From Patiria pectinifera (taxonomy: Eukaryota; Echinodermata; Asteroidea; Valvatida; Asterinidae): 64,000 nucleotides of DNA. This document shows, piece by piece, positions 1 to 64,000 of this stretch (the first letter of the stretch is position 1; each line of letters opens with the position of its first letter). Below the pieces are notes generated by a model. The model did not search any database and was not told the DNA's origin. It was given only the letters and a program-made list of their open reading frames with translations. The position numbers were made by a program, and so were the translations under genes. The stretch is taken from the NCBI GenBank assembly GCA_029964075.1, contig CM057130.1:5766001-5830000 (forward strand). Reading direction: 5' to 3'.

Positions 1-697
1 TGAGTCATTAAAAATTGCTCAATTTCCCGTCAGTACGCCGATAACTACGCCACCTTCAATGACTTCATAAGTTACGCAATAATTTGTTGCGAAATTCGTG
101 GACTTGTGTCATATCCCAAAGGTTTGCAATGTGAAATGTTGCGCAACTGCGTAATTAACGAATACTTTCATCAATTCTACTTGGTTCTGCAAGTGCAGGA
201 TGGGTTCGCAACGGTTCCCTAAGCGGAATGGAGCCCCATCTCAGGTAACATGGCAATTCCATTCAGAGACGAATAGCAAATACCTCTAGACCTCTGCATG
301 CTGCCACCGTTTCAGTCATGTTCCCTGTATCCAATAACAGTACTGAATGATGTATTTTGTGCAAAAAGGAACCAGACTGTTTAACTTCCAGCCTCGCTTT
401 GGTTACGTTGATTTGAATGGGGGAAAAATCAAAGTAGGCCGCAACATGATAATGGTCTATTACCTATACGTGATCTCTCAAGTTTGTTTATTGTGTGAAT
501 CGAGGATTTTCTAATGTTCCTCTTCCCTTTTCCTTTATTTATACTCTAACTTTTTTGCAACAGCTCTCATTGGTTTTGTAAACATTTTCTAATCGAGGTC
601 GTCCTCGATTTGGTTCCTGTCCTAAATTCACCGATGATGTTGCATGTGTGTGTCCTCGATTTACACCATAAACCAACGCACAATGCAATGTTCTTAC
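1..697. other. intron or flank of the first Ig gene, no supported exon
   Basis: This stretch lies downstream, in minus-strand direction, of the Ig exon that ends at 698. The gene must continue here or beyond the window edge, because that exon ends in phase 1 with a splice donor. A few short open stretches with weak acceptor-like sites exist (for example around 262-420 on the minus strand), but none is long or clean enough to support. Confidence 0.5.
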
Positions 698-1033
698 CTG
701 ATTGGTATTGTACAAACACTTCGGCACTATCGTTGAAGTGTTCTCCATCTTCTACCGCTTTACACCAGTAGACGCCCTTATCGCTCGCAGATGCTGGATC
801 TACCGTCAGACTGGCCGTCAGATCCCATTTGCACTCCGAGCCTCTCAGTAGACACCGTGGAGGAAAGGTTATTACCTGGGTGTGGTTGGTGTCGATTGGC
901 ATCGATCCCTTGTAGAACGACAGCCGTGTGTCGCTGTTGGATGCCGATTGCAGAGTACAGTACAAGACAATAGGGTGTCCAAGAGGTACACAAACGCCCT
1001 CTGGGATTAAGCTTATCTGCGTCGCAACTGTTC
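698..1033 (-). CDS. Ig-like domain exon of a split gene (exon 2)
   Basis: The exon runs from an acceptor (pyrimidine-rich, ending TATAG at 1034) to a donor CAG|GTAAGAA at 698/697. It is 336 nt with phase 1 at both ends, the standard symmetry of Ig-superfamily domain exons. It encodes about 112 residues with Ig hallmarks: an early cysteine in IVLYC, a hydrophobic C-strand region, and the F-strand signature DKGVYWC near the end. Two further cysteines lie between (PPRC and SEC). N-glycosylation sequons are visible (NHT and NDS). It joins in frame to the signal-peptide exon at 1590-1656, so the product enters the secretory pathway. V-set or I-set cannot be decided by eye. The rest of the gene lies left of the window. 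It is not a close copy of the Ig domains at 25-26 kb. Confidence 0.85.
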
Positions 1034-1321
1034 CTATAAAAACAGTAACAGAAGAGCAGGCACACCATAGATAAATTTTCGGCTGGATATCCGTAAATTG
1101 TATATTTTCCTTATTCCCAAATAATAAAATTTCAATCCAACACCCACAGACAAAGAAATAGGGACCCATGGACCTCGCCAGACCCAGTAGTTGTAACTAC
1201 GTCCGGGTGGCGAAATTATTTTTCCCCAAACAACATCGTATATAATTATGCTTGTTGAGCGCCCTCTACGATACTTTTATTATACGTACGCGGGTACAAG
1301 TATAATGCCATTAATTACGGC

Positions 1322-1400
1322 TTGCTGTCGAGCTCTTCGATAGTTCAGCTGAATAATGACATGGTTTTCAAATCGGAGGGTGTGGGTTCGCAACCACATT
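1322..1400 (+). repeat. possible tRNA-derived SINE head
   Basis: A TAGTTCAGC-type A-box-like string is followed about 40 bases later by GGGTTCGCAACC, which resembles a Pol III B box. The sequence does not fold as a convincing tRNA cloverleaf. It lies in the intron between the signal and Ig exons of the first gene. A SINE head is the likeliest explanation, but support is weak. Confidence 0.3.
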
Positions 1401-1589
1401 TCCCGATTTTTTTCTTTTCTAATATGCGGTTTTGGCGGATTCCCCCAACCCTTTATATATTATTTTCTCATGATATTAGGGAAGTAAACTCCAAAACCTC
1501 ATACTAGTGATAGCGTTCACCCCATTCGGTTATGTCGTTGGGGAAAAAAAAAATCGCGTCCGGGTATAAAAGAAGGATTTTCGTCTCAC

Positions 1590-1656
1590 CAATGACTGTC
1601 TTCTGGAGGAGGACGGCAAGCAGGAGGGCCATCAGTGGGAGTTTACAGCTGTCCAT
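1590..1656 (-). CDS. signal-peptide exon of the first Ig gene (exon 1)
   Basis: The start codon is at 1656. The exon encodes 22 residues (MDSCKLPLMALLLAVLLQKT then VI) and ends in phase 1 at the donor ATTG|GTGAGAC (1590/1589). This is a clear signal peptide: a short polar start with one lysine, then a leucine/alanine-rich core. The phase-1 end matches the phase-1 start of the Ig exon at 1033, giving VIGTVATQ across the junction. The start is chosen because it is the only ATG ahead of the hydrophobic core in this frame. No clear core promoter was identified upstream. Confidence 0.8.
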
Positions 1657-3769
1657 TGTCTTGCACCTTATCCGTGTCTATAAAAGAAAAAAATCGGAGA
1701 AAATAGAACTGTAAGTTGCAAACAAAGCAGGACCAGCTGTACAGACGGGTGTTTCACCCTTTGGTTTTCCGAGGGTCATGATGGGTAAATTTCCAAACAT
1801 GAGGGAAGGGGGGGGGAGGTGGTGGTCATGGAGATGTAGGACAAGGTCAACGACAAAGGAAACGACAAAGAGAAGGATTGGGCAGAAGGGTTGGAAAACA
1901 TAACGATTTAATACTCTCCTTTTACCTTGAACAGTAAATTGATGCAACAATAATGATTGAATGTTAAATTCAGCAACATCAAAATTAAACCATCAACAAT
2001 TAAGCCCAATATAGGCCTAGGCCTACATCCCTAGTCCGAGGAGCAGACGTTCAAATGATCAGAGCCACACGATGAACCTGTGATATATTATGTGATGCAA
2101 TCAAGCTACATGAGTCGTTTCTCGGGAATTTTTATGTGGAGATACAGGCCAAAATAGGGCCACTTCATCACATCACTTCATCACATCTCTTGGTGTTACG
2201 ACTTCCATATTTTTTTTTATCTAAAGATGGTGTCAGCATGCTGTATTCACAGCGGTAATGCTGAGATTGTGCTCTTTTCAAATCTGTAATAAAAAGTGTT
2301 TGACCAGGGTCGACAAACGATTCATGTAGCTTGATCGCATCACATATCATTGTATGCAAATAATTGTTGTATCCAACTTCACGCGCCAGCCAATCAGAGC
2401 CGCCTTTGAAGCTGTGACGTCATTTTGAACAGAAATTCGGCCAAAGCTGTAAATACTTGATAGGTCATCATGACAACATCGGGGCCCAATTTCTACTATA
2501 GCAGAACATTATGTGCTTACGGTAAGTGTATTTCACAAATTGGCGAGGAATTTTGGCTAATGGGCATGGATTCTATAAAGGATTCTGTGCTTACAGGGTT
2601 TGCACAGAATTTTTCTGCTAGCGCGGTAAGCACAAAATGGTGATCGTAATAAGTGTAGAATTCTCTGGTTAGCAGAGCCATGAAGTCGGGCCCAGGTTAA
2701 TGAAGACATGATAGAAGGCGCCCTCTCATGTGGTCAGAATCTGGAAGTCAAGACGCAGAGTTGTTTTGCATAATATGCATGCATTGCATAATAAATGCTA
2801 GTGTTAGTGTCTATTCCATAGACTAATACCCTAATCCCCTCTTGGAGACAGGAGGCGGTATATGATACCCTTAAATAGTTCGTGAGAACATATATACCAT
2901 ACTGCCCTTTAATATTGCGTGAGAACACATCATACTTAATATTGCATGAAAACACACCATGCATAATGTACGTGCTAAAAATGGTTATGGGCAGGACTAT
3001 AAAGAAGGAAACACGACCCGTCGATGGATACGGATGCCTACAGCTCCCGGATTTCAAACCCGCCAATGCTCCATGAACTAAATATTTATTGTTGCAATTT
3101 CCAAAAAGTGAAAGCCGATGCATCAGCATTTGGAAAAAGTGCTTTTAGAGGGAGTACATACAGTAACACTCTGTTGTTTTGTTTTTTGTAAATAACCGCC
3201 AAAAATAAAAGTGAGTCATTCAGATTATGAAATAAGTTGGTAATTTTCCCACACGATATGTTGCAATTTGGACAATGCAATGACCAAAAAACTACGCGCA
3301 CCTGAGAGACAATATTGATGACTAATTCCTTTTTGATGTGTTTGCTTCTTGATAAAATTCTAAAATACCCGACTAGATATATTTGACTGAAAAAAAAAAC
3401 ACCCCAAAACATTACGAAACTGCATGGAGTTACTAACCAGCATTACTCTTTGCACTGTGGACCCTACACAAACACATCGGTTAATAGAGCGAGGACCCTA
3501 GGTCTCTATGCATGGTTAACGAGGCTCAATTCTTCCCAAATTGTATGTGCACAATGCTCATTTTGCGATGTGTTGACTACGCGTCTACCGCGACCATAAA
3601 TATAATGAGATATTGGTCCCTATCACACCATAATTTCATGCATCAATAGTTATGATGTGCCTACCGTAAGAGAAGGATGCTCAGTATTCACTCACGGAAG
3701 TATTCACGGTTTGTGGTGCGATCTCTCTCGCTCTCTCAGGTTATAATGCACCTCTGACTGCGCGCTAGT
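1657..3769. other. intergenic, no gene seen
   Basis: AT-rich sequence with G-tracts near 1809 and short fortuitous reading frames. No Ig motif, no convincing exon and no RNA gene was found on either strand. Confidence 0.5.
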
Positions 3770-3917
3770 CATTTTATAAGATGTGGGGGGGGGGGGGTGT
3801 TTACGAAATACGGGGAATACCCGTCTGAACCCCAAGCCCAAGAAATTTCAAGTCCGAGTGTGGCGTCTCATCGTACGCTACAGACATTCTGTCTGGCCGG
3901 TGTGAGATGTACGCCGG
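3770..3917 (+). repeat. direct repeat, copy 1 (flanks a TTAA MITE)
   Basis: A poly-G run, then GGTGTTTACGAAATACGGGG, then a segment ending CTGTCTGGCCGGTGT. The same string order recurs at 4478-4613, so two diverged direct copies bracket the 511-bp MITE at 3962-4472. Confidence 0.7.
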
Positions 3918-3961
3918 CAGGATCAGCTGTAGGCCTCTATACTACGTGTTGGTCATTTTAA

Positions 3962-4472
3962 AGGGAATATACAACATTTGCAAACATCGAAAAATAAAAC
4001 TACCAAGTTTTTATGAAATATCTTAATAGGATGTTGGTAAATAACAGTCTAAAGCATCCTGTAAACTAATGGCACCTGGTGTGAAGTCATTTTCAAGAAA
4101 ATGGTATTTCCAGCGGTGGTCGGCCGACCACCGTTGGAAAAACCTAACTATTTTTCAACTACTGCTCCAAATTCACCATTAATTCAGTCCAAATTGTGTT
4201 CGCTATTGGTTACATGTTCATGAACGGGTGCAGGCCAGCTAGACTGGTACCCTTACCTTACAATTTTCCGGCATCTGTAAATTGATCCATTTTATATTAA
4301 GTGGAGTCAGGGAACCAGACTACTTGAACAGTTTTGTTTTTCTTGGTTTTTCCAGCATTTTCGAACACAAAACTTCAAACATGTCAGTGTAACAATATTT
4401 GATCTATTATACTAACCCCTTAAATAGTTCATTTCTGAAAATTACAGCAAAAGCCAATGATGTACATTCCCT
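3962..4472. mobile_element. TTAA-flanked MITE, about 511 bp, with central palindrome
   Basis: The element begins AGGGAATATACAAC and ends GTACATTCCCT, so the ends are inverted repeats, and TTAA sits immediately on both sides (3958-3961 and 4473-4476). Inside is the perfect palindrome GGTCGGCCGACC near 4120. No reading frame is present, so the element is non-autonomous. A TTAA target is typical of the piggyBac and Kolobok superfamilies; which one is not decided. A second copy of nearly the same length lies at 59409-59921. Confidence 0.85.
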
Positions 4473-4477
4473 TTAAA

Positions 4478-4613
4478 GATGATAAGAGATGCGGGGGGGG
4501 GGGGTGTTTTTTACGAAATACGGGGAATACCCGTTTGAAACCAAAAGTGTGAGACGGTTCAGGCGCGAGTGCGGCGTCTCATCTGTACAGACATGCTGTC
4601 TGGCCGGTGTAAG
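4478..4613 (+). repeat. direct repeat, copy 2
   Basis: Poly-G followed by TTTACGAAATACGGGGAATA and, further on, CTGTCTGGCCGGTGT, matching 3770-3917 in the same orientation with indels. Confidence 0.7.
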
Positions 4614-5165
4614 TTTGTGAATTACTAATTGCGTTTGTCATTCCGCTGGATAGGCGGTACGTAATGGGGAATCCCAGAAAAATAATGCAAACAATGTAAG
4701 GATGAAGCAAAGGTGTTATTTATTGATAGAAGTGAGAAATGGTACTGCGAAGCACAGCGATTTAACGATTTTTCCCCGGCTTCTGTGTGGGCCAGAGGAT
4801 GGAAGTAACTGTGGGTAAATTTAATGTTGCATCTGGGACGAAGACGATGCAGCTTTTACAAAAATCAGAAGTGGCCTTTAGCAGAACTTAATGTACTGAC
4901 CAATCCGGGCCCGCTGTCAATAATTCCATTACGAAGACCCCTTTCAATGTCGGAAACACCGTGCTAGCTACTCTGACAATTAATGACAGTAGCTTTGCAC
5001 AGTAGCTTGCGCAATGGTTTCTCCATTGAAGGGGGCCTCGTGTGTGCAGTAATCACGTGACCTAATTCGTCTATTTTCTATAGGTTTGTGAGTTTGACTG
5101 GAAGACTACCCCTATCGGCCGCAAAGTGTTGGCCGTGACTTACGCATTTTGTACCTGGTTGTAGA
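4614..5165. other. intergenic, nothing recognised
   Basis: No gene, RNA gene or clear repeat was seen here. Confidence 0.4.
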
Positions 5166-5169
5166 CCTG

Positions 5170-5655
5170 CACAGCACCCTCAAAAATCAATGTTCGCCAT
5201 TAGCCGTTTCACAGATGCCGCCATCTTTGTGATCACGTGGTAATCTGGGGGGGGGGCATTTATTAGTAGTACAGTACATTTATGCTGTCCTTGGAAATAG
5301 TATAGTGTTTACAATAAGTTGAAATACAATATTACAGTTTAAGTTAATATCAAATTATTACACAAAGGACAACATTTAGGTTTGGGTGAAGCAAAAATGC
5401 TTTTGTACCCGAACCAAGGGACAGACAACAGGGCAGACAGGACAAAAGACAGCAACACTGAGCATATCGAGTGTGCGTGCAGGTACAGCATCAATACAAA
5501 TACGTCCCACTTTGCATGCTCATGATACAACGGCATGGTGGTACGTATTTCTATTGAAAATACCCTTAAATTACCACGTGATCACAAAGACGGCGGGATC
5601 AGTGAAACGGCTTATTGTGGGATATTGTGCAGGGTTCTCAGTGTGTACAGCCTTT
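5170..5655. repeat. inverted-repeat segment, possible MITE
   Basis: The left arm, about 5170-5245, contains GCCGTTTCACAGATGCCGCC followed by TTTGTGATCACGTGGTAAT. The reverse complement of 5563-5655 reads nearly the same, with GCCGTTTCACTGATCCCGCC and TTTGTGATCACGTGGTAAT. The spacer includes a 140-codon reading frame on the plus strand (5386-5808) with no recognisable domain. It is most simply an inverted-repeat element; boundaries and target duplication were not resolved. Confidence 0.6.
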
Positions 5656-5659
5656 CGAG

Positions 5660-6295
5660 GAATAGTTTTGGAAAAGAGTTGTTTACACAGAAACATTTGG
5701 GAAACATGTTTATGCTGCATCATCGAAAGTGAAACGAGACTTCAACATGCCCTCCCCGTCATCATAAAACGATTCAACAACATTTCCGCAATGAAAAGAA
5801 TTCACTGATATTTCCCCGTTTACAATTTGCTCCCGAGGCATTGTGATGAAATTGAGAAGTCTGGAAATACAAAAAGCGTCGGGAACTAAGTAAAACACTT
5901 TCACTTCAATTGTTTCTGGTGTATATCAGGAAATAAATCGAGGAAAATAGCTGGGTTTTTTTCCACCTCAGGACCAAAAGAAGGAGGAAACTGTTCTTGA
6001 AAACGTTTATCACTGAACACAGGGAGACATTAATGTGTTATTAGAATTTAAGACGATGAGTCAATATGGTGCGGGGATGGGTGGAGAAATAGCCATCCAG
6101 GGAAGGCAAACGCTTTTTAAACGGGGGGGGGGGGGCAACACCAACAAGGGGCACTTGCTTAGAAAAGGGGTACCTTCCGTCGGTGTGAAAGTGGCAAAGG
6201 ACATGGTCCCGTTCATTTCGCTATCAACCTATATGACGAGGAACAAATTATGAATACGTTGTCCATCTTGCTCTTTGTGTTTCTTTTACCTAGTT
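5660..6295. other. intergenic, nothing recognised
   Basis: Only a poly-G run near 6123 and short chance reading frames were seen. Confidence 0.4.
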
Positions 6296-6299
6296 AAAG

Positions 6300-6670
6300 A
6301 GAGACCTTTTTATCGCGAGAGGGGCACTGTTACTTTTGATGGCCAGTTCAGGGACCATTTTATTCGCGTGAAGAGCACTTTTATTGTTTAGGGGAAGAGG
6401 TGCTACAGTTTTAATGTTGCAAGCGGGGCACTAATTGTGCTTTCGAGGGACAGTTTTCCATCTCAAGAAGTTATTGCAAGAGGAGCAACATTATGTTTGT
6501 TCGCCAATTTTCCATCTCAAAAGGGGAACAATTTTATTATTGCGAAAGGGGTATTTGTGCTTCGAGGGGTAGTTTTCCATCTCGAGAAGTGCACAATCTT
6601 GTTAACACGAGAGGGGTATTTTTTTGAAGGGCAGTTATGCATTACAAGAGAGGAGACAATTTTATTTGTA
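6300..6670 (+). repeat. degenerate tandem repeat
   Basis: Imperfect units recur with phrases such as GAGAGGGG, CAGTTTTCCATCTC, TTATTGC and AGGGGTA. Roughly half a dozen diverged units of variable spacing are visible. The open frame across part of it (6437-6757) has no domain and is attributed to the repeat. Confidence 0.5.
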
Positions 6671-6679
6671 GCGCGATCA

Positions 6680-9600
6680 TATGCTTGCATACGTGTGCTT
6701 CATACTACCTGCTCTCTCACCCTGGTATTGGATCATTTGCATGTGCAAAATTTTTGAACAAATGCAAATGAGGAATAGTCTTGTGCCTGCATGTGCGTTA
6801 CATTGGAGTTTGTTTTTTGTATGCGGTGTCTGGGTGTAAAAACAACATCGATTCGTCGCGCCGTGAGTTACCAAAACACGATTGTTTTCGAAGTTAAGAT
6901 ATTATAACCTTATCCCGCCAATATGCAGTATCACATTTCATATCAATAGTGCAAATTTGAAAGGAAAGGAGTAATTTTGAGAAGGAGTGGACGTTATAAT
7001 TACAATGATCGTGAAACACCCAATGCACACTGATGACATTGGAAATAACATTACCGAGTAGGCATACACGATATAAATCCATTTCTGGCCAATTGCGGTA
7101 TCGAATCGGGATACACAGGAAGAAAGTTTCCTATCCAGAGCTTACTATTGGAAACGAGGTTGGAAATAAAGTAAGCACTGTGGACGAGGTTGGGGTGGGG
7201 CTTCGGCTTATTGGCGTGAAAGCTGACCTCTGATGACCCTGCAAGGATGTAGAACTGGGTTCCGCTGACGCGACTGTTGCCGTGTATACAATTTGGGCTG
7301 AGCCTGATGATCGTTTAATAAGATGTTTGAGGACTTTCGATTGGAGTTATAGCCGGAAGTCTTTCAAAGATGACGATATGGGTTCATTAAAATAAAAATT
7401 TGGTGTTTGTATGAGCACTGTTACATATCATAATATTTTACATTTAAAAAAGACTTAGTCAAAAACACACACAAACAGAGACCCACCAGAGATTCGTGTT
7501 TGTTGATTTAGAAACGCTAGGCGATCGGGCCGAAAAGTATTTCATAGGACTTTGCTTGTTTGTACACTGTATGTCAGAACAGAAGAATTGCTTCATTATT
7601 AACACCCACTGAACAAGGAAATAGATATTATACATGTACAACAATATAACAACAGCTTTCAACAAAAAGGAAAGGCAAGGAAGTGACATCCGTTTTACCT
7701 AATCTATATCTGAGCAGAACTAAAATGAACCTGTTTTTATTTGTAACAGAAGAAGTCCAATGTTTTCATAGCACTTGGACTTGTTTCAATTTGGCACGAT
7801 AAAGCTTGTTAGTTCCCGGACAGTAAGAATTGTGCGAACCAGTGGTGATTCATCAAGGGACCAGAACAAAAGTCATGGAAATTTTTGGAGCGATGACACC
7901 TTGGGGAATTTCCATTGATGGCTATTTTTTTTATTGAGCCAACAACTGCACTGACTAGTGTACTCGAACAATCCGAGGTATTTTATCGATTTAACATCGA
8001 ACCTGTGGTTTGCGTAAACAAATTATTATTTGATGTTTGTAGAGTCGTTTTTGTTTAATGACGACTTCATATAATAATTGTGAGTGACTCAATTGTATTT
8101 ACTTTATGCACTGATGGATGATCTGATGAAAATTCGCAATTAATTCAGACCGTTTCCAAGACTGTTCTTATACGTTGAACCAGAAATGATACAAATACCC
8201 AATGTGAAGATTCGGAATGATTCATTAACAATAATTGTTTTAAACTACTTATGTATCCAATCTAATTTATGGGATGCACAGGCGATATTGTGAGCTTTCC
8301 CATGTCAGATCACGCACTATAAATCATTGCAAGCGAATTAATCTGCATGCAGACCGCAATGGAAAATTCTATGGACCTGTGACCAAAAATTCTATGCATA
8401 TACTGCATGCAGCATTGTGAATATGCAGGGGAGTTGAAGTAATGGGTCTCCATGGGCCAACTGTTTAATTCGACTATATCGGTACATGTACTTTGATCGG
8501 ACGATTGGCAGAATTCGATGTTGGGATTTCCCAAATATAGGGATTGACGTCATTGCACAAACAAAGAAAAAATCCCACTTTCATCAAGGTTGCCACGGTA
8601 ATATCTTTGGGTTTTAATTTGAAGATGATTCTTCAGTTTTGAAAATACCATTAATAGTCTCTAAATTGATTTTATATGATACTTCCAATACTTTGTAAAC
8701 TGTCTGTGATCATTTAAACACTTCAAATGGTCTGACGAATATTTTAAGGAGTTTTATAAAAGAAATTGTTTTCACTTGGTGTCACCGCAAACTCAGTTTC
8801 CGCATGAAACAATTTGAGAAACGAAAATGGTGCCAACTAACCTATTAGGCTACTATCAATACAGGGCGATCAAAAAAAGGAAACCCAAATGGCAGGATCA
8901 ATATTTCAATGACGTTCTGCATGTAGCACTTTCAAAATCTAGGATATGAAAGCCCAATAAATAAGCTTTTTGGGTACAATGATCATTCAAATCACGCATG
9001 TACTTTTCATGATACATATTTTTAAACACAACCACTGCGTTTTAAAGTTCAGTCGAAATTTGGGGTGGGTGGGTGGGTCAAAACAATTTCGATAAAAGAA
9101 CGAAATGTTTGGACATAGACTATTCTGAATGGCCCCTTATGGGAAAACCGAAACCGGAGGGAGAATATCATGGCCCAAAGAAAAGACACGTCAAGATCAT
9201 TCCTTTGAGAACGTTCGCACACAAAATATTTAACGATAAGCCGCTTATACTGGTAAAATTCCGGACTTTTGAGCTTAAAAAAATGCACAGTTCTTTCTTT
9301 GTCATCCTTTTCAATTCATAGCCTATGCATTCAATCAATCGCACAACCTGTTTCAGTAAATATGCTCAGGGTTTAAAGGGGGGAGGGGGGCCAAACGTTA
9401 ATATATCACATTTGTGGTAGGCCTACTAGTCTGGCTGTTCGAAATTAATAAGATAAAACAGATATGTTTTGTTGTGTTAAATTCTCTCAAGGAAAAACAA
9501 ACAGAAAATAACTGGTTTTAAAACACCATAAAAAAAGTTAAAACCATGTGAACTGTTAAAGTTAAATGCCAAATGGCTACCTTTGAACAGGCCTATTTGC

Positions 9601-11570
9601 CTACGTACAAAGAATACTAAATATGCCTAGATACATGTACAATGTAATATAATCTGGAAGCCATTTCATCAGTGTATTGTGTACATTGTGACGGTAAACA
9701 CGGTACATAGTCTAACGCGTACAAACTTGATATTGTCTTCAAAAGACCGAACTGTTGAAAAAGGGACAGCATCATATCCAGCATTGAAATAAACTAGAAA
9801 AACTCCCCATAGGCCCCAGCAATCAAGGATATTAAACTTCACTTTCTGTAGTAGGCCACGATCATCTCAGTTTTACGCAGAATCATACACAAAACCATGT
9901 ACACGAGCCTAGCGTATTTCTCAAACAATATGGGTACAGTACAGTAACCCTCCCGTGCACATACCTGTTGCATGGCAGTAAGACTACTTCTGTTTTTTCC
10001 GAGGGATGTCTTCTCTCTAGCTAGTCTCCTCGACCTCTTTAGTAAGTTAGAGCTGAACAGTGGTGAATGTCGGAGAGCACCGTAAGCGTCCACACCTACA
10101 ATGAGTTGTTCAATATCGCAGAAGTTTGCACTAGTTTTGGAAAGAAGGAACGATACTATACTATACGATGGTTGTGTTCACCAGAGCTTCGTACGCTCTT
10201 TGTGTTGTTATGTGTGTGTTTATATACGTATAGGCCTACAAGCGCTTTGTTGTGAATCACGTGTTTGGGAATCCCAATGACATCATTTCTTTTAAAAATA
10301 GAGGTCTACAGTTCAAGTTCAACCAATAGGTTTTTTTTTATTTCGTAATCGATGGATGGGATTTTTTCAGATCTATTTATGTACAAGCTGATGTACCCGA
10401 TCATAGATCGGGTAGGGCGTAGTGTTGTGGATGAAAATGTGGAGAGTTAAATGTAAATGGGGGATATAATTGGGGAGACATGCAGTTATAAAAAAGCAAT
10501 TTCTGTGATGTGATCTGAGGCAATTTCTGACCACTAAAACCAATTTGAGCAAAAGGTCATCTTTTAAAGTTTTGAGTTTTGAGTAATTGAATCAGCCACA
10601 TGCATTCTGAGCAATATAATCATTATTGTAGGCTACGATTTTTTTTCGGGGAAGAAAAAGTGGGGGTGGGGTGGGGCGGGGGACCAGACAATGTCCCCCG
10701 CTTTAGAATGGGGGGGGGGGATGCATGGGTTCCCCCTATCCCCCGTCGATTTACACACATGATAATTATGTACCATGGCAACTGTCTGTAAATGTTCCCG
10801 TTGGTCTGTTAAATTGGCATTTTGTGAGGCAGTCGCATTTGGAAAACGTAGTGAAAAGGTTACTGTAGTACACAGGCGAAGGCTGATTGTATGTACAATT
10901 TTGACAATAAATCATAATGCAATAAAACGTGAAGGTGTCATTTGAAATGAAAATGTTGAGTGTTACCATAAAATTCGGTCTGAATCATGGAGGAAGGTCG
11001 ATCACAATTAAGTTTCAGTATTGGACTCTTCAACAAACGTAAACTTGACTTCTTACAATTTGCGACACCGTCTGCGAGGAAGAAGTCGAGTCAACTTTAT
11101 CGCGATATTTGAAGCAATGCATCGAACCTTCGTTGACCCCAAACAGGCCTCCGAAATTATAACGCGACACTGAATTGCGGGCAGCGAACTCAAAACGCTC
11201 AGCCTTGGTGGTGGTGGAAGCATGGAGCTGTAAACACATTATGGAAGCAACAGCACTCTATCACGCGACGTCACATGCTTGCGCTTCAAATAGCGAGCAC
11301 CGTAGACTCAACCTCGTTTCCAGGGTGTGGAGCAGGCTGCAGTACGCGTTGCCAGTGACGGTTTTACGCATAGCCGGGAAGTGCCACGCAGTGTAGACTT
11401 TCGATTGGTCAGACCGCGCTAGGCATAATAATGTGTAGTCCTTCTGAGTATTCGTTGCACTCGGCGCAGGGGCGGCAAGCGAAGCATATGAAAGAATAGG
11501 GCCACTTGATGGCCACGCACCATGGACAAAAAATATTTTACCAAGGTCACCCCATACTAACGTTTGGTGA
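6680..11570. other. gene-poor stretch, no supported gene
   Basis: About 4.9 kb of AT-rich sequence with homopolymer runs, including poly-G near 10710. Reading frames of 60-85 codons occur on both strands but lack domains, splice context or repeat support. No tRNA or recognisable transposase was seen. Confidence 0.45.
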
Positions 11571-11576
11571 ACGCTT

Positions 11577-11948
11577 TTGCCGAACGGCCGAGTAGAACAC
11601 GTAAACGAAACCCCTACGTTGGCCTCGCTGACCTCGCACAGTCTAGACACGCAGAAGAGCCAGCACGGGGGGCGGCCAGGCAGTCAACGTGAAAGCGCAC
11701 ACGACGGCAAATTCCTGTGCAAAATGCAGTCACGAAAAATCGACGAAACGGATCGCCGGTCCGTACGGGAAAATAAGGACGACCCGAAGCGTCCGACCCG
11801 GCGGAAGACACCCTCCGCATTTTTCCACGGACGTGGAGCGATTTTGGCGCCGCGTGAGCCCGCGGTCTCGGATCCTTTCATGAGCAAACATCGTCTCGCA
11901 GGCCGAGTAAACTTCTCTCTTATATGTATAGATATCAACCCTAAATGA
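11577..11948 (+). other. GC-rich block with uncharacterised open frames
   Basis: This block is clearly richer in GC and in CpG than its surroundings. A 123-codon frame is open on the plus strand, and overlapping frames are open on the minus strand (11684-11938 and 11614-11820), as expected by chance in GC-rich DNA. The plus-strand product would be basic and low-complexity, with no recognised domain. It could be a CpG island or a 5' exon of an unrecognised gene. No function is proposed. Confidence 0.25.
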
Positions 11949-14505
11949 AATTCAATCGGATTTTCTCGGAAGAGAGTGACTTGATATGATTCAAGTTCTG
12001 TTGTGACTGGGGTCAGGACTGTAGGCGCGCTTCTGGGGCCTATATTTTAGGGGGGATAATAGCAGGGGTGGATCCACTATAATTTTGCAGGCTGGCGTGC
12101 TGAAATGAAGACCCTTTTTTTCTCCGGACACTTATAGCCTCCGAAAATGTATGCGTGCAGGGTGTGGGTAGGCCTAGGTGTGTACGCGTTCATCTTTTCA
12201 ACCGTGGACGAAGAATACCAGAGAACAAAAGAGAACAGCATACGTCCACGATTGGAGTCGTGTACAAAACCTATGGGAGTCATACTAAAAAGTTTGAGTA
12301 CAAACAAAAGAGGGACAATAGGACGTCCATGATCGACCGTGAACACACGTTGGGTGTGTCACATGTACACATTATCACCAATACACAAGTGTTGTTTGTT
12401 ACACGTCCGCACAGCGAATCATTGTGTTGCAGGATTCACAACTATAGCACTCCCCGGCTCGATTTTTCGGAGTGAAAATTGTGTCCCCCCGAAATTCGTT
12501 CCCGCATGGTTCTCGCACGAGTAACACAAAACGCCCAGTTTTGAAAAGGATGGACGCGTGGACGTCTTTATCCTACTTTTTAAATACTTTTATTTTTCAA
12601 TTAACATAATTTCGCTTAAAACGCGTTTTGAAGCCTGTGGTGCCCCTTTATTGTATATTGATAACAATGCGACTGGAATGTGTGCAGGTTTGGGGGTTTA
12701 GGCTACACCCCAATTTAAGGGCGGTATTCCACTTGTGCAAGAAGAAAAATGCGAGTCGACATTCGTCGACGAATAACATTAAATACATGTGTATTTTCTG
12801 TCGATGAACATTTGGCACACATATGCCTATTCGTTCTTGGTCTTCCGATTTTTTTTTTATTAAAGAAAAAACGCACCAAGGTTAAAGGCCACTATTATAT
12901 ACACATGACATGATTTCCCGGAATATATTATTTACGTGCAACAATATAGCTCTTCCATAGCTGTGTCACGTGACTGAAGGACAACAACAATCCTTTGGGG
13001 CCTCGCTGTTCCCATGGTAGGTTTCGATAACAATAACAAGGAAATACAATGACCCCAATCTTAAATTAAAGGTATCCAATCCATTCTGTTTACTACCTCT
13101 TGGGAACAGTGTTTTTGGATGCCAGTCTTTTTGACTACAAATGAAAAATTACCCAAGTTTTTGAGCACAATTGAGGAAAATTTAAAATTGTTGATTTTAT
13201 TTTTTGAAGTAAAATATAAAGTACAATCATGCTAAAATTTTTCTCAAATATACGCAATGTCGCCGATCATTTCTTGATTAAATACAATTAACTTACCACA
13301 CTTTCAATGTTTACCCAGCCCGTCAGTTTTAAGATTCTAAAATTAAATCCTCATCAATACAAATATAAACAATAAATACTTACAACCACAGTCATATAGG
13401 GGAAAAATGCAAGACTGCCCTTCTTATGAAATCTACAAATAAAAAAAAGTTTATTTAATTTGCATCTTTGTAATAAAAACTTAATGTACAACAAAATGGG
13501 GAGACTGGGAAAGAGGTTGATCTTTGACAATTTAAGAATTATGACAAATAGAAAAATATCGTATTAAGTTCCTTGAAGATAGTTTGTTAAATTATTAAGC
13601 CACATACATACTTATCTGAATTGGAGTTGGAATAACACGTTGTCATTTAATATAATTATCAATGTGTTACAAAGAAACAAACAATTCCTATAAAATACCT
13701 GTTTCATTGAGGCAATCATGTTAAACTATATCCGAAAATCAGAAATATTTGTGCTCGACCTATGCTACGCACTTCAAGTGTCAAGTATGTGTGTCCAATC
13801 CAATCTATTAAAAATTAACATATCCCATCCCACATGAAACCAAAACACCTGCCAATAAAAGGTATCAAGAACCGCCCTCAAGCACCGGCACTCCAACGTC
13901 AAGTGTCAAGTATACTCACTCTCGGAGCCACATAATTTGCAAACTATTAACTCAGAAGAGTCCATGATCAAACCCAACAAGTACACATCAACAGAAATCA
14001 TACTCCTCGTTGACGATTTAACCAAACATGCTGGCAACGCATGGTATTCAGAGTTGTAATATAAATCAACGAGCGAGATGCACCTCACATTCAACATTGG
14101 TCCATTTTAAACACTCCTTGTTTCATCTGCAAAACTGTCATTTTTTTACGAGGAGATATCGTGCTCAGTTCAAACAGTTTCCATTAACTGATGTTTGATT
14201 TATGTGCACGACCATTTGAAATTAAAGTGACAGACTTTTGTGTTACCACGCGAATAGTCCAGACCCAGCAAGAAAAAGGCTCACTTTTTTAGTTAGTAAA
14301 AGGACCTATAACTTCACTTCTTTGACATTCTTTAATTTTGTTTTCCTTTCCTGTCCCCGACACATCTGACATCTATGATTATATAATTCTGATGCACTCC
14401 TTAAAGTAGTCGTCCTCCGAGAATGATAATGAATAGCAAACCACTCATGCACTTAACAAATACGAAATCATTGAAGTCATTCTTAATGATACTTGAATGG
14501 TAAAT
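11949..14505. other. intergenic, no supported gene
   Basis: AT-rich sequence with short fortuitous frames on both strands. No splice-site-bounded exon, RNA gene or transposon terminus was recognised. Confidence 0.45.
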
Positions 14506-14507
14506 TA

Positions 14508-14605
14508 TAAACTTTCACGCGGGAGGTAGCAGACTGAGTATACAGTGTTTAAAAAAACGTCGGTGAAGGGCAAAAATTAATTTGAAGTATACAAATTACC
14601 AAGGT
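14508..14605 (+). repeat. SINE-like body fragment
   Basis: It shares GAGTATACAGTGTTTAAA and CGTCGGTGAAGGG with 17976-18062 in the same orientation. At the other site the block follows a tRNA-like head, so this is read as a headless copy of the same SINE family. Confidence 0.5.
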
Positions 14606-14690
14606 AACAGGGACAGGAAAAATGTTACACTTTGGACCCAAAATTTATAGAATGACCCAAGTCTATGTGTCTGGAATTACAAACCCAGTG

Positions 14691-15020
14691 CAAGGGCGGA
14701 TCCAGAACACAATTTTTTTGGGGGGGCCAAACATTTTTTGGTGCCCCAGAAAAGTGGGTCAAAAAAATTACGGCGTGGGGTTCGGGGCCCGCTTAAGGGC
14801 CCCGAAAAAAAAATTGGATTCTAGATGCTCTGTGGTGCGATCTGAGGCAATATCTGACCACTTTAACCAATGTTTTTTTGAGGAAAAGATGGTGGTGTAC
14901 TCATTGCCTGCCTTTATTGCGATGTCACATAAAAAAAAAAAATTGGTTTCGTTTTTTTTTTTTGGGGGGGGGAGGGGGCCATGGCCCCCCTTTGGCCACC
15001 CCCCCCTGGATCCGCCCTTG
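14691..15020. mobile_element. hAT-type MITE, 330 bp
   Basis: The terminal inverted repeats are CAAGGGCGGATCCAG and its complement CTGGATCCGCCCTTG. They are flanked by a perfect 8-bp target duplication ACCCAGTG (14683-14690 and 15021-15028). The interior has G/C homopolymer runs and GGTGCGATCTGAGGCAA but no transposase. Relatives with the same ends lie at 32417-32887, 39492-39793 and 63156-63465. 8-bp duplications and CA-starting ends are typical of hAT. Confidence 0.9.
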
Positions 15021-15244
15021 ACCCAGTGCACAGCCACAGGGCAATCAGCAGTCTTGCTCCCACACGAGTTGCATTATTTATGAGCCCGTAAACCGGCACA
15101 AACGTCATTAGCGATATGAATATATCACAGGATTATGTTATTACAGAATTGAGGCGCCGCTCAATATTCGGTCTGGCTGTATAGTCATTATAATGAACTA
15201 GTCAGCTTAGTTTGTAAGAGTTCATAAGACTACAACCTCAGACC

Positions 15245-15269
15245 CAATGGCGTATACAGCTTTTGATGT

Positions 15270-15300
<31 letters not shown>

Positions 15301-15838
15301 GCAACCGCACCCGCACAGACACATTTGTTTTACATAACCGGTATCTAGTACCTAGTTTGGACATTCCTTTGTTTTCGTGTAGTTAAGAAAAACCAGTGAA
15401 AAAAACTCATGTGAACACTCTTTCAACCCAATTTTTTTCTATGATTCCCCTTAATGTTTCTCTTCATTTTCCCACGGATAAACCTAACCCAAAATTGCCT
15501 CTAAACCTGTTTTCCAGATAGGGAAAAACCTTGTGTGGACGTGGGCAAGTCCACACAACGTCGCTGCTACCTGGTTTATGTGGACATATTTTGTTCGGAA
15601 GTCCACACAGTGAATATAATGCTTGTCTATCCGGGCCGAAACGTGCACATTTTTTTTTCTCCGGACACAGGGCCTTCGTAAAATATTTGCCGATTGTCAC
15701 GGCGTATTGTAACGGTTTCTTTTTTCAGGTCAGAACTCTCTACCATTTATGGAAATAATTACTGAAAAAATATCTGTCAAAAAACCCGCCAGGGTGAGGT
15801 GCCCCCTGCCCCCCCCCTCCCCTCTGGATACGCCACTG
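15245..15838. mobile_element. second hAT-type MITE family, 594 bp
   Basis: It begins CAATGGCGTATACAG and ends TGGATACGCCACTG, giving inverted repeats of the CAGTGGCGTAKCCAG type, with a perfect 8-bp target duplication CTCAGACC (15237-15244 and 15839-15846). A GT-microsatellite followed by poly-G lies near 15265-15300. No transposase was found. Confidence 0.85.
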
Positions 15839-16457
15839 CTCAGACCTCCATGAGAAGCACAATCTGTTTCCTAGAGTGAACGAATTCCAGCTTATACTTG
15901 CCCTCTGTGGCCGGCGAAGCACACCAAGTTCTAGCGTCTTGAACCAAAACTTGGTCTTGAACCAAAACTAGTCAGTACATAAATAATTATTTTTAAAAAT
16001 AATTCCTAGACAAGCACAGAGGAAGGCGTTCCAGCCTACTATTTAAGGCCATTCCCTGGGAATGCAGTCGACGATCAGCAACGGTCATATTTTGTGTTCG
16101 ACAATACAGGTGTATTCTCCACAATCGGATCTGGAGGATGGGGGGCCGCAAAGCTCCAAATGTTTTATAGTTAAATTTGAAGGAGTGAAGGCAACTTTTG
16201 ATTATTGAATGCTGTCCCCTTTCCCTGGGAATCGGGAAATATTACACACAAAAGAAACGAGGGAAAAGGAAACAAAAGGACAGCCCTCTAGCGACAACTG
16301 AGGGCCACTCCCACTTCCATTTTATTTTTTTGCCGAAAATTGGATCCGTCGTTGACATTCCGATACACAAAGCACTTAGTGCAGATAGGCCGGAATAAGT
16401 TCAGTTCTGTCGACGGTACAGTCCATGCACTTTATACAGGAGTGCTGTCTTTCATAC

Positions 16458-16503
16458 CTCGGTAACCTCAGCAACAGGGCCCGGAACAGCTGTAGTTGTA
16501 GAC
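16458..16503 (-). CDS. candidate short tail exon after the transmembrane exon
   Basis: A 46-nt interval lies between a good acceptor (TTGTCACTTTCACAG) and the donor ACCGAG|GTATGAA. Spliced after the transmembrane exon (17303-17492, ending with two bases of a codon), it reads STTTAVPGPVAEVTE and ends in phase 0. The frame match is the main support; the exon is too short for any domain. A competing acceptor at 17122 would give a short tail ending in a stop instead. The following exon was not identified. Confidence 0.4.
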
Positions 16504-17302
16504 CTGTGAAAGTGACAAATAAAAAGCCAATCAAAGCCTCAACAAAATGACCTTTTTTTCTTTGTGCTCTCGACCTCATCAAGGGAGGAGGGAAACACAC
16601 GCACATTGGCCTATAGGCACAATTGTAATCGATTCGGTTTTTTTTTTTGAAACCTTTCCTTCGTCTTCAGCTTCGGCTTGGCCTCCGAATTCTGAATCAC
16701 TGAGAGGCAAACCCATCGTAAATATTCTAACATTTGGCTTCATGTCAACCGATTCAATGTTCCTGAAGCATAACAGGCACTAGCATGCAGCTGGAGTACC
16801 CGAAGTCGGGGGCCAAAAAAATCTTATTAAGCCGAAGTCGCAGACAAAGCCAGGGTTCGGCCTTTTCGAAATCACAGACAAATCACAGGTCACCTCTAGT
16901 CTCAGATCAAGTCACAGGTCACAAAGAGTTGTGACAAGACACGAAGTTGTGACAAATTCATTCCTCATTTGTCAGTGTTCATCTCCATCATTGTGACATG
17001 ACTTGTGAATTGTCTTGTGATTTGAGTTGTGTTTTGTCTTGTGTTTGATCTAACTCTGCCTACAGGTCTCGCTGTTTGGAAATATCTGTTGATCTCCTTT
17101 CCAATTATGGCAAAACGGGTCACTGAACCCACACAAAAAAAATCGTTAAATTCGTGTCACTGCAAAGTAGGCCGCGCCAGTATTTTGTGGCTACGACTTA
17201 CAATTACTCATGCGTCTATGGAAGCGACTAAAGCCTCTTCCCATATAGACACGTTACTACTAGCCATAGTCAAGTCATTTGAACTGTCGTATTCTACCTT
17301 AC
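16504..17302. other. intron-like stretch with short inverted TTGTGAC motifs
   Basis: Between about 16860 and 17040 the words GTCACAGGTCACAA, TTGTGACAAG and CTTGTGATTTG recur in both orientations, forming a loose set of inverted repeats. A candidate alternative terminal exon (acceptor at 17123) would add about 24 residues before a stop; it is not strong enough to list separately. Confidence 0.35.
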
Positions 17303-17492
17303 CCTCTCAGTCGTTTCCATCTTGAACGGTAGTAGCAAGCTACCGCTCCCAGCGCGATGGTGGACACGCCGAGCGCTACCGCACTGATCTCGGCCAGATA
17401 CCGGGGTGGCTTCTGCTTCACCTTCCTTGTTGATGAGGGAAGCTGTGATAAGTCGACGCGGTGTTGAGGTGTTGGAGGTGCTTTTGTCTCCT
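17303..17492 (-). CDS. transmembrane exon, possible membrane isoform of the 30.5-21.3 kb Ig gene
   Basis: The acceptor is TTTTTATTGACAG at 17493 and the donor is GAGG|GTAAGG at 17303/17302. The exon starts in phase 1 and ends in phase 2. It encodes a proline/threonine/serine-rich stalk of about 40 residues, then a hydrophobic helix (ISAVALGVSTIALGAVACYY), then the basic stop-transfer RSRWKRLR: a type I membrane anchor. Its start phase equals that of the secreted tail exon at 21292-21470, so the linker exon at 24029-24094 could splice to either. No other Ig exon lies between it and that gene. It could instead belong to a separate gene. The inverted gene copy at 44-53 kb has no matching exon in the sequence that follows it. 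Confidence 0.7.
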
Positions 17493-17892
17493 CTGTCAAT
17501 AAAAAAAATTGTAAAATATGAGTCATCCAGATGCGGTTCCAGAGAAGGGTGGGTGTTAACATTTAAGCTTCTCAATAGGGTTGTCTGAATCAGGTGCGCT
17601 TTCAATTCATCAGCAAACCGAATGGCCCAAAACATTGAATCGAAATTTGTAATACAAAGCGATGACGTCATTCAGGGAACTCAAGGAAATTTAGAATTTC
17701 TTTCCATTATGAAAGTAATTAACATCGGTCAGTTGGAAGGAGGGTAGAAAGCTAGACCAACGACCCCCCCCCCCCCTTGGACGTTCCCTTGCCTTCGTCT
17801 CTATTTCAAAAAAAATAAATCCAAAACGACTGCTGGTTAGCTATGTCTGTGAGGGGAGAACCGAACAAACGATCGATTCTGAGAAAGTTTGT

Positions 17893-18062
17893 CATTCTTA
17901 CCAGGGTGGTAAGACATCTGCACTAGAAGGGAGGTGGTCGTGGGTTCGAGTCCCACCCGAGTGATTTTTCCAACTTTCACTCGGGAGGTAACACACTGAG
18001 TATACAGTGTTTAAACGTCGGTGAAGGGTGAAGGGCCAAACCTAATTTGATTCATGAAGAAT
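17893..18062 (+). repeat. tRNA-derived SINE
   Basis: The head contains GGTGGTAAGACATCTGCAC (A-box-like) and GTGGGTTCGAGTCCCAC (B box with its stem). A body with GAGTATACAGTGTTTAAA follows, shared with 14508-14605. The head does not close a proper acceptor stem, so this is a SINE and not a functional tRNA gene. Confidence 0.6.
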
Positions 18063-19591
18063 AACTCAAGAAAACCCACAAAATCTTCTAAGGACTGAAA
18101 CCGTAATTCACACGTCGGCCTGGCTTGGATTCGAACTCAGGTCACAGAGGCGGAGGGAGAACAACATCACAGTAAACCAGTGGAGATGACCCCCAAAAAT
18201 TAAGTGACCCCGAAAATAAGGCTCTGAAATTGACATTGAATAGCGCCCTCGAGGGCCATTAACAAAAAAACAATTGGTCACTAATTATTGGCATCAAAAC
18301 AAAAGCGCCCTCGGTCGTTTTCATCAATTAGAATGGACATTGGAAATAATGATTAAAGTGCACTTCTCTGGTTCAGAAGAGAAAGTGTCCCATCAATTTC
18401 ATCCACTACAGAATGATGGATATCTGCATAGCATGTTTCCATCCAAAATTCATTTCATGGGTCATTTGGCATCATCTAAATAATCCCTCTGAAAATTGAC
18501 TATATATTTTTACTGACTAATATCTTGATCGACATAGGGTTTGTCAATGCGTACGTTATCAAGGTTGATAAAAGAAATTGACTTTTCTGGTTTTAGGGTA
18601 AATGAACCACAATTTTACTCGTGACAGAATATCGGATAAAGCTATTTTTAAAAATGGCGAAAGGAGCAACTTCGTTCCCATGCCATCGATGCTGCTCTCT
18701 CTCACCCTGGTGCTGCAGACATTTCACAAGGTGTAGAAATTAAAGTCTGATGCCAATTCCCAACACCGCGAGTCAACGTTTGTTTTTGGCATGTGCGTGT
18801 AGGGTGCAGACTGAAGTAATTCGTCGTGACGTCAGATCGGAAAACACGTGATTCTTTCAAAGTTTCAATGTGATAATCCAGCGGCAGATCGGGGTTGGGG
18901 GGGGGGAGGTTCAAACCCCTCTCCCCCATTCCTCCCCCTATCATTAGTCATAACATTAGTCATAACATTAGTCAGGGGCTGAACGGTTTTTTCTTTCACA
19001 ACCCCCTCCTCCTCTTGCCTCCCTCCCCCGTTCAGCTGCTGACTAATGCTATGATATGAAAAGCATTGTAAATTTCACAATTGTCCGGGGGAGGGGGGGG
19101 GGGAACCGCCAATCCCCGCGTGCATTTGGCACACCTTCACCCATCCCCCTTCATATCACCCCCTCCCCCGTTTCACCCCCTCCCCCGCTAGATCCTCCCA
19201 TGTTATCTTTTGGAGCCGACAGCCATATCCATTGATGGAACCGCTTATCATTATATGTACATGATTTGACTCCCCCAACAGCAGACAGTGTTTCTCAAAC
19301 CCGCCCCTCCCCCTCCCTGACGACATCCGGAAGCTCAAAGTTCCGGTAAATTTGAGTCATATTCAGCAAAAAATAAATATTGTACTCGTTCCCACAACCT
19401 GGCTATGACCAGCACACCTTCTATTCTGTGCAATCAATCAGCTCCTTAAAACCTTGCCTTATGTATTTATATTCAAATGTCTTTTATCGTCATATCATTA
19501 TCTCAGTAGCATTTCTGTTTATATCCGACTTTAGATTGCTTTGATTTTGCTGATTCGTGCACTTATTTATTGCCTTTAAACATTTCTTACT
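18063..19591. other. intergenic: tRNA-like fragment, C/T-rich tracts and a hairpin
   Basis: A minus-strand GACCTGAGTTCGAATCC near 18130 resembles a SINE B box. From about 18890 to 19330 the sequence is dominated by CCCCTCCCCC-type runs. In that block, ACATTAGTCAGGGGCTGAAC (near 18965-18985) and GTTCAGCTGCTGACTAATG (near 19030-19050) form an imperfect hairpin. No gene was recognised. Confidence 0.45.
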
Positions 19592-19830
19592 CGGTGGCGC
19601 ACACCAGGGTGCGTAATTTTTTTTTTTTAGTCCCACGATTTGACCTTGGCGATAAGTATGTGGCCTCTTTTTGAGTGATATAATAAGGGTGTGAGTGGCG
19701 CCACCAACGTCAAAATGGTCCGCCCCTGAAAAAAACCCCAATTTTCTTTCTGCGGCCAAAAATTTAGGGCAACATTTTTGAAATTTATTTTTGAGCCCCT
19801 CCCCCAAGCCAAATCCTGAGTGCGCCACTG
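19592..19830. mobile_element. hAT-type MITE, 239 bp
   Basis: It begins CGGTGGCGCACACCAGG and ends CCTGAGTGCGCCACTG, an imperfect inverted-repeat pair of the CAGTGGCGCAC type. The flanks TTCTTACT (19584-19591) and TTCTTATT (19831-19838) are an 8-bp target duplication with one mismatch. Non-coding. Confidence 0.75.
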
Positions 19831-19838
19831 TTCTTATT

Positions 19839-20369
19839 TTGTTCATTTTCAATGTTTATTTCGAATTTAGTTCCTCTAAATTAGCCTTTTTAATTTTTTT
19901 TGAGCCATTAAAAAGACGATCCCTGCATGGTGAGGTTTTTTTCTTTCATATTTCTTTGCACTTCACTATTTTTTTGTATTCGGGTTTTTGTCTCAAATTT
20001 GCAACATCCATAGGAAACAAACATTCAACAAAAATTACTTCATTTTACAACAATTTGTTTATTTAAGCTTCATCATTCAAGAGCTGAAAGTACTGCCGAT
20101 ACGCAAGTAGAAATAAATGTCAAAATATATTATCATCGTCAAAATATATCATTTCTGGTAAATCTGTCATAATTTACATCAAAACTTATGGTACCTTTCT
20201 TTAAAAATATTGATTTTTCAATATGAGGCCTAAACTTCATTATTTACATTGGTAATTTCACTGTCTGCAACCATCATTTTGTTCAAACCACAGTAATCAT
20301 CCCAAACGTAATAATCATAAAATATATACATCATTTCCGTATTTCAAAAGAACCTTTTCTACAACTCGG
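19839..20369. other. AT-rich flank left of duplication arm A
   Basis: T-rich sequence without a supported gene. Similarity to the inverted arm at 53.6 kb fades near 20370. Confidence 0.4.
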
Positions 20370-21291
20370 TTAACAATCTCTCAATCTACATTGCACACCT
20401 CGGTTTTCTATCTCAGTTTTTTTTTTCAATTTTTTTTCATTTTGTTTTAGTTTATGCCAAATATTCAATTTCTAATCGACTTCCAATATAGTTTACATTT
20501 TAATGAAAATTTACAATTTCAAAGTAATAAAATCACTGGACTAAAATAAACTGCTATATTCCGATGTTGCAAATTAATGGAATGACTTGAAGTAGGCCTA
20601 TATCACAACAGTTATAAAATGCGTTTAAATCCTACTAGCATTTACATGTATATATATATATTACTTAATGCACTCTTAATTCAGCATATCCAATTAATTA
20701 AAAATAATGCAATTATCTTCCTGTAACTCAGCTCTTCATTCCAATATATTATGCTAAACTATTAAATGTTATCAATTTCCTTGCCAACAGGCTACATGAC
20801 AGCAGGTGACATGATAGGCTACATAAAAGATGTACTCCTCGAACTATTTTCGAGTTTCAACTTAACAAATGTGGGTTTTTTTGCAATTGCCGTTTTATAG
20901 CAATATAAAAGTTATTCACTGTTGAATGAGACATGGACGTGTAGTTATTGAATTATTTCTTCCTAAAATTCCAATTATTGTCTGCCAGACAATAATTCGG
21001 CTCTAGCAGAGTGGGTTGATTGTTTTTGGCGCAAAATCAAAGCAATTTTTTTCATAGGGTTGCAGACGCCCAAAATCGGATAAAGGAGTTCTTTCGCTAA
21101 CATACAAATTAAATTTGTTTTTTGTTTGTTTTGTAAAACAGGATGAGAATCTAGCTTACACGATGAAGTAACAAGACACTCGTGCGCATGCCCAGGGTCA
21201 CGTGCCGTAGTGTTCCATAACATTTAAACCAAATACGCAAAACATTTTTTTAGATATAATGGAGGAAGAAAAGATGTCCCTTGAAGTTCAA

Positions 21292-21470
21292 CTAATCATC
21301 GGAGGCCGCCTCTGCGATGACTTGAGCAGGCATATTTTTGGGGCTGTTTCGACTCCATTTCTTGAAGAATTTAATCTGGAGAGGCAGAAGCTCCTCCTTC
21401 AGTTCCAAGACTTTCTTCTTCAAGTTCCATTTCTCTTGCCAGGTGGGTGCCATAATAGTCGTAAGAAGTC
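21292..21470 (-). CDS. terminal exon: lysine-rich helical tail, secreted form
   Basis: The acceptor is CTTGAAATTGCACAG at 21471. The exon enters in phase 1 from the linker exon and reads 58 residues to TAG at 21292-21294. It contains LKKKVLELKEELLPLQ followed by a basic, aromatic patch (IKFFKKWSR), which looks like an amphipathic or coiled-coil helix that could mediate oligomerisation or membrane contact. No transmembrane segment is present, so with the signal peptide the product is predicted to be secreted. The inverted copy at 52511-52647 keeps the frame although it lacks about 14 codons near the start; that in-frame indel is good evidence of coding. No AATAAA was found just downstream. Confidence 0.8.
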
Positions 21471-21934
21471 CTGTGCAATTTCAAGAAGGGGTGAAGATAG
21501 TTAGACGCCGTGGTCAAGTAGTTTCAGGTGGAGGATTTAGAGTAGGGCTCATGCGCCACAAATTGATTTCAAAGAGAGTATGGGATAAAAGTCTGTGGAG
21601 GTATCTTTGTGAAAGCTGAATTTGTTTAATGTTGGGCAATTTGAAAAGAAAAGATTTGCTCGAGCTTCGCTTCAAAGAAAAAAAAATGCTATGATACACG
21701 TATTGCATGCATGCTTACCGGCCAATTGAAGTCCAGACGGGCAAACCAGCGAATATTAAATCTCCAGCGAGCACTCAGAACTAAATTTAATTCGACAGTT
21801 CCAAACCGACTCGTTCTTTGTTTTGTTCTATGCATGGAGTCTGCTCTCCTTTCCGATGCATCCTAACATTCTCTTTGGGCACATTTTGCTGCAGACATTT
21901 TCGAAATCAAGGTTGCTGTGTTTGGCAAGTTTAA

Positions 21935-22517
21935 AGGGCCCATGAAATGTAATTTCTTTTAATGCAATCCTTGAAAATGCACCTTTGTGTCCCATTTAAC
22001 CATATTTTCAACTTTTGTTTTGCAATTTTTAAGGGTATTTTGGGGCCTTTTTATTTGTTTTATGCTAATGCAAATTTCCACAAGTATGAGCAAAATGTGT
22101 GATGTCATTTCAGGCAGAAACCTCAATGTTACAGTTACTTCAGCACAAAAGAGTTTCCAGAATTTTGAATATTTTGCTGACGTAAATTGTCTGTTCTTTA
22201 GAGACTATTCCTTGTTGTATCAGTACATGCCAGTAAGCAAGTGAGCAATTTTTTCTCAAATATGTTTTCAATGAGCAAATATTTGGGTTCATAATGTGAA
22301 TAGAAAGCCTCTAAACTGAAAATAAAATGTCTTCCTGAAATGCATCACAGCAACAGCGCCCTCGGTTGTCCGGAAAAGCAGGGATTTTTTATATGTCTTT
22401 CAAGAAGTGCACATTTCAATAAAATTAACCAAAACTGGATGTCAAATAGTTTTCATACATTTTAAGAGGAATAGAAAGTTGCACGTGTTTCTAAAAAAAA
22501 TCATTTCATGGACCCCT
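21935..22517. mobile_element. TTAA-flanked MITE, 583 bp
   Basis: It begins AGGGCCCATGAAATG and ends CATTTCATGGACCCCT, with TTAA on both sides (21931-21934 and 22518-22521). It lies in the last intron of the arm-A gene. The corresponding arm-A' intron lacks it, within a larger block of about 1.2 kb missing there. It has the same terminal style as 60464-60777. Confidence 0.8.
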
Positions 22518-24028
22518 TTAAGCTGATAAGTCGAGACACTATTATTCGTCATGCGCTCTAGATACGAGTCACTATCACGCGACAACAACGATCCAGATGT
22601 TGAAATGGACAGATATTTGAGATTCAATTTGCTCAAAAGAAAACTTAATTGTAAAATAAAAATAAAATAAATTGTTATAAAGAATAAGCTACAAATACAA
22701 GGGAGTACTTATTCGAAAAAGAGGGGCTTTGCATGCACCACCATAAAATAATAAAAGCATTTTCATGTGATTAAAACCCAATGCCATTCATTTTCATTTC
22801 TTGTTCATTATATTTCACCATTTACATTTTGATTTATTTTTGATTGTTTGTTGAATTTCAACTTCTTAAAAGTTTACTGTGTTTTAGTGACGAGAATTGG
22901 CTGCAAGTCCGGTGTCATATGAACTTTGGACTCCGGTGGAATCGGGTCCATTTTACCTTATATAGACTGCAACCTTCACACGTGACATGTTACTGTCCTT
23001 ATTTTCTTCAAGGGCATGCGCAATGCAACCAACGAGTCTGTATTTCATAGAGTTTTAATTCCACACCACACTCGCATGAACTTAATCGTATTTTAAAAGA
23101 AATTCATCGGCCATAAACGTAGGTGCCATTTGATGTGGTAGTTATTATATCCACACAAAAACAAGCATGCAATTACGAGAAAGAAAGTCGAGGTTGACAC
23201 TTTGCTTTAACTGAGAAAAAAAAATAATAAGAAATGGGAAAGCAGGATTCTGACAAGGAGTTCAGCAGTTCGGCAGTACGAGGGAGTTTGGATTTGGCTG
23301 CACACTATTAAAAGTCTCTGGTCCGATTTGACCGACATTGTCAAAAAATGGGTCAGAATGACACTTTTGTCAAGAATTCCCTGTCGAAATTACCCGGTTA
23401 ATGAGTCAGAACGCAGATTCCGGGTCAATCTGACTAGGTACTTTTAAGAGAGCATTCTTCCCTCGATTCACTGTCGATTCACTGAGCTCTGGGGCTAATT
23501 TCACGGAGCTAATCGCATAGAATATTTGCTCAGCAGAAACAAGCTATACCAGCCAAAATTTCACGTGATGTACACAGTCATGTATACGTATTTTGACTGG
23601 TTCCCTATCGGCTTGTGCTAACCTTATTATTTTCTGCTTAGCATCTCCATGAAACTGAGCCTTGAAAGAAAAACTGGCTGCTGTGACTCCAATGAAAGAG
23701 GTTTTAAAAACCGCGGCCTCGCCTCCAACTTCGGCTCACCTCTTGCTCTAACCCCCATTTAAAGCCCTTATCGTCCAAACCAAATAGAGACATTTCAGGT
23801 ATGGGCCTTGCATTGTAGAAAATGGATGAATATTGGTTGCGGAGCTCAACAAGTCCGGAAACCAAATTCGAAAGACAAAGCCGAGGCTTGGAAAACGCCA
23901 TAAAACCACAATCGCGTCACAGTGACAGTGTTATTAGAAAGCAGAGGGAGTATGTTAGTGGCAATTGGCGAACTTTTTCTTTTTCTTTCGATTTGAAAAA
24001 TGAATCATTGCATGAGAACCAGACTTAC

Positions 24029-24094
24029 CCTGGGGTGTCTGTGTCCGAAGAGGCTTAGTGGGAACCACAGTTGATGGAAGGTCAACGCAGCAAT
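24029..24094 (-). CDS. linker exon of the arm-A Ig gene
   Basis: A 66-nt exon, phase 1 to phase 1, between the acceptor AATCCACTGCAG and the donor CAGG|GTAAGTC. It reads DCCVDLPSTVVPTKPLRTQT followed by PQG: a cysteine pair and then a proline/threonine-rich hinge. It lies between the second Ig exon and the tail exon. The copy at 50963-51028 has the same length, phase and reading frame with a few substitutions. Both the secreted tail (21470) and the transmembrane exon (17492) could follow in frame. Confidence 0.8.
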
Positions 24095-24973
24095 CTGCAG
24101 TGGATTATAATTCACGCCAAATGTTAATACAATGACTACTTTGTTTTAATGATGTGATATTGGATACACGGTGGGTATTATAAATAAAATGAAACAAATT
24201 CATGTGTTAGTGTGTATGGGATAGTTTTAAATCCGACAAGGGTTGTAGTTGAAAAAAGTGAAACTGAACTATATAAATAGGAATAAAACATTGCACAAAC
24301 TATTCCCAGCACTTATGGCAGAAAGTTTGTGTGTGTAGCCAAAGCAATATCAGAATGGTGTGCTAGATGTCCTCTGTGGGGAAAGTTATGGACGAATCTG
24401 GCCATGCGATCACTGTAAACACACGGAGGCCCAAATCAATGGCGACCAGCGGGACCTGTCGATGGCTGCCTTTGGGTGCACACCGGTAACAAGGCCAAAA
24501 CCCATCCCCTGAGCTCATGAATAAAAATTATACCCTCAAAATAGTCGATATTAGAGAGTTCTGCATGAGAGCCATAACATTGGGGAATCGAAGAGATATG
24601 GCAATGAACCTCTGGCCCAGAATTGGGCCTTCCAATTCTGAACATTTTGGATGCGATTGGGCTCGAAAGTGGCTCTATATCTTGCCATGTTGTGGAGGGA
24701 TCGTTTTTCAAGATGGCTACTTTTCCGCTTTGGGGAAAATGGGGGGCGTCTTCTTTGAGTGAGAATATCTCGAAAAGTCAATGGTCAATCCACCAAAAAA
24801 ATGAACAGAAAATGAAAGATGACATGTTGATCATCATTCTTCTGCGCAGCTTAAATTTCTGTGAGAGTTCTGAGTATTTTAAAAAGAATTTTGAAGTATG
24901 GGCATTTAGCACTATAGTGTCTATGGGAATTTTAATGCAGGGGTGCACCCATATGATTCACCTTGATTCTTAC
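24095..24973. other. intron between Ig2 and linker exons
   Basis: Intronic sequence with a close inverted counterpart at 49776-50962. Chance reading frames on both strands reflect moderately high GC here; no exon is supported. Confidence 0.6.
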
Positions 24974-25279
24974 CATGAATATCTGTCGATATGTGGGCGA
25001 CTTTCAAGCGACGTGCCGAGATGTACCTGAATTCAGCCGTGACGGTGCACGGGGTCCTCGTGGCCCAGCGGTCGCATTTGCTGATTGCCAGCAGGTCGTT
25101 GTCCCTGTGAACGGCGGCGGGCGGCGAGAGCTCGGCCGACGGGGCGGGAGACGCCGACTCCAGGGGGACGGGGTGGCCGTTGATCTGCCAGCTCAGCTCA
25201 CCCTCGAAGTTGCAGTTTTCGATGGCATTCACGGTGGTGAAGTTGCCGTTGCTGTGTTCGTGCAGACTTAGATCTGGTT
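24974..25279 (-). CDS. second Ig-like domain exon (Ig2) of the arm-A gene
   Basis: 306 nt, phase 1 to phase 1, between the acceptor CTCTTTCAAAACAG at 25280 and the donor CATG|GTAAGAAT at 24974. It encodes 102 residues starting EPDLSLHEHS. Ig-type features are a first cysteine (AIENC), the C-strand tryptophan in LSWQING, cysteines in ISKC and TPC, and a closing beta pattern TVTAEFRYIS. A proline/alanine/serine-rich insert (SASPAPSAELSPPAAVH) sits mid-domain. Relative to the copy at 49470-49775, nearly all replacements fall in the first 40 residues, and the last 60 are identical but for one. The role is probably extracellular ligand binding; the ligand is unknown. Confidence 0.85.
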
Positions 25280-25809
25280 CTGTTTTGAAAGAGGGAAAGA
25301 GTATCGAAACCAAACCTCACAATTAGCCAAAATGGTGGAACTTCATACCGGGTTATCTGAGAATTGCAGAGTCTCTCTTAAACACTTTCACCGCAATGAC
25401 ACAATAAATGCGAAAAAAAATATCGATGCATTCGCTTATTGCATATAAAAATTAAACGTTTCACATTGTGCACACTGCAACACATTATATCCGAGGACGA
25501 CGGGAACCATGACTCAATCTGCTTGCGAAAACTTCTTTCGTTATCAATATACAATCGTTGTGGAAATAAATTAATCGTCCTGGAATTCGTTGAAACTCAT
25601 TTTCCAACCTTTTTTCAATAGTAAAACAAATGCGTGTTAGTTGGATACGTTTTTTTTAAAGATTAACAGTGTAGAATCAAAGGTCAAGCGATTCAGTACT
25701 GGGACAAAAATATGCCTTTTGTTCTTAATTTCACTTTTTCATGATATCGTTGAATCCTTATGGTATAAAGCATTTTGAACCCGACTGGTGGAGTAAAGTT
25801 CATATTTAC

Positions 25810-26181
25810 CCTCGCACACGGTAACCGTCGTCTCGTAGGTCCGATAACCCAGTTCGCCACCGCGGTTAATCTCTGATGTTGGTTGCGGCTGACCTTTTGG
25901 AAGCACCACGCACCCGTACGTGCCGGCAGCCTGCGGAGTGGCTGTCATGACGAAAATCGTGCTTGAGGAGCAACGTGCAGCATCGCAGCTGCAATTTTGG
26001 GACGATGTCGGATTGCTGGCTTGCACGGGTCTAACGTCTCCCATTTCGCTGTTGCCTTCCGCTTTGTACAGATAGCTCTTGAATTCACAGTCCGGGGTTG
26101 AGCCGGTACAGTTCAGCCTGATCTGTCCTCCTTCTGGTACGCTCGGATTGAAAGGTCTCAGTGTGGCCGGTATGGTTGCGG
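25810..26181 (-). CDS. first Ig-like domain exon (Ig1) of the arm-A gene
   Basis: 372 nt (124 codons), phase 1 to phase 1. The acceptor is ATATATTTTTTTCAG at 26182 and the donor is GCGAGG|GTAAATATG at 25810. It reads AATIPATLRPFNPSVPEGGQ onward. Ig features: VPEGGQIRLNC (B strand) and QAAGTYGCVV (F strand, the usual position of the second cysteine). It is cysteine-rich (DC, NCSC, ARC and terminal VCEG), suggesting extra disulfides, and there is no canonical C-strand tryptophan. NCT and NCS are sequons. The arm-A' gene has two versions (48127-48477 and 48561-48932); this exon is closer to the second. Confidence 0.88.
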
Positions 26182-26691
26182 CTGAAAAAAATATATAATA
26201 TTGTTGGTAATTCTCAACAGGCGAACAGCATAACAAGGTGAAGCCTAAAGTAGTTATTTCACTTTCGATTTTTTTTTCACATTGATGAAATAAGACAACA
26301 CAAGCCTTGTAAAGTTGGCCACAGAGCGCGCAACATTTATATTAAATTATTGATGGTCACGTGTACCCAACGTCCAGATTAAGCCAATTACGCGGTCATC
26401 CTATTCAATAGCACTGCCCGACTCTCTTCACCTGTGCCTTTTGCCTTGTTGCCCTCATGACTGATACAGGGATTCATCAGTTCGACTAACCACTGCCTTC
26501 TCCTTGCCTTTGATGAATACTGAACCATTTTACGGAATGCATGTAATTTGAGCAGGGAAGAAGAATTCGAACATATAGGAATCAACATCCATACAAAAGA
26601 TAATCTATGTTTTGCAATGGTCTCTGCGAATTTAATGCAGATATAAATTAAATATCAAGACCTCTCTCGAAAACAAATTGGGAGCAACAGC

Positions 26692-26940
26692 ATGGGTGTC
26701 GCCAGTATTTTTTTCTACAGGGGGGCAAAGCACATTTTTTTTCCTTCAAATTCCCTATACTTTTCCAGCATATTCTCGATATACCATTTGTTTCGAGGGT
26801 GGGCAGGGACATTCCCCCCCCCGGCCCATTTAATTAACAGCAACATGATTTCGCGCCTGTTTTTCGTTTTTCTTTTTCCCCCTCTTTTTTTTTGGGGGGG
26901 GGGGGGGTCTTGTCCGTGTGTGTGTTGCGACGCCCATGGG
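26692..26940. mobile_element. MITE-like element present in both arms
   Basis: It is bounded by CATGGGTGTCGC and GCGACGCCCATG, an imperfect terminal inverted repeat, with a poly-G run inside. The inverted counterpart is at 47379-47623, so it was in place before the duplication. The target duplication was not resolved. Confidence 0.6.
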
Positions 26941-29868
26941 CAACAATTTACATAACCGAATACTAGACAGCATAAGAGAAAGTAAAGTTGAAACACAGCC
27001 ATAGTCTAAGAATATCAGTCTGTACAGCCGAGATGCAGGACACAGCTGTCGATGAAAATGCAGAGCAAGGCGCAGCATGACATGCCAAACGTGCTCTAGC
27101 GTGCACAGGTTAATCATCACATGGTTTATAATTACTGGAGAAAGTTGCAATATTAATGCAATGAATTAACTTAAGTCAACCATGAACATTGCGCATGGAT
27201 CGAAGGACATAAAGGTAATGAAGGACCATGGAATGAGCTTTTCTGCCCGCTCTATTACAGAGTAACATGTATAAACCGACAATAGATATTATTCGTTTTG
27301 ATACTTTTCTAGCAACATAAAAAGTAACTCACTTTTAAATGAGACATTGACCGAAAAAATGGCCCGCGTTTAGAAGTTTTGGATTAATAACTGTATACAC
27401 GTTATACAATGCAATTGCGACCCGTCAATATGTTCTCGCAGGGTACTCTGGGCGGCCTTTAGACTCGATAATTGTTGTCTTTGACCCCTATTGTCAGTCC
27501 GTACTTGGTCACAGTGTGTTTCATTTGTACTTGTCTATTGGTGTGTTTGCTTTTCTTTAAATCTTTTGCAATCGCTTTTGATTTTTACAGTTTTGCATTT
27601 AAGTGTAGGCACGCCCCTATATAAGCTTCGGCTTTTAAAAATAATTCCTCCATCTTAATATAACAACTTAGGCCCCTATTGACCTTAAGGTGCTTTTAAT
27701 CTGCTTTCGATGGAAATAAGTGTTATTGAAATAAAATATGTGTGCGCAAAGACAACTCAAAATGAAAGCCTTTCAGAGAGTTGTAGCTGTCGAAGAAAAG
27801 CAAGTTTTTCGTTTAATAAAGAAAACAAAACACTCAAAGTTCATTTAAAAGGAGACGAAAGTCGCCAAAACACAAATCGTGCAAACGAATTTGCCTCTAG
27901 ATTGTAATGATATGCATGCCCAGTTTTACAATTTCTAAAGCTTTTCTATTCCCTGCTTAAAGACAGTGTCACATGGGGACTTATTCTGAAGTTGTTAGAT
28001 TGGTTTATAAAAGAATTTCAATATACTAGAAACACATCAAATTACATTGTGAAGCTTATTTCCTGGAATGCAATCACTGGTATAAACTCTTGAAATAGGT
28101 GAACTTTCGAAAAAGGTTGGGAACCCAACGCATGGATTGACTTGAGGGGCAAAATTCACACAGTAATGTACATGCAATGAATTCCATTAACATGAAAAAA
28201 AAATCATGTTGTTATATATTCCTATAATGTCATATTCCTTTACACACTGCGAAAACTGCAGTGCAGACTAACACCAGTTGCTCTTTTATAGTGCAAATGT
28301 ATAAAAAAAAAAAAAAAGAGTACGAATTGGATAGAGCACTCAATGCAATACATGCATTATTATGAAGCAAAAGACAGACAAGGAACAAACATGAAGCTTC
28401 TTCGGCATGCATTGTTTTCATTATCCAGAGTGAGTGATTTTGTTAAGCTGAATAAACTGTCCGATATGTGCTCTCAACTTGGCGCAGAAAGAAAGCAAAG
28501 CTGGCGGCCGCATGCATTGTGACTGCAACGGGAGTGATTGAAACTCACGCTGTGCATCTGACTCGGATGTGGAGCGTAAGCCACGGACACGGTACACCAA
28601 GGATGACCATTCATCATCATCACTACCATCAATTATCACTAAACATGATCAAACAGACATACAAACAAACATATGAAAGTTTGATTTTGCTCTTCACCAA
28701 CTTAATGAATACAAACACTCAGTCTGTATACTCAGTGCTGGCAGATTTTGTGCGAAACGGAAAACGGGACCAAAAACCCGTAGCTGGTTATCTTACCATT
28801 TTGCATGGTTATTTCACAACACCTTTATTATAGGTTTATACATCTTAATATCTTGATGTGAAATACACATTGCCCATAGTATGCCAGATGAAATAATCAC
28901 GCAAAACGGTGATTTAACAAGCACCACATACGTTTGCCGAGCCGCATGTGTATACGTGTCCCGTACGCATACCATTTCTAATGGTCACTCGGTTTTGCCC
29001 CTCACCGAAGTAATTTTGTCTGCACTGTTTACTCAGTAGTGGTGTGACTATACGGGTAGTTCGCGAACCGGCTACCCTGTTGAAGTAAAACACGGATACC
29101 CAGGCACCCGTAAAAGAAACCCAACCCCAAAATTCAAATCCCGGAAGTCGTCTGAAGGGCTTGATAGCTTTGCAAGTTAAACTGCAACTATCACGAACAT
29201 CATCTGTACAACAAACGTGGAATCTGTATTGATCTTCCATGTGGCCTGGTTTCATTTTGGAAATTCCCCATAAATGACATTCAAAATCTTCCTATTACAC
29301 TGTCTTAGAAGTTGCTAACTATACTTTGTAAAACTGGGTATACGGATACCCGATCCTTAACCTGGAATCGCTTACTGTCATCGGCGGTCGGGTACTCGGG
29401 TAATCCGGTTTTGATGCATACCTCTAATACTCAGAGTAGTCTTTGAACTTGCCAGGAAAGAAAATGACGAGGTGACCGGTGGGACTCGAACCCTCGACCT
29501 CCTGAATGCTTACTATGAAAACGTCTAAACTATACTCGACTACCGCAAACTCTGATGGGCTTTACCCCCAAATGAGCAAAATAATCTCACAGTCAAATAA
29601 TCTTTCGAACACTTCACCGACAAGACTTGTTTCCCCCCAAAATTTACATAGGCCCACATGTCCTTGTAGTGTAAACGCAACTGACCCCGTTTTTCCAAGA
29701 ATGAGTGTCAAACTTCTCAGCCTAGAGTAGCATTTAAGCTGTGTACGCCGCCTGTGTGGTATTATGTGGTATATATTTCATGAACACAAAATTGTCTAAT
29801 CTGATGATATGTGTCTGGTTGCTTAAGCGCAGGCCCATAGGCAGGCCTACGTATACACATGCTCGATA

Positions 29869-30153
29869 CACTGAAAAATTGCCTGGGTTAATTTTACCAA
29901 AGAAAGGGTGAAAACTGGAACTACCCAAACTTGGGTTGTTCTATAACCAATTGTCTGGGTTAGAATTTATGTTAAATTCAACCTAAAGCTGTAGTCATAC
30001 AAGACTAAATTCAATTTGGTCTTGAATGACCACAAGTTTTGGTTGAATAGCAGAAATTCTAACCCAAACAATTGGTTATAGAACAACCCAAGTTTGGGTA
30101 GTTCCAGTTTTCACCCTTTCTTTGGTAAAATTAACCCGGGCAATTTTTCAGTG
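29869..30153. mobile_element. near-perfect palindromic MITE, 285 bp, TA target
   Basis: It begins CACTGAAAAATTGC and ends GCAATTTTTCAGTG, with TA on each side (29867-29868 and 30154-30155). The arms are nearly perfect inverted repeats of about 110 bp, for example GGGTGAAAACTGGAACTACC near 29906 and its complement near 30100. A TA duplication suggests the Tc1/mariner superfamily. Arm A' around 44490 lacks it, so it inserted after the duplication or was lost there. Confidence 0.85.
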
Positions 30154-30218
30154 TACAAAATGTTCTGTGTTCTGTGTGATTTATAAAACACATAATGCGA
30201 AATGACAAAACACAACGG

Positions 30219-30361
30219 CTAGCACATTCTTGAAACATCGCAGTGAATGTCATGTACACACACTGCACAAAGTATTGCTGTACGCAGCAGGTAAAACATC
30301 ATGACTAATAATACCACTGCTAGTGCAACTGCGCCGTGCCATATTGTTGCGCCATTGTGCA
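30219..30361 (-). CDS. candidate alternative exon: membrane segment with stop
   Basis: Just 76 bases after the signal-exon donor lies a strong acceptor (poly-T then ATTTCAG at 30362). Entering in phase 1 from the signal exon, the frame reads VHNGATIWHGAVALAVVLLV and on through MMFYLL to a stop after 46 codons: a hydrophobic helix and a cysteine-rich tail. It could be an alternative second exon giving a mini membrane protein, or the relic of one. In arm A' the acceptor is kept, but a stop appears after about 12 codons (near 44320). The open frame could be chance. Confidence 0.35.
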
Positions 30362-30437
30362 CTGAAATAAAAAAAAAACAATCTGTTTGAAGTAAACCAT
30401 ACATTCAGTAATAAACAGCTTTTGTTCGCAGACTTAC

Positions 30438-30513
30438 CTGCCAGGTGGGCAGATGGCAACACGCACACCAATAGTGCAGATGTCAGGAACAGACTGCGAA
30501 GAAACATCTCCAT
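30438..30513 (-). CDS. signal-peptide exon of the arm-A Ig gene
   Basis: The ATG is at 30513 in the context CACCAAAATGG; a second in-frame ATG follows two codons later. The exon reads MEMFLRSLFLTSALLVCVLP then SAHLA and ends in phase 1 at the donor GGCAG|GTAAGTC (30438/30437). This is a clear signal peptide with cleavage likely after the SAHLA region. The five exons 30438-30513, 25810-26181, 24974-25279, 24029-24094 and 21292-21470 total 999 nt and join without frame errors, making this the intact copy. The arm-A' counterpart is interrupted by a transposon. Confidence 0.88.
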
Positions 30514-30599
30514 TTTGGTGTCAATATGTTAGTGTACAAGACAAGTGAATGTATCGCTCGTATGAGGCCTAAACAGTCGATGGGTACTACGCAGTCAAG

Positions 30600-30725
30600 A
30601 ATGAGAAACGAACGAGTTTGCAAGACGCTGCGTGTGGTTCTCTTCACTTTCCTTCTCACTGAGTCGAGTGTTTGCGATGTCTGATCTTCTGACCTGAACC
30701 CTTCTCCTATTTATCGACAAAAACA
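30600..30725 (-). promoter_or_regulatory. probable upstream region of the arm-A gene
   Basis: On the minus strand GAAAGTGAAGAGAACC lies about 130-150 bases ahead of the start codon and is preserved at about 40437-40452 ahead of the A' gene. It resembles IRF/ISRE-type GAAAGTGAAA sites. A TATA-like GATAAATAG lies near 30710 but is not preserved as such in the other copy. The transcription start is unknown. Confidence 0.35.
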
Positions 30726-31344
30726 TGAGCAAGGGACTGTCCCTTCTGAGCATACAGGAAGAATCTATTTTGGGAACCTACCACACAGTGACGGTGACGT
30801 CATTTTTATTTCACCAGACTGGGGGTGGGAAAAAAAATCGAAAGTGGTCGCTTGTAATATCCATGCAGTATTCCGCTGGAAGTCAATTGCTTTTGAATCG
30901 TGTGGAATGTTGATTTTTCAAAAAGATGTTCCTCATTGCGGTTATATGATGTGATATCGTTATCCTTGCCAAAATAATAATATTGTTAATATTAGAGGAA
31001 ATGTTTTAGTTTTTTTTCCAAAACGCAAGAGGATTTGAAGACAGAATTGGTATCTTTATCGTGTGTCTTCGTAATGCTTTGGTTGGAGAACAGCCAAGGG
31101 GAAAGTTATGACATCTTTTTGGGGGGACAAATATTTGTTTCTTTCAAGTCAATTCTGTTGGGGGTTTGACAGATCTATTGTGAGAAAATCCCCCGATAAT
31201 TTTAGACTCTTTCATAGGAAATGACATAAAGTCAGGGAAGGGAAAAACTAACAACGTGTCACTTCCTTCAAATATTTGAGCCAATCACCAATCTTGGTGA
31301 TTTTGCTTTCTTCCAACTTGTCTGTTCCTCTTCCTAAATTCGAG

Positions 31345-31520
31345 GGCCACTCATCCCTTGCTAATGCTATTCAATAAACCGGCGCCCACTTCCACCCCCT
31401 TTGGTCAACAGTCAGCTCGATGTGGTCTTGATCGCTGATCATCCTCTGACTGACGAACTTCAAATGTATTAACATTGAAAGCGAGGCTCTTAATGTAAAA
31501 CCATTTGGAGCTTAAGGAGT
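31345..31520 (-). pseudogene. fragment of a repeat-associated coding relic
   Basis: The minus-strand frame resembles the first part of the relic at 53615-54121 (SSKW..IKSLAF..V and VEVGAGLL) but is broken by stops. It starts unit B, directly at the junction with arm A. Confidence 0.5.
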
Positions 31521-31540
31521 TTTTCTATTGGGGTATACCC

Positions 31541-31655
31541 GATGTTCCCCAATACCTATGTTCCCCAAAAATCCTTAGGGTTAGGGTTAGGGTTAAGGTT
31601 AGGGTTAGGGTTAGGGTTGGGGAAGATAGGTACTGGGCAACAGAGGTAATGGAAC
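31541..31655 (+). repeat. TTAGGG tract between inverted arms, copy 1
   Basis: About seven TTAGGG units (one variant TTAAGG) lie at 31575-31618. To the left is GATGTTCCCCAATACCTATG and to the right GGTTGGGGAAGATAGGTAC, which is roughly its inverse. Two more copies are at 54148-54265 and 62054-62170. Confidence 0.8.
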
Positions 31656-32118
31656 AAAGGTATGCACCCATTCTATTTGAATACTCTCAACAAAGGAGGC
31701 CTCGCTTTGCATATAGTAATTTGAAATTCGTCAACAGTGCTTCCATCCACTGCTAGAGCGTTTCAACTAGACGGTACCAATCATGAACGCAGTGATGGTG
31801 TTACCTTGAAGGCTTCCACACTTGTTATTCTCCCTACCGACACTTCCTGTCATTGAACTTCAGTGTAATGTTTCGACGATGCTCCATATTTTGGAGCATG
31901 TACAATGAACTTTGTCCGCACCGTATAATGAAAACGCAGCGGTCATGCATGCGCGTCGTAATGATATTGGCAGGTGTTGGTTCGATGTACATTTCCGTAC
32001 GACCTCCGCCGCGTAATAAATTCAATAAGCAACATATTTCCCTTAAAGTGATGTTAAAGTGGTTTGCATACAAAATCAATCTTCTGGAGCTAAAAAAAAT
32101 AAATAAAATATCACTAGC

Positions 32119-32155
32119 CTCCCAAGTGGGAAATCGAACACCCTGAGTGACAGGA
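32119..32155 (-). pseudogene. truncated tRNA-Asp copy
   Basis: It keeps the 3' acceptor and T-arm part in degenerate form and jumps from the anticodon loop to the first bases, missing most of the D arm. It is the first, decayed member of the array. Confidence 0.7.
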
Positions 32156-32239
32156 TTAGTGACAATGAGTAATTAACTCAGCTTCTTTCCCGTGACAGAC
32201 ATTGAACGATAAGAAATGACAAAAGAAAACCCTAAATGC

Positions 32240-32311
32240 CTCCCCGGCGGGGAATCGAACCCCGGTCTCCTGAGTGACAGTCAGAGATACTAACCACTAT
32301 ACTACCGAGGA
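32240..32311 (-). tRNA. tRNA-Asp(GUC), array 1 gene 1
   Basis: 72 nt with a full cloverleaf: acceptor TCCTCGG pairing with CCGGGGA (G-U pair allowed), discriminator G, anticodon loop CTGTCAC (GTC, Asp), and T loop TTCGATT within GGGG/CCCC. No intron and no encoded CCA. A run TTTTCTTTT just downstream can end Pol III transcription. The repeat unit, gene plus spacer, is 156 bp. It heads the first six-gene block, which is repeated from 33650. Confidence 0.95.
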
Positions 32312-32395
32312 TTGGTGACAATGAGTAATTAACTCAGCTTCTTTACCGTGACAGACATTGAACGATACGAAATGACAAAAGAAAACCATAAATGC

Positions 32396-32946
32396 CTCCC
32401 CGGCGGGGAATCGAACCAAGGGCGGATCCAGGGGGGGGGGGGGCCAAAGGGGGCCATGGCCCCCCCCCAAAACGAAACCAATTTTTTTTTTTTTTATGTG
32501 ACATCGCAATAAAGACACACCACAATCTTTTCCTAAAAAAAAATGGTTAAAGTGGTCAGAAATTGCCTCAGATCGCACCATAGAGTATCTAGAATCCAAA
32601 ATTTTTCGGGGCCCTTAAGCGGGCCCCGAACCCCACGCCGTAAGGGCTTCGCGCTTGCATCAGTAATGATCAAGGTATGTCCCCCCCCCACTTTTGAGAA
32701 GCGATTGACGCCCCTGCTTGACGCCCCCATGAAATGTTCCAGCCCCCAGCGCCCCCCAGCGCCCCCACTGAAAAATTCCTGGCTACGCCACTGCCCGAAC
32801 CTCACGCCGCAATTTTTTTGACCGACTTTTTGGGGGGACCGAAATTTTTTTGGCCCCCCCCAAAATTGTGTTCTGGATCCGCCCTTGAATCGAACCCCGG
32901 TCTCCTGAGTGACAGTCAGAGATACTAACCACTATACTACCGAGGA
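32396..32946 (-). pseudogene. tRNA-Asp gene split by a hAT MITE in the T arm
   Basis: The bases 32396-32416 and 32896-32946 together make the 72-nt tRNA-Asp sequence. The 471-bp element at 32417-32887 sits in the T arm and duplicates AATCGAAC. The insertion breaks the internal B-box promoter and the cloverleaf, so this copy is inactive. Its counterpart in the next block (33806-33877) is intact. Confidence 0.92.
32417..32887. mobile_element. hAT-type MITE inside a tRNA gene, 471 bp
   Basis: The ends are CAAGGGCGGATCCAG and GGATCCGCCCTTG, with a perfect target duplication AATCGAAC (32409-32416 and 32888-32895). The orientation is reversed relative to 14691-15020. It is longer than its relatives because about 150 bp (roughly 32640-32795) looks like another hAT fragment, ending CTGGCTACGCCACTG, and a CCCGAACC(C/T)CACGCCG segment is repeated around it. 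Confidence 0.9.
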
Positions 32947-33030
32947 TTGGTGACAATGAGTAATTAACTCAGCTTTTTTACCGTGACAGACATTGAACGA
33001 TACGAAATGACAAAAGAAAACCCTAGTTGC

Positions 33031-33102
33031 CTCCCCGGCGGGGAATCGAACCCCGGTCTCCTGAGTGACAGTCAGAGATACTAACCACTATACTACCGAG
33101 GA
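33031..33102 (-). tRNA. tRNA-Asp(GUC), array 1 gene 3
   Basis: Full 72-nt sequence identical in the mature region to gene 1. The spacer ahead of its 3' end reads CCCTAGTTGC, a variant shared with gene 9, its partner 931 bp further on. Confidence 0.95.
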
Positions 33103-33186
33103 TTGGTGACAATGAGTAATTAACTCAGCTTCTTTACCGTGGCTGACATTGAACCATACGAAATGACAAAAGAAAACCATAAATGC

Positions 33187-33258
33187 CTCCCCGGCGGGGA
33201 ATCGAACCCCGGTCTCCTGAATGACAGTCAGAGATACTAAACACTATACTACCGAGGA
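33187..33258 (-). tRNA. tRNA-Asp(GUC), array 1 gene 4 (variant)
   Basis: 72 nt with the GTC anticodon kept. Two changes from gene 1: loop position 38 is T, and one D-arm base differs (GTTTAG for GGTTAG). Gene 10 has the same two changes, which shows the block duplication. Confidence 0.85.
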
Positions 33259-33342
33259 TTGGCGACAATGAGTAATTAACTCAGCTTCTTAACCGTGACA
33301 GACATTAAACGATACGAAATGACAAAAGAAAACCCTAATTGC

Positions 33343-33414
33343 CTCCCCGGCGGGGAATCGAACCCCGGTCTCCTGAGTGACAGTCAGAGATACTAACCAC
33401 TATACTACCGAGGA
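33343..33414 (-). tRNA. tRNA-Asp(GUC), array 1 gene 5
   Basis: Full 72-nt copy identical in the mature region to gene 1, with intact cloverleaf and internal promoter boxes. Confidence 0.95.
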
Positions 33415-33506
33415 TTGGTGACAATGAGTAATTAACTCAGCTTCTTAACCGTGACAGACATTAAACGATACGAAAGGAAAAAATAAAACCCTAAATAAAA
33501 CCCTAA

Positions 33507-33565
33507 AATCGAACCCCGGTGTCCTGAGTGACAGTCAGAGATACTAACCACTATACTACCGAGGA
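33507..33565 (-). pseudogene. tRNA-Asp lacking its 3' acceptor side, copy 1
   Basis: The 3' part of the acceptor stem and T stem is replaced by repeats of CCCTAAATAAAA. The anticodon and D arm remain. It cannot form an acceptor stem. An identical truncation recurs at 34438. Confidence 0.85.
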
Positions 33566-33649
33566 TTAGTGACAATGAGTAATTAACTCAGCTTCTTTCC
33601 CGTGACAGACATTGAACGATAAGAAATGACAAAAGAAAACCCTAAATGC

Positions 33650-33721
33650 CTCCCCGGCGGGGAATCGAACCCCGGTCTCCTGAGTGACAGTCAGAGATAC
33701 TAACCACTATACTACCGAGGA
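33650..33721 (-). tRNA. tRNA-Asp(GUC), array 1 gene 7
   Basis: Full 72-nt copy identical to gene 1; first gene of the second 931-bp block. Confidence 0.95.
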
Positions 33722-33805
33722 TTGGTGACAATGAGTAATTAACTCAGCTTCTTTACCGTGACAGACATTGAACGATAAGAAATGACAAAAGAAAACCCTA
33801 AATGC

Positions 33806-33877
33806 CTCCCCGGCGGGGAATCGAACCCCGGTCTCCTGAGTGACAGTCAGAGATACTAACCACTATACTACCGAGGA
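33806..33877 (-). tRNA. tRNA-Asp(GUC), array 1 gene 8
   Basis: Full 72-nt copy. It is the intact counterpart of the hAT-interrupted gene at 32396-32946. Confidence 0.95.
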
Positions 33878-33961
33878 TTGGTGACAATGAGTAATTAACT
33901 CAGCTTTTTTACCGTGACAGACATTGAACGATACGAAATGACAAAAGAAAACCCTAGTTGC

Positions 33962-34033
33962 CTCCCCGGCGGGGAATCGAACCCCGGTCTCCTGAGTGAC
34001 AGTCAGAGATACTAACCACTATACTACCGAGGA
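33962..34033 (-). tRNA. tRNA-Asp(GUC), array 1 gene 9
   Basis: Full 72-nt copy identical to gene 3, exactly 931 bp from it. Confidence 0.95.
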
Positions 34034-34117
34034 TTGGTGACAATGAGTAATTAACTCAGCTTCTTTACCGTGGCTGACATTGAACCATACGAAATGACAA
34101 AAGAAAACCCTAAATGC

Positions 34118-34189
34118 CTCCCCGGCGGGGAATCGAACCCCGGTCTCCTGAATGACAGTCAGAGATACTAAACACTATACTACCGAGGA
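34118..34189 (-). tRNA. tRNA-Asp(GUC), array 1 gene 10 (variant)
   Basis: Carries the same two variant bases as gene 4, exactly 931 bp away. Confidence 0.85.
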
Positions 34190-34273
34190 TTGGCGACAAT
34201 GAGTAATTAACTCAGCTTCTTAACCGTGACAGACATTAAACGATACGAAATGACAAAAGAAAACCCTAATTGC

Positions 34274-34345
34274 CTCCCCGGCGGGGAATCGAACCCCGGT
34301 CTCCTGAGTGACAGTCAGAGATACTAACCACTATACTACCGAGGA
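34274..34345 (-). tRNA. tRNA-Asp(GUC), array 1 gene 11
   Basis: Full 72-nt copy, partner of gene 5 at a distance of 931 bp. Confidence 0.95.
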
Positions 34346-34437
34346 TTGGTGACAATGAGTAATTAACTCAGCTTCTTAACCGCGACAGACATTAAACGAT
34401 ACGAAAGGAAAAAATAAAACCCTAAATAAAACCCTAA

Positions 34438-34496
34438 AATCGAACCCCGGTGTCCTGAGTGACAGTCAGAGATACTAACCACTATACTACCGAGGA
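34438..34496 (-). pseudogene. tRNA-Asp lacking its 3' acceptor side, copy 2
   Basis: Same truncation as 33507-33565, at a distance of 931 bp. Confidence 0.85.
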
Positions 34497-34580
34497 TTGG
34501 TGACAATGAGTAATTAACTCAGCTTTTTTACCGTGACAGACATTGAACGATACGAAAGGAAAAAATAAAACCCTAAATGC

Positions 34581-34652
34581 CTCCCCGGCGGGGAATCGAA
34601 CCCCGGTGTCCTGAGTGACAGTCAGAGATACTAACCACTATACTACCGAGGA
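34581..34652 (-). tRNA. tRNA-Asp(GUC), array 1 gene 13
   Basis: Full-length copy with one change in the variable region (CACC for GACC on the minus strand); anticodon and stems kept. Confidence 0.9.
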
Positions 34653-34736
34653 TTGGTGACAATGAGTAATTAACTCAGCTTTTTTACCGTGACAGACATT
34701 GAACGATACGAAAGGAAAAAAGAAAACCATAAATGC

Positions 34737-34808
34737 CTCCCCGGCGGGGAATCGAACCCCGGTCTCCTGAGTGACAGTCAGAGATACTAACCACTATACT
34801 ACCGAGGA
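34737..34808 (-). tRNA. tRNA-Asp(GUC), array 1 gene 14
   Basis: Full 72-nt copy identical to gene 1, outside the 931-bp blocks but on the same 156-bp period. Confidence 0.95.
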
Positions 34809-34892
34809 TTGGTGACAATGAGTAATTAACTCAGCTTTTTTACCGTGGCAGACATTGAACCATACGGATTGACAAAAGAAAACCATAAATGC

Positions 34893-34964
34893 CTCCCCGG
34901 CGGGGAATCGAACCCCGGTCTCCTGAGTGACAGTCAGAGATACTAACCACTATACTACCGAGGA
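34893..34964 (-). tRNA. tRNA-Asp(GUC), array 1 gene 15
   Basis: Full 72-nt copy identical to gene 1; last intact gene of the array. Confidence 0.95.
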
Positions 34965-35048
34965 TTGGCGACAATGAGTAATTAACTCAGCTTCTTTACC
35001 GTGATAGACATTGAACCATACAAAATGACAAAACAAAACCCTTAATGC

Positions 35049-35080
35049 CTTTCCGGCACCATTCTTGTGAGTGACGGTAA
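35049..35080 (-). pseudogene. degenerate tRNA-Asp remnant ending array 1
   Basis: Only the start of the 3' part and a GTGAGTGACGGTAAG piece of the anticodon arm can be aligned. The B' counterpart is at 58849-58890. Confidence 0.5.
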
Positions 35081-35835
35081 GATCGTAGGTTAGGACAATA
35101 AGGTTAGGATAGGAATGAGGTTATTCACGATCTTCTTTATTCGTCATATAGATAATCTTCAAAAGGTAAAACGAAAATTTTCATGAGAGGGTCAAGAAAT
35201 GTGTGAACTTTTTTATATTTAAAATTGTAGATTTCTTCCGTTGCACATCTTCGCAGGAAGCAAGGATGTGTGTGTGTGTGTGGGGGGGGGGAAGAATCGT
35301 GTTTTCAGTCTTTATATTACATACCGCAGCTAGTATTAAATATTGACGGTGCACATCTGAGATGTGACGCATTACATTCCCTGTCCCAGTTGCTCACCAG
35401 GGGGAAGTCCCTTTCGTTCCCGCAGCCTGGCAATGAAGAATGTCATCAATCATCATTCGTCTTGAAGGCGAAGGATTAGATTCTTGCATGCGATGAGTGC
35501 CTGACGTGGCTGCGGGACCGGCGCTCGGCCAATGTTCTTTCTACCGCGAAGTGTGACATAACCTGAACGTGCATATAAGCACTAATTTCCTTAATAACTG
35601 GATGCACGGTCCCTCTTCCAATTCAGTGCTTGCGGCACGTTTAAAGCCTTAGGGCTTATAGAGCCATTTGCATATTAATATCCACAAAAACTTACTTGGA
35701 TTAAAGTGTCCATGAAAAGAATATTTCTAAGGAGCATTTAAGTATTGTGCAACTTTCTACTGCGCTTAGATGTATTAAAACTATTTGACATCTTTTTTGG
35801 TTTCTTTTATTGCAAAGCGTATACCTCTTAGAACG

Positions 35836-37320
35836 TTGTTATTGTTATTATTATTATTATTCTGGTTTATTAATCATTGTGTTTGTAGCCAGAGGCTAAA
35901 TTGTCACAATGCGTCAAATTAAAAGCACAAAATCAGAAATACAAATTTACTAAAACATTTACCAACATACAAATATCAGAATACAGTACATTTAAAAAAA
36001 ATGAGTTAAGATTTGCACATCGGAATATAAGAAAGGCGCACTCTACCAGAATAGTACATGATAAAAAAAAGCTTTTGTTTTTTTTTCTTCCTAGGAATGC
36101 AGTACATGAATAAATGATAGGAATTTGTATTATTGTATTTTACTAATTTTTTTTATTTTTGATTATCAAATTCTTATATGAATGGGAGTTAAGACTGGGA
36201 ACTGTTGTTCAAAAGGTCAACAAAATATGGGATGGGGCTATTCTGGTATCGTTTAGTCTTGCACATCATTTTGCATAAGTTGTCACTGTTTCTAAGCTGA
36301 TATTGCACATGACTACTTCTCGGCTGAGGTAACCAGTCCTGAAATAAGCTAGGGTTTTTCAGTTTGTTAGCAAAGTCAAGACAGAGATCCATTCTACGGT
36401 TTTGAAGAGAAACTAAATTGCATTTCATTAGGGCGTGCTCATAATCCACATAATCAACTCCCAGTATAATTTTGAGGGCACGTTTTTGGATGCTCTCCAG
36501 TTTATCAACATGAACTTTAGTTAACCCCGCATTCCAAACCTGTGTAGCATATTCAGGGAGTGGACGAATGTAGCCTTTGTATATTGTTAACAAGTCTGAA
36601 AGTGATAAGTTAAATTTCTTCAACAATTTGAGCATAAAAATTTTGCTGTTAGCCTTATGAAAGATGTGATCGATATGTTTGTCCCATTTGAGGTCTGAAC
36701 TAACCAAAAAGCCAATAATTTTCACACGATCTACTATCTGAAGGTCAGTATCCGAAATCTGAATGGGTGAAAACTGAGGTATATTTTTCATGAAACACAC
36801 ATTCATATAAGCACATTTATCAGGATTGATTTACATAATGTTTTGCACAGCCCATTCACTAAATTCATCTAAGACAGCCTGGATAACTATCGGTTCATTG
36901 TTTGTACTATTTTCAACAATGATCATCTACATATTTCAGACTCAGAATCTAACTGTTAGTAAGAGCCCCAAACCTTACTTCATCATTAAATTTGGCAAGA
37001 AAACCCAAGGGACCAAATTTAGTCCCCTGTGGAAGACCACCATTCAAAACATTGAATTCAGATAACGAGTTTTTGTACCTGACGCACCGATCGATCAGTC
37101 AAAAGAACTGCATATCCAGGGATAACAGATGAGCGTGTGCCCAAAATGGAGTAAATCCTTAACAAGAAGATTGTGGTCAACTAGATCAAAAGCCTTACTA
37201 AAATCTGTTATGACTATTGTGCTGTAACTTTTAGAAGCTTCAGCATGCAAACACAAATTGTCAACCAGCTTGATAAGGTAATGAGCTGTTGACGCTCCTT
37301 TCATATTACCAAATTAACGT
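35836..37320 (-). mobile_element. CR1/L2-like non-LTR retrotransposon, decayed 3' part
   Basis: Minus-strand pieces code for the C-terminal half of a reverse transcriptase: the KAFDLVDHNLL palm motif near 37180, the GLPQGT motif near 37030, the YVDD box near 36920, and then a 205-codon frame (36189-36806) with IIGFLVSSDLKWDKHI, YATQVWN and SIQKRALKIILG, typical of CR1/L2/Jockey thumb regions. Frames are split by stops and frameshifts and the 5' part is absent, so it is inactive. A TAA/ATT microsatellite tail lies at 35836-35862. It sits inside a degenerate TTAA MITE; unit B' has that MITE (60464-60777) without the insert. Confidence 0.88.
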
Positions 37321-38143
37321 TACAAATGTCATTGATGTAATTTCAAGAAGACACTGTTCAGTTGAGAGGTTTTATGTTTAAATTGTGAACATGTGAAAAC
37401 AACAGTTGCTTATTGACTTGCTGCCATGACACAACGAATCACCACAGAAAAGAACATTTAAGACAGCAAAATATCCACAATTCTGGCAACTGTCAGTGCT
37501 AAAATAGCAGTTTCTGCCCGAAATGACATCATGCTTTTTTACTCAAGGATATAATTCGCAATAGTTTAAAAACGAAAAAAGTACTAAAATAGCCTTAAAA
37601 TGACCCAAAAAAAACCACCATTAAAAATGGGACAAAAGGTGCAGTGTCGAGGATTGCATTTAAACAATTACATTACATGTGCCCTGTACTGGTACTTAAC
37701 ACCCTGTGAAATTATTCCGCCTGGCTTGCTTATATTTACAAGAAATCAGGAGATGTAGGTGATTCCCAAACGATCAGTCACTTATTGTTGAGAATGTGCT
37801 ATGGGGCAGAGTGTTATGCCTTATGGGAAAATGCTATGTGTGCAAAATCGTGTTTCATGATCAAAAGGTTGTGCAATGGTTTTTCACTGCTTTCTCGAAA
37901 AGTGTAATATCCACTGAGCTGAAATGTGAACAGGTACGGTTTTAAGTAATGTAATTTTAAATAAAAACAAAATGCACGAACCGCAAATGCTCTTCCATGC
38001 CTTTAAAAATCGTGATTCTTGATGAACAACTGAGACTGCCCTCGCGTCAAGGCTTCATACACTTCTTCATTATGTGCTAAGAAAAATTGAAAAATGTGGA
38101 GTCCAAACATTCCTCGAGCCTTGAGCATTTTTGCTTTAATTTG

Positions 38144-38339
38144 TCACGGTCTATGGTCGATATTAGCATTCAGGGGAAACCCAGCGGAGTCCGTCTTCGG
38201 CTGTACTTGGACACGGTTCATTAAATGACGAACGCCACGGCTCGTCGATCGGTTGATGGGGGGAAAGTCCCTTCTAGACCCTTCTAGTCCCATGGCCAAG
38301 ACGATAACAGCGGCAGCAATAAATGAAAGGGTTCTTGGA
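38144..38339 (-). CDS. candidate membrane-segment terminal exon in unit B
   Basis: An acceptor TTTTTGATGCGAGCAG at 38340 leads into a frame SPRTLSFIAAAVIVLAMGLE followed by a basic tail of about 45 residues and TGA at 38144. It would be a transmembrane helix with a cytoplasmic tail. Entry phase is 2, unlike the phase-1 pattern of the Ig exons. No upstream exon was found. The B' copy (about 61210-61410) has a stop at the start of the helix and a 10-base deletion, so the sequence may be a relic in both. Chance is possible. Confidence 0.28.
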
Positions 38340-38436
38340 CTGCTCGCATCAAAAACAAGGATCAATTCATAATGCAAATCGCTTGGACTGAGCTGCGTGT
38401 TCGTGAGAGAAATTCTTCTGCAAGTGCAATTGATTA

Positions 38437-38560
38437 CATCAGGCGCGGATCCAGAAGGGGGAGTCGGCCCCCCCCCCCCCATATGACACCTTCCCCCCAA
38501 TATTTGTAAAAATTACTAATAATACAGAATGACATTCTGTAGGGGATATTATAGCGGATA
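38437..38560. mobile_element. truncated hAT-type MITE
   Basis: A left end CAGGCGCGGATCCAG and a poly-C run are present; the right end is missing. The complete counterpart in B' is at 61506-61670. The truncation coincides with the deletion of about 1.1 kb that unit B shows relative to B'. Confidence 0.6.
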
Positions 38561-38960
38561 GCACGATGAGTTGAATTACCAATGCCTGGGCATACCACTA
38601 TAAAGTAAGCCGCACTGCTCAGTGCTTACGACGGTCATTAGTGAATTGCAGAAAGGCAACAATTTAACCCCCCAACAACCACAACAAAAGTAGCAAGACG
38701 TTCCAAGCCTTGGTCAAGGTTACACAAATGAAGCTCCCTCAAAATCACTTAAACACTAATCTATAAGTGTTTGCACTGGTTTGTCATGAGTATCCTGTCT
38801 ATCAACATGGAAGGAATCATTTGCTTACATTATACTGGTAGGTTAACCACTAGCCAAACAATGAGTTTCATATCCACATAACCAGAATTCACTCTAGTCC
38901 TCCAACTCGATATACTTCCCGCAAGATCGTGGCATATCTTACAAGAAGCAGTATATTTAT

Positions 38961-39464
38961 TTTGGCGTGATTTTCCGAGTTTATTTCGAAGTGCACAGTG
39001 AACCCTATGAAAATGCACTAAAAAAATAAGAACATTATTTTCTGACAAACTTCTAATCCGGTACATAAGTACAGATAATAATGCTTTTACATAATTTATC
39101 AACTAATAAAAAGATGTTAACTTGGGATTTCCCGAGATTTAGTCAAGTGCCCCACGTTGGGGGACACTCAGCCGATGTTGTGCCCAATTTCCGGACGTGA
39201 CAGTTCTGGAATTTCGGACTAATTTCATGACCACACAAGGATTTTAAATGGAACGCCACGAAACCGTTTACCGAAGAAAACATATTAACGATCAGAAAAA
39301 CGTTTTACGGGTAACTCAAAAGAGATCACGCGTAAATCTTGACGAAAGCACTTCGGGTTTGATCCGCTGTTTTAGAAACCATGGGTTCTGCTTCGTGGTA
39401 TCGACTAGCAACGTCGACAACCGTCAAAGCGTATTAAGTATTAAGTCTTGCGTGTATTGCTAAC
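38961..39464. other. spacer between unit B and arm A'
   Basis: About 500 bases with no counterpart recognised in the other copies and no gene. Confidence 0.4.
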
Positions 39465-39491
39465 CCAGGGTAGGAAGAGGGATAGACAAGT

Positions 39492-39793
39492 CAAGGGTGG
39501 ATCCAGAACATAATTTTATTTTGAGGGGCCAAAAAAAATTTTGGTCTCCAAAAAGTGTGTCCAAAAAATTACGGCGTGGGGTTCGGGGCCCGCTTAAGGG
39601 TCCCGAAAATTTGTTGGATTCTTGATGCTCTGTAGTGCGATCTAAGGCAATTTCTGAACACTTTGACCATTGTTTTTTTTTTAGATAAAGATGGTGGTGT
39701 ACTAATTGCCATGCCTTTATTTCGAAGCCACTAAAAAATGGATTCGTTTTGGGGGGCCTTGACCCCCTTTGGCCCCCCCCGGATCCGCCCTTG
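39492..39793. mobile_element. hAT-type MITE, 302 bp
   Basis: The ends are CAAGGGTGGATCCAG and GGATCCGCCCTTG, with a perfect 8-bp duplication AGACAAGT (39484-39491 and 39794-39801). It lies close to the outer edge of arm A' and is absent at the matching place in arm A (near 31320). Confidence 0.9.
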
Positions 39794-40382
39794 AGACAAG
39801 TGGAAGACAGCAAAAATCATGAAGATAGCTGATTGGCTCAAATATTTGAAGGAAATGTCACATTGTTAATTTATCTCTTCCCCTGACTATAATGTGTAAT
39901 TTCCTCTAATAGAGTCTAACATTTTAGGGTTTTTTTCTCAAAAATATATCATTTAAACCCCAAGCAGAATCGACTTGTAAGAAAACAGACATCTGTCCAA
40001 AAAAGATGTCAACTTTCCCCTTGGCTGTGCTCCAACTGAAGCATTGCGTAGACACACGAAGGAAGTACCAATTCTGTCTTCAAATCCTCTTGCATTTTGG
40101 TAAAAATTTCCTCTAATATTAAAACAATATTATTATTTTGGCAAGTACAAGGATATAAAATCATAACCGCAATGAGGAACATCTTTTCGAAAAATCAACA
40201 TTCCACATGATTAAAAAGCAAAGCTGACTTCCTGTGGAATACTGCATGGATACTACAGGCGACCACTTTCTATTTTTTTCCCATCCCCCAGTCTGGTGAA
40301 ATAACAATGACGTCACCGTCACTGTTGGTCCACAAAATTATTCCTGTATGCTCAGAAGGGACAGTTTCTTGCTCGTGTTTTT

Positions 40383-40573
40383 GTCGATGAAAAGGAGGAG
40401 GTTTCGGGTCAGGAGATAAAACATCGCAAACAAAAGAAAGTGAAGAGAACCAGACGCAGCGTCTCGCAAACTCGTTGTTTCTCATTCTTGACTGTATAGT
40501 ACCCATCGACTGTTTAAGCCTCATAAGACCGATTATATTCACGTGTTGTACGCACCAGCCCAGTGACACCAAA
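40383..40573 (+). promoter_or_regulatory. probable upstream region of the arm-A' gene
   Basis: Collinear in inverse with 30514-30725. GAAAGTGAAGAGAACC is shared with arm A. The transposon lies downstream of it, so the original promoter is now separated from all but the first four codons by 3.5 kb. Confidence 0.35.
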
Positions 40574-40587
40574 ATGAAGACGTTTCT
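40574..40587 (+). pseudogene. severed start of the arm-A' signal exon
   Basis: ATGAAG followed by ACGTTTCT, the 8-bp target site. The transposon begins at 40588 and the rest of the exon resumes at 44138 with a second ACGTTTCT. Translation from this ATG runs directly into the transposon. Confidence 0.8.
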
Positions 40588-40618
40588 ATGGTGTACTATA
40601 AAGGACACCTATCTGTTA

Positions 40619-41404
40619 TCGTCGTGCGTGTGGGGAGCTCCGTCGTGCCTGTGAGCAGGTCCGTCGTGCCTGTGAGCAGGTCCGTCGTGCCTGTGAGCAG
40701 GTCCGTCGTGTTTGTGAGCAGACCGTCGTGCGTGTGAGTAAACCCGTCGTGCCTGTGAGCAGGTCCGTCGTGTTTGTGAGCAGAGCGTCGTGCGTGTGAG
40801 TAAAACCGTCGTGCCTGTGAGCAGGTCCGTCGTGTTTGTGAGCAGACCGTCGTGCGTGTGAGTAAAACCGTCGTGCCTGTGAGCAAGTCCGTCGTGTTTG
40901 TGAGTAGACCGTCGTGCGTGTGAGTAAAACCGTCGTGTTTGTGAGCAGACCGTCGTGCGTGTGAGTAAAACCGTCGTGCCTGTGAGCAGGTCCGTCGTGT
41001 TTGTGAGCAGACCGTCGTGCGTGTGAGTAAAACCGTCGTGCCTGTGAGCAGGTCCGTCGTGTTTGTGAGCAGACCGTCGTGCGTGTGAGTAAAACCGTCG
41101 TGCCTGTGAGCAAGTCCGTCGTGTTTGTGAGCAGACCGTCGTGCGTGTGGAGAGGTCCGTCGTGTTTGTGAGTAAAACCGTCGTGCCTGTGAGCAGGTCC
41201 GTCGTGTTTGTGAGTAAAACCGTCGTACGTGTGAGTAAAGCCGTCGTGTTTGTGAGTAAAACCGTCGTGCGTGTGAGTAAAACCGTCGTGTTTGTGAGTA
41301 AAACCGTCGTGTTTGTGAGTAAAACCGTCGTGCGTGTGAGTAAAACCGTCGTGTTTGTGAGTAAAACCGTCGTGCCTGTGAGAAAAGCCGTCGTGCCTAT
41401 GAGG
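40619..41404 (+). repeat. left minisatellite arm of the foldback element
   Basis: Roughly 37 tandem units of 20-21 bp with core GTGAGTAAAACCGTCGTG or GTGAGCAGGTCCGTCGTG. Variants GTGCGTGTGAG, GTGTTTGTGAG and GTGCCTGTGAG alternate in higher-order patterns. Confidence 0.92.
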
Positions 41405-41839
41405 CGCCATGTGTAAATAAATTATTTAACAAAATTATTTATATATAATTCATTATTTAAAATATAATGCAGTTTTCCGGTCAATTATATGTAAATAATT
41501 GTTTGGCAGTTTGCATTATATGTAAATAAATTTATTTGCCACTGCAATATTTATATATATACTTTTTTTTGGCAACCTTATTATTTATATATAATTTTAT
41601 GCAACCTTATTATTTATATATAATTTATTTGGTACCTCATTATTTACATATATTTTTTTGCACACTTTAATTATTTATTATATGATTTATTTGGTACCTT
41701 ATTATTTTATTATTATTTTTTGCACACTTTATTTATTGATATATAATGCATTATTTGTTATATAATTCATTATTTATTATATAATTCATTATTTATTATA
41801 TAATGCATTATTTTTTATATAATGCATTATTATATTTTA

Positions 41840-42800
41840 TCACTACAAGATAAAAGGCATCATGCGGCACAGACACATACTGTTGATCAGTCACGTAATT
41901 TTCTTCAATCAGCTGGTTGTTGCCATGGGGTACGTGTGCGCGGTAAACAGTAGCCTAATCGCGTCGGTGGGCGCGGCCAGGGAACACCTGGCCGCCCCAA
42001 TTATTTGTGGACGTGACATATTGAGGTTAGAGAAATTGTTCATATCGCTTAAATGATATGGATCGCGCGCCCAAAGGGGTAAAAGAAGCAATATCGATAC
42101 AGTGTATTAAGTCAAGTTCATTAATTAGGCTCAGAAAGTTCACTTCGGCTTAGCTTTTCGAAGCCGCTATACATGGAAAATAAACCCACCACCTCCCCTT
42201 CGCCTCCAACATTAAGAAATTAATTAAGGGCGAGATATTACTGGGTACGACGGGCAGTGCCTCAATTCAAAAGAAATAAATAGTTCTTAAGTAAGATTTT
42301 GAATTTTGACCAATTTTCACAAGTTCGTTTTAATCTTTAGAAACACTATGCCTAGCACCCTCTAGTACTGGTGGGGCTTATTCCAACCGTGTTTTCCAAC
42401 GGTGGGAACAAATCGGCGTGCCTTTTTTCAAGTTTATTGTTAAGAAATTTTGGCATTTTTCAAGTTTATTCTTAAGTAATTTAGGCGTATTATAAATTCA
42501 AGTCACGTGACAAATAACACTGTGACTAACACTAATTTGTTCTGATGGGGTTAGTATCCAACCGTTGTTTCTAGCGGTGGATATATTCGCAGTGAATGAT
42601 TGGCAAGCGTGCCAAGATTTGGGCCCAGTGATGCCAAGCATGGCAAGGATTTGGGGCAAACGTACGTGCCCCCGTTTTTTTTTCTGGCCAATGTGCCAAA
42701 ACTAATTGGGTTAATAACATTTGAATAAAACAAACTAAAATGGCGGCTGGAAAAAACTATGCCAAAAAGTCAAACTTTTGTTTCAAGGTGTTTTTGTGTG
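41840..42800. other. central region of the foldback element
   Basis: Mixed-composition DNA between the AT-rich inner arms. A 64-codon frame at 41862-42056 and a few others lack any recognised domain. Two related phrases, CCAACCGTGTTTTCCAACGG (near 42388) and CCAACCGTTGTTTCTAGCGG (near 42559), suggest an internal repeat. Confidence 0.5.
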
Positions 42801-43223
42801 TGGTCTGAGAATAATTATTGTATAATGCATTATATAATAAATAATGAAAGTGTGCAAAATATATATATATAAATAATGAGGTACCAAATAAATTATATAT
42901 AAATAATACAGTGCACAAAAATTATATATAAATGAAAAAGGTTGCAAATAAATTATAAATAAATTTTAAAAAAAGGGTGCAAAAATTATATATAAATAAT
43001 AAGTTTGCAAATAAATTATATATAAAAAATTCTAGTTTGCCCAAAAATATATGTAAATAATTAGGTTGCAAAAAAAATTATATCTATAAATATTGCAGTG
43101 GCAAATAAATTTATTTACATATAATGCAAACTGCAAAACAATTATTTACATATAATTGACCGGAAAACTGCATTATATATTAAGTAATGAATTATATATA
43201 AATAATTTTGTTAAATAATTTAT

Positions 43224-44110
43224 TTACACATGGCGCCTCATAGGCACGACGGCTTTACTCACACGCACGACGGTTTTAATCACAAACACGACGGTTTTAC
43301 TCACAAACACGACGGTTTTACTCACACGCACGACGGTTTTACTCACACGCACGACGGTTTTACTCACAAACACGACGGTTTTACTCACACGCACGACGGT
43401 TTTACTCACAAACACAACGGTTTTACTCACACGCACGACGGTTTTACTCACAAACACGACGGCTTTACTCACACGTACGACGGTTTTACTCACAAACACG
43501 ACGGACCTCCCCACACGCACGACGGACCTGCTCACAAACACGACGGACCTGCTCACAAGCACGACGGTTTTACTCACACGCACGACGCTCTGCTCACAAA
43601 CACGACGGACCTGCTCACAGGCACGACGGTTTTACTCACACGCACGACGGTCTGCTCACAAACACGACGGACCTGCTCACAGGCACGACGGTTTTACTCA
43701 CACGCACGACGGTCTGCTCACAAACACGACGGACCTGCTCACAGGCACGACGGTTTTACTCACACGCACGACGGTCTGCTCACAAACACGACGGACCTGC
43801 TCACAGGCACGACGGTTTTACTCACACGCACGACGGTCTGCTCACAAACACGACGGACCTGCTCACAGGCACGACGGTTTTACTCACACGCACGACGGTC
43901 TGCTCACAAACACGACGGACCTGCTCACAGGCACGACGGTTTTACTCACACGCACGACGGTCTGCTCACAAACACGACGGACCTGCTCACAGGCACGACG
44001 GACCTGCTCACAGGCACGACGGACCTGCTCACAGGCACGACGGACCTGCTCACAGGCACGACGGACCTGCTCACAGGCACGACGGAGCTCCCCACACGCA
44101 CGACGATAAC
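43224..44110 (-). repeat. right minisatellite arm of the foldback element
   Basis: Roughly 42 tandem units, the inverse of the left arm, ending in a homogeneous run of CACGACGGACCTGCTCACAG units. The arms differ in unit number, so they have changed since they were last identical. Confidence 0.92.
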
Positions 44111-44116
44111 AGATAG

Positions 44117-44210
44117 GTGTCCTTTATAGTACACCATACGTTTCTTTATCACAGTCTGTTCCTGATCTCTGCACTATTGGTGTGCGTGTTGCCATCTGCC
44201 CATCTGGCAG
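44117..44210 (+). CDS. signal-peptide exon of the arm-A' gene, start now supplied by the transposon end
   Basis: After the insertion the remaining exon reads TFLYHSLFLISALLVCVLPS then AHLA and reaches the same phase-1 donor (GGCAG|GTAAGTC at 44210). The host ATG is 3.5 kb upstream. The transposon terminal repeat happens to supply an in-frame ATG at 44117 (MSFIVHH...), keeping a hydrophobic leader of 31 codons. With that start the exons 44117-44210, 48127-48477, 48561-48932, 49470-49775, 50963-51028 and 52511-52647 total 1326 nt, 441 residues plus stop. Whether it is transcribed is unknown; it may be a pseudogene at its 5' end. Confidence 0.6.
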
Positions 44211-45228
44211 GTAAGTCTGCGAACAAAAACTGTTTATTACTGAATGTATGGTTTACTTCAAACAGATTGTTTTTTATTTCAGTGCACAGTGGCCCAACAA
44301 TATGGCACGGCGCAGTATAGCAGTGGTATGATGTTAGTAGTATCTTTTTACCTGCTGTGTACATACAGCAATACTTTGTGCAGTGTGTGTACATGACATT
44401 CACTGTGATGTTTCAATATGTGCTGGCCGTCGTGTTTTGTCATTTCGTATTATTTTGGCCCCCATTTTTATAAATCACACAGAACACAGTACGTAGGCCT
44501 GCCTGTGTTTGTGTTCACGAACTAACCACATAATACCACACAGGCGGCGTACTCAGCTTGAATGTGGCATCTCTGAGAAGTTTGACACTAGTCATTCTTG
44601 CAAAAAAATCGGGGTCAGTTGCGTTTTACTGTACATTTATGTAGACTTGTCGATGAAATATTCGAATAAAGATTATTTGACTCTGCCTTATTTGGCTCAT
44701 GTTGGGGGTAAATTTAGCTAGCCCATCAGAGTTTGTGGTAGTCGAGTGGGTGTTTCGAGTCCCACCAGTGTAAGTTAGCTCGTCATTTCTTTCCTCGCAA
44801 GCTCAAATACTACTCTGAATAACAGTGCTGACAAAATTACCTTCGGCTTGGGGCAAAACACGATAAAGTGACCATTAGAAATGGTACGTAAGCATACGTG
44901 TCTCGGAAAAAATACGTTGCTTAAACCACCGTTTTGCGTGATTATTTCATCTGGCATACTATGGGCAATGTGTATTTCACATCAAAGTATTAAGATGTAT
45001 ATTACCTGTATAAAGGTTTTGTGAAATAACCATACAAAATGGTGAGATAGCCAGCTAGCTTTATTTTTCAGTTTTCCATTTCGCACACTGAATCTCGGAC
45101 AGCACTGAGTATAGATAGAGTGTTTGTATTCATTAAGATTGGTGAAGGGCAAAATCAAACTTTCATGTGTTTGTTTGTATGCGTCTGTTTGGTCATGTTT
45201 AGTGATAATTGATAGTAGTGGTGATGAT

Positions 45229-46184
45229 AATCCCGGGACATACCGTTATTTCGTTTTACCGTTTTGCATTTCCTCAAAAACAAAAATAGTAAACGCACCG
45301 TTGACCGTTTTGTCGTTTTACAGTTTTGTAAAACGGTCAAACGGTATTAGGTCACAAAAAACAATGACCTTTTTGTTGTTTTTCTTAATTGTTGAAAGCG
45401 ATAAACGGTTAGTTGCTTCATTTCAGAGTGTTGTTTTACAAGAACATGACAATGAAAAACGGTCAATAGTCCTGTCGACCATTTTTTGATTTAGGTTCGG
45501 CAATTAAGCAATGCACTTAGGAATGTTTATGCGTCCTCATGGGATCGAGTCATTGCCTGGGACCCAAATTACCCTCCTCACATTTCGTTCTCACGACATA
45601 GTTTTCGAACTGGCTATTGAAAAGCCGCGCCGAACTCCAATTTCCTTCAAATATCTGCAACTTCTTCAAACGTATTACCATCCCGTATCCATTGTAAAAA
45701 GTAATGTCCTCCCTTGAAGTTTTCCAGCGCCATTTTTGCTTGCAACTCTTAAGCCCCACCAACTGAATCGCGTGAGAAGGGGGTCAGGGTCACGCCAGGA
45801 ATCATCACACCACGATTATGCCGAGGTAACACTTTTTCATGTAAAGCATGGTCCCCCTCCATCCCCCTTGCCCAGCACCACAAAATGCACCACGGACTGT
45901 TCACTATGACACTGAAATTAAAAAAAACAACAGTCTGTATTCAATACTGACCGTTTTGATGTTTTTCAAAGTTATTTGTGTAAAAGTGTAAAACAAAAAT
46001 CATTGATCGTTATGCTGTAATGAATTTTATTAAACTTATAAAACAGAGAAACCGTATTTATCTTAATACCGTTTGACCGTTTTACAAAACTGTAAAGCGA
46101 CAAAACGGTCAATGGTTTGTTTACTGTTTTTGTTTTGAGGAAATGCAAAACGGTAAAACGAAATAACGGTATGTCCCGGGGATT
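45229..46184. mobile_element. inverted-repeat element, 956 bp, arm A' only
   Basis: The ends are AATCCCGGGACATACCG and CGGTATGTCCCGGGGATT. The inverted repeats extend about 130 bp inward and contain ACCGTTTTGC and CGTTTTACAGTTTTG words. The flanks share GATGAT (45223-45228 and 46185-46190), and the empty site is seen in arm A near 28605-28620. No transposase frame. Superfamily not assigned. Confidence 0.8.
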
Positions 46185-47378
46185 GATGATGAATGGTTAT
46201 CCTTGGGGTACCGTGTCCGTGGGTTACGCTCGACGCCCGAGTCAGATGCACAGAAAATGTTGTTGTTGTTTTTTTTTTTTAGAACAGCAGTCTTGTAACA
46301 ACTTCAGAATAAGTCCCCGAGTGTCACTGACCGTCTTTAAGCAGGGAATAGAAGAGCTTTAGAAATTGTAAAGCTGGGCGTGCATATCATTTCATACATC
46401 TAGAGGCATTTTCATCCGCAAAATTTGTTTTTGAAGACTTTGGTCCACTTACAAATGAACTTTGAGTGTGTTTTATTTTCTTTATTTTATCCAAAAAATT
46501 GCTTTTTATATATATTTCGACGGCTTCAACTCTCTGAAAAAGGCTTTTATTTTGAGTTGCCTTTGCGCACACAGATCTGCCCGAACATTATTTTCAATGT
46601 TTGTTTTAATTTCAGTAACATTTTTTCCCCATCAAAAGCACATTAAAAGCATCTTAAGATCAACAGGGGCCTAAGTAGTCATATTAAGATATGGGAATTA
46701 CTTTTTTAAAAGGTCGAAGCTTATATCTGGGCATGCCTATACTTCAGTGCACAACTGTAAAAAAAAAAAATGCAAAGAATTTAAAGAAAAGCAAACACAC
46801 CAACAGACAAGTACAAATGAAGCGTTGACAATGACCAACGACGGACTGACAAAAAGGAGTCAAAGACAATTATTGATCCTAAACTTGGCCCCCAGTCTAC
46901 CCTGCGAGAACAGATTGACTAGTCGCAATTGTTTTGTGCAGTAAATAATCCATAACTTATAAACGTACATGGGCCATTTTTTTCGGTCGGTGTCTCTTTC
47001 AAAAGTGAGCAACTTTGTATGTTGCTAGAAAAGTAGCAATCAAAACGAAGAATAATATCTATTGTTGGTTTATACATGCAACTCTGAAATAGAACGGACA
47101 GAAAAGCTTGTTCTACGGGTCCTTTTTAATTTTCAGATGTATAAACTAAAATAACCATCGATCCATGCGCAATGTTCGTTGTTGACTTCAGTTAATTCAT
47201 TGCATAAATATCGCAGCTTTCTCTAGTAATTATTACAAACCATGTGATGGTTAACCAGCGCACGCTAGAGCACGTTTGGCATGTCCTGCATCTAGACTGA
47301 TATGCTTAGACTATGGCCGTGTTTCGACTTTACTTTCTCTTATACCGTCTAGTGTTCGGTTATGTAAACTTTTAATCA

Positions 47379-47623
47379 TGGGCGTCGCGGGGGAGGGGGA
47401 GGGGGGCCCTTCCCCCCCCCGGACAAGCCAAAAAAAGAGAGAAAAAACAAGAAAAAGAAAAAGAGGCGCGAAGTCATATTGCTGTTAATTTAAAGGGGTG
47501 GGGATAGGGCGGAATGTCCCTGCCCACCCTCGAAAAAAAGGATATGCTGGAAAAGTATAGGGATTTTGGAAAAAAAATGTGCTTTGCCCCCCTCTAGAAA
47601 AAAATCCTGGCGACGCCCATGCT
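47379..47623. mobile_element. MITE-like element, counterpart of 26692-26940
   Basis: It begins CATGGGCGTCGC and ends GGCGACGCCCATG, in inverted orientation relative to the arm-A copy and at the matching intronic place. Confidence 0.6.
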
Positions 47624-48126
47624 GTTGCTTCCGATTTGTTTTCGAGAGATGTCTTGACGTTTTAATTTATGTCTGTATTAAATTCGTATAGACCATTGCA
47701 AAACATAGATTATCTTTTGTATGGATGTTGATTCCTATATGTTCGAATTCTTCTTTCCTACTCAAATTACATGCATTCCGTAAAATGGTTCAGTATTCAT
47801 CAAAGGCAAGGAAAAGGCAGTGGTTAGTCAAACTGATGAATCCCTGTATCAGTCATTAGGGCAACAAGGCAAAAGGCACAGGTGAAGAGAGTCGGGCAGT
47901 GCTATTGAATAGGATTACCGTGTAATGGGCTTACTCTGGACGTTGGGTACACCTGACTATCAATTTAATATACATTTTGCACGCTCTGTGGCCAGTTTTA
48001 CAAGGCTCGTGTTGTCTTATTTCATTTTAATTTGAAAACAAATTTGAGAGTAAAATAACTATTTTAGGCTTTATTATTGCTGTTCGCCTGTTAATTGAGA
48101 ATTAACAACAATATATTTTTTTTCAG

Positions 48127-48477
48127 CCGCAACCATACTGGCCACACTGAGACCTTTCAATCCGAGCGTACCAGAAGGAGGACAGATCAGGCTGAACTGT
48201 ACCGGCGTAACCCCGAACTGTGAATACAAGAGCGTTCTGTACAAAGCGGAGGGCAACAGCGAAATGGGAGACGTTATAGCCAGCAATCTGACATCGTCCC
48301 AGAGTTGCAGCTGCGATGCTGCACGTTGCTACCCAAGCACGATTTTCATCATAACAGCCACTCTGAAGGCTGCCGGGACGTACGGGTGCGTGGTGCTTCC
48401 AAACGGTCAGCCGCAACCAACATTAGAGATTAACCGCGCTTATCGGAACCGCGAGACGAACGTTACCGTATGCGAGG
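48127..48477 (+). CDS. extra Ig1 exon (Ig1a) of the arm-A' gene
   Basis: 351 nt (117 codons), phase 1 to phase 1. The acceptor is a poly-T tract then CAG at 48126 and the donor is GCGAGG|GTAAATATG at 48477. It reads AATILATLRPFNPSVPEGGQ onward, keeps VPEGGQIRLNC, NSEMGDV and KAAGTYGCVV, and ends in VCEG. It is seven codons shorter than Ig1b and differs from it at roughly 20 positions, so it is the more divergent version. The frame is open throughout, which argues for a working exon. Arm A has no counterpart. Confidence 0.85.
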
Positions 48478-48560
48478 GTAAATATGAACTACTTTAGGCT
48501 TCACCTTGTTATGCTGTTCGCCTGTTGAGAATTACCAACAATATTATATATTTTTTTCAG

Positions 48561-48932
48561 CCGCAACCATACCTACCACACTGAGACCTTTGAATCCGAG
48601 CGTACCAGAAGGAGGACAGATCAGGCTGAACTGTACCGGCTCAACCCCGGACTGTGAATTCAAGAGCTATCTGTACAAAGCGGAAGGCAACAGCGAAATG
48701 GGAGACGTTAGACCCGTGCAAGCCAGCAATCCGACATCGTCCCAAAATTGCAGCTGCGATGCTGCACGTTGCTCCTCAAGCACGATTTTCGTCATGACAG
48801 CCACCCTGCAGGCTGCCGGGACGTACGGGTGCGTGGTGCTTGCAAACGGTCAGCCGCAACCAACATTAGAGATTAACCGCGGTGGCGAACTGGGTTATCG
48901 AATCCACGAGACGACGGTTACCGTTTGCGAGG
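48561..48932 (+). CDS. Ig1b exon of the arm-A' gene
   Basis: 372 nt (124 codons), phase 1 to phase 1. The acceptor is ATATTTTTTTCAG at 48560 and the donor is GCGAGG|GTAATATG at 48932. Only 83 bases of intron separate it from Ig1a, and that intron resembles the one before Ig1a, the sign of a tandem exon-plus-intron duplication. Against arm-A Ig1 only about eight residues differ. All cysteines, the NCT and NCS sequons and the AAGTYGC motif are kept. Confidence 0.88.
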
Positions 48933-49469
48933 GTAATATGAACTTTACTCCACCAGTTTGGTTTACAATGCGTTATACCATAAGGATTTCACGATATTAA
49001 AAATTGAAATTAAGAATGGTCATGTTTGTGTCCTAATACTGAATTGCTTGAGCTTTGATTCTGTTATCTTAAAAACAAAAACAAACCCAACTAAAACCCA
49101 TTTGTTTTACTATTGAAAAAAAGTTTGAAAATGAGTTTCAACGAATTCAAGGACGATGATTTTTGTTATTTTTTTTCCCCACAACAATTCTACATTGATA
49201 ACGAAAGAAGTTTTCGCAAGCAGTTGAGGTCATGGTCTCCGTCGTCCTCGGATGTAATGTGTTGCAGTGTGCACAAATGTGAAACGTTTAATTTTTATAT
49301 GCAATAAGCGAATGCATCGATTTTTTTTTTTGCATTTATTGTGTCATTGTGGTGAAAGTGTTTAATAGAGACAATAACTCTGCAATACTCAGATAACCCG
49401 GTATGAAGTTCCACCATTTTGGCTAATTGTGAGGTTTGGTTTCGATACTCTTTCCCTCTTTCAAAACAG

Positions 49470-49775
49470 AACCAGATCTAGGTCTGCACGAACACAGCAA
49501 TAGCAACTACACCACCGTGAATGCCATTGATAACTGCCACTTCGGGAGTGTGCTGAGCTGGCGGATCAACGGCCACCCCGTCCCCCGGGAGTCGGCGTCT
49601 CCCGCCCCGTCGGCCGAGCTCTCGCCGCCCGCCGCCGTTCACAGGGACAACGACCTGCTGGCAATCAGCAAATGCGACCGCTGGGCCACGAGGACCCCGT
49701 GCACCGTCACAGCAGAATTCAGGTACATCTCGGCACGTCGCTTGAAAGTCGCCAGCATATCGACAGATATTCATG
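49470..49775 (+). CDS. Ig2 exon of the arm-A' gene
   Basis: 306 nt, phase 1 to phase 1, between CTCTTTCAAAACAG and CATG|GTAAGAAT. It begins EPDLGLHEHS. The C-strand tryptophan (LSWRING) and the cysteines match arm-A Ig2. Ten of eleven replacements versus arm A lie in the first 40 residues. A sequon NYT is present in the variable part. Confidence 0.85.
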
Positions 49776-50962
49776 GTAAGAATCACGGCGAATCATATGG
49801 GTGCACCCCTGCATTAAATTTCCCATAGACACAATAGTGCCCCCATTTTCCCCAAAGCGGAAAAGTAGCCTTCTTGAAAAACGATCCCTCCACAACATGG
49901 CAAGATAAAGCGCCACTTTGAGCCCAATTGCATCCCAAATGCTCAGAATTGGAAGCCCCAATTCCGGGCCAGAGGTTCATTGCCATATCTCTTCGATTGC
50001 CCAATGTTATGGCTCTCAGGACTCTCAAATATAGACTATTTTGAGGATATAATTTCTATTCATGATCTCGGCGGATGGGTTTTGGCCTATTTACCGGTGA
50101 GCACCCATAGGCAGCCATCGACAAGTCCCGCTGGTCGCCATTGATTTGGGCCTCCGTGTGTTTACAGTGATCGCATGGCCAGATTCGTCCATAACTTTCC
50201 CCACAGAGGACATAAGTGCTGGGAATAGTTTGTGCAATGTTTTATTCCTTTATATACTTCAGATTGTACAGTCCCCGACCTTCACTTTTTTCAACTACAA
50301 CCCTTGTCGGATTTAAAACTGCCCAACAGTAACATCATGAATTTGTTTCATTTCATTTATGATACACTCAGTGTACTAAACGTCACATCATTAAAACAAA
50401 ATAGTCATTATGTAACACAAGTTATTTGTTCATAGGAGGTTGTTGTGTACCAATCCTAGAGTGTCTTTAGAGTGTGTATAGAAAGAAATGATGTGTCTTA
50501 GCGTAGCGCATAGCCGTGCAGCGGAAAAAACAAAATCATTAGAGACGGAGAAGAAACTTTCACTGAAGGAATAAAATAAAACTCGTGGAAAGGAGGGTTA
50601 GGTAGGGTGTTTTATTGAGGCACCAACTAAAAACCAACTAAAGAGAAGAGACAGAAGAAAGTGAGTGAAGGAGAAAGTGGAAGTATAGGAGAAGAGAGGG
50701 GGAGAGGGGCTAATTAAATACAAATATGGGAATGTGTGTGTAAGTGTAATAAATAAAACTGTTAAAATTAAAGGAATAGGATGAGGATTGTGGGTATAGG
50801 GTGTGGTTTTTTGAGGACACACATGACACCACACAGAGTGTCTGAATGGAGACAAATATGTGTATAATACCTAAATTTAAGGAAGTATAAAAATAAAGAT
50901 GTAAGGAATAAATAAGTAATTAAATTATATTAACATTTGGCGTGAATTATAATCCACTGCAG
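49776..50962. other. intron between Ig2 and linker exons of the arm-A' gene
   Basis: Inverse counterpart of 24095-24973 with about 300 additional bases. A purine-rich stretch lies at about 50575-50720 (AGAGAAGAGACAGAAGAAAG). No exon is supported. Confidence 0.55.
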
Positions 50963-51028
50963 ATTGCTGCGTTGGCCTTCCATCAACTGTGGTTCCCACT
51001 AAGCCTCTTCGGACACAGACATCAGAGG
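50963..51028 (+). CDS. linker exon of the arm-A' gene
   Basis: 66 nt, phase 1 to phase 1, acceptor AATCCACTGCAG, donor GAGG|GTAAGTC. It reads DCCVGLPSTVVPTKPLRTQT followed by SEG. Same length and frame as 24029-24094; Asp is replaced by Gly in the cysteine-pair region and the last residues differ. Confidence 0.8.
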
Positions 51029-52510
51029 GTAAGTCTAGTTCTCATGAAATGATTTTTTTTTTCAAATTGAAAGAAAAAGAACAAGTTTGCCAAGTGCCAC
51101 TAACATACTTTGCTTGTCTAATAACACTGTCACTGTCATGCAATTGTGATTTTATGGCGTTTTCCAAGCCTCGGTTTTTTTCTTCCGACTTGGGCTTCAG
51201 TACTTGTGGAACTTCGAAATCAATATACAATGTAGATCCATCTTTTATTTCTATATTTGGATTCGACGATAAGGGTTTTAAGCAGGTGAGAGCTAGAGGT
51301 GAGCCGAAGTTGGAGGCGAGGCCGCGGTTTGGAAAACCTCTTTCATTGGAGTCACTGCTTGTTCTCCTTTTAAGACTCAGTTTCATGGCGCTGCTAAACA
51401 GAAAATGGTTAGGTTTATAGCAAATATCGAAAGCTAAGGGAACCAGTCAAAATATGTACACGCATGACTGTGTACATCACGTGACATTTTGGCTGGTAAC
51501 CTGTTTCTGCTTAGCAAATATTCTCTGTGATTAGCTCCGTGAAGTAAGCCCCAGAGCTCTTTGAATCGACCGTGAATCGAAGGTGACTCGAGGAGAGGGA
51601 AGAACACCCTCTTAAAAGTCCCTATATTGACCCGGCATCTGCGTTCTATTTGACCTTACACTTTTCAGGGTCGAAAAACCTGTTTTTCTGGGTTAAACTC
51701 CTTTGGAAAGCAGTTTTTAAACTGAAATGGACTACCCGCGCTAAAGATTTCAATTTAATAAAACATTCAAAAGAATAAATGCTGACACTTTTCATTTACC
51801 GGGTAATTTCGACCGGCAATTCTTGACGAAAGTGTCATTCTGGCCAAGAAAAGTGTGAGTTTTTGACAATGAAAAGTGTTTGGTAAAAGAAAACCCTGGA
51901 TTTGGTCAAATCGGACCAGTTCTCAGCCAAATCCAAAATCCCTCGTACTGCCGAACTGCTCAACTCCTTGTCAGAATCCTGCTTTCCCATTTCTTCTTAT
52001 TTTTTTCTTATTTAAAGCAAAGTGTCAACCGCGACTTTCTTTCTCGTAATATGTCAGTTTTTGTGAGGAGAGCTACCACATCAAATGGCACCTGGGTTTG
52101 TGGTCGACGAACTTATTTTAATTAAAAACTTAGGATGTTAGGATGAACAGACTCCATGCACATAGCAAAATAAAGAACGAGTCGGTTTAGAACTATATTT
52201 AGTTCCGAGTGCTCCTTGGAGATTTAATATCCGCTGGTTTGCCCGTCTGAACTCCAATTGGCCGGTAAGCATGCATGCAATACGTGTACCATAGCATTTT
52301 TTTCTTTGATGCAAAGCTCGAGCAAATCTTTTCTTTTCAAATTTTCCAAAATTAATCAAATTCAGGTTTCACAAAGCTTACAAAACAGACTTTTATCCCA
52401 TACTCTCTTTGAAATTACTTTGTGGCGTATAAGCCCTACTCTAAAACCCCCAACTGAAACTACTCGACCATTGTATCTAACTATCATCACCCCTTCTTGG
52501 AATTGTACAG
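51029..52510. other. last intron of the arm-A' gene
   Basis: About 1.5 kb against 2.6 kb in arm A. It lacks the block of about 1.2 kb that holds the TTAA MITE there. No exon is supported. Confidence 0.5.
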
Positions 52511-52647
52511 AACCTCTTACGAAAGTCTTGGAACTGATGGAGGAGCTTCTGCCCCTCCAGATTAGATTCTTCAAGAAATGGAGTCGAACCAGCCCCGACC
52601 AGCTTGCTCAAGTCATCGCAAGGGCGACCTTGGATGAGCAGGCCTAG
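52511..52647 (+). CDS. terminal helical-tail exon of the arm-A' gene
   Basis: Acceptor GGAATTGTACAG at 52510. It enters in phase 1 and reads 44 residues (EPLTKVLELMEELLPLQIRF, then FKKWSR...) to TAG at 52645-52647. It lacks about 14 codons present near the start of the arm-A version, yet the frame, the helix and the stop context are kept. It also has three extra residues at the end (DEQA for DD). The product is predicted to be secreted or associated through this helix; no membrane exon was found further downstream. Confidence 0.8.
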
Positions 52648-53614
52648 TCGAACTTCAAGGGATAGCTTGTCTTCCCCCATTATATAGCTACATTTTGATT
52701 TTACGTATTTGATTTACATATTATGGAACACGACCGGTACGGCACGTGACCCTGGGCATGCGCACGAGTGCATTGTTACTTTTTTCTCCGTGTAAGCTAG
52801 ATACCCATCCCGTACTCTGACCCCAAAAATGATAATTTTTCCCATAACGATTTTTTATTTGTGTGTTAGAGAAAGAACTCCTTTATCCGAGTTTGGGCGT
52901 CTGCAACCCTATGAAAAAAAGGGCTTTCAGTTTGCGCAAAAAAAACACAAAACCAATCAACCCGCTCTGCCAGAGCCGAATTGGAAGTTTTGGAAGAAAA
53001 TTTAATTCAATAACTACACGTCCAATGTATCATTTAAAAGTAAATAACTTTATATTTTGCTAGGAAAACAGCCATTGGAAGTTTTTTAGACGAAACTCGA
53101 AAAATATCAAGGGGTGTCATCGAAAATATCAAGGGGTGTCATCTTTAATAAAGCTCCGCGTGTTCACCCAGAGATTATTATAATCATGGCACCTGTTGTC
53201 GTGTGGCTGTTTCAATAGTGAAATGAGAAGGAAATTGATAACATTTAATAGTTTAAATTAACAGAATCTGTTGGAATAAAGATCTGAGTGATATTAACAC
53301 AATTACATTAAATAATTTTATGTGCTTATTAACAGTGCAGTGGGTAATACAACGTATATGCTAGTAGGATTCAAACGCGTTTTATAACTTTTGTAATTTA
53401 CTTCAATTCATTCCGGTAATTTGCTACATCGGAATATTAGCATTTTATAACAGTCTAGTGGTTTTATAACTTTGAAACTGTAAATTTTATTTAAAATGTG
53501 AACTATTGTGGAAATCGATTAAAAATTGAATATTTGGCATGCACTGGAAAAAGAATGGAAAAATTGGGGGGAAAATGAGATAGAATATCAAGGTGCGCAA
53601 TGTAAATTGAAAGA

Positions 53615-54121
53615 TGAATTTATGCCCTCCTTTTGTAAGTTTTGGTTTTCGGTTTTTCCAAAGCGTGTCCGATTTGTTGACGGATCTAACTTCGAGCGAG
53701 TGGATTTTATCAAATAGGTATTGCATCAATCCCTTGTGTTTATTTTTGATGGTGATAGCCAGGTTTCTGTTGGTCACCACGTCGTATTCGAGAGTCAAGT
53801 CCGAGATGGTATACATCATCGACGTATCTGAACTGTTGACGACTTTATTGTGATCATTAAATTTATCTCGTACGTCAGGGGTTGTTTTAAACCGTTGGGA
53901 TAAAAAGGGTGATGCACGGTCAGCATGTCGATGTCCAGCGGAATACAATATCTAAATGCGAGGGTAACCCTTCCCTTGCTTTTCAATAAACCGGCGCCCA
54001 CTTCCACCCCTTGGTCTATAGTTAGCTTGATGTGGGAATGATCGCTGATCAGCCTTTGACTAACGAGCTTCAAATTAACATCGAAAGCGAGGCTCTTAAT
54101 GTCAAGCCATTTGGAGCTCAA
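53615..54121 (-). pseudogene. repeat-associated coding relic at the A'/B' junction
   Basis: Two overlapping minus-strand frames (54121-53816 and 53948 down to about 53615) appear to be one coding region with a frameshift near 53830-53900. Recognisable parts are VEVGAGLLKSKGRVTLAFRY, then MMYTISDLTLEYDVV and LMQYLFDKIHSLE. The style resembles conserved repeat-borne proteins found in many copies in invertebrate genomes, some thought to be capsid-like, but that is recollection without a search. A short piece of the same relic opens unit B (31345-31520). Its place at both B borders suggests a role in, or a scar of, the rearrangement. Confidence 0.5.
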
Positions 54122-54147
54122 GGAGTTATTCTATTGGGGTACACCCG

Positions 54148-54265
54148 ATGTTCCCCAATACATATGTCCCCCAATACCTATGTTTCCCAAAATCCTTAGG
54201 GTTAGGGTTAGGGTTAAGGTTAGGGTTAGGGTGAGGGTTGGGGAACTTATAGTATTGGGCAAGGA
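54148..54265 (+). repeat. TTAGGG tract between inverted arms, copy 2
   Basis: About six TTAGGG units with one TTAAGG and one GTGAGG variant lie at 54197-54238, between GATGTTCCCCAATACATATG and GGTTGGGGAACTTATAG. Direct counterpart of 31541-31655. Confidence 0.8.
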
Positions 54266-55610
54266 GGTTTTGTGGAACAAAGGTATGCACCCATTCTATT
54301 TGAATACTCTCAACAAAGGGGAGCATAGGGGGCCTCGCTTTGCATATAGTAATTTGAAATTCGTGTACAGTGCTACCATCCACTGCTAGAGCGTTTCAAC
54401 TAGAAGGTACCAATCATGAACGCAGTGATGGTGTTACCTTGAAGGCTTCCACACTTGTTATTTTCCCTACCGACACTTCCTGTCATTGAACTTCAGTGTA
54501 ATGTTTCGACGATGCTCCATATTTTGGGAGCATGTACAGTGAACTTTGTCCGTACTACGTAGTACCTGTATAATGAAAACGCAGCGGTCATGCACGCGCT
54601 CAGTGATGATATTGACAGGTGTTGGTTCGGATGTACATTTCCGTACGACCTCCTCCGCGTATTAATTTGACAGATTTATGTTCAAGTGATAATAAAACGG
54701 TTTGCATACAAAAGCAATCTTCGGGAGTAATTTTGTTAAATATATAATCCATCATTTGTAATTTGTGCATTTTGTTCGTTTGAAGCAACAAAAGTGCTTA
54801 AAATGTAATGAAAGATACTGAACAACTAACCTGATGAAGTTTCAGCTCAGCTTCAACTGTATATTCCGAAGAAAAAAAATTCTTGGATCTCAATTTCAAA
54901 TCAAAAGTTGCTGAATCATGTTTTGAATTGGGCCTGAATTCAGTGTCCGAGACGCGTTCTCACTGAGCCGATTCATAGATATAGAATAGTCTTTTTATTC
55001 TATACCTATGAGCCGATTGCAGCTATACGCGATGTCGCGCACTGATCCGACGAATTATAGCAACCGCGCGCGCGTGTTTTATTACGGTATGCCAATGCTT
55101 GCGCGCGCTTCGCCGAATAACAAAACGAACTACTAATTTAAATTTCCCACGGTGCGTCGTAAGAAGCACGGTTGGAAAGGCCTTCTTTCGTTGATTACTT
55201 CAAAATGACAGCTTGTCAGAAAGCAAAATTTCACAGGGAGTTTAGTCCCCAGTCCCCTTACTATCTTTCAACCAAGTATGTTTTTCAACAATAATTACGC
55301 CAATTACTTTTCGGATGGCTGCAAATGATGGACTATAGCTTTAAGTCAGTGGCAATGGAATCAGAAAAGGTCTGCTCGTGCCTATATTAAAGGACACATC
55401 ACTGCAAAATTGGTGGGTTTTTAAAATAATTTTACATGTTAAGTTGTTTCCCTGTAATAAAACAAACCTGCTAATGATTAAACCAAACCAAACAAAACTG
55501 TTTCTACCAATACGTATTTTGTTTTTAAGGTTTGGAGAAGATAATTTTTAATCTCGGCAGATATTGAACGATATGAGCTAAAAAAAGATACATATATTTA
55601 TTTAAAATCA
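54266..55610. other. B' sequence without a gene
   Basis: The first part is collinear with 31655-32100. From about 54780 there is sequence not seen in unit B, including a CG-alternating GCGCGCGCG stretch near 55070. No gene was recognised. Confidence 0.4.
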
Positions 55611-55615
55611 CTAGC

Positions 55616-55684
55616 CACCCCCGGGAATCGAACCCCGTTCTCCTGAGTGACAGTCAGAGATGTTAACCTCTATTCTATCGAGGA
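55616..55684 (-). pseudogene. degenerate tRNA-Asp, array 2
   Basis: Anticodon loop and T loop are recognisable, but the acceptor stem no longer pairs (a CCACCCCCGGG start) and the D arm is altered. Confidence 0.7.
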
Positions 55685-55769
55685 TTAGTGACAATGAGTA
55701 ATTAACTCAGCTTCTTTACCGTGACAGACATAGAACGATACGAAGTAGGAAAAGAAAACCATAAAATCT

Positions 55770-55841
55770 CTCCCCGGCTGAGAATCGAACCCCGGTCTCC
55801 TGAGTGACAGTCAGAGATACTAACCACTATATTGCAGAGGA
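55770..55841 (-). pseudogene. degenerate tRNA-Asp, array 2
   Basis: The GTC anticodon is kept, but the T stem is broken (CTGAG in place of CGGGG on the plus strand) and the acceptor end has changed (TTGCAGAGG). Confidence 0.65.
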
Positions 55842-55927
55842 TTGGTGACAATGATGAATAATCTTCCCATCTTCTTACATAGACAGACAATGACAGATAG
55901 GAGCTGACCAAAAAAACCCACACTTAT

Positions 55928-56002
55928 CTCATAGGCAGGGAATCGAATCCCGGTCGCCGGAGAGGCAGTCAAAGATATTAATCACTAGCCTACACTAACC
56001 GA
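55928..56002 (-). pseudogene. strongly diverged tRNA-like copy, array 2
   Basis: The B-box string GATTCGATTCCC is kept. The loop reads CTGCCTC (a GCC triplet where GTC is expected), but the anticodon stem does not pair, so it is not read as a working tRNA-Gly. Confidence 0.5.
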
Positions 56003-56017
56003 AGAACAGTTCTTCTA

Positions 56018-56122
56018 TTCAAATCCTAATCTAAGTTCATCTATTTAAAATCCTAATCTAAATACATCTCTTCAAATCCTAATCTAAGTTCATCTATTAA
56101 AATCCTATAATCTAATTCTATC
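56018..56122 (+). repeat. short tandem repeat, about 25-bp units
   Basis: The phrase AAATCCTAATCTAAGTTCAT recurs about four times with small changes. Confidence 0.7.
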
Positions 56123-56977
56123 TGTGCAATAATTTTCTCGGAATCCTTGAGGAACATATTGGATATTAGTCGAGAAAGTCGGCTGTTCTCCTGGAGTATA
56201 TCAAGACAGCATAGAGTACCGTAAGATGTTCAGGAGGTTGTACGTTCGTTTCTCTTCCACTCAGTTCTTTGGCTCTTTGATTAAAACTAGATCATGTTTC
56301 TATCGTGTTTAGTTGACGAATTCATCATTCATGAATCTTTATTTCCGTGTTGGCTGTTTAGGCTAATTTTAACCAGACAGCACCAATCATTACAGTGACT
56401 GTATTACCTTCAAGGTTCCCCCACATGTTATTTCCACGAGACATTTCCTATCCCTTAACGTCAGTTTAAACCTGTTCCGATGATGTTCCGTATTTTGGAG
56501 CGTGAGGTTAAAATACTTCGGCACTACCTGTAATGAAAACGCAACGTCAAGCAGGCAAGGCGTGCATGGTGTTGCCAAGTGTTGCGGGTCCGGTGGGTGC
56601 GTTTTCCGTACGCCATTGTTTAAAAGTCCGGTGAGCAAGACACGTATATTGTCCGTTCTCTTCAAAAATTTGTTTCGATTTTCCCCACCTCAATTTAATT
56701 GGATTTATTTTAACAAAAGTAAAACTATTTTTCTATATTAAGGATTGTATCCTGAGGGCCTAGAGACTGTTTCTAAGTCACTACATTATCGATCCTGATT
56801 CTATATGGCCAGGGGCAAACCTACAATGGAAGGCCTCAATTTTGGGGCCGCAAAGCAATTGATTTTGTAAGTATTTATCCCAAATTAAGCCTTTTTTCAA
56901 ATCTTTCGATGCACCTCAATCAAAAGTAATCGAAGACAGTGAATGATACAGGCTGGCAAAAACAAAAACACAAACGC
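56123..56977. other. spacer between the two tRNA clusters of B'
   Basis: Part of it (about 56370-56600) resembles 31770-31990 and 54390-54620 (for example CACTTCCTGTC-like and GTAATGAAAACGCA phrases), suggesting a further diverged copy of that segment. No gene. Confidence 0.45.
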
Positions 56978-57049
56978 CTCCCCAGCGGGGAATCGAACCC
57001 CGGTCTCCTGAGTGACAGTCAGAGATACTAACCACTATACTACCGAGGA
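56978..57049 (-). tRNA. tRNA-Asp(GUC), array 2 gene 1
   Basis: 72 nt with all arms. One acceptor pair is changed to G-U (plus-strand CCCCAGCGGGG). The anticodon GTC and the internal promoter boxes are intact. Confidence 0.85.
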
Positions 57050-57133
57050 TTGGCGACAATGAGTAATTAACTCAGCTTCTTAACCGTGACAGACATTAAA
57101 CGATACGAAATGACAAAAGAAAACCCTAAATGC

Positions 57134-57205
57134 CTCCCCAACGGGGAATCGAACTCCGGTCTCATGAGTGACAGTCAGAGATACTAACCACTATACTACC
57201 GAGGA
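57134..57205 (-). tRNA. tRNA-Asp(GUC), array 2 gene 2, probably weakened
   Basis: Two acceptor pairs become G-U, one T-stem pair is a mismatch (GAACTCCGG on the plus strand), and one anticodon-stem pair is lost (CTCATGAG). It may be a pseudogene. Confidence 0.55.
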
Positions 57206-57289
57206 TTGGCGACAATGCGTAATTAACTCAGCTTCTTAACCGTGACAGACATTAAACGATACGAAATGACAAAAGAAAACCCTAAATGC

Positions 57290-57361
57290 CTCCCCAACGG
57301 GGAATCGAACCCCGGTCTCATGAGTGACAGTCAGAGATACTAACCACTATACTACCGAGGA
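57290..57361 (-). tRNA. tRNA-Asp(GUC), array 2 gene 3
   Basis: Shares the CCCCAACGGGG acceptor variant and the CTCATGAG anticodon-stem change of gene 2, but has a normal T stem. Possibly functional with reduced stability. Confidence 0.65.
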
Positions 57362-57445
57362 TTGGCGACAATGAGTAATTAACTCAGCTTCTTTACCGTT
57401 ACAGACATTGAACAATACGAAATGACAAAAGAAAACCCTAAATGC

Positions 57446-57514
57446 CTCCCCGGCGGATCGAACCCCGGTCTCCTGAGTGACAGTCAGAAATACTGACCAC
57501 TATACTACCGAGGA
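57446..57514 (-). pseudogene. tRNA-Asp with T-stem deletion
   Basis: Three bases are missing from the T stem (CGGCGGATCG), and there are further changes in the D arm (TACTGACC). Confidence 0.75.
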
Positions 57515-57598
57515 TTGGTGACAGTGAGTAATTAACTCAGCTTCTTTACCGTGGCAGACATTGAACCATATGAAATGGCAAAAACAAATCCTAAATGC

Positions 57599-57670
57599 CT
57601 CCCCGGCGGGGAATCGAACCCCGGTCTCCTGAGTGACAGTCAGAGATACTAACCACTATACTACCGAGGA
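57599..57670 (-). tRNA. tRNA-Asp(GUC), array 2 gene 5
   Basis: Full 72-nt copy identical to array 1 gene 1. Confidence 0.95.
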
Positions 57671-57754
57671 TTGGTGACAGTGAGTAATTAACTCAGCTTC
57701 TTTACCGTGGCAGACATTGACCCATATGAAATGGCAAAAGAAAACCCTAAATGC

Positions 57755-57826
57755 ATCCCTGGCGGGGAATCGAACCCCGGTCTCCTGAGTGACAGTCAGA
57801 GATACTAACCACTATACTACCGAGGA
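57755..57826 (-). tRNA. tRNA-Asp(GUC), array 2 gene 6 (variant acceptor)
   Basis: The acceptor 3' strand is CCAGGGA, giving one mismatch, and the discriminator base is changed to T. Other arms are intact. Asp tRNAs normally need discriminator G, so charging may be poor. Confidence 0.6.
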
Positions 57827-57910
57827 TTGGTGACAAAGAGTAATTAACTCAGCTTCTTTACCGTGGCAGACATTGAACGATAAGAAATGACAAAAGAAAA
57901 ACCTAAATGC

Positions 57911-57982
57911 CTCCCCGGCGGGGAATCGAACCCCGGTCTCCTGAGTGACAGTGAGAGATACTAACCACTATACTACCGAGGA
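57911..57982 (-). tRNA. tRNA-Asp(GUC), array 2 gene 7
   Basis: Full length with one anticodon-stem mismatch (GTGAGAG for GTCAGAG on the plus strand). Probably functional or nearly so. Confidence 0.7.
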
Positions 57983-58060
57983 TTGGTGACAATGAGCAAA
58001 TTGAATCTACAAATCTTTTCTATCCTGGCAGATACTGAACTATGAACTTAAAAAAATAGT

Positions 58061-58762
58061 CTCTCCGGCAAGGAATCGAACCCTGGTTTTCTGAGTGTCC
58101 TTCGATTAAGGAGAATACACGACAAAGTGTGGATGCGTACTTTAAGAATTCACGAGGCGCGAAGAATTCGTAAATTAAGAATCCACACTTGCGAGTGTAT
58201 TCTTCCACTTAAACCATTGCTATGACGTCACACTACATGTTTGTTAAAAGTGTGGATTGGGAACTACGAATCTGTTACGCTGGTCACAAAGTGTGGATTC
58301 GGAACGAAGAATCAACACTTTGAACACGTCGGACCATTGTTCTCCATAATGAGCATTAATAGGACAGTATGCGTGAAAATTTCCTTCCGAAATTACCAAT
58401 GCATCCTCACTGTCAGATCCTCCGCCGTCACTGCAAAACCTACTTCTAGTCAGAAAGAAATCATCGTCTGAACTATCCATATGTCGACGGAAGAAGTCGG
58501 GAAAAATGTTGCAACCTGACGCCACTTTGTTTCTTCATATATCATCTCAATGAAGGTCATTCATTGTAAAAATGATGATGAGACATGAATCTGGGACTGA
58601 GAAATATTTCCAATTTTGTTAGGAAAGACTTTGTACACAATCGCGGAAGTGGCGTCAGGTTGCAACATTTTTCCCAAGTCTTTTCATCTCCACTCACTGT
58701 TAATGCCAATACTTCTGTTGACGCAATGGTTTAAGAGATACTAACCACCATACAACGGAGGA
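58061..58762 (-). pseudogene. degenerate tRNA-Asp split by a TTAA insertion
   Basis: The 3' half (58061 to about 58099) and the 5' half (58735-58762, AGATACTAACCACC onward) belong to one decayed tRNA copy. They are separated by 621 bases flanked by TTAA at 58106-58109 and 58731-58734. Confidence 0.6.
58110..58730. mobile_element. TTAA-flanked insertion, 621 bp
   Basis: Inserted into a tRNA remnant. Internal inverted words are visible: AAATGTTGCAACCTGACGCC near 58505 and its complement near 58655, and AAGTGTGGAT near 58127 and 58237. The terminal repeats are not clear. The TTAA target suggests a piggyBac/Kolobok-type non-autonomous element. Confidence 0.5.
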
Positions 58763-58848
58763 TTATATAGTGACAATGTACGATTTTTTTACTCATTTTC
58801 TTTAATGTTGCAGATATTGAACAATGTGAGCTGACAAACAAAGTTTGC

Positions 58849-58890
58849 CTCCCTAGCGGGGAATCAAACACCAGTCTTCTGGGTGACTGT
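58849..58890 (-). pseudogene. degenerate tRNA-Asp remnant ending array 2
   Basis: CTCCCTAGCGGGGAATCAAA can be aligned to the 3' end and T arm; the rest is lost. Direct counterpart of 35049-35080. Confidence 0.6.
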
Positions 58891-59408
58891 AAGATCATTG
58901 GTAGGATATTAGGGTTAGGATGGGAATGAGGTTATTCATGATCTTCCTTATTCGTTAAAGATAATCTTCAGAAGGCAAAAAGAAAATTTTAATGAGAACG
59001 TTTTCCTGAAAACGTTTTTTATGTCAAATTGTAGATTTCTTCCGCAGCACATCTTCGCATGAAGCAACACCAGTATTTTTTTTTAGGTCGGGGGTGTTGG
59101 GGAGGGGAGGAGATCGGGTTTTCAGTCTTTAAATTACATACTCCCAAATAAACATACACACTTCGCAGGTAGTAATAAATATTGACGGTGAACATGTGAG
59201 ATGTGCCGCATTACATTCCCTGTCTCAGTTGCTCACCGAGGGAAGTCCCTCTCGCTCCCGCAGCCTGGCAATAAAGAATGTCATCAATCATCATTCATCT
59301 TGAAGGCGAAGGATTAGATTCTTGCATTCGATGAGTGCCTGACGCGACTGCTGTATCTGCTTGCGTGCCCCGTCTGGCCTATGCAATGTTTTGTTGTACG
59401 TTTATTAA

Positions 59409-59921
59409 AGGGAAGATACAACATTTGCAAAGATCAAAAAACGAAATGATCAAATTATCACGAAATATCTTACTGGATTGTTAGGGAATGACAGTCGAAA
59501 GCATCCTGTAAAATCGTGGCTCCTGGTGTGCTGACATTTTCAAGAAAACTTGTATTTTTCCAACGCTGGTCGGCCGACCAGCGTTGGAGAAAACTGACTT
59601 TTTTCAAAAAGTGCTCCTAATTTTTCATATTTAGTTATTCCGCATTTTCTTTGCAATTGATTACACACCTGTGAAGGGGTACAAGCCTTCTAGACTGATT
59701 CTCTGACCTTGCAATCCTCCAAAGTCTATAAATTGCTCCGTTTCATCTTACGTGGGGTCAGGGAACCAGACTACAAAAACATGGTTGGTTTTCTTGGATT
59801 TTCCAGCATCTCCGAACCCAAAACGTGAAGCAAGTCAGTTTAACAATATTTGCTATAACATACTAATCCTCCAAATCCATTTATTTCTGAAAATTGCAGC
59901 AAAAGCAAATGTTGTACATTC
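59409..59921. mobile_element. TTAA-flanked MITE, 513 bp, second copy
   Basis: It begins AGGGAAGATACAAC and ends GTTGTACATTC, with TTAA at 59405-59408 and 59922-59925; four or five bases of the right end are lost. It contains the same GGTCGGCCGACC palindrome (near 59570) and collinear sequence with 3962-4472. Absent from the matching place in unit B. Confidence 0.85.
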
Positions 59922-60463
59922 TTAAAGGACACTTATGGACAAGTTCGTGCCGAACAATGTTCAATTTTTAATGTCTTGTTTTTCCCGAGTTGTGAGGGGG
60001 ATTTTAGGCCCAAGGTCACCGCGTTCTTGTCAATATTTAACAACAGGTTCTTTATAAGTATAGGGATGAACAAGATAATGACTGAGCGAAATCTGAACCT
60101 GGGACAAATGGATAACCGGAACTGGTGCTCGACCAAGGTTCTTTCATAAGCTTTCAATGTATGTTTGTTTAATAAAGTATAATTTTCAAATTGATGAGTT
60201 ATGTTTATTCGTTCCATTAAGAACAGACTTTTGACTGAAAAAATAAATACAATTTCAAAACATGTCCCCAAATATCGAAAGCGGATTAAAGAAAAATGTG
60301 AATAACATGAATAAATATAAGCACGAATATCCTCAATAATCGGATGCAAGGTCCCTTTTCGTGTTCAATGCATGCGGCATGTTTAAAGGCATAGGGCCTA
60401 TAGAATCAGTTGCATTTATCCGAAAAGTAACCTATTCCTTAAAAAAAAACTAAATTGTATTAA

Positions 60464-60777
60464 AGGGTTCATGAAATAAATTGTACACGGCTTACTGCAA
60501 TGTACTGTCACAACAACGAATCACTACAGAAAAGAACATTTAAGACATTTAAAATTCTGGCAACTTTCAGTGCTGAAATAATTGTATCACTGAGGTTTCT
60601 GCCTGAAATGTCATCTCGCTTTTACTGATGAATATGGAAATCCGCATTAGTATAAAAACCAAAAAGGCATCAAAATGCCCCTGAAAATGGCAAAAGAAAC
60701 ATTGAAAATAAGGTTTAATGGGCCACAAGGGCGCATTTTCGAGGATTGCATTAAAACAATTACATTGAATGGGCCCT
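60464..60777. mobile_element. TTAA-flanked MITE, 314 bp
   Basis: It begins AGGGTTCATGAAAT and ends ATTGAATGGGCCCT, with TTAA at 60460-60463 and 60778-60781. In unit B the same element (about 35700 to 37685) is degenerate and split by the LINE fragment. Confidence 0.75.
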
Positions 60778-61209
60778 TTAAAGATCGTACTGGAACCAAA
60801 CACCCTGTGAAATCATTCCGTCTGGCTTGCTGCCATTTAGAAGAAATCAAGAAATGTAGGTGATTTCCATCGATCAGTCAAAATATCGCTGGGAATGTGC
60901 TACGGGGCAGAGTGTTATGTTACGGGAGAGTGCTATGGGCGGAATCGTGGTTCATGACAAAAAGGTTGTGCATGGTTTTTCCACTGTTTTCTCCAAAAGT
61001 GTAATATCCAATTCCACTGAGATGAAATTTCAACAGGTTAGGTTTTGAACGTACGTTTTTGGATTTTGAGTGGTGTTAGTTTTGGACACGAACAAAATGC
61101 ATGAAACGCAAATGCTCCTCCATGCCTTTAAAAACTTGCTGAACGTCTGAGATATGCACTCGCGTCAAGGATATACACTTCTTCATTAAGTGTAAAAGAC
61201 TTGAGAATT

Positions 61210-61410
61210 TTTGTTTTAATTTGTCACGGTCTATGGTCGATATTAGCATTTCGGAAAAACCCAGCGGAGTCCGTCTTCAGCTGCACTCGGAGATGGTTCA
61301 TTAATGACGAACGCCACGGCTCGTCGAGCGGTCGATGGGGGGAAAGTCCCTTCTAGTCCCACGGCCAAGACGATAACAGCGGCAGCAATGAATTAAAGGG
61401 TTCTTGGACT
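61210..61410 (-). pseudogene. B' copy of the candidate membrane exon, broken
   Basis: Matches 38144-38339, but the helix frame has a stop (CTTTAATTC for CTTTCATTT), a 10-base deletion and a second downstream stop. The acceptor region is kept. Confidence 0.4.
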
Positions 61411-61505
61411 GCTCGCATCAAAAACAAGGACCTATAATCATAATGCAAATCGCTTGAATTGAGCTGCGTGTTCTTGAGAGAAAGTCTTCTACAAGTGAAT
61501 GATAT

Positions 61506-61670
61506 CAGGCAAGGATCCAGAAGGGGAGGGGGGGGGGAGTCGAACCCCCCCTCTGATCTGACACCCCCAAAAAATTATAACAAAATATAGTAATTATATA
61601 AAAGATGACATTATATAGGAGTTATTATCTGTATCGGACACCCCAGCAAAAGTTCCTGGATCCGCCCCTG
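61506..61670. mobile_element. hAT-type MITE, 165 bp
   Basis: The ends CAGGCAAGGATCCAG and CTGGATCCGCCCCTG are inverted repeats. A target duplication is not clear. A truncated counterpart lies at 38437-38560. Confidence 0.7.
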
Positions 61671-62753
61671 GACATAATACTGCATGACCTCTAATTGACC
61701 TGTGATTGGAACTTGAAACTCTGAACACACAGACAACGTTACACAGCTATATAGCTGATCCATTTTTTTTCTTGGGTTAATTCGTCATGAGATTTAATCT
61801 TTTGTTTCGTAAAAAGAGCACTTTGAATGTTTTAACACAATAGCCGGAAATGACACAGATGGCCTCATATCATTGAACATACGCCGTGGTATAGCATTGC
61901 GGATGCAATATACTGAGATAACCTTTTTTTTATATTAATTTAACCCTAGCCTTCCCTGTATCATGTTTCAAATGTTTCTCCAATCGATCTTACTGTCTGT
62001 TGTATGAAACTAAACGAAACAAATTTGATGTTATACTTCTAAGGGGGTCTACCCGATGTTCACCAATACCTATGTTCCCCAATATCTATATTTTTCCCAA
62101 AATCCTTATAGGGTTAGGATTAGGGTTAGATGGTTAGACCTGGGGAACATAGGTATTGGGGAACATAGGTCTGCATCCCTTCTGAGTAAACCATTTCATG
62201 GAAATTTGACAATACACTCTTTACACATTTGATGCAATTTCCAGCAACACATTAAGAATACACTAACTGGACAACTACAAGCGATAGCACCCCTCCCCGC
62301 AGCCTACCTCCGAGTGGATAGACGTTGACTCTCTCGCGTTATTATCCTGACATCTTAACTTGTAATGAAATAATATTAGACTTCAAATTTACATCAGTGA
62401 ATCATTGATTGTTACAAAAGACTAGACTACAAAATTAATGGGCCCCTTTAAACATCTGTAACGATTTATCACGATATCCTGACTGCATTATTTTGAAATA
62501 GTTTCTTGTTATGCTTGTTGGTTGTTGGTTTACAAACAACCACACAATGACAAATCGTGTTCAACCTTGATTAAATACATCGCGCAGAGACTGTCCCAAA
62601 CGCCAACGACACACCAACGCTGTTCTGTTATAGACACTCTCACGTACATTCCCGTACGTAGGCCGTACGGACTGTCTGCGTTGTTCATCAGTGGCATTCG
62701 GTCCGTGCACAAGTGATCATTAATTGCGTGACGCTGCCGCGTACAACGGATAG
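61671..62753. other. B' segment missing from unit B
   Basis: About 1.1 kb with the third TTAGGG hairpin and no supported gene. The matching place in unit B (near 38550) jumps directly across. Confidence 0.5.
62054..62170 (+). repeat. TTAGGG-like tract between inverted arms, copy 3
   Basis: GATGTTCACCAATACCTATG and TGTTCCCCAA on the left, a degenerate GGGTTAGGATTAGGGTTAG core, then GGGGAACATAGGTATTGGGG on the right. The arms are better conserved here, the core less so. Confidence 0.8.
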
Positions 62754-63155
62754 CACGATGAGTTGAACTACGAATGCGTGGGCATACCACTATAAAGTAG
62801 GCCTAAGCCGCCCGGCTCAGTGCTTACGGCGGTCATTAGCGAATTGCAAAAAGGCAGCAATTTACCCCCCCCCCAACCACAACAAAAGTAGCAAGACCTT
62901 CAAAGCCTTGGTCAAGGTTACACAGATGAAACTCACTCGAAATCACTTAAAATAAACACTAATCTATAATGCATAGTGTTTACACTGGTTTGTCATGAGT
63001 ATCCTGTCTGTCAACATGGAAGGAAGCATGTGTTTTTATCATGCTTGTAGGTTAACCACTAGACATACAATGAGTTTCCCATCCACATAACCAGAATTTA
63101 GTCTAGTTCTCCAACTCCATACTTCCCGCAAAGATCGTGGCATATTTACAAGAAG

Positions 63156-63465
63156 CAAGCCGAGGACGGATCCAGAACACAATCCTTTTTTTTTGTCGGG
63201 GGAGGGCAAAATATTTTTGGTCCCAAAATGTGGGTCAAAAGAATTACGGCGTGGGGTTAATTCGGGCCCCGATTTTTGGGGGGATTCTAGATGCTCTGTG
63301 GTGCGATCTGACCACTTTGACATTTTTTTGTAGGAAAAGATGGTGGTGTACGCAGTGCCTGCCTTTATTGCGACGTCACTTAAAACAAAAAAAATGGTTC
63401 TTTTTTCGGGGGGGGGAGGGGCATGACCCCCCCCCCCCCCCGTTGGCCCCCAGGATCCGCCCTTG
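63156..63465. mobile_element. hAT-type MITE, 310 bp
   Basis: It begins CAAGCCGAGGACGGATCC, a variant of the family end with a few extra bases, and ends GGATCCGCCCTTG. The flanks ACAAGAAG (63148-63155) and ACAAAAAG (63466-63473) are an 8-bp duplication with one mismatch. The orientation is that of 14691-15020. It sits at the right border of unit B'. Confidence 0.8.
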
Positions 63466-63580
63466 ACAAAAAGCAGTGTGCTTCATAACATCTAAACTTT
63501 TATATACATGTATACGCACACAAAGGCAACTAGTGATGGATAACATGGCTAGAAGTGATACATAACGTGTGCTGGTATAG

Positions 63581-63684
63581 TTAAACAATCAGAAGAACCC
63601 AGAGGACAAATGCTAAACAGTAGAGAACGGTTGATCGCATCACGAGTGATGAAGCTCCGATCCCGAATGGGCTGAAGACTTGCT
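63581..63684 (-). CDS. terminal exon with probable GPI-anchor signal
   Basis: A strong acceptor (CTCCTTTCCTCCACAG at 63685) opens a phase-1 exon of 104 nt that ends in TAA at 63581. It reads QVFSPFGIGASSLVMRST and then VLYCLAFVLWVLLIV directly before the stop. Small residues (GASS), a short spacer and a hydrophobic end with no cytoplasmic tail are the layout of a GPI attachment signal; a C-terminal membrane anchor is the alternative. The phase-1 entry matches the Ig exons, so this is probably the 3' end of another minus-strand family member lying right of the window. Confidence 0.6.
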
Positions 63685-63824
63685 CTGTGGAGGAAAGGAG
63701 GAGGGAAGTAGAGAAGTTAATTAAGATGTAGAGTTGCCAAAAGATAAAAATGCCAGGGCAAAAAAAGGAGAAGATTATGTGTATATAATTAACATCTAAC
63801 ACACAAGGGAATGTGGCCTGGTTA

Positions 63825-63990
63825 ATAGGGGTTTTGATTCATGATCAGAGAGTCAAGGGTTCGAATCCAGCTGCTGACCATAATTGTGTCCTTGGGCAAG
63901 CCACTTCATCCTCACTTACCTCGCTCCTAACCTGCGATGAACTAGCATCCCGTCCAGGGGGAATAGAAAATATTCTCAGTCTACTGAAAC
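63825..63990 (+). repeat. tRNA-derived SINE
   Basis: The head has the B box GGTTCGAATCC (about 63858-63868). The body has TGTGTCCTTGGGCAAGCCAC, a conserved SINE core found widely in deuterostomes (general knowledge), then GCATCCCGTCCAGGGGGAAT. Confidence 0.65.
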
Positions 63991-64000
63991 CGGAGATAGA

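Follow-up and report, generated by a model that had tools for sequence, protein, structure and literature searches.

The locus analysed here raises the question of what separates the start of a signal-peptide-like exon from its remainder in Patiria pectinifera and, if the answer is a transposon, to which group it belongs. The window, i.e. the whole stretch of DNA that was analysed, comprises 64,000 nt (GCA_029964075.1, CM057130.1, 5,766,001-5,830,000, forward strand). The original prediction was that the exon is interrupted by a recently inserted TU element of the type found in sea urchins, flanked by an 8-bp target duplication. The insertion is real and is a fairly young non-autonomous foldback element (Table 1). 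The reading preferred here, to which a probability of about 0.85 is assigned, is that of a non-autonomous cut-and-paste foldback transposon that would integrate with a 6-bp stagger and that lies in the arm-B exon of an inverted pair of Ig-like genes; as set out below, its superfamily is likely not that of the TU elements.

Table 1. Coordinates of the inserted element, its domains and the associated exons (positions are those of the window)
Feature	Position	Strand	Remarks
Complete non-autonomous foldback element	40587..44138	.	3552 bp; termini TATGG..CCATA; boundaries from sister copies
Left target-site duplication	40581..40586	+	6 bp, CGTTTC; from sister-copy boundaries
Right target-site duplication	44139..44144	+	6 bp, CGTTTC; from sister-copy boundaries
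Left flanking domain	40587..40619	+	33-bp end, equal to the right one; 32/32 inner bases identical, plus terminal T/A
Left outer domain	40620..41403	+	38 monomers of 20/21 bp, partly in 62-bp higher-order unit
Left AT-rich inner domain	41404..41843	+	outer 168 bp 97% identical to right arm
Middle domain	41844..42821	.	common to sister copies (matches in 35/39 sequences)
Right AT-rich inner domain	42822..43236	-	
Right outer domain	43237..44105	-	42 monomers of 20/21 bp
Right flanking domain	44106..44138	-	33 bp
5' piece of split exon	40574..40586	+	begins at ATG
3' piece of split exon	44145..44210	+	ends at GTAAGT donor
Unbroken homologous exon, arm A	about 30438..30513	-	empty site (single TGTTTC, 30501-30506)
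Ig-like exon of arm-B gene	48127..48477	+	phase 1, open
Second Ig-like exon of arm-B gene	48561..48932	+	phase 1, open
Third putative exon of arm-B gene	49470..49775	+	phase 1, open; no Pfam match

Element boundaries and the length of the target-site duplication

The octamer ACGTTTCT is, as predicted, repeated on either side of the insert (40580-40587 and 44138-44145), and no third copy is present in the 64-kb window. Because two chance matches of an 8-mer are expected in 64 kb, what counts is its position beside inverted ends, the inversion of which is confirmed by a perfect match over 123 bp. When 3550-bp segments of the window were drawn at random, an 8-bp flanking match was obtained in 25 of 400000 draws.

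The boundaries were defined by comparison with sister copies. A survey of the genome (613.5 Mb, 1020 contigs), allowing up to 3 mismatches, located 146 element ends (69 forward, 77 reverse), for 100 of which coordinates were listed; the reversed control pattern, at the same mismatch limit, gave 0 matches genome-wide. Ends with an altered inner base numbered 2 in one search and 12 in another, and the three such places examined all carry minisatellite arrays. The count of duplications covers 41 copies, i.e. 40 rows together with L066. Excluded from the count were L024, which has the flanks of L023 in reverse complement; L028 and L031, which repeat the flanks of L030; L022, the ends of which are unpaired; and L067, which is unpaired and shares a flank with L068. 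Three C14 end pairs (near 32.317, 42.380 and 45.896 Mb) lie outside it.

In the sister copies examined, T precedes ATGG at every left end and A follows CCAT at every right end. Both bases, being present at all the compared ends, are thus the element's own, and the duplication is 6 bp in length. It is exact in 36 of the 41 copies, matches at 5 of 6 bases in three (L012, L035, L038) and is absent in two (L047, L066). By contrast, an 8-bp repeat is present in just one of 30 copies tested, that in the window, where it arises because the flanking bases (A on the left, T on the right) chance to match the terminal letters of the element. An 8-bp target duplication was therefore rejected. Relative to the original prediction, the ends seen in the sister copies are shifted by one base on each side, so that the 8-bp reading falls whereas the insertion itself stands. 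Within the family, the 6-bp target sites favour C at the first position (17/40) and G at the last (22/40).

The corrected boundary avoids filing of the element in the wrong family; one chance base per side is enough to make 6 bp look like 8. Other foldback assignments that are based on few copies could be rechecked by means of sister copies.

Architecture and family of the element

The features of the foldback class are present, i.e. long inverted terminal repeats containing a tandem-repeat domain, an inner domain and a middle, together with multiple copies that have target-site duplications. The arms are minisatellites, in agreement with the original prediction, and are built of 20/21-bp monomers with a 62-bp higher-order unit in both. 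Between the two arms of the window copy, the outer 168 bp of the inner domains are identical at 163 positions, and the inner part is about 76% identical. The two ORFs tested in the middle domain (about 1 kb) gave no Pfam match. Measured arms, a set that excludes those of L043 and one of L045, for which limits are not definable, range from 10 to 85 monomers, the longest being the right arm of L012, which includes a duplicated end. In some copies, e.g. L048, the arrays are built of another unit.

The long part of the middle domain differs by 1.4% on average among 24 sequences, including that of the window and counting L023 and L024, which represent one duplicated locus; the window copy is 1.2% from the family majority. 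The middles of other copies are 91-96% alike or, in pieces, about 72-91% alike. The proposal that the insertion is recent thus holds in relative terms, given the exact 6-bp duplication, the identical 33-bp ends, the closeness of the middle to the family majority and an insertion date later than the gene duplication (see below). Copies have also inserted into one another: L014 (695-4742) lies within the array of another copy and L030 (100-3693) within the end of another, each with its own 6-bp duplication. L030 and L038 (1023), the flanks of which are different, share the point (ACACCT) in the terminal domain of another copy at which an inner end is seen.

One middle domain, that of L010 (about 2678-3348), contains 670 bp of inserted sequence, bounded by TAGCC..GGCTA and accompanied by a 9-bp duplication (CGGTGGGCG), as examined in L010 alone; a gap of this size is found at the same place in 8 further copies, and the window copy is without the insert.

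Arms were compared over the 168-bp inner domain in 22 copies. The mean distance between arms is 3.8% within a copy (3.0% in the window copy; 17.4% in L021, an outlier) versus 3.2% between copies, and the nearest arm was the copy's own other arm in 1 of the 22. Homogenisation of the arms within each copy is thus unsupported and, since the arms of one copy are no closer than those of different copies, so is frequent exchange between arms.

Superfamily assignment

TU elements of sea urchins have long inverted arms with a tandem-repeat outer domain, an inner domain and a middle, 8-bp target duplications, and outer-domain repeats of 15 bp. The element in P. pectinifera has the same overall plan, with long inverted arms, a minisatellite outer domain, an inner domain and a middle, and the window copy does have an 8-bp direct repeat. 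The repeat units of 20/21 bp and the family's 6-bp duplications differ from those of TU elements in a comparison of descriptions, and its ends fit the description of another superfamily, IS3EU. A study of Tetris (PMC4079207) lists the sea urchin as a host of foldback elements, but assignment of the insert as a sea-urchin-type TU element with an 8-bp target duplication is improbable.

Most foldback elements are of the Mutator type, and the insert resembles one of these, Tm1 of root-knot nematodes (titled Mutator/Foldback), in that, as described in the extracts available, the terminal inverted repeats of Tm1 consist mostly of short tandem repeats, of 13-15 bp and in varying number (PMC3169594). 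However, Tm1 duplications are 8-10 bp and mostly 9 bp in length (45/53 elements), its end motifs are different, and one of its members reportedly carries a putative transposase (PMC3169594). The 8-10-bp duplication used to define Mutator/MULE foldback elements is not that of the present family, which has 6 bp, and a Mutator-type origin is correspondingly improbable. The Tetris foldback of Drosophila virilis is alike in having long multi-domain terminal inverted repeats with tandem repeats, a non-coding, variable middle and no transposase, but by its description has 8-10-bp duplications and 220-bp repeats (PMC4079207).

By contrast, both the ends and the duplication length of the element agree with those given for IS3EU/GingerRoot. 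In the parts of the relevant papers available, IS3EU transposons in general are described as having TA..TA termini and duplications of usually 6 bp (PMC10045372), and fungal IS3EU families as having 6-bp duplications, TAYGG..CCRTA ends and terminal inverted repeats of >30 bp (PMC12730594). The termini TATGG..CCATA fit this motif, as do the 6-bp duplication and terminal inverted repeats longer than 30 bp. No transposase with the element's ends was found, and the superfamily is inferred from the end motif and duplication length, which make it likely that the element belongs to an IS3EU-type superfamily. The foldback arms of 20/21-bp minisatellite and the lack of a transposase found with such ends are unlike IS3EU/GingerRoot as described. 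Tandem repeats tied to IS3EU do, however, have precedent, in that two oyster satellites similar to IS3EU are so labelled in a table (PMC8268682) and there is sequence in common between a beetle satellite and an IS3EU element (PMC5844308), according to the portions of these papers available. The literature search returned no link between IS3EU and foldback elements; the one co-mention, in the available text of PMC8268682, has foldback in the reference list only.

On balance, it appears that IS3EU/GingerRoot may have independently given rise to a foldback lineage, one with minisatellite arms, recently active, inserting into its own copies and disrupting one Ig-like gene of a pair. As far as the searches reach, foldback arms on IS3EU-type ends are new. 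If the IS3EU assignment holds, a further superfamily with foldback elements would be added to those known, favouring long repetitive arms as a convergent route to mobilisation; Mutator, P (Galileo) and IS3EU transposons would in that case each have arrived at the foldback plan independently.

Search for a transposase

Searches of the genome with Pfam rva_4 and rve_3 found no transposase gene with TATGGTGTACTATAAAGGACA ends, such as the IS3/IS481-like DDE transposase expected of an autonomous IS3EU member. The rva_4 search (PF24764) gave 87 matches, none of which is within 46 kb of the 121 element ends compared, among the ends listed. At 12 short and 4 longer rva_4 loci there was no TAYGG..CCRTA pair with a duplication, so the identity of the genome's rva_4 genes as IS3EU is without support, and 49 element loci (L001-L048, L065) gave no match to 12 rva_4 peptides, 4 of them (L049, L053, L058, L060) in the right frame. 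The rve_3 search gave at least 100 matches, with no gene linked to element ends among those listed; many of the matches, in open frames of >1000 aa, were taken for retroelement polyproteins.

Widely spaced end pairs were also inspected. The frames within a 12.3-kb pair resemble, by eye, a gypsy-type polyprotein, in the L048 pair (5.2 kb) a single ORF outside the arrays, of 93 aa, reaches the 90-aa threshold, and none of the 7 ORFs tested in the L065 pair (8.2 kb) was above the Pfam cut-off. The rva_4 family of L061 was rejected as a transposase source, its ends being unlike those of the foldback family. The L061 sequence (1009-4772) spans 3.76 kb and is multicopy, with 5 further copies that are 98-100% identical over that length; it combines an rva_4 integrase-like ORF with a GTCGTGCGCACGAGATA tandem array.

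A transposase recognising the TATGGTGTACTATAAAGGACACC ends would, under the preferred reading, be supplied in trans, perhaps with the help of binding sites that recur along the minisatellite arms. Insertion at a 6-bp stagger would produce the CGTTTC duplication, and the event took place in the signal-peptide-like exon of arm B once the inverted gene pair existed.

The host gene and the consequences of insertion

An inverted duplication (window 20376-31323 and 39794-53615), of 77-93% identity in pieces, carries the two Ig-like genes. The homologous exon in arm A is unbroken, as the original prediction had it, and its empty site has a single copy of the target, ATGTTTCT, which is identical to ACGTTTCT at 7 of 8 bases. 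The insertion postdates the gene duplication, because the target site in arm A is present but not duplicated. K2P divergence between arms A and B is 0.17 for the left flank and 0.07 for the right. Arm-A exons at 26181-25810 and 25279-24974 match downstream exons of arm B; two Ig-like exons of one type are present in arm B, and one is seen in arm A. Near the arm-A exon there is an inverted repeat (window 29885-29935 and 30087-30137); exact pairing of successive 32-mers extends over these intervals or further.

With hydrophobicity judged by eye, the split exon resembles a signal-peptide exon belonging to an Ig-like gene; the predicted insertion into a signal-peptide exon is upheld as that of a transposon with foldback architecture, as evidenced by the inverted ends and the empty arm-A site, in a signal-peptide-like exon. 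The GTAAGT donor is in phase 1. The first two downstream exons score 19 and 21.6 bits with Pfam ig, just under the cut-off of 21.8, and compared by sequence with the PDB give weak T-cell-receptor V matches (best E 0.015). An AlphaFold model of an Ig-like exon, with a mean pLDDT of 32.9, was set aside, and searches of viral_contigs with the Ig exon and with the element end gave no match. Three exon comparisons between arms A and B gave dN/dS values of 0.50, 0.94 and 1.42, dS being 0.058 and 0.057 in the closest pairs (those with dN/dS of 0.50 and 0.94), and constraint on the gene is thus weak or unproven.

The reading frame from the ATG runs for 26 codons before a stop within the insert, which both ends the frame and separates the start codon from the remaining exon. 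The 3' exon piece is preceded in frame by a TAG, after which no ATG occurs before the exon. The insert probably inactivates the arm-B gene, with loss of its protein; arm A is intact at the insertion site. The locus is also a candidate for a naturally occurring null in one of the two copies of the Ig-like gene.

The signal peptide could in principle be kept, and disruption avoided, were the insert spliced out as an intron, and two donor/acceptor combinations do retain an open frame (upstream exon of up to 180 nt). Even the better of these needs a very weak donor, scoring -2.4 versus 12.6 for the gene's own exon-1 donor, and such splicing was rejected as very improbable. It is similarly hard to credit that repetitive, multicopy arms were misassembled here from the reads of other copies, since both junctions bear the locus's own 6-bp duplication and a genome search finds the right flank in two places only, arms B and A, although the array lengths could still be misassembled.

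Other features of the window

Each of the two duplicated regions adjoins an interstitial array of imperfect TTAGGG repeats, about 8 units long (window 31575-31622 and 54196-54243). Tandem 156-bp units with tRNA-Asp(GTC) genes are present at 32887-35057 and 56965-57996; in all, ARAGORN finds 19 tRNA genes in the window, and there are 20 Rfam matches. By eye, an ORF at 567-1196 on the reverse strand resembles another Ig-like domain, and one at 36189-36830, also on the reverse strand, resembles a fragment of a reverse transcriptase.
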